From positions 1-34,090 of the IMG/VR virus record IMGVR_UViG_3300030406_004081: a stretch of DNA of 34,090 nt; one strand, given 5' to 3'. The notes under the pieces are model-generated. The model made no database searches. It had not been told where the DNA came from and saw nothing but the letters and a program-made list of their open reading frames with translations. The position numbers and the translations under genes are program-made. Shown piece by piece: positions 1 to 34,090 of the stretch. Source of the DNA: a virus. How positions within the stretch are numbered: position 1 is the stretch's first letter; each line of letters opens with the position of its first letter.

Positions 1-342
1 AATCGTATTCGGCCCGATTTTGCCGTCTACCTTTACCTTATGTTTTCCCTTTCCGTTGATTGCATTCTGCAAAATCTTAACGGCTCTAGATTGGCCCATA
101 TTTACGCACATATCAAAATATGTCAGTCTAAGTTCGCTAGGTAATTCTTTCGCCCGTGAGGGTATAAAATAATGCGTTTTATAGATGTTTATAGCGTCAT
201 CTCTAGACAGATTCTTTATATCCAAATCGGGGAACGCTCTTTTTGAGATTCCCCAATTCGTTTCACCGCCTGAATCGTCTTTGTCATTAACGTAGCCTCC
301 CTCATGACCCAAGACCACATCAATCATTTCTTTAAACGTCAA
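1..342 (-). CDS. GH108-type lysozyme, left copy, cut by window edge
   Basis: This is the N-terminal 114 codons of the same endolysin that is complete at 33166-33654; the C-terminal part runs off position 1. It keeps the EGGY motif with the predicted catalytic Glu and the GGETNWGIS segment. It starts with TTG directly after the TGA of the 84-codon gene. Only about 5 base differences separate it from the complete copy. It is truncated by the window, not a pseudogene. Confidence 0.9.
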   Translation of the reverse strand, partial: MTFKEMIDVVLGHEGGYVNDKDDSGGETNWGISKRAFPDLDIKNLSRDDAINIYKTHYFIPSRAKELPSELRLTYFDMCVNMGQSRAVKILQNAINGKGKHKVKVDGKIGPNTI

Positions 343-597
343 TCAATCAGCCTCTAATTCAACGCTTTCAGCTAATTCGTCCGTGACTTTATCGATGACG
401 TCTTTTATTAATTCAATCTGTAAGTCATTAGGAAAGGCGTCTGTATCGGGTATCTTGTCAGCTATAACCTTAGCCATCTTTTCCTCAAACTCAGGAGCCT
501 GAAGTTTTTTAACTTGTTCTTGAACCATTCCCTTTAATAAGTCCTTGCCGAACTTCATTAATAGGCTCATTATTATCTTAGGAACCTTCTTAGGCAT
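343..597 (-). CDS. 84-aa protein of unknown function in the lysis region (left copy)
   Basis: Not recognised. It is an acidic-to-amphipathic helical protein: a basic, hydrophobic N-terminus (KVPKIIMSLLMKFGKDLL) followed by charged heptad-like helices and an acidic end (ELEAD). There is no clear membrane segment or Cys. The start is set by a GGAGG site lying in the last codons of the preceding membrane mini-gene. It sits between that gene and the lysozyme, so a role in lysis or in the virion is possible but unproven. The two copies in the window differ at 5 residues (L/F, M/L, A/D, I/V, E/K). That divergence is much higher than in the flanking lysozyme. Confidence 0.75.
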   Translation of the reverse strand: MPKKVPKIIMSLLMKFGKDLLKGMVQEQVKKLQAPEFEEKMAKVIADKIPDTDAFPNDLQIELIKDVIDKVTDELAESVELEAD

Positions 598-745
598 CTT
601 TGCCCTCCTTTTTGTTAAGTAAATTTTTTAAAATAGCCACTATCGAAAGGAGAGCGACTATCATCTGTAGAATTACATGAATCTCAGTAAGTCCTAGAGC
701 GTAATTAGAAAGACTAACAGAGCCACAGAATAAACTATTTCTCAT
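590..745 (-). CDS. 51-aa single-span membrane protein, holin candidate (left copy)
   Basis: A short gene of 51 codons. It begins at an ATG whose ATGA overlaps the stop of the upstream basic-protein gene and ends 8 bases inside the next gene. The protein has one clear hydrophobic helix (about residues 22-40, HVILQMIVALLSIVAILK) followed by a charged tail (NKKEGKDA). A small, positively ended membrane protein two genes before a lysozyme is the expected place and shape for a holin or antiholin. In the second copy of the repeat the reading frame is intact: one change is synonymous, and V to L and L to F are conservative, which supports real coding. The holin role is inference. Confidence 0.65.
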   Translation of the reverse strand: MRNSLFCGSVSLSNYALGLTEIHVILQMIVALLSIVAILKNLLNKKEGKDA

Positions 746-1137
746 CGTGTTCTCCTAGATACTTTCTTTCCGACTTTCTTTGAATAACTTGCTCTCTGTT
801 TCCCCTTAGCTGTCGCAGTTCTCTTCTTTCTATTCTCATAGGCTTTCTGACTTGGTGTTAATGATTTCCTAACGCTCTCAGGTAGATAGCGACCTCGTTT
901 TCTTCTAGGCTTTTTACTGTCGCCCTTAGTTACATATCCCCATTTTTGTTTAGTCCATTTAGTCAGCTTATTACTGGCAGACTTTTTCCCTCGATATCCA
1001 CCGCCTGCTTTCTTGTATCTTTGGACGGCCAATTGACTCTTTCTCGCAGACCAAGTTCCGCTCCTTCCTCCCTTGCTCCCTCTCTTCACACTTGCAACGA
1101 TTGATTTCCATAATTTAGGTTTTGTTCTTTTTACCAT
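742..1137 (-). CDS. Highly basic DUF5872-like protein
   Basis: A 131-aa Lys/Arg-rich protein. The pattern WKSIVASVKRGSKGG, WSARKSQLAVQRYKKAGGGY, KWTKQKWGYVTKG, RYLPESVRKSLTPSQKAYE matches what I know as DUF5872, a family common in aquatic phages and giant-virus genomes. No enzymatic motif is visible. The charge suggests nucleic-acid binding, such as packaging or condensation of DNA or a virion DNA-associated protein, but the function is not established. It overlaps the preceding basic gene by 7 bases and the following membrane mini-gene by 4, so all three are probably translationally coupled. Confidence 0.8.
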   Translation of the reverse strand: MVKRTKPKLWKSIVASVKRGSKGGRSGTWSARKSQLAVQRYKKAGGGYRGKKSASNKLTKWTKQKWGYVTKGDSKKPRRKRGRYLPESVRKSLTPSQKAYENRKKRTATAKGKQRASYSKKVGKKVSRRTR

Positions 1138-1418
1138 TTGACTTTATTTGCCCACCAACTCGCCCCGAGTTTTCCAAATTTTTTAATGTTCTTACTATGT
1201 CTCGCCTTAAAACTTTTCCTCTTCAATCTTGTAGCCTTAGACTCTCCCTTTTTAGGCTTTCCTGCTGTCTTTGCCCCCTGCTGACCAAATCTAATTAATT
1301 TAACCTTACTCCCTACCTTGGCTAAAACTACATGGCTCTTAGTCTTATGATTAGGAGTTCTCTTAGGCTTATTAAAATCGCTCAGGCCGAACCTTTTTAG
1401 TCTTGGGTCTCTTGCCAT
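1131..1418 (-). CDS. Small basic protein with RFGQQGAK motif (DUF6321-like)
   Basis: A 95-aa basic protein with the block SHVVLAKVGSKVKLIRFGQQG, then a Lys-rich linker, then KARHSKNIKKFGKLGASWWANKVKW at the end. This arrangement is a recognisable small family of aquatic phages and large DNA viruses that I associate with DUF6321; the number is from memory. Function unknown. The ATG overlaps the stop of the upstream membrane-coiled-coil gene by one base (TAATG). It is paired with the DUF5872-like gene, another basic protein, which suggests they work in the same step. Confidence 0.75.
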   Translation of the reverse strand: MARDPRLKRFGLSDFNKPKRTPNHKTKSHVVLAKVGSKVKLIRFGQQGAKTAGKPKKGESKATRLKRKSFKARHSKNIKKFGKLGASWWANKVKW

Positions 1419-1735
1419 TAGTGTTTTCCATTTATGCGAGATAGAGACCCCTCTACTCGGCTTATTTGGTTATCTAGATCGTTTATTTCTTTCGTTATAG
1501 CGTCGAATTTTCTGTCTAGTTTATCATCAGATTTATTCCATCGATCAATTAATTTTATTATCATCATTTCAGTATTCTCAAGAGTCTCCGACTGCCCTTT
1601 GTTTTCTACTTTTAAACTCTCTAAAACCTCCTGCTGTGCGTCGGATTTCTTAGACAATGAGACGACTAGATAGACGAACATCACTCCGACAACTCCTATC
1701 ATCCCTGCCTCTCCGTATATCTCCATAAAATCCAT
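1418..1735 (-). CDS. Membrane-anchored coiled-coil protein 2
   Basis: 105 aa with an N-terminal membrane helix (about residues 10-28, GMIGVVGVMFVYLVVSLS) and then a long charged coiled coil to the C-terminus (DRWNKSDDKLDRKFDAITKEI, DLDNQISRVEGSL). This is the layout of XhlA-like haemolysin or spanin-like accessory lysis proteins, but no family-specific motif is visible. It lies 2 bases downstream of a second protein with the same topology, so the two may form a heteromeric membrane complex. The lysis role is inference from topology and position. Confidence 0.75.
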   Translation of the reverse strand: MDFMEIYGEAGMIGVVGVMFVYLVVSLSKKSDAQQEVLESLKVENKGQSETLENTEMMIIKLIDRWNKSDDKLDRKFDAITKEINDLDNQISRVEGSLSRINGKH

Positions 1736-1737
1736 CT

Positions 1738-2010
1738 TTATTCCTTGCCTAAGACTTTATCTAATAAACTCTTATTCATCTCCTCTAGTTCTTGTTCCTT
1801 AAATCTTTCTAACCTTGCGACTCTTCCGTCTAATATTTCCTCATATTCGATCAGGGATTCTTTAATAAAAGTAATCTCATCAGAGTTCTTTTGTATGTCA
1901 GCCCTTAGAGTGTAATAAGCAGATACTAAGCTGACAATAAATACGACTATTTGAATCGCCCATTTTACAGAAATCTTAATTTGTAGTTCATCGTTTAAGG
2001 CTTTACTCAT
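1738..2010 (-). CDS. Membrane-anchored coiled-coil protein 1
   Basis: 90 aa. A hydrophobic helix at about residues 17-37 (WAIQIVVFIVSLVSAYYTL) is followed by a charged helical region (KNSDEITFIKESLIEYEEIL, VARLERFKEQELEEMNKSLL). Its topology repeats that of the next gene although sequence similarity is not obvious by eye. The position between the fibre genes and the lysozyme fits a lysis or envelope-acting accessory protein. It could alternatively be a superinfection-exclusion type membrane protein. Function not established. Confidence 0.75.
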   Translation of the reverse strand: MSKALNDELQIKISVKWAIQIVVFIVSLVSAYYTLRADIQKNSDEITFIKESLIEYEEILDGRVARLERFKEQELEEMNKSLLDKVLGKE

Positions 2011-2011
2011 G

Positions 2012-2134
2012 TCAGGCCTCTGCGATAAAAATATGAAAATTTAATTCCCTATGTGTCCAGTAAATGATAGCTAGTTCTTGAATTTCTTTAGTAGTAAATC
2101 CCTGAGAAATATCAAAAGTTAGTAGACATCCCAT
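2012..2134 (-). CDS. 40-aa hypothetical mini-protein
   Basis: A 40-codon frame that exactly fills the gap between two genes. It starts 3 bases after the upstream stop and its TGA ends one base before the ATG of the membrane-coiled-coil gene. The product begins MGCLLTFDISQGFTTKEIQE and ends HIFIAEA; it is mildly hydrophobic with no recognised motif. The ribosome site is weak (GAG about 9 bases upstream), so translation would rely on coupling. It is included because the tight packing matches the rest of the operon. Confidence 0.45.
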   Translation of the reverse strand: MGCLLTFDISQGFTTKEIQELAIIYWTHRELNFHIFIAEA

Positions 2135-2137
2135 GAC

Positions 2138-2392
2138 TTACTCATTAACAAACTCACCTCTCAACTGAATCAATGAATTATCTTCCCAGTAATTAACTAA
2201 ATAGAATAATCCCGTAAAATCAAACCCTGCAAAAGTTACCCTCGGACTATCAATCCCGTCTAAAACCTCGTCTAATTTAGGCTGTACTAATGCAATTTCT
2301 TCAGATGATGCAGGCGCCCAAATTCCACCCTCATCATCGTAAGGCTTTTGCTTTTGCCAGTCTCCCCCCTCTGTAGTAATTGCTAGATACAT
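2138..2392 (-). CDS. 84-aa hypothetical protein downstream of the tail fibre
   Basis: Not recognised. It is an acidic, aromatic-rich small protein with the segments GGDWQKQKPYDDEGG, ASSEEIALVQPKLDEVLDGI, and FDFTGLFYLVNYWEDNSLIQ; no Cys, no signal peptide. It lies just downstream of the large fibre gene, where tail-fibre chaperones often sit, so a fibre-assembly role is a reasonable guess only. The start has an AGGA site (AGGATCG before ATG). Confidence 0.6.
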   Translation of the reverse strand: MYLAITTEGGDWQKQKPYDDEGGIWAPASSEEIALVQPKLDEVLDGIDSPRVTFAGFDFTGLFYLVNYWEDNSLIQLRGEFVNE

Positions 2393-2400
2393 CGATCCTC

Positions 2401-4164
2401 CTAAAATGATAACTCTGAATTATTTTCGACACAATGAAACGCCTTTCCTGATGGAGTGTTTACGGAACCCCTGTCAGCGAATGAGTTGTCTCCTGCGACG
2501 CACATATAAGCGTTTCCACTATAACTCGTCCCAGTTCCGTTTCCTCCAAATCCTCCAGTTCCCATTACGACACAATGATAAGCCTCTCCTGAGAATGTAC
2601 CGCCTCCGTTCGCTCCTCCATAATTGTAAGTAGAACCCCCAAAACTGCCAGTCCCTGCTATACAATACCACGCTTTCCCTGAGAACGTACCTTTTTGACC
2701 ACCGAAAGCGCCTTGAGCATTGCCGAAAATACTGTATGCTCTACATCTATAATATTCACCGCTCGCCTCTCCGTTCGGGCCTGAATTTGCGCCACCAAAT
2801 GATAAATTTCCTCCGATACAATGATAAAAACGTCCCGATGAGGAATTGCCGTTTCCATCTCCGCCACCGAATGACCTTTGACCACCCTGACACCTTGTAA
2901 ATCTACCTGAGGCTGTTCCGTTTTTAGCAAATGACTCACCTCCTCCGTCACAGTCAAAATAGTCTCCATTAGCAACGGCCTCAAATCCAAAACTATTAGT
3001 CCCTGCGTTGTAAGTGACCTCGCATTCTATATAATAACCTGGTGCGTTTTCTTTATATCCAAAGGAATTTCTATAGGCTTTTATTTTTTCATATCTATTT
3101 ATAAATGATGATGGATTAGTCCTGAATCTCGATTGTAAAAAATGCAGTCCTGACAGTTGGACGTCTGATGCTGTTATATGAAATCCGACGTTCGTATCTA
3201 ATTGACCATCGTTATTCCCGTCCCCTGCCTGAATAATTACGTCGCAGTTACCTGAAAGCGACCTGATATCTATAAAATCCTCATCTATTACGACAGTTTT
3301 TTTCGTTAGAGCAACCCCTCCGAATGTGATTCCTGCGTCTCTAAAATCATAATGACCATTGGCTAAGTAAATAGTATATCTAAAATTGGACGTCCATCTA
3401 TTAGTCGCTGTCTGAACGTCTTTTATTCTTTTATATTCATCTAAAAAAGCCTGAGCGTTTTGAATATTTGTACCATGAGCAATTATGATCGAATAATGAG
3501 GCTTAACATTCGTAGTATTTTGATATCCAGTAGTCGGCAAATAACCTCTGTCGCTTGGGTCGGTGTCTGATGCTGTGAACGCCTTTGGATATCTAGCATC
3601 TCCCTCAGTCTCGGTTAAGAATTCAGCAGGAACAGTCTGCAAATATCTTGCGTCCCCCTCTGCCTCTGTTAAAAATTCGGACGGGACTGCTGTTAAATAG
3701 GCCTGTAAATCAGAAATTTGACTCTCTGTAATATTTAAACTGGCCTGATGCTGAGTGACGCTCGATTGAGTTATGTTAGCGTCAGGAACATTCGACCATA
3801 CAACGGCTTGAGTTAAATCGTTGGCCTCTGCACTTCCTATCTGAGAATATCTTGCATCTCCTTCTGTCTGAGTAAGGAACTCAGCAGGGACGCTCTGTAA
3901 ATATCTAGAATCGTTTTCAGCCTCTGTTTTATAAGTTCCTGTTACACTACCGACGCCATCAACTTTCTCTAAATTACCCTGAACCTGAACTTTACCTCCG
4001 AACCTAGCATCTCCGCTAGATGTTCCCTTTAACTCTACTCCTGAATCGTTCCCGTTTCCGTCTGTGATTCTTTTGTAGTTTCCGTCTAGTTCTGAATTAT
4101 CCCCAGTAGTTTTTAGTAGACCCTTGTAAGTGTCTTTTAGTTTTTTGTCGGTTAATGAACTCAT
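2401..4164 (-). CDS. Tail fibre/appendage with Cys-ladder beta-helix repeats
   Basis: 587 aa. Residues 1-45 are a virion-attachment module (LTDKKLKDTYKGLL, DGNGNDSG) shared with the next upstream gene. Residues 80-195 hold four TEAEGDARY-type units, typical of trimeric phage fibres. Residues 230-370 look like a beta-helix start of the pectate-lyase type (ANGHYDF, IDIRSLSGNCDVIIQAGDG). Residues 380-587 are nine imperfect coils of the form SGxxYxCxxG...SFGG, with Cys at 381, 405, 425, 449, 474, 501, 531, 555 and 578. An ATG 15 bases further upstream exists, but the ATG chosen here overlaps the previous stop (ATGA) and has GGGGAG 7 bases before it. It is probably the receptor-binding or host-polysaccharide-contacting protein. 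Confidence 0.85.
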   Translation of the reverse strand: MSSLTDKKLKDTYKGLLKTTGDNSELDGNYKRITDGNGNDSGVELKGTSSGDARFGGKVQVQGNLEKVDGVGSVTGTYKTEAENDSRYLQSVPAEFLTQTEGDARYSQIGSAEANDLTQAVVWSNVPDANITQSSVTQHQASLNITESQISDLQAYLTAVPSEFLTEAEGDARYLQTVPAEFLTETEGDARYPKAFTASDTDPSDRGYLPTTGYQNTTNVKPHYSIIIAHGTNIQNAQAFLDEYKRIKDVQTATNRWTSNFRYTIYLANGHYDFRDAGITFGGVALTKKTVVIDEDFIDIRSLSGNCDVIIQAGDGNNDGQLDTNVGFHITASDVQLSGLHFLQSRFRTNPSSFINRYEKIKAYRNSFGYKENAPGYYIECEVTYNAGTNSFGFEAVANGDYFDCDGGGESFAKNGTASGRFTRCQGGQRSFGGGDGNGNSSSGRFYHCIGGNLSFGGANSGPNGEASGEYYRCRAYSIFGNAQGAFGGQKGTFSGKAWYCIAGTGSFGGSTYNYGGANGGGTFSGEAYHCVVMGTGGFGGNGTGTSYSGNAYMCVAGDNSFADRGSVNTPSGKAFHCVENNSELSF

Positions 4165-4796
4165 AGAGTTACTCCCCAAGTTGTCGTCACATACATCTCG
4201 TTACTAGACGCCTGAAAATCTGCACTCGATTGCAGTCTTAACGCTAATAATTTCATATTCCCATCAGATATCGAATTAGTTGAAATTGTTGGGCTTTGGT
4301 TGAAATCAGATGTATTAATGACGTAGCTAGTGTCCGAACTTCCCGTCTGATTCCATTGACACTCTGCAATTTCTTGCAAATTTGTCGAGGTCACAGCGCT
4401 TCCGCTATTTAACATATACATTTTTAGAGTAAATTGACTGTTTAGATTAACAGTTCTGAGTCTGAATACTGCTCTCCTTAGTGTCATACTTGAAAACGGG
4501 ACAGCATAGTAGTATCTCCCACCTCCTGCGTCACTCTCTATTTCATCTGACCAAGGTAAATAATGATTAGTTGTTCCTAAATCATCCGCAAAATTATGAA
4601 CGAATGTGACAAGACTGCTGTTCATTACCTCATCGTTAATCGTCTCGAACTTTGTCTGAGATAATTTTATAGATGCCCCGTGTCCCTCTCCGTCCTCTAT
4701 TTGTCTCAAGGTCGCATCTACGCCCTGATTTGAATTACTTATTTGAAGTAAATCCTTATAAGAATTTTTTATTTTTTGTCCAGTTAATTGTCCCAT
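4161..4796 (-). CDS. Virion appendage protein with shared N-terminal anchor module
   Basis: 211 aa. The first 45 residues (LTGQKIKNSYKDLLQ, RQIEDGEGHGASIKLSQ) align with the start of the downstream fibre, so both probably plug into the same virion site. The remainder is beta-rich (RRAVFRLRTVNLNSQFTLKM, SNEMYVTTTWGVTL), like a C-terminal receptor-binding or carbohydrate-binding jelly roll. The ATG overlaps the stop of a 37-codon gene by one base (TAATG), indicating coupling. A second fibre or decoration spike is the best reading; the exact role is inferred. Confidence 0.75.
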   Translation of the reverse strand: MGQLTGQKIKNSYKDLLQISNSNQGVDATLRQIEDGEGHGASIKLSQTKFETINDEVMNSSLVTFVHNFADDLGTTNHYLPWSDEIESDAGGGRYYYAVPFSSMTLRRAVFRLRTVNLNSQFTLKMYMLNSGSAVTSTNLQEIAECQWNQTGSSDTSYVINTSDFNQSPTISTNSISDGNMKLLALRLQSSADFQASSNEMYVTTTWGVTL

Positions 4797-4909
4797 TAGG
4801 CACTCTCCCAGTTTACATCTTTATTTTCCCAGTTGGAGACGTACATCTCCCAAACCTGATTAGAAATTTCTAAGATTTTAGATTTTAATTTTAGCGCTAA
4901 ACTAACCAT
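4796..4909 (-). CDS. 37-aa mini-protein, possible stand-alone C-terminal tail domain
   Basis: A 37-codon frame, overlapping the end of the upstream gene by 8 bases and the next ATG by one (TAATG). This is a textbook coupled arrangement. It reads MVSLALKLKSKILEIS then NQVWEMYVSNWENKDVNWES. The EMYV-S/T-x-W core resembles the C-terminal end of the following protein (NEMYVTTTWGVTL). It may be a remnant of a duplicated appendage gene or a small chaperone-like peptide. No independent function can be named. Confidence 0.5.
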   Translation of the reverse strand: MVSLALKLKSKILEISNQVWEMYVSNWENKDVNWESA

Positions 4910-5198
4910 AATAAGCGACCACCGAGCCACTAGCTAAAGTGAACCCAGTCCAGTTCCCAAACAAGACAGACCCTGCTGAGAATGTAACTCCTGCAACTGA
5001 GTCTCCTGATTGTCCTGCTGTTCCTATATGATTAGCATTGACGGGAGTTAATGTTGTGAATTGTGTCGCTGAAACAACTTGAATAGCGCAAAACGATCCA
5101 GTTACAGCCGTAGTTCCTGACTCGAAAACTGCTCCGTTTTGTCCTAGTTGTAAATTATTAGATTCTTGAACTGAATACTTATGAATATTATTTGCCAT
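4902..5198 (-). CDS. Small head decoration/structural protein
   Basis: 98 aa, beta-rich, Ser/Thr/Gly-rich. The C-terminal pattern TFSAGSVLFGNWTGFTLASG then VVAYYG is typical of small structural proteins found near the major capsid gene in many aquatic phages (FxAIQVVxxTxFTxLT, then SGSVVAY). It lies two genes after the major capsid gene, beyond the terminator. A capsid decoration or spike-base function is probable. Family-level assignment is by pattern memory only. Confidence 0.65.
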   Translation of the reverse strand: MANNIHKYSVQESNNLQLGQNGAVFESGTTAVTGSFCAIQVVSATQFTTLTPVNANHIGTAGQSGDSVAGVTFSAGSVLFGNWTGFTLASGSVVAYYG

Positions 5199-5251
5199 TG
5201 ATTCTCCTAATCTCTAAGGCTAATGACTAGCCGTGAATGAGTCCGCTTAAA

Positions 5252-5419
5252 TTACTTTTTTTTAGCTACTTTTTTCTTTTTAGCTACTTTCTTAGGAGGA
5301 TTCATTAGAATAAATCCGTCTCTTTTTAACTTTTCAACGAATTCAGGATGTTTACTGGCCTGCCTATCCTCTACCTTATGAGTTTGTCCGCTTTTTTCAT
5401 GTTTCCAAACTTGTAACAT
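5252..5419 (-). CDS. 55-aa Lys-rich mini-protein
   Basis: A 55-codon gene in a stretch that otherwise looks empty. The ATG has AGGAG 8 bases upstream. The product reads MLQVWKHEKSGQTHKVEDRQ and ends in a run of PPKKVAKKKKVAKKK. That basic AK-repeat tail resembles histone-H1-like or virion DNA-binding tails. It lies just downstream of the capsid-gene terminator, so it may be the first gene of a re-initiated transcript. Function unknown. Confidence 0.65.
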   Translation of the reverse strand: MLQVWKHEKSGQTHKVEDRQASKHPEFVEKLKRDGFILMNPPKKVAKKKKVAKKK

Positions 5420-5473
5420 CTTAATACTCCTATTATCTTGAATAAAATTATTCCCCGTTACACAAATAAAGCA

Positions 5474-5509
5474 AACAAAAAACCCCCGAAAATAATATCC
5501 GAGGGTTTT
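5474..5509 (-). terminator. Rho-independent terminator after the major capsid gene
   Basis: In minus-strand RNA the arms AAACCCUCG and CGGGGGUUU (positions 5508-5500 and 5488-5480) pair over 9 bp, with one G-U, around an 11-base loop. The U-run UUUUUUG follows. It ends 24 bases after the capsid stop. It is the clearest intrinsic terminator in the window and should reduce expression of downstream genes relative to the capsid. Confidence 0.9.
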
Positions 5510-5532
5510 CTGCTAACAAATGGAGATTTGTT

Positions 5533-6426
5533 TTAAGTGACGTTTTTAAACGCTACTCCTCTGATGTTGTCAGAATCGTCTAATCTCTTTACGCCATATA
5601 ACACATCGGAAACTATCTTCTGTCCTAAAGCGTCAATCGAATATTCCGTCTGAATACGCACACCGCTCTGAACTGCTATAGCGCACGCTGAACGATGAAA
5701 GATGGCTCCTGATACAGTTGTATTGGTTCCGCCTGTTGAGATTGTATTGCTCATCATGACGTCCATTCCGTAAAGACTGCCGACCATTCCACTTCTAAGT
5801 CCTGAACCTTCTCCTCCTGCGTCTGCTCTGATGAAATACTGAGCGAGACCGCCTGATGGATTTAAGATATCAGCATATAGAGTCGGATTAACTACCATAA
5901 AGCAGTCTCCGTCCATGTAAGGGACATCATTCTCCCCGAGATTAGCCAAAGCCTCCTCGAATTTATCTGCTGTCAATACATCATCAGCCGATAGAGTAAT
6001 AGACTGATTTAAGCCTGATAACTCTGTCCATATATCAGCATCCATCTGACGACTTAACGCCTCGCCAAACATACGAGTGTATTTAGAGACTAAATCCGCC
6101 TGTCCCTGAATTTCGAGAATATCCTCAAATAATTTTGCGATATATTTGTGTTTATTAACAACTAGCTGAGTCTCTGTTGATGAGGTATTGTCATAAGAGA
6201 CGTCGTTTCCTTCAGTCTTATCCTGAGCGGATGCTAGAGCAACCTCAGGGATATGAATGACGTCGCCTTTCTTAGCGCCTCCAAATAGAGCGGAGTAGTC
6301 ATCGACCAAACCTCGAAAAATACTACTTCTCTCAAAATACTTATAAATACCCTCGGCCCAAATTTCAGGAACGAATTTCTCGTCTGAAGTCAAGCCCGAA
6401 GAGTTACCTTGATAGTGTTTTGCCAT
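5533..6426 (-). CDS. Major capsid protein (HK97-fold)
   Basis: 297 aa. N-terminal KFVPEIWAEGIYKYFERSSI and KKGDVIHIPEV are followed by VVNKHKYIAKLFEDILEIQ, DVPYMDGDCFMVVNPTLYAD and the late block RTEYSIDALGQKIVSDVLYG(V). This order of A-domain and P-domain strands is typical of HK97-fold coats of the T7/N4-like type without a protease prodomain. It is preceded by a scaffold gene and followed by a strong terminator, as expected for the most highly expressed structural gene. No maturation protease is visible, so processing is probably absent. Confidence 0.88.
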   Translation of the reverse strand: MAKHYQGNSSGLTSDEKFVPEIWAEGIYKYFERSSIFRGLVDDYSALFGGAKKGDVIHIPEVALASAQDKTEGNDVSYDNTSSTETQLVVNKHKYIAKLFEDILEIQGQADLVSKYTRMFGEALSRQMDADIWTELSGLNQSITLSADDVLTADKFEEALANLGENDVPYMDGDCFMVVNPTLYADILNPSGGLAQYFIRADAGGEGSGLRSGMVGSLYGMDVMMSNTISTGGTNTTVSGAIFHRSACAIAVQSGVRIQTEYSIDALGQKIVSDVLYGVKRLDDSDNIRGVAFKNVT

Positions 6427-6474
6427 TTTAATTCTCCTTAAATAGCTACCTTACGTCCGTTAAGACGTACAATA

Positions 6475-7008
6475 CTATCTCTGATAGGATTTTAATATCT
6501 CTGACCAGTTATTCCGTCGCTCCTCTGCGTTCATATCAGTCCATTTTTTATTTTCAGGATTCAATGACCTCGGAGCAGTATTATCAGTCTGAGGGACTGC
6601 CCTCTCAGAGTTAGTATTTATTTTATTAAAAACATATTCTAGAGTTTCCATCGGTAAACCTTCAACCGATTCTCTCTCTTCCTCAGGAAATTTGGCTATC
6701 ATCGACTCTCGCCTCTTATCTTCCATCGCCTTTAATCTATCAAACTCAGGCCTAATGCTATCTAATTCAGCCTTATGTTTCTCGCTTAGTTCCTTATATT
6801 TGTCCTGTTCTTTTAATCGTGTTTCCTCGAACTCTGCCAGTTGAGATTTTAATTTCTCATTTTCCTGCTCTTGCATTTGCGCTCTTTTTCTATACTTCTT
6901 GCTCTCTGCAATTAAATCAGTATTTGCGCTCGATACTGATTTCTCTTCTGTTTGTGGTACTTCCACAGTCGGCTCTACCTGAGCGTTTGTCTCTTTATTT
7001 TCAGACAC
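6475..7008 (-). CDS. Scaffolding protein
   Basis: 177 aa, strongly charged. It has a disordered Glu/Val-rich start, a long coiled coil at about residues 30-100 (KKYRKRAQMQEQENEKLKSQ, KDKYKELSEKHKAEL-like heptads), and a helical C-terminus (NWSEILKSYQ) suited to capsid binding. The position directly before the major capsid gene is the standard scaffold slot. The start is GTG: it overlaps the TAG of the 35-codon gene by one base and has GGGAG upstream. Assignment rests on composition and order, as scaffolds are poorly conserved. Confidence 0.75.
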   Translation of the reverse strand: MSENKETNAQVEPTVEVPQTEEKSVSSANTDLIAESKKYRKRAQMQEQENEKLKSQLAEFEETRLKEQDKYKELSEKHKAELDSIRPEFDRLKAMEDKRRESMIAKFPEEERESVEGLPMETLEYVFNKINTNSERAVPQTDNTAPRSLNPENKKWTDMNAEERRNNWSEILKSYQR

Positions 7009-7115
7009 TATTTTCTCCCATATTTCATTTTCTTCCCCGATTTTCTAGCGACCTTTTTGGCTCGCTTAATCCCCTTCGGAGTGTAGGGGAATTTCTTTTT
7101 ACCTACTTTCGGCAT
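7008..7115 (-). CDS. 35-aa basic mini-protein between minor head and scaffold genes
   Basis: Reads MPKVGKKKFPYTPKGIKRAK then KVARKSGKKMKYGRK. The opening motif MPKVGKKxFPYTxKG recurs in aquatic phages near head genes, as I recall. It starts 17 bases inside the end of the minor head gene, behind AGGAG. It is highly positively charged, so it may bind DNA or the inner capsid. Function not established. Confidence 0.7.
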   Translation of the reverse strand: MPKVGKKKFPYTPKGIKRAKKVARKSGKKMKYGRK

Positions 7116-7620
7116 ATTTTCTCCTAAGTTGTCTAGTTCTTTCCTGTCGATACAAGATTCCGTCAGTCTCTTCAGTTGAGTAACTCGCAGGGACGAGAAC
7201 GCATTGGCAATTCGATGTACAAACTGAAAAACCTGACCTCGGCAACCCTACTTCTTCCCAAGCCTCATAAGTATCCTCCTGACCATGCCTAGGCTCGCAG
7301 TCTCTACATACGTTATTTCCTGCCGTTACCCATCTATACAACCTGACGCCTCTATTCTCGAAAACCTGACGAGTCGCCTCTGTACTCGCCATCCTCACAG
7401 CGCTATTAGTTGTATTTCTAATCGCATTCCTAAAGGCTCCAAATATTACACCACCCTCTCTCAAATCATCAAGGAGAACATTTCTAATCCTCTGAGGCGT
7501 CATTCTAGTCGTTACCATTGTAGCGACTGCTGTCTCTATAGCTATCGCAGTCGTCTCAGCCACAGCCTCAATCTGAGTCCCGATTAATATTTCTAATTCT
7601 GCTAGTCTATCGCTCGGCAT
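7099..7620 (-). CDS. MuF/SPP1-gp7-like minor head protein (C-terminal domain)
   Basis: 173 aa. The diagnostic end is RWVTAGNNVCRDCEPRHGQ, then SGFSVCTSNCQCVLVP: the C-x2-C ... C-x3-C-x-C cluster at residues 105, 108, 134, 138 and 140 found in phage Mu F-like head-morphogenesis domains. The usual family is longer (about 250-400 aa). Here the N-terminal part is short and helical, so this is a compact version. It acts in portal and head assembly. Its neighbours are the gpG-like protein upstream and scaffold downstream. Confidence 0.82.
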   Translation of the reverse strand: MPSDRLAELEILIGTQIEAVAETTAIAIETAVATMVTTRMTPQRIRNVLLDDLREGGVIFGAFRNAIRNTTNSAVRMASTEATRQVFENRGVRLYRWVTAGNNVCRDCEPRHGQEDTYEAWEEVGLPRSGFSVCTSNCQCVLVPASYSTEETDGILYRQERTRQLRRKYAESR

Positions 7621-7621
7621 A

Positions 7622-8152
7622 TTATCCCCTCAGCGCCATATCTATTTTCCTTGCGATTCTTCTCAGTCCTTTCTGTTCCTGTTCTTTTGTAATTCCGAAC
7701 CATTCTCGTTTAGGAACTCCAGTATGTCGAACCTTACGAGCAAAAAACGTAGAACCTCGATCATTATAAATCGGGCCTAATACGTTAGCATTTCTAGGCC
7801 TAATCGTATATGGACGAGTCCCGTTCTGATGATATGTTCCTATATCCTGACGGCTTTTAGGAGGGACTATTCTAGCCCTCTGATTTGTCTTAGTTGCTCT
7901 ATTGACTACAGACACATCGACCATCGTTCCAGTATCATATAGAGGAACCCTAGGCCTAGAGGAACCCTTAGCCCTCTTGCTGTGAATCGTACTGGGACGC
8001 AACTTCTTTAATTTCCTCCCCTTAATACCGACTCCTAGTTTCCCTCGTTTTTTATGGTCTGCTACTATTGAATCGGCCATTAAATTTATTTCTCTAGTCA
8101 GGTCTAATTTTCTGACTACTTTTTCTAAACTAAAATTCTTTCTTATTTTCAT
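7622..8152 (-). CDS. Phage virion morphogenesis protein (Mu gpG-like)
   Basis: 176 aa, basic. Helical N-terminus, then PLYDTGTMVDVSV, then IGTYHQNGTRPYTIRPR, and the family's closing pattern RHTGVPKREWFGITKEQEQK followed by a basic helix. The GVPKRxWFG block is typical of the virion-morphogenesis/tail-completion family that includes Mu gpG. The gene lies between the portal and MuF-like genes and probably helps head completion or head-tail joining. Its first 23 bases lie under the end of a small membrane frame. Confidence 0.78.
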   Translation of the reverse strand: MKIRKNFSLEKVVRKLDLTREINLMADSIVADHKKRGKLGVGIKGRKLKKLRPSTIHSKRAKGSSRPRVPLYDTGTMVDVSVVNRATKTNQRARIVPPKSRQDIGTYHQNGTRPYTIRPRNANVLGPIYNDRGSTFFARKVRHTGVPKREWFGITKEQEQKGLRRIARKIDMALRG

Positions 8153-8279
8153 AAATCCACCTGATAAAATCTAAAACATAATCTCGATATATAAATAGAA
8201 CCCCAGTAGATAGAAGAGTCAAAATACTTATATGACCCTCTCCGCAGGTTCCAAATAAATGATGTAGTAATTCTCTCAT
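8130..8279 (-). CDS. 49-aa single-span membrane mini-protein
   Basis: A short frame reading MRELLHHLFGTCGEGHISIL and then TLLSTGVLFIYRDYVLDFIR. One hydrophobic helix lies at residues 18-30, with a charged C-terminus. It begins 2 bases after the stop of the preceding mini-gene and ends 23 bases inside the gpG-like gene. The ribosome site is weak (GGGA). The compact join to both neighbours is the main support. It could be a holin-like or host-membrane-acting peptide, but nothing fixes the function. Confidence 0.45.
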   Translation of the reverse strand: MRELLHHLFGTCGEGHISILTLLSTGVLFIYRDYVLDFIRWIYENKKEF

Positions 8280-8281
8280 AA

Positions 8282-8452
8282 CTATTCCCTGACTATTCCC
8301 TCCCCCTTCCCTAAGGGTATTGACTTATCTTTTAAAGTTGTTATGATAGCGTCTACGTCTGACTCGTCTAATGTGATATTGATGATAGGCTCTCTCATTT
8401 TACGACTGAGGAAACTTATAAAATTATGCTTTGTTAATGAATTTTTCCTCAT
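8282..8452 (-). CDS. 56-aa hypothetical mini-protein
   Basis: Frame reads MRKNSLTKHNFISFLSRK and then MREPIINITLDESDVDAIIT, ending GKGEGIVRE. A shorter 38-codon version could start at the internal ATG at 8398; neither has a strong ribosome site. The C-terminal half looks like a small folded domain (INITLDESDVDAIITTLKDK). It lies in the 407-base stretch between the 81-aa gene and the gpG-like gene, behind a perfect hairpin. Function unknown. Confidence 0.42.
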   Translation of the reverse strand: MRKNSLTKHNFISFLSRKMREPIINITLDESDVDAIITTLKDKSIPLGKGEGIVRE

Positions 8453-8463
8453 TTTCCCGTAAT

Positions 8464-8483
8464 TATTCCGATTTTTCGGAATA
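8464..8483. repeat. Perfect inverted repeat (8-bp arms, TTTT loop)
   Basis: TATTCCGA-TTTT-TCGGAATA. The arms match perfectly. No T-run follows on either strand, so it is not a standard terminator. It sits 12 bases upstream of the 56-codon gene, after an AT-rich stretch (8484-8559) that may contain a promoter. It could be a protein-binding site, an RNA element, or part of a packaging site. Confidence 0.55.
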
Positions 8484-8559
8484 CTTGAATTTGAATTTTA
8501 TCGTTTTTGATAAAAAATAAAAATCTAGAGCATAAAAATCAGGCTCATAAAATAAAATT

Positions 8560-8805
8560 CTATCTATCTTGTTTTGATATTCGTTGCACTCCATCAGCGA
8601 ACTTCTCTCCTAGCTTATAAGCCTTTTTAATTTCTTTATTATGTTCCTTTAGGTAGGCCTGACCTAATGATTTCAGATACGGCCTGACGCCTACTTTTAA
8701 CATCTCATCTATATCAATAGCCTCTAAGACTTTATCAGCGTCCTTTTGCATTTTAAATTGGAGGATTTGAACATCGTCTAGGAATTTAGTTATAGGTTTA
8801 GCCAA
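8560..8805 (-). CDS. 81-aa helical protein downstream of portal
   Basis: Not recognised. It is lysine- and aspartate-rich and predicted all-helical (ITKFLDDVQILQFKMQKDAD, EMLKVGVRPYLKSLGQAYLK, KAYKLGEKFADGVQRI). The start overlaps the portal stop by 8 bases, so it is coupled to portal translation. Small helical proteins in this slot can be head-assembly accessory proteins; that is a guess from position. Confidence 0.65.
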   Translation of the reverse strand: MAKPITKFLDDVQILQFKMQKDADKVLEAIDIDEMLKVGVRPYLKSLGQAYLKEHNKEIKKAYKLGEKFADGVQRISKQDR

Positions 8806-10156
8806 GACTCCTCAATCCTCCGAATACTGGCTGATTAGCCTGCTCCTGCTGTGTTGTCTGCTGTTGCTCTTCCTGAACCTCATCGAGTTTTTCATCCAGT
8901 TCGGCCTCGCTCATGTCAGGATTAAAATATTTGAGAACATCTTTTTTAGTCATTATCCCATTTGCCATTTTCCACTCTAACATTTTCAACTCTTGATCTA
9001 CTGACATCGGATATTCTACCTCTCCAAAATCGACATAGTATTCATCAGGTAAAGTCATAACCTTATGAGTTTCTAGAATCGCTCTGTCAATAGCATATCT
9101 GTCATTCTCAAACTCTCTATAAATCAAAGTGTCAGCCTCTCTAGATTCATGGTTCTCGAGTTCCAATATTCTTAGAGCCTCACCGCTAGGAGCGTTCCCT
9201 CCTGATTCGCCCCATCTAATCCTTAAATGATTGTTTTCTGCTGTAACATTTGCGAATAGCTTAACGGCCTCAATCATGTCCATCATTGATCCATTAGGCG
9301 AGACATATTTGAAATCGCTATCCTCTCCAAGAAATAAGGCGTTGTCTATTCCTGATTTTATTTCTGACTGACCCTCCATGACTCCCGTAAATACTGGCTG
9401 ACCTAATGCGAACCTTACATTCAGAGCGATTTCTGTCATGGCTATCGATATCTGTAGCGCAGAGCGGACGACATCGTAGGAATTTTTATAGTTGTCTAGT
9501 TTAGCTATAGGGATAATCCCGTAAGGATTAATCATTTCCGAGTTATCTCCAACTGGATATCTCTTGCCGTCTTGATCGAATTTAAAGTGTGCGCCTTGTA
9601 CTCCGTCTCTATCCTCTGACCAATAAACGAACATCCTTTTATTTTTAAATGGAGACTCTACCTCATAACTCATCCCGAAAGGACTAGATTCCCCTATGAC
9701 GCAATATTCTTTCACATCGGGGAGAATGGTATATTCTAGCCTCTGTTTATTCTCGTTAAATGATGACTTGAAAAAACAGTCCCCTAATAACCAAGCTATT
9801 TCAGAGAACATCTTTATTTTAGAATCGAGCATATAAGTCATTTTATTATAATCGTCATTTATCTCGTTTCCTATGTATCGTTTACAAGGATTTTTATATA
9901 ACATCATCCTAGCCCTAGCGAATCGCTGAACAACGGCCTGAGGAAATACTGGGACTTGTTGTAATGAATCAGACTCGAACCATTGCTGAACATGACGCTC
10001 AGTATTTTGATATAGATAAAAGTCTAGCGCTGTTCTCCTCTTAGCTTTCTCTGACTCTCTATAATCCTGAGCGGACTGAATTAAACTCTTGATGACCGCA
10101 GATTCTGAATACTCAGGGAACACAACTGAGTTCACAGATTTTCCGAAATTTATCAT
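8798..10156 (-). CDS. Portal protein (SPP1 gp6-like)
   Basis: 452 aa, normal size for siphovirus portals. Features in order: helical N-terminus (KAKRRTALDFYLYQNTERHV), wing/clip region (MLDSKIKMFSEIAWLLGDCF, ILPDVKEYCVIGESSPFGMS, NPYGIIPIAKLDNYKNSYDV), stem and crown helices (RIRWGESGGNAPSGEALRIL, REFENDRYAIDRAILE), and a Gln-rich tail. It has GAGGAG 9 bases before the ATG. It forms the dodecameric DNA channel at one vertex and binds terminase. It lies directly after terL, as is usual. Confidence 0.88.
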   Translation of the reverse strand: MINFGKSVNSVVFPEYSESAVIKSLIQSAQDYRESEKAKRRTALDFYLYQNTERHVQQWFESDSLQQVPVFPQAVVQRFARARMMLYKNPCKRYIGNEINDDYNKMTYMLDSKIKMFSEIAWLLGDCFFKSSFNENKQRLEYTILPDVKEYCVIGESSPFGMSYEVESPFKNKRMFVYWSEDRDGVQGAHFKFDQDGKRYPVGDNSEMINPYGIIPIAKLDNYKNSYDVVRSALQISIAMTEIALNVRFALGQPVFTGVMEGQSEIKSGIDNALFLGEDSDFKYVSPNGSMMDMIEAVKLFANVTAENNHLRIRWGESGGNAPSGEALRILELENHESREADTLIYREFENDRYAIDRAILETHKVMTLPDEYYVDFGEVEYPMSVDQELKMLEWKMANGIMTKKDVLKYFNPDMSEAELDEKLDEVQEEQQQTTQQEQANQPVFGGLRSLG

Positions 10157-10168
10157 TCTATTACTCCT

Positions 10169-11374
10169 CTACCATCTTTTAGAAATTGCCTTATTATGCA
10201 AAATAGGAAATCGGTATTCAATCAGGTAAGTAGACGCATCTAAACAATGAGTCCTCTCCATGTCTGATTTATCTATACCTCCTCTCTTATCTCTTGTGCA
10301 TTGTTCAAAATCTTTTATCAATTCTTTGCATTTAGGGTCTATTGACAGCGTAATATTACCATCCCCTGATAGTAATTTCCTATTCAGACAATTAATCCTA
10401 TCCTTTTGAGTTGGATGACTCTTTCTTGATCTAATAATAAATCCGTTTTCTCTGAGGATAGCAAAATCACTTTTTGACGACTGGGTAGACCTAGAGTTCC
10501 CTGACGGGTCGGGATAAATGACGTCTATGTCAGGATATCTCTTCCTTAATGTTTTGCACATCTCTTCCGTATTGCTATTATGCAATATGACCTCATCGAA
10601 ATAATGAATCGTCCCGTCTGTATATTCTGAGGCAACTACAGCGCACATTTTCGAGACGTTAAAATCCAGTCCAATATATTTCACATCGCTTAGTTTCTGT
10701 GCTTTTTTTATGTGTTTGTCCCTGTCAAAATTGTAGGCTACTCGATTCTGTGCAGTCTCAAAACTGGCCTCGAACTCCTGAGCGAATATTTTAGGGTCTA
10801 GGTTTCTCTTAGCGTTCTCTATTTCTTTCTTAGGTATCCACCCCCCATCAATACTCTTAAACTGCCACGACTTCCAATCTTCCTCCCCTCCCTGACCTTT
10901 TAAATACAAGTCATAGAACCCGTTGGAGAACCCGTCAGGCGTTCCAATAAATAAGGCCTGAGAGTTTGGGTCTGTTGTCATCATAGGATAAATGACCTCC
11001 TCCCATACGTTAGCTTTTTGATATGCGTATTCGTCTAGAACGACTCTGTTCAAGTGAGAGCCTCTTAATTTAGACGCATCCTCTGAGCCTTTGACTGATA
11101 TCTCACAGCCTGCAATATTGATTGTTAGTGTTGAATTATTGACGACAGCGTAAGGAGTCTCTCTCGCTATCTTGGTCAGGATAGGGAATACGACCATCCG
11201 CCCCTGTCTATAAGTTGGAAGAATTATCCATCTACGTTCTCCCTCTTTAAGATGTCCCATGAGTAGCCACATGATACTCATATAGGTTTTTCCGAATCTA
11301 CGTCCTGCTACAACGACCTTATATTTTGATTTATCAAGGGCAATCTGCTCCATGACTGGAGTAACCTTAAACAT
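10169..11374 (-). CDS. terL: Terminase large subunit
   Basis: 401 aa. ATPase domain: Walker A AGRRFGKT (residues 23-30), Walker B RVVLDE (110-115) with catalytic Glu, coupling motif IGTPDG (143-148). Nuclease domain of RNase H fold: first acidic residue in YIGLDFN (Asp237), second in YPDP (Asp289), third in HCLDAST (Asp379). The protein cuts and pumps phage DNA into the procapsid with portal and TerS. The start overlaps the terS stop by 8 bases. Motifs are complete. Confidence 0.95.
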   Translation of the reverse strand: MFKVTPVMEQIALDKSKYKVVVAGRRFGKTYMSIMWLLMGHLKEGERRWIILPTYRQGRMVVFPILTKIARETPYAVVNNSTLTINIAGCEISVKGSEDASKLRGSHLNRVVLDEYAYQKANVWEEVIYPMMTTDPNSQALFIGTPDGFSNGFYDLYLKGQGGEEDWKSWQFKSIDGGWIPKKEIENAKRNLDPKIFAQEFEASFETAQNRVAYNFDRDKHIKKAQKLSDVKYIGLDFNVSKMCAVVASEYTDGTIHYFDEVILHNSNTEEMCKTLRKRYPDIDVIYPDPSGNSRSTQSSKSDFAILRENGFIIRSRKSHPTQKDRINCLNRKLLSGDGNITLSIDPKCKELIKDFEQCTRDKRGGIDKSDMERTHCLDASTYLIEYRFPILHNKAISKRW

Positions 11375-11729
11375 CTTTAGGATTATCTATTTCATCAATT
11401 CCAGTTTTTAATAATTGAATCGGCTCATGTGATTCGACTTGCATTTTCATGACTGGTTTTCCCTCTAGTCTATCAGCTATGAACTGCACAGCCCAAGCCT
11501 TACCCGATATCGCATAGGCATACGTCGTCCTCAACACAGCCTCCTGCATAGTCATTAGGCTTAAATCAGCATCATACTTCTTCTTGATAGCCTCTGCCAG
11601 TTCATCAGTTACAGGCTCCTCCCCTATCTTTCTAAGTAGGTCAGGGATACTACTTGTCCCCCTAGGCCTACCTAGTTTATTTCTGTTTTTTGGATTATCT
11701 AAGAATCCACCTTTCCCCGTTTTATTCAT
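11367..11729 (-). CDS. terS: Terminase small subunit
   Basis: 120 aa. It opens with KGGFLDNPKNRNKLGRPRGT, the proline/glycine/arginine motif of DUF5681-type small terminases, then two helical blocks (IPDLLRKIGEEPVTDELAEA, TMQEAVLRTTYAYAISG) and AVQFIADRLEGKPV. It recognises the packaging site and regulates TerL. It is placed immediately before terL. A set of AACTTG direct and inverted repeats lies just upstream of its start and could be its binding site (inference). Confidence 0.85.
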   Translation of the reverse strand: MNKTGKGGFLDNPKNRNKLGRPRGTSSIPDLLRKIGEEPVTDELAEAIKKKYDADLSLMTMQEAVLRTTYAYAISGKAWAVQFIADRLEGKPVMKMQVESHEPIQLLKTGIDEIDNPKDV

Positions 11730-11736
11730 ATCATTT

Positions 11737-11764
11737 AACTTGTTTCAACTTGTTTTATCAAGTT
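11737..11764. repeat. AACTTG direct repeat (10-bp period) plus inverted copy
   Basis: AACTTG at 11737-11742 and again at 11747-11752, exactly one helical turn apart. The inverted copy CAAGTT lies at 11759-11764. The first eight bases are the leader of terS and the rest are the last codons of the IbrB-like gene. The spacing is suggestive of a DNA-binding site, either a pac/cos-type TerS site or an operator. Confidence 0.45.
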
Positions 11765-12290
11765 CGTTTTTAGTAACTGGAATCCAAGAATTCGACCACT
11801 CAGCATCCTGAATCAAATCACTTTGAGGAATGCCCTGCCTATTTGCGAGCCTAATTACTTCCTCTTTTTCCATTTCTAATCTACTCATAATCTCCTGAAT
11901 AGAGCAATCCGACTCAATCATCTCTTTAACTATCTCAGCCATCTTCAGAACTAAATGAGTTCCTCTCGCTCTGTTGTGCCTAATCGTAGACATCTGAGTA
12001 GACGTTTTATCTAGGTTTAAAACATAACATACTGGGACTAAACCATTTGTCATCTTATATATTGTAGGATGAGCAGACACCTTCCATCTGTGAAATCCGT
12101 CGATGATTTCTTTTTTCTCGTTAGCTACGATAGGCTGAGTCCATCCGTTTTCTAATATGCTTTTTTTTAATAATCTCATCTCAGCAGGATAGACCTTATT
12201 AGGATTATAGCTGTTAGGGATAAGTCTATCTCTATCCTCCCAATAAACAGCGTTAACTGGCTGAGTTTTCCACGAACTATTTTTTACCAT
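11745..12290 (-). CDS. ibrB: IbrB-like ParB/sulfiredoxin-fold protein
   Basis: 181 aa. ParB-type N-terminal domain: DRLIPNSYNPNKVYPAEMRL, then LKKSILENGWTQPIVANEKK, then the signature IIDGFHRW (residues 62-69). A conserved NRARGTH segment (106-112) and a helix-turn-helix-like C-terminus (CSIQEIMSRLEMEKEEVIRL) follow. It begins 14 bases inside the end of the PAPS-reductase-like gene. That gene pair matches IbrA/IbrB of E. coli prophages, known as activators of eib immunoglobulin-binding genes. The biochemical role in phages is unresolved; no ParA is present, so plasmid partition is unlikely. Confidence 0.8.
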   Translation of the reverse strand: MVKNSSWKTQPVNAVYWEDRDRLIPNSYNPNKVYPAEMRLLKKSILENGWTQPIVANEKKEIIDGFHRWKVSAHPTIYKMTNGLVPVCYVLNLDKTSTQMSTIRHNRARGTHLVLKMAEIVKEMIESDCSIQEIMSRLEMEKEEVIRLANRQGIPQSDLIQDAEWSNSWIPVTKNELDKTS

Positions 12291-13512
12291 GTCTAATCAA
12301 AGCCTCCTTTTCAGTTATGTTTTTAGACTCTCTATGAGTAGTCCCTAATCTGTGCATTGAACCCCCCTGCCTATCCTTTCTATCTCCTTTCAGCGCTAAT
12401 CTACAAAAGAATTTCCAACTAGCCCCCGTTATGATATGAGGTACTCCATCGGGAATCTTGTCATCAGTTTTCCTATAGTGAGTCCTAATTAATGTATTGA
12501 TTCTCCCTTTCATCGCTCGTTTTTCCTGACCCTCATAGTTGTCTAAGAATACGTCAAAGTATTTACGCCAAGTCATATTATCAGGCTTAAAATCTGTATG
12601 TTTAGAGCGCCCTATTCGATGTCCGTATAGTTCAGAATTTGCGTATCTCATAGCAGTAGCAACCCCCTGAACCCTATTGAGCATCTTCTCCCATAATTCA
12701 GGAAAACACTCCTTATAGAGATGTAAACTCCTGACTGGCTCCTCTCCAAACGGAGGACAAACTCTCTGCTGAATCCAAGACTCAAATAAATGCGTTTTGT
12801 TAAAAATGTCATACGTCTTATTGTAGTCGAACCCCTTATCAGATACATATTTCCAAACGTCCTCACTTTTCCAGTCATAGATAGGATATGCGTTTATCGC
12901 CCTAACATATCTATGCTTTTTTTTAGCGACTTTTATAGGCCTCTTGTAATTTCTTAGCCATGCGAAATCTCCTTTCTTAGATGCAATCGCTCTATATCTC
13001 CTGAGGGACTCCTGAGTCCTGATTCCCATGACTACAGCGTAATATTTGCCTTCATACATTAACTTCATAAAAGATTCGACGTCCATATCAGCGTCATCTA
13101 TAAAACTAGGATGTTCTGTGATTCCCTGCTCAGGTAGTTCCCTGACCCATAATTCTTTTTTTGATCTATCCCAACAATACCACCAAGGCTCCTCATAACT
13201 ACATGAGTTTCGATGTTTTATAGGTAGACAAAACCATTTTAAATTTACATCAGGCCACTTCGAGACCCTTTCGACATATTCAATAGTCGGAGGATGAATA
13301 CACTCCTCATCGATAAAAACAACGTCTAAGGGTTTGTCTATTTTTAGCTGTTTTTTAACCTCTAAGCATAACTGGAGAACAGCAGTCGAATCCTTACCAC
13401 CTGAAAACATCACGACGACATTATCGTAAGTCTTAAATAAATGATGAATTCTATCTAGGGATTTGTCATATACATTTTCTTCAATTTCCTTCGATTTATG
13501 AATAGTCGCCAT
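12277..13512 (-). CDS. ibrA: IbrA-like PAPS-reductase-family PP-loop protein (DUF3440)
   Basis: 411 aa. PP-loop SGGKDS at residues 37-42 binds ATP, giving adenylating pyrophosphatase chemistry as in PAPS reductase, DndC and TtcA relatives. Further family marks are VFIDEE (64-69), GIRTQES (162-168) and PIYDWKSEDVW (209-219). The long C-terminal region (RVCPPFGEEPVRSLHLYKEC, GRSKHTDFKPDNMTWRKYF) corresponds to DUF3440 of IbrA proteins. It is followed by the ParB-domain partner in overlap and preceded by a zinc-ribbon gene and a cupin gene. Possible targets are sulfur transfer to nucleic acid or a regulatory adenylation. The substrate is unknown. Confidence 0.85.
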   Translation of the reverse strand: MATIHKSKEIEENVYDKSLDRIHHLFKTYDNVVVMFSGGKDSTAVLQLCLEVKKQLKIDKPLDVVFIDEECIHPPTIEYVERVSKWPDVNLKWFCLPIKHRNSCSYEEPWWYCWDRSKKELWVRELPEQGITEHPSFIDDADMDVESFMKLMYEGKYYAVVMGIRTQESLRRYRAIASKKGDFAWLRNYKRPIKVAKKKHRYVRAINAYPIYDWKSEDVWKYVSDKGFDYNKTYDIFNKTHLFESWIQQRVCPPFGEEPVRSLHLYKECFPELWEKMLNRVQGVATAMRYANSELYGHRIGRSKHTDFKPDNMTWRKYFDVFLDNYEGQEKRAMKGRINTLIRTHYRKTDDKIPDGVPHIITGASWKFFCRLALKGDRKDRQGGSMHRLGTTHRESKNITEKEALIRHGKK

Positions 13513-13513
13513 A

Positions 13514-13780
13514 TTATATCAATTTTTCATTTTCCGAGCATTGAGGGCATATCTGCCTCGTTTTTCCGTATGATACAAACCCCTTATAGTATAGAATATT
13601 ATTTGATGACGTTGAGATTCTATCTCTACCTACATCTTTCTCCCAACAACATCGACAACGAGTGCAATATTTTATCCTGATATCTGCCTGCTCTGAATCT
13701 TTGTTTTTATAGCGACCCGTTTTTTTTGGCTTATACGAACTCCGTCTGACCTTTCCCCATATCGTAAAGTCCCGACCCAT
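13514..13780 (-). CDS. 88-aa zinc-ribbon mini-protein
   Basis: Basic N-terminus (GRDFTIWGKVRRSSYKPKKT), then two Cys knuckles: CTRC-RCC at about residues 39-45 and CPQC near the end (about 78-81). That is the spacing of a single zinc ribbon. The ATG shares a base with the cupin stop (TAATG), and the next gene (IbrA-like) follows 1 base after its stop. It is probably a nucleic-acid-binding or adaptor subunit of the same module. No named family recognised. Confidence 0.7.
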   Translation of the reverse strand: MGRDFTIWGKVRRSSYKPKKTGRYKNKDSEQADIRIKYCTRCRCCWEKDVGRDRISTSSNNILYYKGFVSYGKTRQICPQCSENEKLI

Positions 13781-14523
13781 TATAGTTCTCTAGCAGATAC
13801 CCCATTAATAATCGTTTTGTTTATCATAGGATGGAACTCATCCTCTGCTCCGAAATCAGAATCAGGATGAAACGCAATAACATCCATAGAGGATTTTTTG
13901 TCTGTTACGAATCTATGTTCGCAATCAGGTTTAATTATAAAAATCATTCCAGTCTCTAAATGAAAACTCGATGATTTTGTCTCGCATATTCCTGAACCCT
14001 TGGCGATTATTCCAATCCTGACAGATGGATGAGTATGAAAACTCTGCTCTACTTTTTTAGGAAAATGTAAATGATTAAGACAACTCATCCCCTTTTTTAC
14101 TGGAGGGATAATGAGGGAATCTGTGCATCCGTTTATATATTTTAGACGTCCCTGAGATTCTATAGGGCCACCGACTAAAAAATAAGGCCTCTCCATCGTC
14201 ATTTTTATTATTATAGCCTTACCCTTAGAGTGTTGAGTGAATGAAAAATCATCCCCTACACTAGAAAACATCCCGTCTCCTAAGTTTATAGGTTTTCGGG
14301 ATTCAGTTGCTACTGAAAACTCTCCCTCCTCAACGAATAAATAATGACCATCTACAGACTGGCCTCTATACTTAGAATCTTTCTTAGAACTGCAATAAAC
14401 CTCAAAAGAAATCCCGTTGCTCTCAAAAGATTTTACGAGTCCGTGACTGCCTAGCCAACTTGTAAAGTTTTGATCTAGCGTCGTTTTCTTATTTTTGTTC
14501 TGATAAGTTTCGGGGATTTCCAT
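13780..14523 (-). CDS. Bicupin protein
   Basis: 247 aa with two beta-barrel halves. The N-terminal half (about 57-110: GHYLFVEEGEFSVA, INLGDGMFSSVG) is a degenerate cupin without metal ligands. The C-terminal half (about 150-215) keeps H151-x-H153, H163-T-H165, GIIAKGSG, then GMIFIIKPDCEHRF with H203, so a metal site is likely. Such proteins can be dioxygenases, isomerases or sensors. The start has no strong ribosome site and lies 49 bases inside the end of the previous membrane gene, suggesting coupling. Function in the phage is unknown. Confidence 0.75.
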   Translation of the reverse strand: MEIPETYQNKNKKTTLDQNFTSWLGSHGLVKSFESNGISFEVYCSSKKDSKYRGQSVDGHYLFVEEGEFSVATESRKPINLGDGMFSSVGDDFSFTQHSKGKAIIIKMTMERPYFLVGGPIESQGRLKYINGCTDSLIIPPVKKGMSCLNHLHFPKKVEQSFHTHPSVRIGIIAKGSGICETKSSSFHLETGMIFIIKPDCEHRFVTDKKSSMDVIAFHPDSDFGAEDEFHPMINKTIINGVSAREL

Positions 14524-14657
14524 TTGTCGATCTTATTTTCAATTCGATGCACTCTCCACAGAATACTCAGGATAAGACATAGCATCATTAGCATAGAAAA
14601 CTCCCAATACGGGAAATATTCTGTATTAAATAAAACCTCCCAATAGTATCTATTCAT
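14475..14657 (-). CDS. 60-aa membrane mini-protein
   Basis: One hydrophobic segment at about residues 19-36 (EFSMLMMLCLILSILWRV) between an aromatic N-terminus and a basic tail (KSPKLIRTKIRKRR). The ATG has a strong GAGGAG 4-5 bases upstream and overlaps the end of the ParB-like gene. It overlaps the start of the bicupin gene by 49 bases in a different frame. The positive tail suggests an N-out, C-in orientation. No family recognised. Confidence 0.65.
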   Translation of the reverse strand: MNRYYWEVLFNTEYFPYWEFSMLMMLCLILSILWRVHRIENKIDKWKSPKLIRTKIRKRR

Positions 14658-15231
14658 AACTCCTCACTAATAAAATTAAGGCGTCCTCAGTATCAGTCAA
14701 ATTATGCTCTATTTTAATATTATTAATGACTTTTATTAGTTCAGCCTTATGCTCATAAGATAAATCTAAAATAAATTCTGTTCTATCTCCCTTAACTACG
14801 TCGCTATCTTTTGCTGACTCTGTTGCATCGTCTAAGAGTTCAGGCATATCAAAAGACGGATTCGGAATATTTAGTCCCCAATTTTTCAGGCTGTCATAGT
14901 CCCATTCGTTCGCAATCTTATCCCAGTTCCATGAACCACCATTCGCATTTAAACGGATATTAAGTTCCCTCTCCTCATCTTCATCCAACTCAACCAGTAC
15001 AGCAGGAACAGACTCCATTCCTAAAAATTCAGCTACTTTCAGTCTCTGATGACCTCCTATAACTACATTTACTCTATCAGGATGATTATTGACTATAATA
15101 GGCTCAACGAACCCAAATTTTTCAATAGATAATTTTAAATCATTAAACTGATTCTCTGTTATTTCTCTAGGATTATACTCAGCCTCGATCAAGTCTTTAA
15201 TAACAACCCTCACCGATTTACCTTCTAACAC
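14650..15231 (-). CDS. ParB-like nuclease-domain protein
   Basis: 193 aa. ParB N-terminal domain: NPRE (residues 20-23), FGFVEPIIVNNH, IGGHQRL (58-64) and VPAVLVELDEDEERELNIRL. The C-terminal half is acidic with no DNA-methylase domain, although ParB domains of this type usually sit next to one. The start is GTG with GGAGAAAGG just upstream. It overlaps the Cys-rich gene by 14 bases. It may be a DNA-binding NTPase/nuclease-type regulator. The second ParB-fold gene in this phage, IbrB-like, is not closely similar. Confidence 0.82.
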   Translation of the reverse strand: MLEGKSVRVVIKDLIEAEYNPREITENQFNDLKLSIEKFGFVEPIIVNNHPDRVNVVIGGHQRLKVAEFLGMESVPAVLVELDEDEERELNIRLNANGGSWNWDKIANEWDYDSLKNWGLNIPNPSFDMPELLDDATESAKDSDVVKGDRTEFILDLSYEHKAELIKVINNIKIEHNLTDTEDALILLVRSYE

Positions 15232-15400
15232 CCTTTCTCCTTTTTTGTTTTAATGGACATTTTGACATCTGCGATAATTTATTAGGATTTTTTGCTATTC
15301 CGCAATATTTATCATTTTTATAGATTCCGCAAAATGGACAACTCCCCCCAGTTACGTTTTTAGGCGTTTTTTTATACTTTAAATGACAAAATTCATTCAT
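15218..15400 (-). CDS. 60-aa Cys-rich mini-protein
   Basis: Contains FCHLKYKK, GGSCPFCGIYKN, KYCGIAKN and SKCPLK: five Cys and one His that could ligate one zinc ion. It is basic throughout. The start overlaps the end of a 59-codon gene by 8 bases. The type is common among phage early or middle genes of unknown function; it may bind nucleic acid or a host protein. Confidence 0.6.
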   Translation of the reverse strand: MNEFCHLKYKKTPKNVTGGSCPFCGIYKNDKYCGIAKNPNKLSQMSKCPLKQKRRKGVRR

Positions 15401-15572
15401 TTAGATCAGATGTGAACCTGACAGAAATTCCGAACTCTGAGAGCGCATTAGCGAGTTTCCTTACCATCTGCTCGAACTCATCTCGGTCAGTTGGGTCATT
15501 TCTAACAACCCTCAAAGTCCATCCATCTTTTTTCTTAATTAATTGAACATCATCGAATTTAGGTTTTCTCAT
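15393..15572 (-). CDS. 59-aa hypothetical protein
   Basis: A gene of 59 codons filling the apparent gap after the replication gene. The ATG has AAGGAA 6 bases upstream. The sequence begins MRKPKFDDVQLIKKKDGW, continues TLRVVRNDPTDRDEFEQMVR, and ends with an amphipathic helix and GISVRFTSDLNE. It overlaps the next gene by 8 bases. The alternating strand-helix pattern looks like a small folded domain. Family not recognised. Confidence 0.65.
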   Translation of the reverse strand: MRKPKFDDVQLIKKKDGWTLRVVRNDPTDRDEFEQMVRKLANALSEFGISVRFTSDLNE

Positions 15573-15574
15573 TT

Positions 15575-16345
15575 CTATTCCTTAGTTGGTTTATAAAAAA
15601 CTTTACAGCAGGGACTCCCGTTAGCAATCTCAAAAGGAAATTTAGGATGATACTTTTTTCCACATTGTGAGCAGTAGGCAGTAAACTCCCCTGATATTTC
15701 ATTTTTTTCAAATAGTGAAAAGTCAATTCCTGACGACTGTTTTTCGTCATCCTCTCCAAAATCCCAAGTTTTGACGCACATTTTCCATTTCTTAATCTTG
15801 GTTTTTCCACGATACCAGTTGACAGACTCATAATGATTCCAAAACCTAGAGGCATTATCTAAATAATTAGGAATCTTTTTTTCTAAAAAGTATTCTTCAA
15901 CCTCTTTTAGTGTAGGCCTTGGATAATTTGTTTTCTTTTTAATTGGTTTAGATTCTATTTTATTATCTTCTATTATATTATTACGACCTTTCTCAACCTT
16001 TTTAGACCTTTCCTGACCTTTCACTAAATCAGGATAATTAGACTCGGCTCTGCGATGACCGATTTTCTGATTCTTCTCAAATCCTAGGAACTGGACGCAG
16101 ACATTTTCTTTAAATGCTACGAGTTTATATTTTACCATCTGATTTATTTTGTCCAGTATCCATTCAGCATCTAAATCACTTGATGGAATACAGAGATATT
16201 TTATTTCTAAAACGCTCCCCGTCATTTTTCCGTAGTCGTCCATAAATGGGAGCATTCTCATATATAACCATTGAGCATCCCTATCTAATTGATTGAAAAC
16301 TGGATCTATTGCGATTGTTCGATTAATCATTCTCCCCTTTGCCAT
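15575..16345 (-). CDS. Replisome-organiser-like replication protein
   Basis: 256 aa. The N-terminus (MAKGRMINRTIAIDPVFNQL, then YMRMLPFMDDYGKMTGS) is the winged-helix start typical of phage replication initiators and replisome organisers. A charged linker follows, then a DnaD-like block (FWNHYESVNWYRGKTKIKKW), and a C-terminal zinc motif (CSQCGKK ... CC). It likely binds the phage origin and recruits the host helicase, since the phage has no helicase or polymerase of its own. The start lies 23 bases inside the HNH gene end. Confidence 0.75.
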   Translation of the reverse strand: MAKGRMINRTIAIDPVFNQLDRDAQWLYMRMLPFMDDYGKMTGSVLEIKYLCIPSSDLDAEWILDKINQMVKYKLVAFKENVCVQFLGFEKNQKIGHRRAESNYPDLVKGQERSKKVEKGRNNIIEDNKIESKPIKKKTNYPRPTLKEVEEYFLEKKIPNYLDNASRFWNHYESVNWYRGKTKIKKWKMCVKTWDFGEDDEKQSSGIDFSLFEKNEISGEFTAYCSQCGKKYHPKFPFEIANGSPCCKVFYKPTKE

Positions 16346-16739
16346 CTTTTCGCTCCTTTAAAATTTTAAGTTTTTGTTTAAGTAGAGCATAAAATTCAGG
16401 ATTCTCGTATTCCCTTTTTTTACGAGTTTCCCTATTTCTTTTTAGTAGTCGATCAAAATTATCCTGACCAATTTTTTTAATCTTATGTTCTCTATGTTTC
16501 TCAGGATTTGCTGTAAGGTAGGAATGACATCCATAACACAAAGCCTCGCAATTCATCTCATCGAACCTAGTGGCGTAGGCTCTCCGTCCGAAAAAATGGC
16601 TATTATGTAGGCCACCCCTACCTCTGCTCTCAGGAAAAAACTTTCCGCACCTCTGACAAGTCCAATTATCCCTCTCTCTGATAAAGTCAGAAAAAACCTT
16701 ATCCCATTTATTTCGTTTTATAGACTTGCCCCAAGGCAT
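16323..16739 (-). CDS. HNH endonuclease
   Basis: 138 aa from the ATG that shares a base with the upstream stop (TGATG). A TTG one codon earlier is less likely. Zinc knuckle CQRC (residues 28-31) and CYGC (68-71) bracket the core LHNSHFFGRRAYATRFDEMN, with His48 and Asn63, and CHSY follows. The fold resembles NinG/HNH-type recombination nucleases in spacing. The basic C-terminal helix (NRETRKKREYENPEFYALL) would bind DNA. Placement beside the replication gene suggests recombination or branch resolution. Confidence 0.82.
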   Translation of the reverse strand: MPWGKSIKRNKWDKVFSDFIRERDNWTCQRCGKFFPESRGRGGLHNSHFFGRRAYATRFDEMNCEALCYGCHSYLTANPEKHREHKIKKIGQDNFDRLLKRNRETRKKREYENPEFYALLKQKLKILKERKDGKGEND

Positions 16740-17410
16740 CAAAACATCTCGTCAACTTTTGACTGCTCAAAGGACTTATCGTTGTTTTCTTTGACCCAAA
16801 TATCGAGACCAGTTGCGACATTCATCAGTCTATGAGTCATATTCCTAACTGCTACTTGCACCTCTTCAACGTCCTCAAAGAACTTAGAATCTCCTGCTTT
16901 GCGAGCGATAACAATATCGCAGGCCTTATTAAAGGACATTCCCCATTTAATATCTAAGGCCCTAGAGTCGTCTCTGTCTCTAACGTCTTTATATCCATAG
17001 TTTATTTTTTTCTCAGGTTGCTCAGTCACTATCTGCGATGTTTCGTCAGGCAGTTTATTCATATCGTCCTCAAATACCATATCGTCAGGGTCTGCAACCA
17101 TCCAAGACGTAGAGTCGGCAGTTACCACCATCTTAACTCCTAGTCTAGCCTTACCTGAGAATCCCATATCAATAATAGTATTATATAAGGCCTTTGAGAT
17201 TTGCCATTCAAAAGAATCGCCCTGCTCTATTTTGTACTGGTTATCCTTTCCGAATATGATTGGATTTCCCTTAACGAGTTTCGCAGGCATCGGATAAATG
17301 ATATTATTAAAATCATCTGTAGTCGGGCCGATAGCAGTTACGTCCTCAAGGCATTGAATGACGAATAAAGTATTCGCCTGCTTTTTGGTTATTTTGGTTT
17401 TTAAAGGCAT
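16739..17410 (-). CDS. Early protein with acidic tip, possible ssDNA-binding protein
   Basis: 223 aa, no named family. The middle (NPIIFGKDNQYKIEQGDSFE, ARLGVKMVVTADSTSWMVAD) could be beta-rich, and the C-terminus ends in a disordered, acidic and hydrophobic tip (EQSKVDEMF). That tip resembles the DDxPF-type tails by which ssDNA-binding proteins recruit partners. Position directly before the HNH and replication genes fits. This is a weak inference. The start has GGGGG about 8 bases upstream. Confidence 0.7.
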   Translation of the reverse strand: MPLKTKITKKQANTLFVIQCLEDVTAIGPTTDDFNNIIYPMPAKLVKGNPIIFGKDNQYKIEQGDSFEWQISKALYNTIIDMGFSGKARLGVKMVVTADSTSWMVADPDDMVFEDDMNKLPDETSQIVTEQPEKKINYGYKDVRDRDDSRALDIKWGMSFNKACDIVIARKAGDSKFFEDVEEVQVAVRNMTHRLMNVATGLDIWVKENNDKSFEQSKVDEMF

Positions 17411-17487
17411 ATTATAATCCCCCTTATTAGCTGTATGATTAGTCCGATAGTAATTAATCGGATAAAGATATTTTCTATTTTCTCCAT
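17401..17487 (-). CDS. 28-aa hydrophobic micro-ORF
   Basis: Reads MEKIENIFIRLITIGLIIQL then IRGIIICL, a single membrane helix. The ATG has AGGAG 8 bases before it, but that motif lies inside the codons of the preceding gene and may be chance. It spans the otherwise empty 17411-17474 stretch, which also contains the inverted repeat TCCGAT-N8-ATCGGA (17443-17462). Either a membrane micropeptide or simply leader sequence for the next gene. Confidence 0.3.
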   Translation of the reverse strand: MEKIENIFIRLITIGLIIQLIRGIIICL

Positions 17488-17825
17488 TCTACTTCTCCTC
17501 TTAGGTTTACATAGTCATTTATTAAATCATTAAAATACTGGACAAAGTGTTCTCCGTCCTCATCCTGATAAAAAGTTTTTTGCAGAACTACTCCTGACCA
17601 GTCTAATCTTTTATGCTTTTTTATCTCATCAAATATCTTAGGGTAGAAAACTCGGGCCGTCTCACTTATCATCTTTTTTCCTTCTCTTCTATTAAAGGGA
17701 ATCATCGTATTGCTGACGATTTCCTCCGTTTTTGCAGTCGTGATAAACGCCAACGAATCAGACCGCTTTCCTACTTGATAGAACCCGAGTCTCACTACCC
17801 ATTTGTTTTTATAAAAAACGGCCAT
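17475..17825 (-). CDS. 116-aa hypothetical early protein
   Basis: Not recognised. An N-terminal beta-like segment (FYKNKWVVRLGFYQVGKRSD, LAFITTAKTEEIVSN) leads into charged helices (ISETARVFYPKIFDEIKKHK) and an aromatic end (FYQDEDGEHFVQYFNDLIND). No Cys cluster or signal peptide. The ATG overlaps the stop of the winged-helix gene. It belongs to the early block of small proteins. Confidence 0.65.
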   Translation of the reverse strand: MAVFYKNKWVVRLGFYQVGKRSDSLAFITTAKTEEIVSNTMIPFNRREGKKMISETARVFYPKIFDEIKKHKRLDWSGVVLQKTFYQDEDGEHFVQYFNDLINDYVNLRGEVEWRK

Positions 17826-18049
17826 TATAAGGCTAATTCGCCCTCAGGAATTAGTTTATAAATGGCATGGCCTGACGTTGCTAGATTGTGGATATTCATT
17901 CCCTCTTTATTCAACTCATGAACGACAGCAGATAATCGATAACTCTTGAATAATTGAATCGCATCTCGCTGAGTTAATTTATGACCCTGCTGAAAATATC
18001 TTTTGATCCGTTCTTTTTTAGTAGGCTTTTTAATTTGGCTTTTTAACAT
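17825..18049 (-). CDS. Small winged-helix DNA-binding protein
   Basis: 74 aa. The block KKERIKRYFQQGHKLTQRDA, IQLFKSYRLSAVVHELNKEG, then a wing (HAIYKLIPEGEL) is the phage helix-turn-helix pattern in which a Leu-Thr-x-x-(D/E)A start is followed by RLxxxIxxLxxxG. It is likely a regulator of early or middle transcription, or a replication accessory factor. It overlaps the preceding gene by 20 bases, with GGAG upstream of the ATG. Confidence 0.75.
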   Translation of the reverse strand: MLKSQIKKPTKKERIKRYFQQGHKLTQRDAIQLFKSYRLSAVVHELNKEGMNIHNLATSGHAIYKLIPEGELAL

Positions 18050-18425
18050 TTAGCTTAACTCCCTTTACTTGCGACAGCCTCAAAGCTAACTCAGAGGCTA
18101 CCATTTTAACAAAATTATGATGTCTTTTTTCATAGTGTTTATAATGTTTGACGTTTTCTTTTTTGTCCTTGATTTGATGAAATAAGATGCCTAATTCGAT
18201 GACAATATCCGAAAGGCATCTCCAAGCCTGATGACCCGTAATGCTTTTAGAATCTTTCCAATACTCGCTATAACCGAATAGAGTTTTATGCCTTAGCTTT
18301 TTATATTCTTTTTTATAATCCATCAGGCAGGCCTCTTCAAAAATCTCAGTTCCTAACGCCATAAGGCCATCGTAATTCGTAAATAAATCACGATGACCCT
18401 TACAAGTTTCACAGATACAACTCAT
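18030..18425 (-). CDS. 131-aa hypothetical early protein with N-terminal Cys/His cluster
   Basis: The N-terminus MSCICETCKGHRD carries three Cys and a His, able to bind one zinc ion. The rest is helical and basic with many His/Lys/Tyr (KHYKHYEKRHHNFVKMVASE). It overlaps the upstream gene by 4 bases (ATGA type) and the downstream one by 20. No family recognised. Confidence 0.65.
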   Translation of the reverse strand: MSCICETCKGHRDLFTNYDGLMALGTEIFEEACLMDYKKEYKKLRHKTLFGYSEYWKDSKSITGHQAWRCLSDIVIELGILFHQIKDKKENVKHYKHYEKRHHNFVKMVASELALRLSQVKGVKLNVKKPN

Positions 18426-18907
18426 TTTTTCTCCCTATGAACTGTCTCTAATTCCTCAGAGAATTTAGTTTTCCATCTCCAAACGTCATCCTGAATCTTT
18501 TGCAGACTAGCCTCCATATCCTTTCCGTCCTGATGTTCTTTTGTATCATAGCAAGTCCACAGACCTTCAATGAGAGCGACAGTCTCGATTATAAAATTTG
18601 AGGGGAGCGAGTTGACAAATGATACGGAGTTCACTTCTGCGGAGTGTGTATCCTCTCCCCCCTCTAAAATTTCCATAGATTTAATAACTTTCTGAACAAA
18701 TCTAGTTCTGTCGCTTATTTTACGGCTGTCGTAGCCTACCTCTAAAACTCTCAAGTTTGGACATGACCCGACATAGGAATCAAATCCCTTCAACTTTGCA
18801 TCTGTCAATCTACTAAATAAATTCTCAAATGTGTCCTCAAGAATTACCTGAAAGTCGCATTCAGGATTAGAGTATTCAACAGTAGCGTACCATAAACATT
18901 CTTTCAT
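18422..18907 (-). CDS. 161-aa hypothetical early protein
   Basis: Start chosen at the second ATG because GGAGG lies 8 bases before it, while the ATG 15 bases upstream has none. Product begins MKECLWYATVEYSNPECDFQ and has a mixed alpha/beta pattern, with GYDSRKISDRTRFVQKVIKS and a charged C-terminal helix. Four or five Cys are scattered, with no zinc pattern. Function unknown. Confidence 0.65.
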   Translation of the reverse strand: MKECLWYATVEYSNPECDFQVILEDTFENLFSRLTDAKLKGFDSYVGSCPNLRVLEVGYDSRKISDRTRFVQKVIKSMEILEGGEDTHSAEVNSVSFVNSLPSNFIIETVALIEGLWTCYDTKEHQDGKDMEASLQKIQDDVWRWKTKFSEELETVHREKK

Positions 18908-18908
18908 C

Positions 18909-19151
18909 TTAACAACCTCCATCGCAACAGTCGCAGGATTTACGAGGCCATTTACCCGTCTTAATATCCTTAAACCTCTTCAATTTATCCCCGATTGCCC
19001 TAAGGCCGTAATAGTCGCCCCAACTTCCCCTCTGCGCTACGATTGCGAACTCTAGCGCAGTTTCATCAGTCCACTCGAACTCCTTAGGAGCGTCCTCTAG
19101 ATTTCTAAATACTAATGGGACTGATTCGTACATTTTTGGATTTTTAGCCAT
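18909..19151 (-). CDS. 80-aa early protein with C-terminal Cys cluster
   Basis: Acidic body (VFRNLEDAPKEFEWTDETAL, RGSWGDYYGLRAIGDKLKRF) and a C-terminus CDCCDGGC, an unusually dense four-Cys tail in eight residues. Such a tail may bind metal or be a redox centre. The gene follows the first operon gene after 2 bases. Family not recognised. Confidence 0.65.
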   Translation of the reverse strand: MAKNPKMYESVPLVFRNLEDAPKEFEWTDETALEFAIVAQRGSWGDYYGLRAIGDKLKRFKDIKTGKWPRKSCDCCDGGC

Positions 19152-19153
19152 GA

Positions 19154-19552
19154 CTATTCCTCCTCCTGAATATCTGCAATTCTGAAAGGCTCCTCATCGA
19201 ATCTCCATATCATATCTAGGTCATGTCTACCCTTATTCTCGATGATTTGCAAAACTTGATTTAGATAGCAAAATGCTGACATAGTAGGCAAGGTCTCCAT
19301 ATCATCCTCAGGTAGTCTATAAGCTGTAGGCTCTCCGTCAGAGTCAATCTCTACTAGGACATCAAAATCGATCACGATTTCATTATCCTTTAGTCCTATA
19401 TCCTTAATGATACCCATTCTCCTTTCAGTTGGATGTTTACCATTGTTTTTTAACAACTCTAATTCAGCGCCCCTCATCGCCTTACAAGCGATAATCTGAT
19501 TCCCTTTCTTGAGTAAGTCTTGGGCTTTTAGTAGGTCGTTTAAATATTCCAT
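19154..19552 (-). CDS. First gene of the leftward early operon, unknown
   Basis: 132 aa, acidic. The N-terminal helix (YLNDLLKAQDLLKKGNQIIA) is followed by a beta-like DNEIVIDFDVLVEIDSDGEP, and the end is very acidic (RIADIQEEE). AAAGGAG lies 8 bases before the ATG, one of the best ribosome sites in the window. As promoter-proximal early gene it may act on host functions, for instance as a nucleic-acid mimic given its charge, but that is speculation. Confidence 0.7.
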   Translation of the reverse strand: MEYLNDLLKAQDLLKKGNQIIACKAMRGAELELLKNNGKHPTERRMGIIKDIGLKDNEIVIDFDVLVEIDSDGEPTAYRLPEDDMETLPTMSAFCYLNQVLQIIENKGRHDLDMIWRFDEEPFRIADIQEEE

Positions 19553-19604
19553 GTTTGAACTCCTTTATTTTTGATTCATTTGTCGCTGAGATAATAATGA
19601 TAAA

Positions 19605-19633
19605 AATAAATTCAGCGCAAGTATTTTTGTAAA
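19605..19633 (-). promoter_or_regulatory. Possible promoter of the leftward operon
   Basis: Reading leftwards: TTTACA (19633-19628, 5/6 match to the -35 box), 17 bases, TTTATT (19610-19605, 4/6 match to -10). The region between this and the divergent plus-strand promoter is very AT-rich, so other boxes are possible. Placement 50 bases before the first gene is appropriate. Confidence 0.35.
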
Positions 19634-19692
19634 CTTTTATTATTTATTTTTTTATTCCTTATATATATACCGACGAGAAATAAACTTTTATT

Positions 19693-19711
19693 AATTATAT
19701 TGTAAATAATT
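19693..19711. promoter_or_regulatory. Palindromic operator candidate
   Basis: AATTAT-N7-ATAATT, abutting the -35 box of the plus-strand promoter. The size (19 bp) suits a dimeric XRE repressor such as the one at the end of the operon. AT-richness makes a chance palindrome quite possible. Confidence 0.3.
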
Positions 19712-19712
19712 G

Positions 19713-19742
19713 TTGACACTTATGCTCCAGTTTCTATATATT
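19713..19742 (+). promoter_or_regulatory. Sigma70-type promoter of the amidoligase operon
   Basis: Perfect TTGACA at 19713-19718 and TATATA/TATATT at 19735-19742, 16-18 bases apart. Transcription would begin near 19749, leaving a roughly 45-base leader before the amidoligase start. It is the clearest promoter in the window. Confidence 0.75.
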
Positions 19743-19793
19743 ATCACCATGACAAATGATACAAATAACAACAGTTCACAAAGGAGTAAAAAA

Positions 19794-20789
19794 ATGAAAG
19801 GTTTTTTTGATGAAACAAGAGCATTCGGAGTAGAAATAGAGTTCAGTCGTCCTCGTAACGTAAGTCACTCAGCTATCGCTTATCAGTTAACAGCACTAGG
19901 TATCGAGACTCATGAAGAGGGATATAATCATGAGACCCGTGAATGGTGGAAAGTCGTTTCAGACGCCTCAGTAGTAGCGACTCGTTACAACCTTCCTAAC
20001 GACGTTCCTCAGGTTGGTAGAAACGAAATCGTTAGTCCTCTTCTTTTCGGTAAAAATGGCCTAGAGCAAATCGAGAAAGTTTGTAACCTTCTTCAGAGCC
20101 TAGGTTGCACAGTAAACGTTTCTTGTGGCCTCCATGTCCATCATGATGTTAGGGATCAAATCACTAACGCCTCAGACGCTCAGGCTCAGGCTAACGTCGA
20201 AAAGTTGACCAAGTGGGTAGCGAAGTTCGAGCATTGCATTTACAAGCTAATCGCTCCTAGTCGTTTAGATAGCAGAAATTACTCTGTTCCAGTTCGCAAA
20301 TACTTTTACGCTAAGAGAATCCAGTTAGAAAGTGTCATGGAGGGCAATTTCAACGGATACAATAACAATAAAAACTCCATCGTTAGAGAGAGCGTTAAGG
20401 ACGTCGTAAAAAACAAGAATAGCAGAATTCTTCAGCACTACAGAGCGTGCGGACTTAACCTTTATCACATATTCGGCAGAGGTTCAGTTGAGTTTCGTTA
20501 TCATCAGGGTTCTCTAAATGCTGAGAAAATACAGAACTGGGTCATCCTTACTCAGATGATTTTAAATGCTATCGAGTCCAAGCGTTCTGTGACTCTTAAA
20601 TATGTTCAGAGCGGAACTGTTGGAATGGCAAAATTCAGGAAAGCGCTAGGCCTTGGAACTGTTAAAAATTCAGAGTTTAACTCTAGAATTAATGAGTATG
20701 TAAAAACAACTTATAAAAAATTCTCTAAGAGAGAGAGCGATTACATGAGACATCATGATTATAGAAATTATGTAATAGGAGGAATTTAA
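19794..20789 (+). CDS. Phage amidoligase (glutamine-synthetase-like fold)
   Basis: 331 aa from the ATG with AAGGAG 7 bases upstream. Upstream in-frame starts overlap the promoter and are rejected. Motifs of the GS-like amidoligase family: GVEIEF (residues 12-17, Glu14 and Glu16 as metal ligands), NEIVSPLLFG (77-86, Glu78), CGLHVHHD (111-118), and RGSVEFRYHQGS (229-240). These enzymes form amide bonds using ATP, joining an amino group to a glutamate-type carboxylate. It is first in an operon with a glutaminase domain and a gamma-glutamylcyclotransferase, which could supply ammonia and trim the product. Codons are noticeably richer in CGT and AAC than in the neighbouring genes, as for a highly expressed or host-adapted gene. 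Confidence 0.88.
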   Translation: MKGFFDETRAFGVEIEFSRPRNVSHSAIAYQLTALGIETHEEGYNHETREWWKVVSDASVVATRYNLPNDVPQVGRNEIVSPLLFGKNGLEQIEKVCNLLQSLGCTVNVSCGLHVHHDVRDQITNASDAQAQANVEKLTKWVAKFEHCIYKLIAPSRLDSRNYSVPVRKYFYAKRIQLESVMEGNFNGYNNNKNSIVRESVKDVVKNKNSRILQHYRACGLNLYHIFGRGSVEFRYHQGSLNAEKIQNWVILTQMILNAIESKRSVTLKYVQSGTVGMAKFRKALGLGTVKNSEFNSRINEYVKTTYKKFSKRESDYMRHHDYRNYVIGGI

Positions 20790-20791
20790 AA

Positions 20792-21715
20792 ATGTGTGGA
20801 TTAGCAGGAATAGTCTTTAAGAAAAAAAGCAGGGCCGTCACAGAGACGGCTCTCGCTCTAGATGGTTTTAAAAAAATGTTGGTGTCAGCAGAGTCTAGAG
20901 GTAGGCACTCAACGGGATTCGCTTTAGTCGATTCCTCAGGAGAATTTTATATTCATAAGTCTCCTAGGCCTGCCTCTGACTTTGTAAACAGAGACGACAC
21001 TCAGACAGCATTAGAGTTTATAGACAGCGAAACGTCTGTCGTTCTAGGTCATACTAGATACGGGACGAAAGGTTCTAGATATAACAATGCTAATAATCAT
21101 CCTATTAGGACTCAAACAGTTATCGGAACCCATAACGGCTCCGTTCAGAATGATGACGAACTGTTCGAGAAATTCGGGATGACTCGTTTTGCTGAGGTCG
21201 ATTCTGAGGTCTTGTTCAGGTTGTTCGCCACATCATCAGGGATAAAAGATTTTATCCAAAACAGACTCCCGATTGTTAGAGGACGGGTCTCGATGGTTTG
21301 GGCCGATACCAAGAATCCTAATATCGTCTATCTATATAAAGGTAATAATCCTCTAGAATGCGCCTATTCGCCTGAATATGGAGCGATTTTTTATGGAAGT
21401 ACCAAGGACATCGTAACAAGTTCAAACGTCTCAGATTTGCAGTTTATGAATGTTCCTGAAAATACCCTAATGATGGTAGATACTAGGACTCTTAAAATCA
21501 AAAAACAACGGGTCTCAGTTACGGCTCCCGTTTATAATAATCATTTTTATAATAAAAAAATCGGAGCCTATCAGATCAAAACCAAGAAAAACAAGGGCAG
21601 ATATTCTCATACTACGAAAAGATTTGTTCCTAGATTTTCGTTTCGTGACCAGTTAGAAATGTTTAAAAAAATAAAAGCCTCAGACGGCTCAACTATCAGA
21701 GTAAAGGAGAGATAA
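20792..21715 (+). CDS. Stand-alone class II glutamine amidotransferase
   Basis: 307 aa. Cys2 after the initiator Met (MCGLAGI) is the Ntn-hydrolase nucleophile. Further class II marks are GHTRYGTKG (86-94), NNHP (101-104), GTHNGSV (112-118), and EVDSEV (135-140). There is no acceptor domain (SIS, asparagine synthase or PRTase), so it is a separate glutaminase that must pass ammonia to a partner, most likely the adjacent amidoligase. AGGAGG lies 9 bases before the ATG, 2 bases after the previous stop. The C-terminus is basic (RYSHTTKRFVPRFSFRDQLE). Confidence 0.88.
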   Translation: MCGLAGIVFKKKSRAVTETALALDGFKKMLVSAESRGRHSTGFALVDSSGEFYIHKSPRPASDFVNRDDTQTALEFIDSETSVVLGHTRYGTKGSRYNNANNHPIRTQTVIGTHNGSVQNDDELFEKFGMTRFAEVDSEVLFRLFATSSGIKDFIQNRLPIVRGRVSMVWADTKNPNIVYLYKGNNPLECAYSPEYGAIFYGSTKDIVTSSNVSDLQFMNVPENTLMMVDTRTLKIKKQRVSVTAPVYNNHFYNKKIGAYQIKTKKNKGRYSHTTKRFVPRFSFRDQLEMFKKIKASDGSTIRVKER

Positions 21716-21716
21716 T

Positions 21717-22433
21717 ATGACAAATTTTCTATTTGTTTATGGAACCCTAAAAACGGGAGGAGGAAATAACTTCATTCTGAAAGGTTCCAAGTTCATAGGC
21801 AGGACTCAGCTAGACGACTTTTTTATGTTTTCAAATAGTCATTTTCCTTATATCCTGCATAAAAAAGACGTTCCCCTGATTCTATTGCAGGACTATTATG
21901 AAAGGACTGGGGATAGTTCTTGCCAAGTAATAGGAGAAGTTTATCAGGTAGATGATCGAACTCTAAATAGAGTCAGGCAACTAGAGGGAGTTCCTCATCA
22001 TTATAAATCTGACACTTTTGAATTTTCTATTGAGAGATGGAATGAGGATATGTCTATTAAGACATTTAAGCAGGGTCTAGCGGAGTTTTATATCCCGTCT
22101 GAGCCTGAGATGGCTTATAGAAATAAAATGATAGATTCAGGCTATTTTAACGCTGACAAGAATTCTAATGTCATTTGGAACGTCTATTTAGATGAACAAA
22201 AATTATCAGGGACTGCGCCTAAAATCGTCAGTCAGATGAGGTCTCGTTCATTTGACACGGACGCTCGAAATGTTCATGAGTATATGAATTCTGTAAAGAA
22301 TCGATTGCAGAAAGTTTATAAAAATTCTAATATTCCTCTAGAGGATGAGGGTCATTTTTTAAACTTGCTCTCACTAAAATGTATTATCGCTGAGTGGGAT
22401 GCACCGAAAAACGATAGGATATTATATGCTTGA
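21717..22433 (+). CDS. Gamma-glutamylcyclotransferase-like (AIG2) protein
   Basis: 238 aa. The YGTLK motif (residues 8-12) binds the substrate carboxylate, and Glu90 in RQLEGVPHHY is the expected catalytic acid. VIGEVYQV (71-78) is the typical barrel strand. Members release 5-oxoproline from gamma-glutamyl amides. Residues from about 107 onward form a roughly 130-aa extension (ending FLNLLSLKCIIAEWD) not found in minimal GGCT proteins, so this one may recognise a larger, phage-specific substrate. The gene starts one base after the glutaminase stop, with GGAGA upstream. Confidence 0.85.
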   Translation: MTNFLFVYGTLKTGGGNNFILKGSKFIGRTQLDDFFMFSNSHFPYILHKKDVPLILLQDYYERTGDSSCQVIGEVYQVDDRTLNRVRQLEGVPHHYKSDTFEFSIERWNEDMSIKTFKQGLAEFYIPSEPEMAYRNKMIDSGYFNADKNSNVIWNVYLDEQKLSGTAPKIVSQMRSRSFDTDARNVHEYMNSVKNRLQKVYKNSNIPLEDEGHFLNLLSLKCIIAEWDAPKNDRILYA

Positions 22434-22635
22434 GTCAATCAGAAAACAGATAAAAGATTCAGGAATTAAACAGAAATTTTTAGCTGAACAGTTGGGAATC
22501 AGTACGTCAATGTTAAGTCTAGTCCTTAGCGGAGAACGAAAATTGTCAGATGAAAAATGGGATAAGCTAATTACCTTTTTATCTGTATCTAGAAATTATA
22601 AGGAATTGCTTTCGAGCAATGCTCCAACATCATAG
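22426..22635 (+). CDS. XRE-family regulator
   Basis: 69 aa from the ATG overlapping the GGCT stop by 8 bases, with AGGA 7 bases upstream. An earlier in-frame ATG at 22399 lacks a site. Helix-turn-helix: ESIRKQIKDSGIKQKFLAEQ, then LGISTSMLSLVLSGERKLSD, a classic Cro/XRE pattern (QKFLAEQLGIS ... SLVLSGER). It probably represses or sets the level of its own operon through the palindrome at the promoter. Confidence 0.88.
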   Translation: MLESIRKQIKDSGIKQKFLAEQLGISTSMLSLVLSGERKLSDEKWDKLITFLSVSRNYKELLSSNAPTS

Positions 22636-22772
22636 CGAGTTTTGGTTTCGGCCTTGGTAGGGAGATTTTTTACTCCATTCAATTTCCTTACTATTATAAC
22701 GAGAGGTCTTTTGTAAACTCGCTCAGAGGGAGGGGATGATAACTGTTGTCGTTGACAACTGCCCCTCTCTCT
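22634..22772. other. Structured convergent intergenic region (two nested/adjacent hairpins)
   Basis: Arms AGCGAGTTT (22634-22642) and AAACTCGCT (22715-22723) pair perfectly over 9 bp. Immediately after, AGAGGGAGGGG (22725-22735) pairs with CCCCTCTCTCT (22762-22772) over 11 bp (one G-U in plus RNA), enclosing GTTGTC-GTT-GACAAC (745-759 of the same kilobase). There is no proper U-run after either stem, though TTTTTT lies at 22666-22671. It separates two convergent transcripts, so a bidirectional terminator or a stable small RNA are the main options. Confidence 0.6.
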
Positions 22773-22777
22773 AACCT

Positions 22778-23905
22778 TTAAAAAGTTTCTTCTAAATTAA
22801 ATCCTAGATTATAGGTTCTGTGCGCTACTTGTTTCGCAGTCATTGAGTTTTTAGTGAGTCTATAGTATCCGAAAGCATCATCGGGAGGACTTGCGTTTCC
22901 TGACTGAGTGTTCATGATGAAAGGAACTGAACCTCCTAAAGTTCTATTATAAAACATCTGATGAAAACTCTCAGTATCAAACCAGTCGGACGTAACGGGA
23001 CTAGATGAATCAGGCGAATACAGTTCCTGTTCATCGATATAAGACATATTAAAATCGTAACTCCTGCGCCCGAATCTTTGCTGAAAAAAATATCCCTCTG
23101 CGTTGTTTGTCGCTGTGTTCTGCCAAGGTAAACCCGAGACCCAAGTCGGAGCGCCAAAATGAGACGCTGTGATATAGTCATTTCCTGCGACGGATCGATG
23201 TTTAACTAGGCCCTCATCGTAGTTTATTCTGTGCGTCATCTTCATATCTACAGACCTCGGAAACGTAAACGACTCGCCCCAAACTATACTCCCTAATCTT
23301 ACCACATCATCAAAATTAGTATTATGTCCCCCGTCAGGAGTAAGAAATAAAAATAAATACTGATTGTCTGTTGTTGGTGTCGGGTATTCTATTAATGTCC
23401 ATCCATTTTGGTAGCCTGACCCGTTTGAATCATTATACCCGATATAATGGTCTCCTAAGGCATTATCAGCAGTAACTACTCCTGCTCCGTATATAGTAGC
23501 ATCAGTCTCAACTATTTTATTTACAGAGAATGACGTTCCTGCTGAATTAGTAGGGGAGTCATTAACATACGCTCTAATCCTGACCCCTGCATCTCTAAAA
23601 TTATGATTAAGTAGAGCAAGAAAACTCGTCTCTGCTAGTTGATTAGTTGACAGTTTAGTATTTATCCTGACTCCCCATTGTTGAGTATTTGCAGGAGCCT
23701 CTGTGAAATTTGTTGGTTTGCCATCAAAAAAATCTAGCTTATTATTTCTATTAAATGATGGCGTTGCTGTAGATGTCTGAAATGAAAAATTCGTCAATGT
23801 TTGTTTGTGAGCCACTATATCGGCAGGCTCTATCCAGTCAACAGCTAATCCGAATTTTATTAAATCATGATAAATCTTTGGAGTGTTTACTCGTCCGTAA
23901 CTCAT
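22778..23905 (-). CDS. Distal tail structural protein
   Basis: 375 aa, beta-rich, Asn/Ser/Thr/Gly-rich with no enzymatic motif. Segments such as YGRVNTPKIYHDLIKFGLAV, RLGSIVWGESFTFPRSVDMK and SYDFNMSYIDEQELYS suit a distal tail or baseplate subunit. It is the last gene of the leftward operon, overlapping its upstream neighbour by 4 bases. Family not named from the sequence. Confidence 0.7.
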   Translation of the reverse strand: MSYGRVNTPKIYHDLIKFGLAVDWIEPADIVAHKQTLTNFSFQTSTATPSFNRNNKLDFFDGKPTNFTEAPANTQQWGVRINTKLSTNQLAETSFLALLNHNFRDAGVRIRAYVNDSPTNSAGTSFSVNKIVETDATIYGAGVVTADNALGDHYIGYNDSNGSGYQNGWTLIEYPTPTTDNQYLFLFLTPDGGHNTNFDDVVRLGSIVWGESFTFPRSVDMKMTHRINYDEGLVKHRSVAGNDYITASHFGAPTWVSGLPWQNTATNNAEGYFFQQRFGRRSYDFNMSYIDEQELYSPDSSSPVTSDWFDTESFHQMFYNRTLGGSVPFIMNTQSGNASPPDDAFGYYRLTKNSMTAKQVAHRTYNLGFNLEETF

Positions 23906-26274
23906 ATCTGCCTCGCTGAAATTTTAATCGAGCCTAGTTTTTTTCTTGTATCTGTTATCATGAAATTGATTCCTGACCAACTAGCAAGGCCGAAAGGTTT
24001 TTCAGGAAACATACTATCGTTATCAAACCTTAAAACGTCTCCGACCTCTAAATCATGATATCTAGGATTTACTAAGCTAAAGTCTATTATTAATTTAGGC
24101 TCACCGAATAGATTTAAGTAATAGTCAGCATAAGATTTATTCGGATTTGTTCCCGTGTATGTGACCCCACTCGTTTCGACATAGCTAGGATTTACACTAG
24201 AAAAAGTCGGAATCAATGTCTCTAGATTAATTGTCTTAATGTTCTCTCTGCTATCTATATTTAATTTTGTCCTGATATTAGGAATCTCTGACTCTGTTGT
24301 CCTCATATAATCATTTCTAGCAGGATGTTTTAAATGATTAATAATTAACTTAGTAACTAACTCGCTGAATGCCGTTACTCTTATGCTAGGGTCAGCTATA
24401 TCAGCCTTTGTTAAAGTTGTGTATTCACTAGAGGAATATGAGTTTTTAACGAATATATATTGAGGCTTTGAGATGTCTCCCTGTTTATATCTAAATATGA
24501 AAGCGTGTTCCCTTTGTATTAAATCAAGGGCAGATTTTAAAGGAATTTGAGTTAAGGTATTAAATTGCAAAATCCATCCGTTCGAGTTTCTCGAGTTTCT
24601 CAAGTCTGTAAATCCGATAGGCGTTGAACTGCTCATATTTGTAAATCTCATTAATAAATCCCTATGAGCGTCAGGGCCATTCAGAGACTCGTTACTGGCT
24701 CCCGATAGTGTGTCCGATGTTGTAACTGATGACTGCTCTCCTCTCATTGAGGTATATAAAAATCTCTCAGGTCTTGAAGTTTCGAGCGCTGTAGTCATCT
24801 GCAATCTAACATCTTGAATTTTAAAAACGGCAGTCGGCCCGCTCGCTACTGCTGACGTTTGATTCGAGAAAGCTAATAGCTTAATATATAGCCTATGCTG
24901 TGACGTTACACTAGAGGCAGTTTCTAGAGTGTTTTGATTTGCATTTGAAAAAGTAAGGTCATTAATAAATAATGATGAGTCCCCTGCTATATTGGCCGAC
25001 ACTCCTGAGACTGTTCCTTGTTGAAAGTTTGTGAATCCTGATGAGTTTATAGTCTGAGCAGACGTTGACCATTTATAGGCAACTGTGAAATTTATATTAG
25101 TCATCGATATATCAGGAACAGAAATGCCTACTTTAAAATAAATTGAAAATTTTATTTCTTCGTTTAAGAGTTCTCCATCGAAAGGAGGCATGACATATTC
25201 TAAAATGCAGGATCGATTAGATAAACTCACTCCGTTTTCAATATTTGGAAATGATATGACCGCCTGATTTGTGTCGTGAGGCTCTGCTGTCGGTGTGTTC
25301 GTTAAATAATTCTGTTCTAAATCTATAGAATTTTCTAGAGATGTAATATTTCCCCCTCCTGATACTTTAGAGACAGAAAAGGGCTTTACTTTAAACGTAG
25401 CAGGAAGTTTCAATTTTGGATTAGTGTGTAAATCAGAATCTATTAAGTAAAAAACTTGTCTTGAGTTCACTAATAAATCAAATATTTCTAGATTTCCACT
25501 TAGACCATCCTGAAACGACCCATTCCCTGCTAATTGAATAAAAGCGTCTAAACTTTGATCGTACCTATAGAGACTCATTTGATAATTTCCGACGCTATGG
25601 CTACCTGATATTTTACTGGGATTGTAGCCTCCAATATAATAACGAGTAATTGAATCATCTATATTAGGAATCAAAGTTGATAAATCGTTTTGTTTAATGT
25701 TTGGAGATAATGGAATAGGCCTTAATAAATAGGGCTGAAATTTTGAAACGTATTTTCCTATTGAACTGGTGCTAGGAGTGTCGTTTTTTCTGAAAAATCC
25801 ATAAACTAGAGGAATTAAAACATCGCTCGGGTCTCTATCTTGGGGAATCATTACATTATCCCAAGGTCTAGCAGACTGACAAGCGATTGAAATAATATGT
25901 CCATCGAATGAAAAATTCATCATCCTAAATCGGCCTATTTCTATCGTTTCATTACTGACTCTAATGCTAACGATAATCTCCTGATTTTGATATGAATTTG
26001 AGCCTCCGTAGAGTTCCTCTGATAGCTTAACTCCTGAAATTTCAATATCTACAATGCTCAGAGTAAATCCTGACGTCGTGGCATTTTGAGCCTCTAAGTC
26101 TATCGATTCAGATATTAAAATGTGCTTTGTTATTGCTCCGTGATATAATCTAGTTCCGTCATCATAGTCCTGATAAGCTAAATAAACAGATGTTGAGTTG
26201 TTATTTTTTAACTCAAAGAGCCAGTTTTCCCGATGCTCTCCAACTTTTTCTAAATTATCAGATGATAGGGCCAT
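23902..26274 (-). CDS. Large tail-tip/baseplate protein
   Basis: 790 aa. N-terminal block (NWLFELKNNNSTSVYLAYQD, AITKHILISESIDLEAQNAT, RFRMMNFSFDGHIISIACQS) looks like the tail-hub family that sits after the tape measure in siphophages. The middle is Ser/Asn-rich beta structure, and the end (YHDLEVGDVLRFDNDSMFPE, GINFMITDTRKKLGSIKISA) resembles hub/oligosaccharide-binding strands. It is likely the tail tip hub. It starts one base after the tape measure stop. Confidence 0.7.
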   Translation of the reverse strand: MALSSDNLEKVGEHRENWLFELKNNNSTSVYLAYQDYDDGTRLYHGAITKHILISESIDLEAQNATTSGFTLSIVDIEISGVKLSEELYGGSNSYQNQEIIVSIRVSNETIEIGRFRMMNFSFDGHIISIACQSARPWDNVMIPQDRDPSDVLIPLVYGFFRKNDTPSTSSIGKYVSKFQPYLLRPIPLSPNIKQNDLSTLIPNIDDSITRYYIGGYNPSKISGSHSVGNYQMSLYRYDQSLDAFIQLAGNGSFQDGLSGNLEIFDLLVNSRQVFYLIDSDLHTNPKLKLPATFKVKPFSVSKVSGGGNITSLENSIDLEQNYLTNTPTAEPHDTNQAVISFPNIENGVSLSNRSCILEYVMPPFDGELLNEEIKFSIYFKVGISVPDISMTNINFTVAYKWSTSAQTINSSGFTNFQQGTVSGVSANIAGDSSLFINDLTFSNANQNTLETASSVTSQHRLYIKLLAFSNQTSAVASGPTAVFKIQDVRLQMTTALETSRPERFLYTSMRGEQSSVTTSDTLSGASNESLNGPDAHRDLLMRFTNMSSSTPIGFTDLRNSRNSNGWILQFNTLTQIPLKSALDLIQREHAFIFRYKQGDISKPQYIFVKNSYSSSEYTTLTKADIADPSIRVTAFSELVTKLIINHLKHPARNDYMRTTESEIPNIRTKLNIDSRENIKTINLETLIPTFSSVNPSYVETSGVTYTGTNPNKSYADYYLNLFGEPKLIIDFSLVNPRYHDLEVGDVLRFDNDSMFPEKPFGLASWSGINFMITDTRKKLGSIKISARQI

Positions 26275-26275
26275 A

Positions 26276-28660
26276 TTATAAAGGGCCTTGGCGCATTACG
26301 TTGAGCATTGACTCCTGTATTCGTCCATCTTTCAACGCTCTTTGAATTGCAGGCGCAATATGATCAACTACAGTTTCATCTACGAGCGGAGCGGATATGC
26401 TAATATTTATAGTTTGACCCTGACCCTGTAAATTATCGGCCAGTCTGTCCTGTTGAGCAGAATTTAAAACAAGTTCTCCGCTAGTAAGTACAGCAGGAAC
26501 CTTGTCCGTATTTCCTACGCCCTCAACTATTCCTCCCTCAGCAAATCCCTTTCTATTCATAATTTTTCCTTGTAGGGCCTTAGTCAGAACCGCCATTGAC
26601 GCTATAACAGCAGGCGCTCCAAGTAATGCGAACGGGCCTAGTCCTGCGATGACTGCCGAGGTTGCTTTAGCCATATTTGCGACAATTCCAGCAATAGCCT
26701 GAGCGTTTGTGACTATAATGCTTTTTAAGGCTGTTGCTTTTTCTATTGCTAAGGTCTTGGCACTTGTCAAAACTTTCAAAGCTACCTCATTATCTGATGA
26801 GGCTTTGTTGACGCTATCTTTCATAAACTGAGTTTTTAGATGAGCCTTTAACATCTCTCCGCTAGTTTTAATAAATGCGTTCCTAACAGATTCCTCTACT
26901 CTTTTTCTCCTCTCTGCTCCGTGCATACTCATATCGGTCAATGAATTTATGAATTCGTCATATCCTGCCTCGAATGCAGGAGCCTGCTCTCTCAGGAACG
27001 TATCTAACTGGTCGCCAAAATCTAAAGGAGGAGGAGTAGGCAACTCTAAATCAACAGTATTTAGAGCCTCTTGCAGTTCTGCCATCTCTTCATCTAAAGC
27101 CTCCTGATCGAATGAAATCATCAGGTCGTCCATTTCCTGCTGTTCTATTTGTTCATCCATCTTAATTCTAGCAAATAAACGAGCATAAGATTCCTCTAAA
27201 CTCATGACAGATTTTTTCTCTTTCTCGTTCTTGTCTACTATCTCATCCTGAATATTTAAACTCGCTCCGATAACCTTGTCGAGATTTGTTCTGAATTTTG
27301 TAACCTCAGCAACGGCATCAGCGACCCCCTCCTCAGATTCTTTTACATCTTTCAATAAATCAGCTAAATCTATAATAGTATCATTATAATCTAGCTGTTT
27401 TGTCGTGCCTGCTCCGAACTCATCATTCATCCTAGCTAGAGCGTCAGAAAATTGCTGACCCTTATCAGTTAAATCCCTTAGAGCGTTTTGCTGTGTTTTT
27501 ACTTGTTCCTCAAATTTTTGATTAACGTCTATCGCTACTCCCGTCAGCTTAGAGGACTCTATTAGAGCGTCAGATAGTTTTTCATTTGCTAGGACTTGCT
27601 CATTAAATGCGTCTGTAGATTCGTCGATTTTTTCTTTAACTAACGTCTCAGCGACTGCTAGTTTTATTCTCTCCTCAAACTTTTTATTATGCTCATCTAA
27701 GGCCTTAGCGATATTCGTTGCGTTTATTTCTTCATCCTTCATATTCTTCAATAAGTCAGGATAAACCTCATTCAGTTTCCCTATTAAAGTCTCCCTCATT
27801 TTTTCATTATCTAGATTGTTCGCTAACGCTATAGCTAAAGAATTAACTTCAGCCTGCTGTTCCCTGATTGATTCGCTAGGGTTTCCGTCTGTTACTTTTT
27901 GGAGTACATCTGAAAAGCCCATTAATAATTTAGCAGTTCCCTGAATTGCAGGCTTTAAAGCGTCTCCTAGATTTTCGGCTAAATCTCCAATAGAGTTTCC
28001 TAGCTGTGCCATAGCGAACTCGGTTGTATCTACTCCCGACTTAGCTAGTCCTCCGAATTGAGTTTCTAATTCTCCAAGGATTATTTTTTGAGCGCTAGAG
28101 ACGTCATTGACCTTCATGAAAGTTTTGATCATATTGGTCTGTTCGTCGCTTAGTTGAATACCGACTCGCCTCAAAGCTGTAACGCCCATTATAGGGTCAT
28201 TTAGAGCCTTACCGACCTGAATAACAGTCTGCTGTAAGTCTTGTCCCATAGCCTGAGACATATTTAAAACGGATTCAATAGCCTGAGGGAATACATCCTT
28301 TCCGACTTTTGTAAATGTCAGCATCAAATTACTAGCGTTTATAATCGTCTCATCTCCGAACCTAGTAACTTCCTGAAAGGCGCTCGCCATTTCCTTAACT
28401 TGTTTCGCTGTGACCCCTGCGACTCCTCCCGTTGATTTTATGACCTGATTTAGTTGAGCCTCTACCCTTTGCTGTTCTCCTGATAACCTAATAGCCTCTG
28501 AGAATCCTTGTAGTAACATTCTCGCTCCAAAGAATGCCCCTGCTGTTTTTATTGCTGATTTTCCTAAACTACCTAGAGTCTTATCTACTCCAGTTATTTT
28601 CTTTTTTGATCTTTCTGCACCTTTGACGTCTAATAATATTTCTAGTAGTTTATTGCTCAT
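26276..28660 (-). CDS. Tail tape measure protein
   Basis: 794 aa. N-terminal family mark: VIQVGKALNDPIMGVTALRR, then VGIQLSDEQTNMIKTFMKVN (about 150-185), the classic tape-measure block. Long helical middle (EQAPAFEAGYDE region). A hydrophobic segment near residues 650-700 (AGIVANMAKATSAVIAGLGP) precedes a C-terminal FAEGGIVEGVGNTDKVPAVL, typical of these proteins. It sets tail length: by the usual 1.5 Angstrom per residue, roughly 120 nm, an inference. It begins inside the end of the chaperone gene. Confidence 0.92.
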   Translation of the reverse strand: MSNKLLEILLDVKGAERSKKKITGVDKTLGSLGKSAIKTAGAFFGARMLLQGFSEAIRLSGEQQRVEAQLNQVIKSTGGVAGVTAKQVKEMASAFQEVTRFGDETIINASNLMLTFTKVGKDVFPQAIESVLNMSQAMGQDLQQTVIQVGKALNDPIMGVTALRRVGIQLSDEQTNMIKTFMKVNDVSSAQKIILGELETQFGGLAKSGVDTTEFAMAQLGNSIGDLAENLGDALKPAIQGTAKLLMGFSDVLQKVTDGNPSESIREQQAEVNSLAIALANNLDNEKMRETLIGKLNEVYPDLLKNMKDEEINATNIAKALDEHNKKFEERIKLAVAETLVKEKIDESTDAFNEQVLANEKLSDALIESSKLTGVAIDVNQKFEEQVKTQQNALRDLTDKGQQFSDALARMNDEFGAGTTKQLDYNDTIIDLADLLKDVKESEEGVADAVAEVTKFRTNLDKVIGASLNIQDEIVDKNEKEKKSVMSLEESYARLFARIKMDEQIEQQEMDDLMISFDQEALDEEMAELQEALNTVDLELPTPPPLDFGDQLDTFLREQAPAFEAGYDEFINSLTDMSMHGAERRKRVEESVRNAFIKTSGEMLKAHLKTQFMKDSVNKASSDNEVALKVLTSAKTLAIEKATALKSIIVTNAQAIAGIVANMAKATSAVIAGLGPFALLGAPAVIASMAVLTKALQGKIMNRKGFAEGGIVEGVGNTDKVPAVLTSGELVLNSAQQDRLADNLQGQGQTINISISAPLVDETVVDHIAPAIQRALKDGRIQESMLNVMRQGPL

Positions 28661-29073
28661 TTTTTATTAGCCTCTATCTTTGCCTTATACTTACGAATGT
28701 CGTTCAATTCTTGGTCTATTATCATCATTGAGTCTAGTAAATGTACGCTGACAGAATCAAGACTGGGAGCGAGTGGAATATTTAGCGATTTTACGGCCCA
28801 GTAGTCGTTTATTATGTCAATATGCCATTTTTCAGAAAACTGTCTAATATCAGCGAATAAAGGGCCTTGGATGTAAAGGCTTTGTCCTATTGGATAGTTG
28901 TTTTCTCTAGCCTCAAATATTAGTCTATCTATTTCGTCATAGATATCATCAATAGTCTTATAGGATACTGTTTCGGATAGACTGGGCGACTGAGTATCGT
29001 AAGGGAGCGAAAAGGGGGATTCGGGCATACCTAAAACGGCACACCAAACAGATAACCTCAATCGCCAGTCATA
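28657..29073 (-). CDS. Tail assembly chaperone, T-like extension expressed by -1 frameshift
   Basis: 138 codons read after slippage at 29079-29073. The frame is open upstream of its only start candidate (TTG at 29061, without ribosome site), and the extra residues YDWRLRLSVWCAVLGMPESP look like the beginning of lambda gpT-like regions. So the natural product is a G-T fusion of about 225 aa, not a separate protein. The remainder is helical (DDIYDEIDRLIFEARENNYP, LDSVSVHLLDSMMIIDQELN). It acts with the shorter G product on the tape measure, whose gene follows with a 4-base overlap. Confidence 0.82.
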   Translation of the reverse strand, partial: YDWRLRLSVWCAVLGMPESPFSLPYDTQSPSLSETVSYKTIDDIYDEIDRLIFEARENNYPIGQSLYIQGPLFADIRQFSEKWHIDIINDYWAVKSLNIPLAPSLDSVSVHLLDSMMIIDQELNDIRKYKAKIEANKK

Positions 29074-29333
29074 TTTCCCGACTGTAGCCCCATGTAGCGC
29101 ATAATAATACTGACTAAAATCTCATCCTCCTGAACTGCGCTATATTTCCCCATAATCTCAGAAAACTTTTCCTCAGAACCGAAAGCAATTATTCCGAACT
29201 TGTCTTGAAGTTCATGAAGAGCCTCCATATTATCGGCCTCCATTACTGTTTTCACCTCTAAATATAATTTCCTGCGCTCTTTATGCGTAATGTCTGCAAC
29301 TTCAATAGACCCGTGTTTGGTATCTATGACCAT
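29058..29333 (-). CDS. Tail assembly chaperone, G-like
   Basis: 91 aa, between the tail tube gene and the tape measure, the standard place. Helical and acidic: KERRKLYLEVKTVMEADNME, LHELQDKFGIIAFGSEEKFS, EDEILVSIIMRYMGLQSGN. The end contains the slippery heptamer four codons before the stop. The protein coats the tape measure during tail assembly. Assignment is by order, size and the frameshift signal. Confidence 0.82.
   Translation of the reverse strand: MVIDTKHGSIEVADITHKERRKLYLEVKTVMEADNMEALHELQDKFGIIAFGSEEKFSEIMGKYSAVQEDEILVSIIMRYMGLQSGNMTGD
29073..29079 (-). promoter_or_regulatory. Programmed -1 ribosomal frameshift site (GGGAAAT)
   Basis: In the chaperone frame it reads G GGA AAT, an X XXY YYZ heptamer. 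One-base backward slip gives GGG AAA and then TAT in the T frame. It differs from the lambda G-GT site (GGGAAAG) by only the last base and is 4 codons before the zero-frame stop. Confidence 0.85.
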
Positions 29334-29356
29334 TATTCCCCCTTTTTATTTAGTGT

Positions 29357-30442
29357 TTACCAGTTCGCAATCGCCTGAGATGAGTATAGCTGAACCTTAA
29401 ACGCATCGGTTACGTTGCCATCCATACCAAACTCAAAAGGCAAATTCACGAAAATCGCATCATCTAACTGCAAATCAGGTTGTCCTGAATATTGACATTC
29501 TCCCGTAATTTGCAAATCGCCATCACTCGCAAAGCTACTACCCCATCTAAGATTTAGGCTTGATTTTTCTCCTGCGATGAAATCATCTAAAAATCCACCA
29601 TTAACGAAAGGAGAATTTCCGTCGCTTTTTACTGACATATTTCCCGTAACAGTATATTCAGGGAGCATATAGCCCTGAGCGTCACCGCTTGAATCTGCTC
29701 CGTATCTTTGAGCGTTATTGTTAATCGTTAAGCTAAACGAGTTTATTACTAAGTCCCTATTATTAGCGACTCCGACATCTATCGTTTTAGTTGCTAACTC
29801 TGACCCGTTATAATACGCCAAAGTAGGGTCAACCCAGTTGGACGGAGTGTATGTTGTTGCTCTGTTGCTAGTTGATGCACCGCCTACAGTTACTCCGCTC
29901 ATAATGACTCCACCAACCATCATATTGTTTCCGTTACTTCCTGCCTGCCAAGATAAAGTCAATTCCCTAACAATACAGCCAGTCAGTTTTATTCCTGCCG
30001 TTGCCTCATTCTGATTTTCTAAATACGCTAAGGTAAATAGATAGGGCGCTGTGATTGATGATAGAGCAGAACCTAGAGGAACGCTGTTTCTATTAGTGTC
30101 TCTAACTTTGAACTCATAGTCTGTAGTCCCTGACCCGTTTTGAGTTACTGAATTTAAAAAATGAGGCAGTAGCTTAGGAGTAGCAGGCATCTCGAACTCT
30201 ATTTCTGCCGTTCCTCCTGCGTTACTTGTAAACGTATCATCTAAATTTTTAACACTTCCTGCGCCTGACGTCAATCTAGATTCTCTGATGACGTTATATA
30301 CTGGAGCGTTAGCCTCAGCTACGTTTAGTCTATTATATGCCCCTGCGTCTGTTGCGCTCGCTGTTTGAGGAGTTCCGCTAGTTTGTTCGCTTAATACCCC
30401 TAGAATGCTATTACTGGGAATCCTTACTGTTGATGATGCCAT
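29357..30442 (-). CDS. Major tail tube protein
   Basis: 361 aa, beta-rich with many Asn/Ser/Gly/Thr. Start (SSTVRIPSNSILGVLSEQTS), AEIEFEMPATPKLLPHFLNS, GIKLTGCIVRELTLSWQAGS and FVNLPFEFGMDGNVTDA are typical of siphophage tail tube proteins. It lies directly before the chaperone genes. No enzymatic motif. Probably the most abundant tail protein, given its placement and the AAAGGGGGAATA ribosome region ahead of the chaperones. Confidence 0.82.
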   Translation of the reverse strand: MASSTVRIPSNSILGVLSEQTSGTPQTASATDAGAYNRLNVAEANAPVYNVIRESRLTSGAGSVKNLDDTFTSNAGGTAEIEFEMPATPKLLPHFLNSVTQNGSGTTDYEFKVRDTNRNSVPLGSALSSITAPYLFTLAYLENQNEATAGIKLTGCIVRELTLSWQAGSNGNNMMVGGVIMSGVTVGGASTSNRATTYTPSNWVDPTLAYYNGSELATKTIDVGVANNRDLVINSFSLTINNNAQRYGADSSGDAQGYMLPEYTVTGNMSVKSDGNSPFVNGGFLDDFIAGEKSSLNLRWGSSFASDGDLQITGECQYSGQPDLQLDDAIFVNLPFEFGMDGNVTDAFKVQLYSSQAIANW

Positions 30443-30631
30443 TTATTTACCTGCCTTTTTTGATTTCTTTTTAGCCTCTGCCTCTACCCATCCCATACCG
30501 ACCAAGGCCTCCGCTACTACTTCCTTAACTTCTACCGATTTTCCTTCTGATAATTCCTTAACTTGTGCTTTATCTAAGAAATTTAGAGTCGGTTTATATC
30601 TTTCAAATCCTTCTTTTGCTACTATTTTCAT
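30443..30631 (-). CDS. 62-aa hypothetical tail-region protein
   Basis: Reads MKIVAKEGFERYKPTLNFLD then KAQVKELSEGKSVEVKEVVA, ending GWVEAEAKKKSKKAGK. It is a mix of a short beta segment and helix with a Lys-rich tail, a common small gene between tail terminator and tail tube. Function unknown, perhaps a tail-completion helper. Confidence 0.65.
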   Translation of the reverse strand: MKIVAKEGFERYKPTLNFLDKAQVKELSEGKSVEVKEVVAEALVGMGWVEAEAKKKSKKAGK

Positions 30632-30646
30632 AATAATTCCGTTTAG

Positions 30647-31156
30647 TTACGAACCTAAAATTATACTAGAACAGACGAATTCTGCATCACTTAAAATAAA
30701 ATTATCATCTTCCTCATCTTTTAAGTATTCAACAGACTCGATCCTAGCGTCAAACCAGTCAGCGCCATTATTTAGGGTTCTATTAGTGAATATCAGTTTC
30801 CTGAGTCTTTCCATTTTTAGACTGACAGCATTTAAAGTATTAACAGAGTGTCCATAGGACGGCTGTTTTAATCTATACTGGACTGTCAAACTAAATTCTC
30901 TATGTTCTGCATTAGATAAATAAGCGACTAAACTATCACTTTGATCCATTAACAGAAAACTCTGATTCCCTTTATGTTCATCGAAAAGAACGGGAGTTTT
31001 AAATTCTTGGTTTAATAAATTTGTCAGGCCAATGATTATTTTTTCATGAATAATATTAGAATAAGTCAGGGCCGTAGTATTTACGACCTGATTATCGAGT
31101 ACCTCATTAGGAGGAACGTCTATATTATTCCAATAATCAGAGTCAATCCATTTCAT
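30647..31156 (-). CDS. Tail terminator/completion-like protein
   Basis: 169 aa between the connector and tail tube genes. The pattern IIHEKIIIGLTNLLNQEFKT, PVLFDEHKGNQ, HREFSLTVQYRLK, DARIESVEYLK matches the alpha-beta layout of gpU-like tail terminators in many siphophages. It would cap the tail tube and join it to the head. Assignment is by order and secondary-structure pattern. Confidence 0.65.
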   Translation of the reverse strand: MKWIDSDYWNNIDVPPNEVLDNQVVNTTALTYSNIIHEKIIIGLTNLLNQEFKTPVLFDEHKGNQSFLLMDQSDSLVAYLSNAEHREFSLTVQYRLKQPSYGHSVNTLNAVSLKMERLRKLIFTNRTLNNGADWFDARIESVEYLKDEEDDNFILSDAEFVCSSIILGS

Positions 31157-32151
31157 CGATAGGATACCCGTTTCATTTTAGCATTTTTAATAGGAAGAAC
31201 AGTCCTATCTAGTCGTCCTGATATTTCTAGGCTCCACTCATCCCCAAGAGAGTACGTTCCCTCGGAAAACCTGACAGACATTCCCCTCCCTACACTTTGA
31301 TACTTGCAGTTTATCTCTTCATTTTCTGCTGTAATATCTGTCCCTAGGTTATCAGCATCTGAAACAAAACTAGAAAATGTTACTCCAGTCGTTGCAGTTC
31401 CTAAGGTTTTAGAGCCTGCGCCAGTTATAATTATTTTTATCTTATCGTAGCTAGTAGTAGGAATCCCTGAAACGTCCAAAATGCTACCCGTACTCAACGA
31501 GTCTCTATTTACTATCCTTAAATATCCTTTTTGTTTTAAGGCCTCGTCATTTTGCTCTAGACTAATCTTACCCTGAGAGATTTTATCTAGCCACCCAGTT
31601 TCGTTCTCATTGTAAACGACGTCTCTTATCTCATTAGCTTTCTCGGAGTCTAGAGGTCTGATGATACTTTCTACGGCTAAATGACTAGCGCTCCTGACAA
31701 TAATTTCAGGATAATTTCTTACTGTAGTGTCCTGAGCATTGACTCCGACTTGTTGGTATATAGGAAAGGGTATATATGAATCAATAAATGAGGACGCTCG
31801 TTTGACCGCATCAGTTTTTAAACTTTCCCAGTCTCTACCGCCCTCAAAAATTTGACTATTAAGATTCGCAACACTTGAACCAGTTATAAAAAACTCTAGT
31901 CTATCCTCTGAGACTATGTATCTATATTCCTGAGATACCGATGGCTGAACAGTTACTGGGTTCATCTCAGCAGAGTTTAAAAATAACTGCTCAACGTATC
32001 CAGTCCCATATAAAAAATAGAGATTAGGAGTCCCTGATTCTACCCAGTTATTTGTCAATACGTTACGCTGTTGGCCGTACTGTTCTAGGCTCGGCTCTAC
32101 GAATAATAAATCCGATGATGTGTTGCAGTAGCTTTCTTTTGCTGTACTCAT
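31153..32151 (-). CDS. Head-tail connector/adaptor with C-terminal beta domain
   Basis: 332 aa. A helical adaptor block (about residues 115-200: DWESLKTDAVKRASSFIDSY, IIVRSASHLAVESIIRPLDS) resembles the gp6/gp36-like connector family. Flanking regions are beta-rich, and the C-terminal part is unusual for an adaptor (GAGSKTLGTATTGVTFSSFV, SLEISGRLDRTVLPI). It overlaps the terminator-like gene by 4 bases. It links portal to tail; the extra domains may add a second role. Confidence 0.72.
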   Translation of the reverse strand: MSTAKESYCNTSSDLLFVEPSLEQYGQQRNVLTNNWVESGTPNLYFLYGTGYVEQLFLNSAEMNPVTVQPSVSQEYRYIVSEDRLEFFITGSSVANLNSQIFEGGRDWESLKTDAVKRASSFIDSYIPFPIYQQVGVNAQDTTVRNYPEIIVRSASHLAVESIIRPLDSEKANEIRDVVYNENETGWLDKISQGKISLEQNDEALKQKGYLRIVNRDSLSTGSILDVSGIPTTSYDKIKIIITGAGSKTLGTATTGVTFSSFVSDADNLGTDITAENEEINCKYQSVGRGMSVRFSEGTYSLGDEWSLEISGRLDRTVLPIKNAKMKRVSYR

Positions 32152-33188
32152 TTTCTACCTCTTAAAAATTTTAAATAATCGCATCCAGTCTCTAGGTCTA
32201 AAATAACCTGAATATGTTTGTTACTCGTTTCATCGTATCTAGGATCGATAATAGTTACTGGGCAATTAAAAATATTGCTGTCATGTAGGCCTAATTTATC
32301 AGCGTATCCGTCTATCCTTTTAAACGATGCAACTTGAACCGCATGAGAAATTAAACCCGATGATGGGTCTTTTAAAACATTGTATCCCGAGACATGGATA
32401 TGGCCTGCTGTGACTATATGGTCTCTAAATCCCATCTGAACCGCTCTCGATACCCCATGAGCAGTATTCCACATAGAATTTCCCTTAAACGTATGTCGTG
32501 CGTTTACTCGAGCATGGCGATTATTAGGAAAAATTAGATTTATTCTTATTCCGTGATTGCTATAAACGGCTTTTGTTCTGCGAATCATAAACTCTAGAGG
32601 GTCTCCGTCACCGCTCCAAACATCATGATTCCCTCCGACAATATATAGCCAGTCTAGGGATGAGATGAAGTGTTCAGTTAACAACCATGACTCTTTAGCT
32701 GTTGTTGACTGTTGAGAGTATAGACTGGCTAATCTTCCGACCCAGTTATTTTGAACATCACCGAGATTTCCTGCGAACATCCCCTCGGTTTCATTTATTA
32801 GCCTGACGTTATTCATAACCTCCGCTAGATTTGTTCCGTCGTCATCTAAATGAGGGTCTCCAAAATGAGCGATTCCTATCGGGCCATCAATCTTTATTTT
32901 TACGTCAACCTTATTAGACCAATCTCGATGAGCCTGCTTTTTTTTAAATTTTTTGACCCTGAATTCTATTAATTCATCGATTGATAATTCTTTTTCAGGT
33001 TCAGGGACGTCAACCTCATAGGGAGCAGTCGTGACCCATTTAACTTTATGAGAGCGATATCCGCAGTCTCTGCATCTATATCTAGGTTTCCGTTTATTCT
33101 TATCCTTATGATTAGATAATCCGTCTCCGTGCAGTCTATCCGAACCGCACTTATAGCAAAACCCTTTATCTCCGTTTTGATTCGTCAT
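32148..33188 (-). CDS. Metallophosphoesterase with N-terminal zinc ribbon
   Basis: 346 aa. Zinc ribbon CYKC ... CRDC (Cys 11, 14, 39, 42) with DGLSNHKDKN and KPRYRCRDCGY. Then calcineurin-like motifs in order: HFGDPHLD (108-115; Asp111, His113), NLGDVQNN (141-148), GGNHD (185-189), and AGHIH (261-265). Such enzymes are phosphatases or nucleases of the Mre11/SbcD type. It lies in the structural operon between connector and lysozyme; a DNA-degrading or capsid-packaging role is possible. Substrate unknown. Confidence 0.85.
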   Translation of the reverse strand: MTNQNGDKGFCYKCGSDRLHGDGLSNHKDKNKRKPRYRCRDCGYRSHKVKWVTTAPYEVDVPEPEKELSIDELIEFRVKKFKKKQAHRDWSNKVDVKIKIDGPIGIAHFGDPHLDDDGTNLAEVMNNVRLINETEGMFAGNLGDVQNNWVGRLASLYSQQSTTAKESWLLTEHFISSLDWLYIVGGNHDVWSGDGDPLEFMIRRTKAVYSNHGIRINLIFPNNRHARVNARHTFKGNSMWNTAHGVSRAVQMGFRDHIVTAGHIHVSGYNVLKDPSSGLISHAVQVASFKRIDGYADKLGLHDSNIFNCPVTIIDPRYDETSNKHIQVILDLETGCDYLKFLRGRK

Positions 33189-33654
33189 AAACTCCTCTCC
33201 TATACCAACCGAACCAAAATTTTTCCAATGATGGTTTTTTAGTAACTAATCGAGCATAGAATAGAACTTTATAAGATTTCAACCTCTCATTTTCTAAGCC
33301 CTTACTACAGCGAATCGTATTCGGCCCGATTTTGCCGTCTACCTTTACCTTATGTTTTCCCTTTCCGTTGATTGCATTCTGCAAAATCTTTACGGCTCTA
33401 GATTGGCCCATATTTACGCACATATCAAAATAGGTCAGTCTAAGTTCGCTAGGTAATTCTTTCGCCCGTGAGGGTATAAAATAATGCGTTTTATAGATGT
33501 TTATAGCATCATCTCTAGACAGATTCTTTATATCCAAATCGGGGAACGCTCTTTTTGAGATTCCCCAATTCGTTTCACCGCCTGAATCGTCTTTGTCATT
33601 AACGTAGCCTCCCTCATGACCCAAGACTACATCAATCATTTCTCTAAACGTCAA
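33166..33654 (-). CDS. GH108-type lysozyme/endolysin (complete copy)
   Basis: 162 aa. HEGGYVNDKDDSGGETNWGI (residues 13-32) is the glycoside hydrolase 108 signature with predicted catalytic Glu14. AINIYKTHYFIP and TYFDMCVNMGQSRAVKILQ follow, and the C-terminal KVDGKIGPNTI is the peptidoglycan-binding 3-type end. It begins with TTG, preceded by AGAGG 8 bases away and by the TGA of the 84-codon gene. No signal peptide, so it needs a holin. It cleaves peptidoglycan at lysis. Confidence 0.92.
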   Translation of the reverse strand: MTFREMIDVVLGHEGGYVNDKDDSGGETNWGISKRAFPDLDIKNLSRDDAINIYKTHYFIPSRAKELPSELRLTYFDMCVNMGQSRAVKILQNAINGKGKHKVKVDGKIGPNTIRCSKGLENERLKSYKVLFYARLVTKKPSLEKFWFGWYRRGVYDESKRR

Positions 33655-33909
33655 TCAATCAGCCTCTAATTCAACGCTTTCAGCTAATTTGTCCGTAACC
33701 TTATCAATGACGTCTTTAACTAATTCAATCTGTAAGTCATTAGGAAAATCATCTGTATCGGGTATCTTGTCAGCTATAACCTTAGCCAGTTTTTCCTCAA
33801 ACTCAGGAGCCTGAAATTTTTTGACTTGTTCTTGAACCATTCCCTTTAATAAGTCCTTGCCGAACTTCATTAATAGGCTCATTATTATTTTAGGAACCTT
33901 TTTAGGCAT
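33655..33909 (-). CDS. 84-aa protein of unknown function in the lysis region (right copy)
   Basis: Same gene as the left copy with about 15 base changes and 5 residue changes (5.9% nucleotide divergence compared with 1.5% in the adjacent lysozyme). Reading frame and length are kept. Opens with KVPKIIMSLLMKFGKDLL and ends ELEAD. Coding function unknown. Confidence 0.75.
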   Translation of the reverse strand: MPKKVPKIIMSLLMKFGKDLLKGMVQEQVKKFQAPEFEEKLAKVIADKIPDTDDFPNDLQIELVKDVIDKVTDKLAESVELEAD

Positions 33910-34057
33910 CTTTGCCCTCCTTTTTGTTAAATAAATTTTTTAAAATAGCCAATATCGAAAGGAGAGCGACTATCATCTGTAGAATTACATGAATCTCAGT
34001 AAGTCCTAGAGCATAATTAGAAAGACTAACAGAGCCACAGAATAAACTATTTCTCAT
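33902..34057 (-). CDS. 51-aa single-span membrane protein, holin candidate (right copy)
   Basis: Same frame as the left copy, ATGA-coupled to the DUF5872-like gene. Differences are one synonymous change, V to L in the membrane helix and L to F after it. Retention of frame and hydrophobicity supports translation. Confidence 0.65.
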   Translation of the reverse strand: MRNSLFCGSVSLSNYALGLTEIHVILQMIVALLSILAILKNLFNKKEGKDA

Positions 34058-34090
34058 CGTGTTCTCCTAGATACTTTCTTTCCGACTTTC
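34054..34090 (-). CDS. C-terminal end of DUF5872-like gene (right copy, cut by window edge)
   Basis: The last 12 codons or so of the basic-protein gene complete at 742-1137; identical to that copy over the visible length. Confidence 0.85.
   Translation of the reverse strand, partial: KVGKKVSRRTR

Follow-up and report, generated by a model that had tools for sequence, protein, structure and literature searches.

The phage IbrA-IbrB pair forms half of an operon-like enzyme cassette with a bicupin and a second ParB-domain protein

The IbrA-IbrB pair of Escherichia prophages is recorded as a pair of transcription co-activators, and its targets are the eib genes. In Escherichia phage PhiR5_2, whose record describes ibrAB as 'Co-activator of prophage gene expression', the two genes overlap, and no bicupin, second ParB gene or terminase is annotated beside them in the 7.4-kb stretch; in the sections of PMC4490671 and PMC8813620 that mention the pair, it is merely annotated or placed phylogenetically. 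Two kinds of DNA modification offer further points of comparison. Dnd phosphorothioation systems join a PP-loop ATP pyrophosphatase to a ParB-fold protein, DndB (PMC10853773), and CmoX-CmoY cytosine hypermodification of phage DNA (PMC12783734) uses an AMP-forming asparagine-synthetase-like ligase, in the neighbourhood of which phage contigs encode ParBc proteins. A close arrangement among cultivated viruses is that of Mycobacterium phage Phlyer, in which gp1-gp6 encode a ParB-like protein, two small proteins (gp2/gp3), IbrA, IbrB and TerL.

In the present study, we analysed a stretch of 34,090 nucleotides of viral DNA (IMG/VR record IMGVR_UViG_3300030406_004081), referred to below as the window. 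Its genes of interest are as follows.

ParB2, 14650..15231, minus strand: 193 aa with a ParB domain, encoded at the head of the recurring cassette (ParB_N 5.2e-11; PHROG 498/620)
Small ORF, 14475..14657, minus strand: 60 aa with a hydrophobic stretch, overlapping ParB2 and the bicupin gene, lineage-limited
Bicupin, 13780..14523, minus strand: 247 aa, Cupin_2 and AraC_binding matches, predicted metal site in the second barrel
Zinc-ribbon-like protein, 13514..13780, minus strand: 88 aa, CxxCxCC...CxxC, lineage-specific accessory
IbrA, 12277..13512, minus strand: 411 aa, PP-loop ATP-pyrophosphatase type with SGGKDS and a C-terminal DUF3440 (PAPS_reduct 6.5e-18, DUF3440 1.6e-12)
IbrB, 11745..12290, minus strand: 181 aa, ParB fold, DGFHR (PHROG 2159 'ParB-like partition protein' 1.9e-59)
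Putative terS, 11367..11729, minus strand: DUF5681 1.4e-6, PHROG 2538 terminase small subunit at E 0.018, precedes terL
terL, 10169..11374, minus strand: Terminase_6N/6C (Pfam), PHROG 2 6.6e-41

The preliminary description of this DNA had placed a zinc-ribbon gene, a bicupin gene and an IbrA/IbrB-like pair ahead of the terminase, and all four are indeed present on the minus strand, with the putative terS and then terL coming after IbrB. The motifs it quoted (SGGKDS, GIRTQES, PIYDWKSEDVW and IIDGFHRW) are all found in window proteins, both IbrA domains score above the Pfam cut-offs, and IbrA overlaps the ParB-domain protein IbrB by 14 nt in the ORF list, in the order annotated in PhiR5_2. A second ParB-like gene and a small ORF, both directly upstream of the bicupin gene, had been overlooked. 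The order in Phlyer is that of the window, but two small genes stand in place of the bicupin, and gp1 matches the ParB2 profile weakly (1e-4) and no Pfam family. Megablast of window positions 8000-20000 against named phages found no close relative, a promoter and terminator scan of the same positions gave no excess over shuffles, and neither Rfam families nor tRNAs were detected in the window.

The main finding is that the known IbrA-IbrB pair is half of an operon-like enzyme cassette, ParB2-bicupin-(accessory)-IbrA-IbrB, in which the recurring unit ParB2-bicupin-IbrA-IbrB consists of genes that mostly touch or overlap. Among the best 80 viral contigs found with the IbrA profile, a bicupin lies within 3 kb in 56, 9 are without one, and 15 are cut, that is, too short for presence or absence to be judged. 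Conversely, IbrA occurs in 78 of the 80 best bicupin-found viral contigs (of 249 confirmed), the other two being cut; the cellular bicupin scan covered the best 80 of 114, and this selection of the best 80 in all three scans favours near relatives. With near-copies included, ParB2 directly precedes the bicupin in 120 viral loci at a median gap of +1 nt (104/120 within 60 nt), the bicupin is followed by IbrA at -1 nt (94/117 within 60 nt) and IbrA by IbrB at -14 nt (92/110 within 60 nt), and not one of 426 cassette genes lies on the opposite strand. The bicupin comes after IbrB in L048, L050-L052, L054, L066, L068 and L095, which shows that its link to IbrAB is independent of one gene order. 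Because the cassette recurs across contigs, chance association is excluded, and these genes almost certainly form a functional unit. A comparison of protein distances over 26 loci (bicupin-IbrA 0.39, bicupin-terL 0.50) gives no sign that the cassette travels as a unit independently of terL and does not separate its genes from terL.

The neighbourhood check put forward in the preliminary description, whether cupin, zinc ribbon and IbrAB recur together, speaks for its reading: bicupin, ParB genes and IbrAB do so, often before a terminase. The zinc ribbon was seen in only four other contigs of a sister group. Its homologues among the fetched loci are limited to L002, L003/L108, L032/L109 and L110, so that it is confined to one small lineage, and tblastn at E 0.01 gave no match among 50,697 phage records; its cysteine motif is taken from the sequence, the only Pfam match being sub-threshold (CxC4, E 0.032). 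The small ORF between ParB2 and the bicupin has a counterpart in 5 loci and no match above a family cut-off in the family searches.

The bicupin itself is probably a metal-dependent enzyme. The metal ligands previously ascribed to the double cupin are borne out for one half, since a conserved histidine set is found in the second half (predicted site H163/H165/H203) and not in the first; E122, C133, Q160, R169, H219 and H231 are also invariant, and 8 ligand-type residues are identical in all 60 phage and cell sequences aligned, out of 97 non-redundant ones available. The structure model (pLDDT 94.9) comes closest to DUF861/(S)-ureidoglycine aminohydrolase bicupins, with which it shares the fold (VIA Z 19-21 over about 205 residues at 10-14% identity; Foldseek 1.1e-11 to 1sfn and 1.6e-10 to 4e2q). 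Pfam and NCBIfam give the window protein no match to that family, only to other cupin families at E up to 0.1, and ectoine synthase (PF06339) is not among the Pfam matches at that limit. The narrow bicupin profile produced chance matches only when compared with solved structures. With E 0.01 as the limit, tblastn against the 50,697 phage records likewise had no match for the window bicupin or a divergent viral one, so that, among the collections searched, this version of the protein is present only in uncultivated contigs and cells. In a 60-row tree with low support and several long branches (that of L054 extreme), phage and cell sequences are intermixed, with 9 phage/cell label changes as drawn, of which well-supported branches force only 1.

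What does IbrA do? Its family is named 'phosphoadenosine phosphosulfate reductase' in PHROG (2302, 1e-81), many phage records are labelled in the same way, and its structure model (pLDDT 89.7), which folds like APS/PAPS reductases, CysD and FAD synthase, has the APS reductase 2goy as its best Foldseek match. A CysH-type PAPS reductase serving as an assimilatory-sulfate auxiliary metabolic gene is nevertheless highly improbable: ECGxH, the catalytic motif of CysH, occurs in none of 58 IbrA sequences, in which SGGKDS is kept in 56, and the NCBIfam cut-offs are missed by far (cysH 22.2 against 165.1, PAPS reductase 19 against 254.2). Among solved sequences, the wide IbrA profile matches CysD 1zun best (27.0 bits), almost tied with 2goy in second place (24.8 bits), and the narrow profile finds no relative at 0.001. 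With neither the CysH motif nor an invariant cysteine, sulfate reduction is disfavoured and the idea of sulfur chemistry is weakened.

The same data bear on nucleic-acid sulfuration, proposed in the preliminary description, by which a DndC-like IbrA would transfer sulfur to DNA. Members of the DndC family have conserved cysteines for a cluster. IbrA does show weak DndC matches (TIGR03183 4.4e-9, PADLOC DndC 3.4e-12), the pairing of a PP-loop enzyme with a ParB-fold protein is that of Dnd systems, and C95 and C104 are conserved in 53/58 and 50/58 sequences. However, no cysteine is invariant in the 58 (C269 occurs in 45, C252 in 36 and C370 in 25), the TIGR03183 score of 35.7 lies far under the cut-off of 290.4, and neither a desulfurase (DndA) nor DndD or DndE was detected by Pfam in 20 window proteins or by PADLOC in 7; a bicupin stands there instead, and the cassette partners point to nitrogen. 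Sulfuration is thus weakened, and we regard it as quite improbable, while nitrogen rather than sulfur as the chemistry of the cassette is moderately favoured.

In cells the bicupin keeps the same invariant residues and does without IbrB. There, the zone up to 3.5 kb from the bicupin by midpoints (497 kb) contains a PP-loop protein of the AsnB-like or a related kind in 39 of 77 loci, and the zone at 3.5-9.5 kb (679 kb) in 7. This count used two PP-loop profiles made from proteins found at any distance in the same loci, and left out L160, L161 and L169 (3 of the 80), which carry the phage cassette. Among 104 phage representatives, a second PP-loop gene is found near IbrA, mostly upstream, in 24, and a stand-alone GATase-II gene, also mostly upstream, in 12, of which 10 are on the IbrA strand. 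Asparagine-synthetase-like enzymes and a glutamine amidotransferase as companions of the bicupin point to amide chemistry, and it is likely that the bicupin and IbrA share a substrate.

Taken together, we propose, with a probability of roughly 0.4 for the scheme as a whole, that the cassette decorates phage DNA through an adenylating IbrA working with the enzyme encoded in its slot. Judging from its family, IbrA would split ATP into AMP and PPi and adenylate a substrate, in amide or amine rather than sulfur chemistry; the bicupin may make or rework the same small molecule, as its recurrent PP-loop pairing and its replacement by transporters in relatives suggest; and IbrB and ParB2, by fold and context, would bind both a nucleotide and DNA and so deliver the activated group to the phage genome ahead of packaging, the end product being decorated phage DNA. 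The AMP-forming ligase of the CmoX-CmoY system is a precedent for such a process (PMC12783734); compared with that system, the window is without a methyltransferase motif, has a ligase from another PP-loop family and adds a bicupin. More specifically, this could be an undescribed phage DNA hypermodification without a DNA methyltransferase, in which a small molecule containing nitrogen, made by the slot enzyme or taken up through a transporter, is one that IbrA activates with ATP, assisted in some phages by the second PP-loop enzyme and the glutamine amidotransferase, and that the two ParB-fold proteins load onto phage DNA just before packaging; we hold this narrower form to be possible but doubtful. 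The roughly 90% conservation of C95 and C104 argues against a decoration of nitrogen type.

Other occupants of the slot bear on a rival reading. In relatives without a bicupin its place is taken by a sodium:solute symporter (its relatives occur in 8 viral contigs, each an IbrA locus with no bicupin detected), a TctC receptor, single cupins, or an aldehyde dehydrogenase that most resembles the aminobutyraldehyde/betaine-aldehyde types, at scores below cut-offs; in 4 loci ParB2 and the bicupin are separated by an SDR gene. Gp104 of Mycobacterium phage Gaia, directly after IbrA, joins a cupin of the ectoine-synthase family (PF06339, 1.3e-32) to the ParB domain of IbrB in one protein; in Pseudoalteromonas phage XCL1123 such a cupin (PF06339) and IbrAB are separate neighbouring genes, and in phage Nebkiss the same match is listed under a ParB gene. 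Fusion of cassette domains was seen in cultivated phages only, the fetched viral and cellular loci containing none. An EctC match in MT835761.1, which adjoins an aminotransferase-like ORF and lacks IbrAB, was dropped. The Gaia fusion and the symporter in the slot count in favour of the DNA-decoration scheme too, but the transporters, aldehyde dehydrogenase and single cupins fit small-molecule metabolism as well as DNA decoration or better. The cassette might then make, import or convert a small molecule, e.g., an amino acid derivative or osmolyte, that aids the infected cell while DNA stays unmodified, with the ParB-fold proteins as small-molecule kinases or regulators. The ectoine-synthase cupin that goes with IbrAB in Gaia and XCL1123 and the pairing of the cellular bicupin with AsnB-like enzymes also agree with this, as does the inclusion of the serine kinase SerK in the ParB fold (PMC5120207, PMC12704722). 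Nonetheless, the IbrB profile has a far stronger match to Spo0J/Noc (3.3e-6, spanning the N-domain of ParB and the region behind it) than to SerK/SbnI (E 0.6-0.8), and metabolism alone hardly accounts for two ParB genes together with the helicase and nuclease neighbours of relatives. We consider this reading unlikely, at a level just under that of the hypermodification.

The link to DNA was another proposal of the preliminary description, which suggested an action on phage DNA before packaging, and the evidence is divided. On the one side stand the Spo0J/ParB match of IbrB, the adjacent terminase, seen in the window and in phages Phlyer and Salgado, and an SNF2/ResIII-type helicase adjacent to IbrAB or a gene away in 7 of the 17 regions read in cultivated phages, a varied set picked by hand out of about 216 IbrA-positive records. 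On the other, a single uncultivated contig (L136 = L161) has an SNF2-type helicase, near a second IbrAB pair, so that bicupin cassettes are otherwise free of it, and transporters or metabolic enzymes occur in the relatives without a bicupin. The DGFHR motif is present in 119 of 129 IbrB relatives, in the window with a ParB_N match below the Pfam cut-off (3.8e-4); ParB2, aligned as the window protein with 32 of 67 kept sequences, has GGHQR at the P-motif position. Crude methyltransferase-type motifs are rare across 158 viral loci with flanks up to 10 kb (N4/N6-type 1, SPPC 2, C5-type 1), which speaks against DNA decoration and means that no handle of the CmoX type is apparent around the cassette; a similarly crude test of those window frames that reach 120 aa found neither [DNS]PP[YFWC] nor PCQ, and in the cultivated relatives Salgado and 031MP002 a gene by IbrA/IbrB is annotated as a methyltransferase with no Pfam match. 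Phage DNA as the final target is, in our estimate, close to but short of an even chance.

Also weighing against DNA decoration are the cellular bicupin without IbrB, the AraC-type sensor matches and the E. coli co-activator record. The last two raise the thought that IbrA and IbrB co-activate phage genes as in E. coli, with the bicupin as a ligand sensor or co-carried cargo: the Cupin_2/AraC_binding match covers its second half in Pfam (AraC_binding 2.3e-9), the wide bicupin profile finds only short cupin matches among solved sequences, best on the RhaR sensor domain (1.7e-4), and IbrB is ParB-like with a DNA-binding region. Yet the bicupin keeps its full enzyme-like invariant set in cells too, without IbrB, and pairs with PP-loop enzymes, and a cupin of ectoine-synthase type joined to IbrB does not look like a sensor; transcription control is accordingly improbable, though less so than sulfuration.

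The bicupin link provides a handle on IbrAB function. Since bacterial bicupins with the same invariant residues stand beside asparagine-synthetase-like enzymes, cells offer a place to look for the substrate, and the answer can then be transferred to phages; cultivated phages with laboratory hosts, such as Phlyer (ParB-IbrA-IbrB-TerL) and Gaia (cupin-IbrB fusion), make the question of DNA modification directly testable. Literature searches found no paper joining cupin, phosphoadenosine phosphosulfate reductase, ParB and phage, and none joining asparagine synthase, cupin, phage and ParB. If the hypermodification reading were true, phage 'PAPS reductases' of the IbrA type would be DNA-decorating ligases and not sulfur-metabolism genes. 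Sequence features assign IbrA to a type other than CysH, and it may therefore be among the genes that virus surveys tally as cysH, an auxiliary gene of sulfur cycling. IbrA-like matches occur in about 216 cultivated phage records (215-216), often labelled PAPS reductase, and PHROG assigns them to its category 'moron, auxiliary metabolic gene and host takeover'.

The cassette lies on the minus strand, as do the majority of genes in this 34,090-base uncultivated virus record, and is arranged with its neighbours as follows.

15231-14650, minus, second ParB-type protein (ParB2), first gene of the cassette in the direction of transcription
14657-14475, minus, small ORF between ParB2 and the bicupin
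14523-13780, minus, double-cupin protein (bicupin)
13780-13514, minus, zinc-ribbon-like protein
13512-12277, minus, PP-loop protein IbrA
12290-11745, minus, ParB-type partner IbrB
11729-11367, minus, terS, after IbrB
11374-10169, minus, terL, after terS

From ParB2 through IbrB the adjacent genes touch or overlap, so that the run looks like an operon in the sequence, and 15 bases separate IbrB from terS. The window ORFs and domain matches bore out the coordinates and motifs that the preliminary description had given for IbrA, IbrB, the zinc ribbon and the bicupin; the second ParB gene, ParB2, had been overlooked. A direct terminal repeat of 778 bases (window 1-778 versus 33313-34090; 97% identity, 23 mismatches, 0 gaps) suggests that the window probably covers nearly the whole of a genome of ~33.3 kb, which is probably circular or carries terminal repeats, with strain variation in the assembly.

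A search of IMG/VR that used just the bicupin as query yielded 28 contigs, in 27 of which IbrA lies downstream, adjacent or one gene off, while the remaining one (L017) ends at that point. For the profile searches the best 80 viral contigs were retained per query. Among the best 80 of 249 viral bicupin matches, IbrA was found within 3 kb in 78, was cut off in 2 and was absent from 0. Anchored on IbrA, among the best 80 matches listed, IbrB was present in 77 (3 cut), ParB2 in 64 (13 cut, 3 absent) and the bicupin in 56 (15 cut, 9 absent), or in 42 of 63 (13 cut, 8 absent) with near-copies removed; this set leans to the window's own branch because only the best 80 matches were retained. With near-copies included, 0 of 426 cassette genes lay on the opposite strand, and the gaps between them were small. 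In a minority of loci the bicupin follows IbrB rather than preceding IbrA (in the viral contigs L050, L066 and L068 it lies between IbrB and terL), which argues that its link with the IbrA-IbrB pair (IbrAB) is more than inherited gene order. The cupin thus recurs with IbrAB, a point that the preliminary description had proposed to check; the zinc ribbon recurs as well, but among the fetched loci it is confined to a few sister contigs (L002, L003/L108, L032/L109 and L110).

No match to the window bicupin was found among the IbrA-positive cultivated phages (215 records). In 17 cultivated-phage regions, hand-picked for variety from ~216 IbrA-positive records, IbrB lay within 2 kb of IbrA in 16, the exception being Microbacterium phage Dewdrop (L252), where three glycosyltransferases, an acetyltransferase and a methyltransferase precede an IbrA-like protein without IbrB (573-5628), possibly a different modification cluster. 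An annotated terminase follows IbrAB in two of these regions, Phlyer and Salgado; Phlyer, where ParB is followed by two small genes and then by IbrA, IbrB and TerL, mirrors the window minus the bicupin. An SNF2- or ResIII-type helicase is adjacent to IbrAB or one gene off in 7/17, namely Streptococcus phages D4276 and Pika, Lactobacillus phage AQ113, Flavobacterium phages FCL-2 and 23T, Fusobacterium phage phiFN37 and Pseudomonas phage Amjad_SA (loci L241, L242, L247, L251, L254, L255 and L256). Among the uncultivated viral loci, relatives of these helicases turned up in a single contig, L136 (L161 is the same stretch), which carries two IbrA-IbrB pairs at ~7908-20700, one inside a bicupin cassette and the other near the SNF2-type helicase. 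Genes annotated as "methyltransferase" stand by IbrA/IbrB in Arthrobacter phage Salgado (L249, 5536-6114) and Bacillus phage 031MP002 (L250, 5543-6094); neither had a Pfam match at 0.001, and what they really encode could matter for the question of DNA modification.

A second link between cupins and IbrAB comes from cultivated phages. In Mycobacterium phage Gaia, IbrA is followed by a gene in which an ectoine-synthase domain (PF06339, 1.3e-32) and the ParB domain of IbrB are fused, and in Pseudoalteromonas phage XCL1123 the ectoine-synthase cupin and IbrB are separate neighbouring genes. IbrAB is thus linked, independently of the bicupin, to a second cupin family. Phage Nebkiss is, by listing alone, a further instance of the ectoine-synthase/ParB match; no cupin-IbrB fusion was found among the fetched uncultivated loci.

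By model comparison, the IbrA fold groups with APS/PAPS reductases, CysD and FAD synthases, with an APS reductase as the top match, while a wide IbrA profile scored almost equally against the solved sequences of CysD (27.0 bits) and APS reductase (24.8 bits). That IbrA is simply a CysH is scarcely credible, since ECGxH, which we take to be the CysH catalytic motif, is absent from 58 of 58 sequences (the PP-loop motif SGGKDS is kept in 56) and the curated CysH cut-off is missed by far. Sulfur modification of DNA, which the preliminary description had entertained, appears improbable as well: the curated DndC cut-off is likewise missed by far, and no IbrA cysteine is invariant, which argues against an obligatory iron-sulfur cluster or a fixed sulfur carrier. 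The well-kept C95 (53/58) and C104 (50/58) would nevertheless be compatible with other sulfur chemistry. As for the ParB-type proteins, the motif D-G-[FYE]-H-R is kept in 128 of the 129 IbrB relatives compared, and the IbrB profile aligns with Spo0J and Noc across the N-domain and the region after it; ParB2 has the N-domain, with GGNMR at the place of the IbrB motif in 63/119, and a different C-terminal part. According to one account, the ParB-type fold can bind CTP, ATP or GTP, the choice not being predictable from sequence (PMC12704722).

The AlphaFold model of the bicupin (pLDDT 94.9) most resembles DUF861 proteins and (S)-ureidoglycine aminohydrolase (Z 19-21), with BacB and AerE next (Z 17-18.5); as identity to these solved folds is 10-14%, the modelled likeness is one of fold only, not of function. 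Judged by sequence instead of fold, the RhaR sensor domain is the closest of the solved proteins (1.7e-4), which would fit a sensor role as well; transcription control by the cassette nonetheless seems unlikely to us. The ligand-type residues E122, C133, Q160, H163, R169, H203, H219 and H231 are identical in 60/60 phage and cell bicupins, and H165 is kept in 59/60, so that the reaction is probably the same in both. Among the best 80 of 114 cellular bicupin contigs, the phage cassette was present in 3 (L160, L161 and L169). In the other 77, an AsnB-like or related SGGIDST protein lies within 3.5 kb of the bicupin in 39 loci (497 kb searched), and such PP-loop proteins lie at 3.5-9.5 kb in 7 (679 kb). 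Among the 38 loci without a PP-loop neighbour are several from Competibacteraceae and those of the Maricaulis group, where the bicupin lies, by our reading, near putative pseudaminic-acid genes. A cellular family of 350-370 aa with SGGIDST and a GEHGDQLFGSD stretch adjoins the bicupin in L167 (Neolewinella agarilytica), L172, L180, L186, L210 (8724-9797) and others; the L210 protein, the only member tested, had no Pfam and no NCBIfam match.

Where no bicupin was detected, the slot between ParB2 and IbrA is instructive. Relatives of one sodium:solute symporter occur in eight such viral IbrA contigs (L069, L072 and its near-copy L073, L086, L092, L098, L099 and L100), occupying the slot itself in L069, L072, L073, L086, L092 and L100; the SSF assignment comes from Pfam for L073 and from NCBIfam for L073 and L100. 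A ninth relative (2355-3785) lies on the cellular bicupin contig L197, which also encodes an SGGIDST protein ~8 kb from the bicupin. In L060, L062 and L063 the slot is occupied by a TctC-type receptor (checked in L060), in L089 by an aldehyde dehydrogenase together with what we read as a small cupin-like ORF, and in L098 by a single cupin; L101 has a cupin downstream of IbrB. Solute transporters in or near this slot are unusual cargo for phages, and on one reading the bicupin may make what the transporter imports. Such genes would fit a purely metabolic cassette, which we consider rather doubtful overall, at least as well, and they are the main reason why DNA modification is not rated higher.

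Our preferred reading, held tentatively at a probability of about 0.4, is a small-molecule pathway whose product is placed on phage DNA. The bicupin, or another slot enzyme or transporter, would supply a small molecule, IbrA would adenylate it or its acceptor, and the ParB-type proteins would direct it to phage DNA before packaging. A related principle has been published: phage CmoX/CmoY make carboxymethylcytosine, to which an asparagine-synthetase-like enzyme ligates glycine, and ParBc-domain genes are frequent in the contigs concerned (PMC12783734). By crude motifs, methyltransferases are rare near the cassette in 158 viral loci (N4/N6-type 1, SPPC 2, C5-type 1), so the chemical handle would have to differ from that of CmoX/CmoY. 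IbrAB itself is not new: the pair, its occurrence across phages and its labelling as a co-activator are already on record (PMC4490671, PMC8813620). Record annotations aside, we found no account in the open-access literature searched of the cassette as a whole (ParB2-bicupin-IbrAB), of the link between bicupin and PP-loop proteins, or of a cupin fused to IbrB. On a bold reading, the cassette may be a new kind of DNA modification.

Accessory genes vary. In some contigs a gene separates IbrA from IbrB; it encodes either a PD-(D/E)XK-like protein (PDDEXK_1 at E 8.6e-4, narrowly short of the cut-off) or a 165-aa protein without a Pfam match. A second PP-loop protein occurs in 24 of 104 representatives (PAPS_reduct in L132, the only one tested) and a stand-alone class-II glutamine amidotransferase in 12 of 104 (10 on the IbrA strand), both mostly between bicupin and IbrA; together they may resemble a split asparagine synthetase. 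A short additional IbrA-like ORF lies immediately upstream of the full IbrA in L022 (874-1521), and similarly in L146, L148, L151 and L152. Elsewhere in the window, a plus-strand run at 19710-22635 gives this phage another amide-forming set, which comprises Amidoligase_2 (PF12224, 7e-32), a class-II glutamine amidotransferase (GATase_6), a gamma-glutamyl cyclotransferase-like protein (GGACT) and an HTH protein. Of the fetched loci, 11 encode an amidoligase homologue. Lastly, a 346-aa protein at 32148-33188, with a Cys-rich ribbon at its start and no Pfam match, reads like a metallophosphoesterase.

Follow-up and report, generated by a model that had tools for sequence, protein, structure and literature searches.

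Which carboxyl group does a phage amide ligase act on? The question is raised by the only group of plus-strand genes in the stretch of viral DNA analysed here (the window, 34,090 nt). A sequence-only reading had recognised in it an amidoligase, a free class II glutaminase, a GGCT/AIG2 protein and an XRE regulator, and had proposed that a gamma-glutamyl amide is made on protein, peptidoglycan or a small molecule. Phages with modules of amidoligase, glutaminase and GGCT have been on record since 2009, and a wall or protein role has been assumed for these modules; in the literature on such modules that we examined no demonstration of a substrate was found.

The operon and its control

ORF analysis places the four genes in one operon (19794-22635), in the order amidoligase, glutaminase, GGCT and HTH regulator, all with intact catalytic residues (Table 1). 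The first three genes are separated by gaps of 2 nt and 1 nt, and the regulator, whose conserved ATG at 22426 is its most likely start, overlaps the GGCT gene (21717-22433) by 8 nt. The remaining plus-strand ORFs are short and antisense; the close spacing and the single plus-strand block first described are both in accordance with the coordinates. The four products are 52-75% identical to their counterparts in two close relatives, L003 and L004, and such conservation of four overlapping genes with intact sites is far beyond chance.

The mechanically assigned amidoligase start, TTG 19710, was replaced by ATG 19794 on account of a ribosome binding site, AAAGGAGT, and of conservation in three relatives, and it is this start that gives the Glu14/Glu16 numbering used earlier. 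A leaderless start at 19749 (MTND) was also considered, but the conserved ribosome binding site and ATG 19794 are favoured, and because the motif at 19749 recurs at the left promoter of the window without an ATG, it is better regarded as a DNA site. The frame from 19749 is open in all three genomes (the window, L003 and L004).

The strong promoter noticed in the first reading was confirmed. The left operator, at the divergent promoter, shows a 13-nt perfect inverted match to the right-hand site in L003, and a match of 16 nt at 94% in L004. The conserved GACAAATGA site is common to both divergent promoters, which suggests that the operon is wired to the early operon of the phage; this site is probably bound by the HTH protein that the operon encodes. 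Self-regulation, as claimed before, is plausible, since a conserved site lies where transcription of the operon begins. The divergent early promoter has the same site, however, and another winged HTH protein is encoded at 17825-18049, which makes independent expression doubtful. The conservation of the possible intragenic copy, TTGACAAATGA, could reflect coding constraint (Ser-Phe-Val).

Table 1. Positions of the operon's features and of two context genes in the window.
Feature	Coordinates	Strand	Evidence
PAPS-reductase/DUF3440 PP-loop protein (context)	12277..13512	-	conserved in subclade
ParB_N-domain protein (context)	14650..15231	-	PHROG; PF02195 survey
Possible third, intragenic operator copy TTGACAAATGA	18612..18622	+	same place in L003 and L004
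Candidate operator GACAAATGA	19576..19584	-	at start of divergent (early) minus-strand operon
Sigma70-type promoter TTGACA-18-TATATT	19713..19742	+	11/12 match; TTGACA (-35) conserved in L003 and L004
Candidate operator ATGACAAATGA	19749..19759	+	at predicted transcription start; identical in L003 and L004; inverted copy at divergent promoter
GS-fold amidoligase (Amidoligase_2), 331 aa	19794..20789	+	Pfam; invariant residues; predicted model
Free-standing class II glutamine amidotransferase/glutaminase	20792..21715	+	PF13522; GlmS/PurF relatives; Cys2 and partners invariant
GGACT/AIG2-type gamma-glutamyl(amine) cyclotransferase domain	21717..22094	+	PF06094; structure match 3juc; alignment
C-terminal SM domain of GGCT	22134..22430	+	profile-profile match to separate proteins
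XRE/Cro-type HTH regulator, 69 aa	22426..22635	+	HTH_3 2.5e-8; 70-73% identical in L003 and L004
Hairpin, probable terminator, between convergent genes	22725..22772		-25 kcal/mol, z -4.0

The enzymes and the SM domain

The amidoligase matches Amidoligase_2 (PF12224) at 5e-32 (112 bits against a curated cut-off of 22), and E14, E16, E78, H114, H116, R217, N222, E233 and R235 are invariant in 31 sequences. A sequence search of solved structures gave no true match and a fold search was therefore used, in which the top PDB matches found by Foldseek for the predicted model (pLDDT 89) were GS-fold proteins: glutamine synthetase, YbdK and Dop/PafA. It is predicted to be an ATP-dependent amide ligase. 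The nearest bacterial amidoligases are only 31-33% identical, except for one 117-residue fragment at 43%, and the host was not found.

The glutaminase matches GATase_6 at 1.8e-14, and the invariance of C2, R89, N115, G116 and D137 in 20 sequences identifies it as class II; its C-terminal tail is also conserved (DGS-T/K-I-R/K-K). Gamma-glutamyl protecting groups are attached, used and removed in the synthesis of butirosin (BtrJ/BtrG) and ergothioneine (EgtA/EgtC), and such cycles employ a ligase, a glutaminase-fold hydrolase and a cyclotransferase. The operon has this set of enzymes, its glutaminase weakly matches EgtC (1.4e-5), and a cycle of this kind could feed a nucleotide or another metabolite. 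We consider this very unlikely, given that the similarity of the glutaminase to GlmS and PurF is stronger than that to EgtC and that no biosynthetic partner genes were recognised in the window.

The GGCT protein matches the GGACT Pfam family at 1.6e-11. Y8-G9, L11, K12 and E90 are invariant, the residue checks for the operon having covered 20-31 relatives, and no loss of the catalytic residues named in the sequence-only reading was found among them; its enzyme identities were likewise upheld. Glu90 aligns with the catalytic Glu82 of human GGACT, with which, as with E. coli YtfP, the protein shares its fold and the YG(T/S)L motif. A cyclotransferase, as first proposed, is supported, and it is of the gamma-glutamylamine type. 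What had been overlooked is a fused C-terminal domain, which we call SM; it has no PDB match and distinguishes the protein from both human GGACT and YtfP.

The SM domain matched no family in Pfam, PHROG or NCBIfam. Elsewhere it occurs as a separate protein of ~80 aa (profile-profile probability 97.9, E 3e-13), and 55 of the 63 stand-alone matches lie directly downstream of an amidoligase. It is an unrecognised fourth component of the amidoligase module. SM domains adjoin amidoligases across many phages and prophages. ORF44 of phage PaP3, considered as a homologue, gave no match.

Human GGACT cleaves gamma-glutamyl-epsilon-lysine. The resemblance of the window's GGCT to this enzyme, the match of the ligase fold to PafA/Dop and the conserved tail of the glutaminase would all suit a modification of proteins or peptides, where gamma-glutamyl isopeptides are formed on host or phage proteins and removed by a GGACT-type activity, with SM as adaptor or substrate. 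However, stand-alone SM proteins have no conserved C-terminal Glu or Gln as in Pup, for which reason SM was rejected as a Pup-like tag, and the upstream genes of relatives point to DNA. Protein as the target is, in our opinion, quite unlikely.

Genes around the module in relatives

In a census of amidoligase clusters the order amidoligase-glutaminase-GGCT was kept in ~24 clusters, and 136 of 152 clusters had at least one partner of the amidoligase, so that the partners usually occur together and homologues are not, as a rule, scattered without them. A DNA-modification gene was found near the module in 19 of the 24 full-module clusters, as against 4 of the 128 other amidoligase clusters. The 24 clusters all come from a single lineage and do not count as independent cases, although they have different upstream partners. 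In this lineage of marine phages the order of the enzymes is fixed while the genes directly upstream are swapped among DNA-hypermodification enzymes: TAGT glycosyltransferase, dCMP hydroxymethylase, DNA methyltransferase and CmoX-CmoA. In 11 contigs a neighbour of the module is TAGT (PF20691); the adjoining copies that were scanned gave 3e-37 to 2e-44. The hydroxymethylase-like protein has 1b49 as its best PDB match (9e-25), the methyltransferase is of the N4/N6 type, and an upstream epimerase is nearest to 6zl6, with UDP-glucuronate decarboxylases also matching. CmoX and CmoA directly precede the module in two relatives, L105 and L109. The best PDB match of L105 CmoX is SpCmoX (8YF3, 1.7e-65), and it has GRSV in place of the GNSV of methyltransferases; both CmoX proteins keep SPPC and the diagnostic arginine (Arg350). 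The CmoA protein best matches YecO/CmoA (8.5e-26). An independent case of amidoligase with CmoX and CmoA is L040. Relatives which do not have the module carry TET/JBP, a glutamine amidotransferase (GAT), ADDT and a kinase in the same slot before TerL, and the culturable Arthrobacter phages Ottawa and Kharcho combine GGCT-amidoligase-glutaminase with ParB proteins, a Tet_JBP-like protein and a kinase.

Because the enzymes lie directly behind DNA-decorating genes in the relatives, the most likely product is a modified DNA base that carries an amide. We propose that the operon forms amides with nitrogen drawn from glutamine, and that the carboxyl group used in this lineage most likely belongs to a hypermodified base of the DNA; we give this proposal about an even chance. 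The amidoligase would activate the carboxyl with ATP, as an acyl-phosphate like glutamine synthetase, and would join to it the ammonia that the glutaminase would release from glutamine. The GGACT-type cyclotransferase may act on an intermediate or a faulty product, from which it would remove a gamma-glutamyl group in the form of 5-oxoproline, and its SM domain probably serves to dock the enzyme onto the ligase. The carboxyl could be that of 5-carboxymethylcytosine or of a uronic-acid sugar attached to hydroxymethylcytosine. Its amidation may help to conceal phage DNA from host nucleases. The logic of an amide ligase fed by a glutaminase is supported, while the earlier preference for wall or protein is not, the neighbours in the lineage pointing to DNA.

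Against a DNA target it can be said that the position before TerL may take up cargo in general, and that GGCT has no obvious place in a simple amidation. Most other amidoligase loci are without the DNA-modification genes searched for, so the family as a whole may not share this role. No TAGT, CmoX, hydroxymethylase, TET or ADDT was recognisable in the window, L003, L004 or L115, and the window gave no match to PF00145, CmoX or CmoA; for the window itself we therefore infer the DNA target from its relatives. The ParB_N family was found, in the PF02195 survey, in module-bearing genomes without TAGT, CmoX or hydroxymethylase. In the window's subclade the ParB and PAPS-type proteins are candidates for the base-modifying activity that is otherwise missing. 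A PDB search with the PAPS-type protein found nothing.

A recent moron specific to this phage was rejected, the module being conserved in L003, L004 and ~20 distant relatives. Members of the wider lineage have acquired and lost it, which agrees with the moron-like character first suggested, but in the window's subclade it is an old core operon. There the unit has probably been transferred to a strand of its own, where its promoter has an operator in common with the divergent early operon. Clean vertical co-inheritance was also rejected: distances correlate only moderately (rho 0.51 for amidoligase-TerL, 0.80 for glutaminase-GGCT and 0.86 for TerL-portal).

Comparison with known systems

The three families and their linkage are already known (Iyer et al. 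2009), and the cassettes of phiEco32, LUZ24, PaP3 and RIO-1, which have Amidoligase_2, class II glutaminase and GGCT/AIG2 in common with the window, have been read as modifying peptidoglycan or the cell wall (Iyer et al. 2009; PMC5498523, PMC11945000, PMC10580990, PMC11318856). On this established reading the ligase would alter wall peptides after infection and block rival phages. Unlike the window, these cassettes also include a COOH-NH2 ligase (PF14395) and an ATP-grasp enzyme, and sit among replication genes. PF14395 was absent in the window, L003, L004 and L103, with PaP3 as positive control, and no ATP-grasp enzyme was found among the window's proteins of at least ~130 aa scanned with PHROGs or Pfam. 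The window has in turn SM fused to GGCT, and relatives in which the module's neighbours are DNA-modification genes. A wall function is, for this operon, unlikely.

In close relatives the corresponding position ahead of TerL is taken by TET/TAGT/ADDT hypermodification islands; no amidoligase step was found in the literature searched on such islands. What goes beyond the known systems is the swapping of upstream DNA-modification genes, the SM component, as a fourth and previously unlisted part to be sought in other modules, and the promoter site common to the early operon.

The nearest parallel to an amide on DNA is the CmoA-CmoX-CmoY system of 5-carboxymethylcytosine. In Synechococcus phage S-B43 the reaction that comes after CmoX is carried out by the ATP-dependent amide ligase CmoY, an AsnB-type (AMP-forming) enzyme that uses glycine, and a glutaminase domain is present in one of the CmoY clusters (PMC12783734). 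Although the window has neither CmoX nor CmoA, a predicted ATP-dependent amide ligase likewise accompanies CmoX in L105 and L109, where a GS-fold ligase and a separate glutaminase would replace CmoY. We tentatively suggest, with somewhat less than an even chance, that GS-fold amidoligase and free glutaminase form a DNA amide ligase of a new class, which replaces CmoY without being homologous to it, and that SM is a widespread partner coupling ligase to cyclotransferase. If this is true, a new enzyme class would be added to phage DNA hypermodification. Since the module is fixed behind exchangeable DNA-modifying enzymes, including the characterised 5-carboxymethylcytosine pair, a direct test by LC-MS is possible.

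Layout and regulation of the operon

At 34,090 bases the window spans a complete IMG/VR virus record, in which the minus strand holds nearly all genes, and the operon is its sole plus-strand gene block. The gene junctions are, in order, a 2 nt gap, a 1 nt gap and an 8-nt overlap; the unit begins with its promoter and ends at a hairpin between convergent genes. Each of the two divergent transcripts is predicted to start at a copy of the 9-mer GACAAATGA, in the window as in its two closest relatives (L003 and L004), and a third, intragenic copy occupies the same place in all three. In 1,500 shuffling trials no 9-mer was common to all three regions as an inverted pair, a significance that is overstated since the regions are homologous. 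GACAAATGA was not found at the amidoligase promoters of the checked module-bearing relatives that lack a close version of the operon's HTH protein. The window encodes a second winged-HTH protein, so there is more than one candidate binder for this sequence. The tract TATATATATA between the divergent promoters is kept in all three close genomes.

The contig L002, compared with the window over 12673-20874, is a near-identical phage with just scattered SNPs up to 20137, including a group of eight in the PAPS gene (12673-12926), while 52 SNPs fall within 20138-20874, shortly before the contig stops. This jump at 20138 is a mosaic or allele swap within the amidoligase gene.

Features of the window and of related loci
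Feature	Position	Strand	Remark
ParB_N protein	11745-12290		
PAPS-reductase/DUF3440 PP-loop protein	12277-13512		adjoins the ParB_N proteins
ParB_N protein	14650-15231		
Second winged-HTH protein	17825-18049		
TATATATATA tract	19658-19670		between divergent promoters
Operon promoter	19713-19742		5' boundary of unit
Operon genes	19794-22635	+	amidoligase, class II glutaminase, GGCT, small HTH
Glutaminase	20792-21715		C-terminus ASDGSTIRKVK-like
Arthrobacter phage Ottawa (L300)	7201-15311		GGCT-amidoligase-glutaminase, three ParB proteins, Tet_JBP-like protein, kinase
Marine phage L224	3246-6222		TET/JBP, class II glutaminase, ADDT, P-loop kinase
Marine phage L247	6436-9709		same genes as L224

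The enzymes and a fourth component

The enzymology proposed in the sequence-only reading is sound. Active-site residues are unchanged in all of the 20-31 relatives compared. The amidoligase model (pLDDT 89, pTM 0.90) best matches GS-fold carboxylate-amine ligases (glutamine synthetase, YbdK, Dop/PafA and 4hpp), and the closest relatives of the glutaminase are GlmS/PurF amidotransferase domains. The GGCT model (pLDDT 88) resembles YtfP and the human gamma-glutamylamine cyclotransferase in complex with 5-oxoproline, Glu90 being aligned with Glu82 of the human enzyme. The glutaminase keeps in this lineage a C-terminal tail, DGS(T/K)I(R/K)K, with D298, G299, S300 and I302 invariant in 20/20 relatives; it is possibly a docking motif or the enzyme's own substrate.

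The last ~100 residues of GGCT, here called SM, had no match in Pfam, PHROG, NCBIfam or PDB and are homologous to separate proteins of ~75-85 aa (profile-profile probability 97.9, E 3e-13). A search of 9,149 ORFs of at most 170 aa gave 63 stand-alone matches, whose sources are phages and prophages of Bacteroidota, Desulfovibrionales and other groups. Of the 63, 55 sat immediately 3' of an amidoligase gene, a position held by just 154 of all ORFs searched (p 2e-93). Locus L058 has four separate genes, amidoligase-glutaminase-SM-GGCT, and Geobacillus phage GR1 a weak match (E 0.0018) 1 nt after GGCT. At least one of glutaminase, GGCT and SM is present in 136/152 amidoligase clusters.

Neighboring genes and the probable target of the module

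The module, in the order amidoligase-glutaminase-GGCT/SM, was found in ~20 marine contigs, mostly immediately ahead of TerL and portal, with DNA-modification enzymes directly preceding the amidoligase. The enzyme type upstream of the unchanged module varies, with at least four observed: a TAGT glycosyltransferase, in some contigs with a nucleotide-sugar epimerase (best match 6zl6, a UDP-glucuronic acid 4-epimerase); a protein closest to T4 dCMP hydroxymethylase; an N4/N6-type methyltransferase, from inspection of L114; and a C5-cytosine enzyme with a small methyltransferase. By sequence this last pair, present in L105 and L109, is assigned to CmoX-CmoA: the first best matches SpCmoX (8YF3, 1.7e-65; HaeIII methylase 4e-32) and carries the SPPC motif and the CmoX-defining Arg, and the second best matches YecO/CmoA.

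Of the 24 full-module clusters, which form a single lineage and are not independent, 19 have a DNA-modification gene close to the module, versus 4 of 128 other amidoligase clusters; in two of the 19 the sole such gene is an ordinary, divergently oriented C5-methyltransferase. Two cases are independent. At L040 a different amidoligase lies near CmoX and CmoA, and in Arthrobacter phages Ottawa and Kharcho the three module enzymes lie in one cluster together with ParB proteins, a kinase akin to that of TET/ADDT cassettes, and a Tet_JBP-like protein (1.1e-8, under the Pfam cut-off; homologues are annotated as Tet-like J-binding protein). In Ottawa, which is culturable, these last two are annotated as adenylate kinase and oxidoreductase, respectively.

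Relatives whose TerL shares as much as 78% identity with the query do not have the module, and in three of these TET/JBP, another glutaminase, ADDT and a kinase occupy the same slot. The cassettes of L224 and L247, just before TerL, are a different glutaminase-bearing hypermodification cassette.

The main weakness of DNA as target is that the window, L003, L004 and the related contig L115 have no recognisable base-modifying gene of the relatives' types. ParB_N proteins are present in these four and in L110 and L114, and absent where a module-bearing genome encodes TAGT, CmoX or hydroxymethylase. The PAPS-type PP-loop protein is kept in the window, L003 and L004.

Relation to known cassettes

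In phiEco32-like, LUZ24-like and RIO-1-like phages, amidoligase, glutaminase and GGCT also form a cassette, which has been published as a pathway of peptidoglycan modification (PMC5498523, PMC11945000, PMC10580990), an idea that later papers trace to Iyer et al. 2009. That cassette has three families in common with the operon, and its COOH-NH2 ligase is absent from the window (PaP3 served as positive control). The wall or protein target of the sequence-only reading is not favored, as the relatives' upstream genes speak for DNA, which we consider, with about even confidence, the likely target instead. The three enzyme families are already known; the apparently new elements are the SM domain and the CmoX-CmoA-amidoligase arrangement, neither being mentioned in the literature searched, with most subscription journals outside its coverage. 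In Synechococcus phage S-B43, 5-carboxymethylcytosine is made by CmoX and the amide ligase CmoY joins glycine to it; a glutaminase domain occurs in one family of CmoY relatives, for which use of ammonia is predicted (PMC12783734). In contigs L105 and L109 the position expected for CmoY is taken by the amidoligase and glutaminase.
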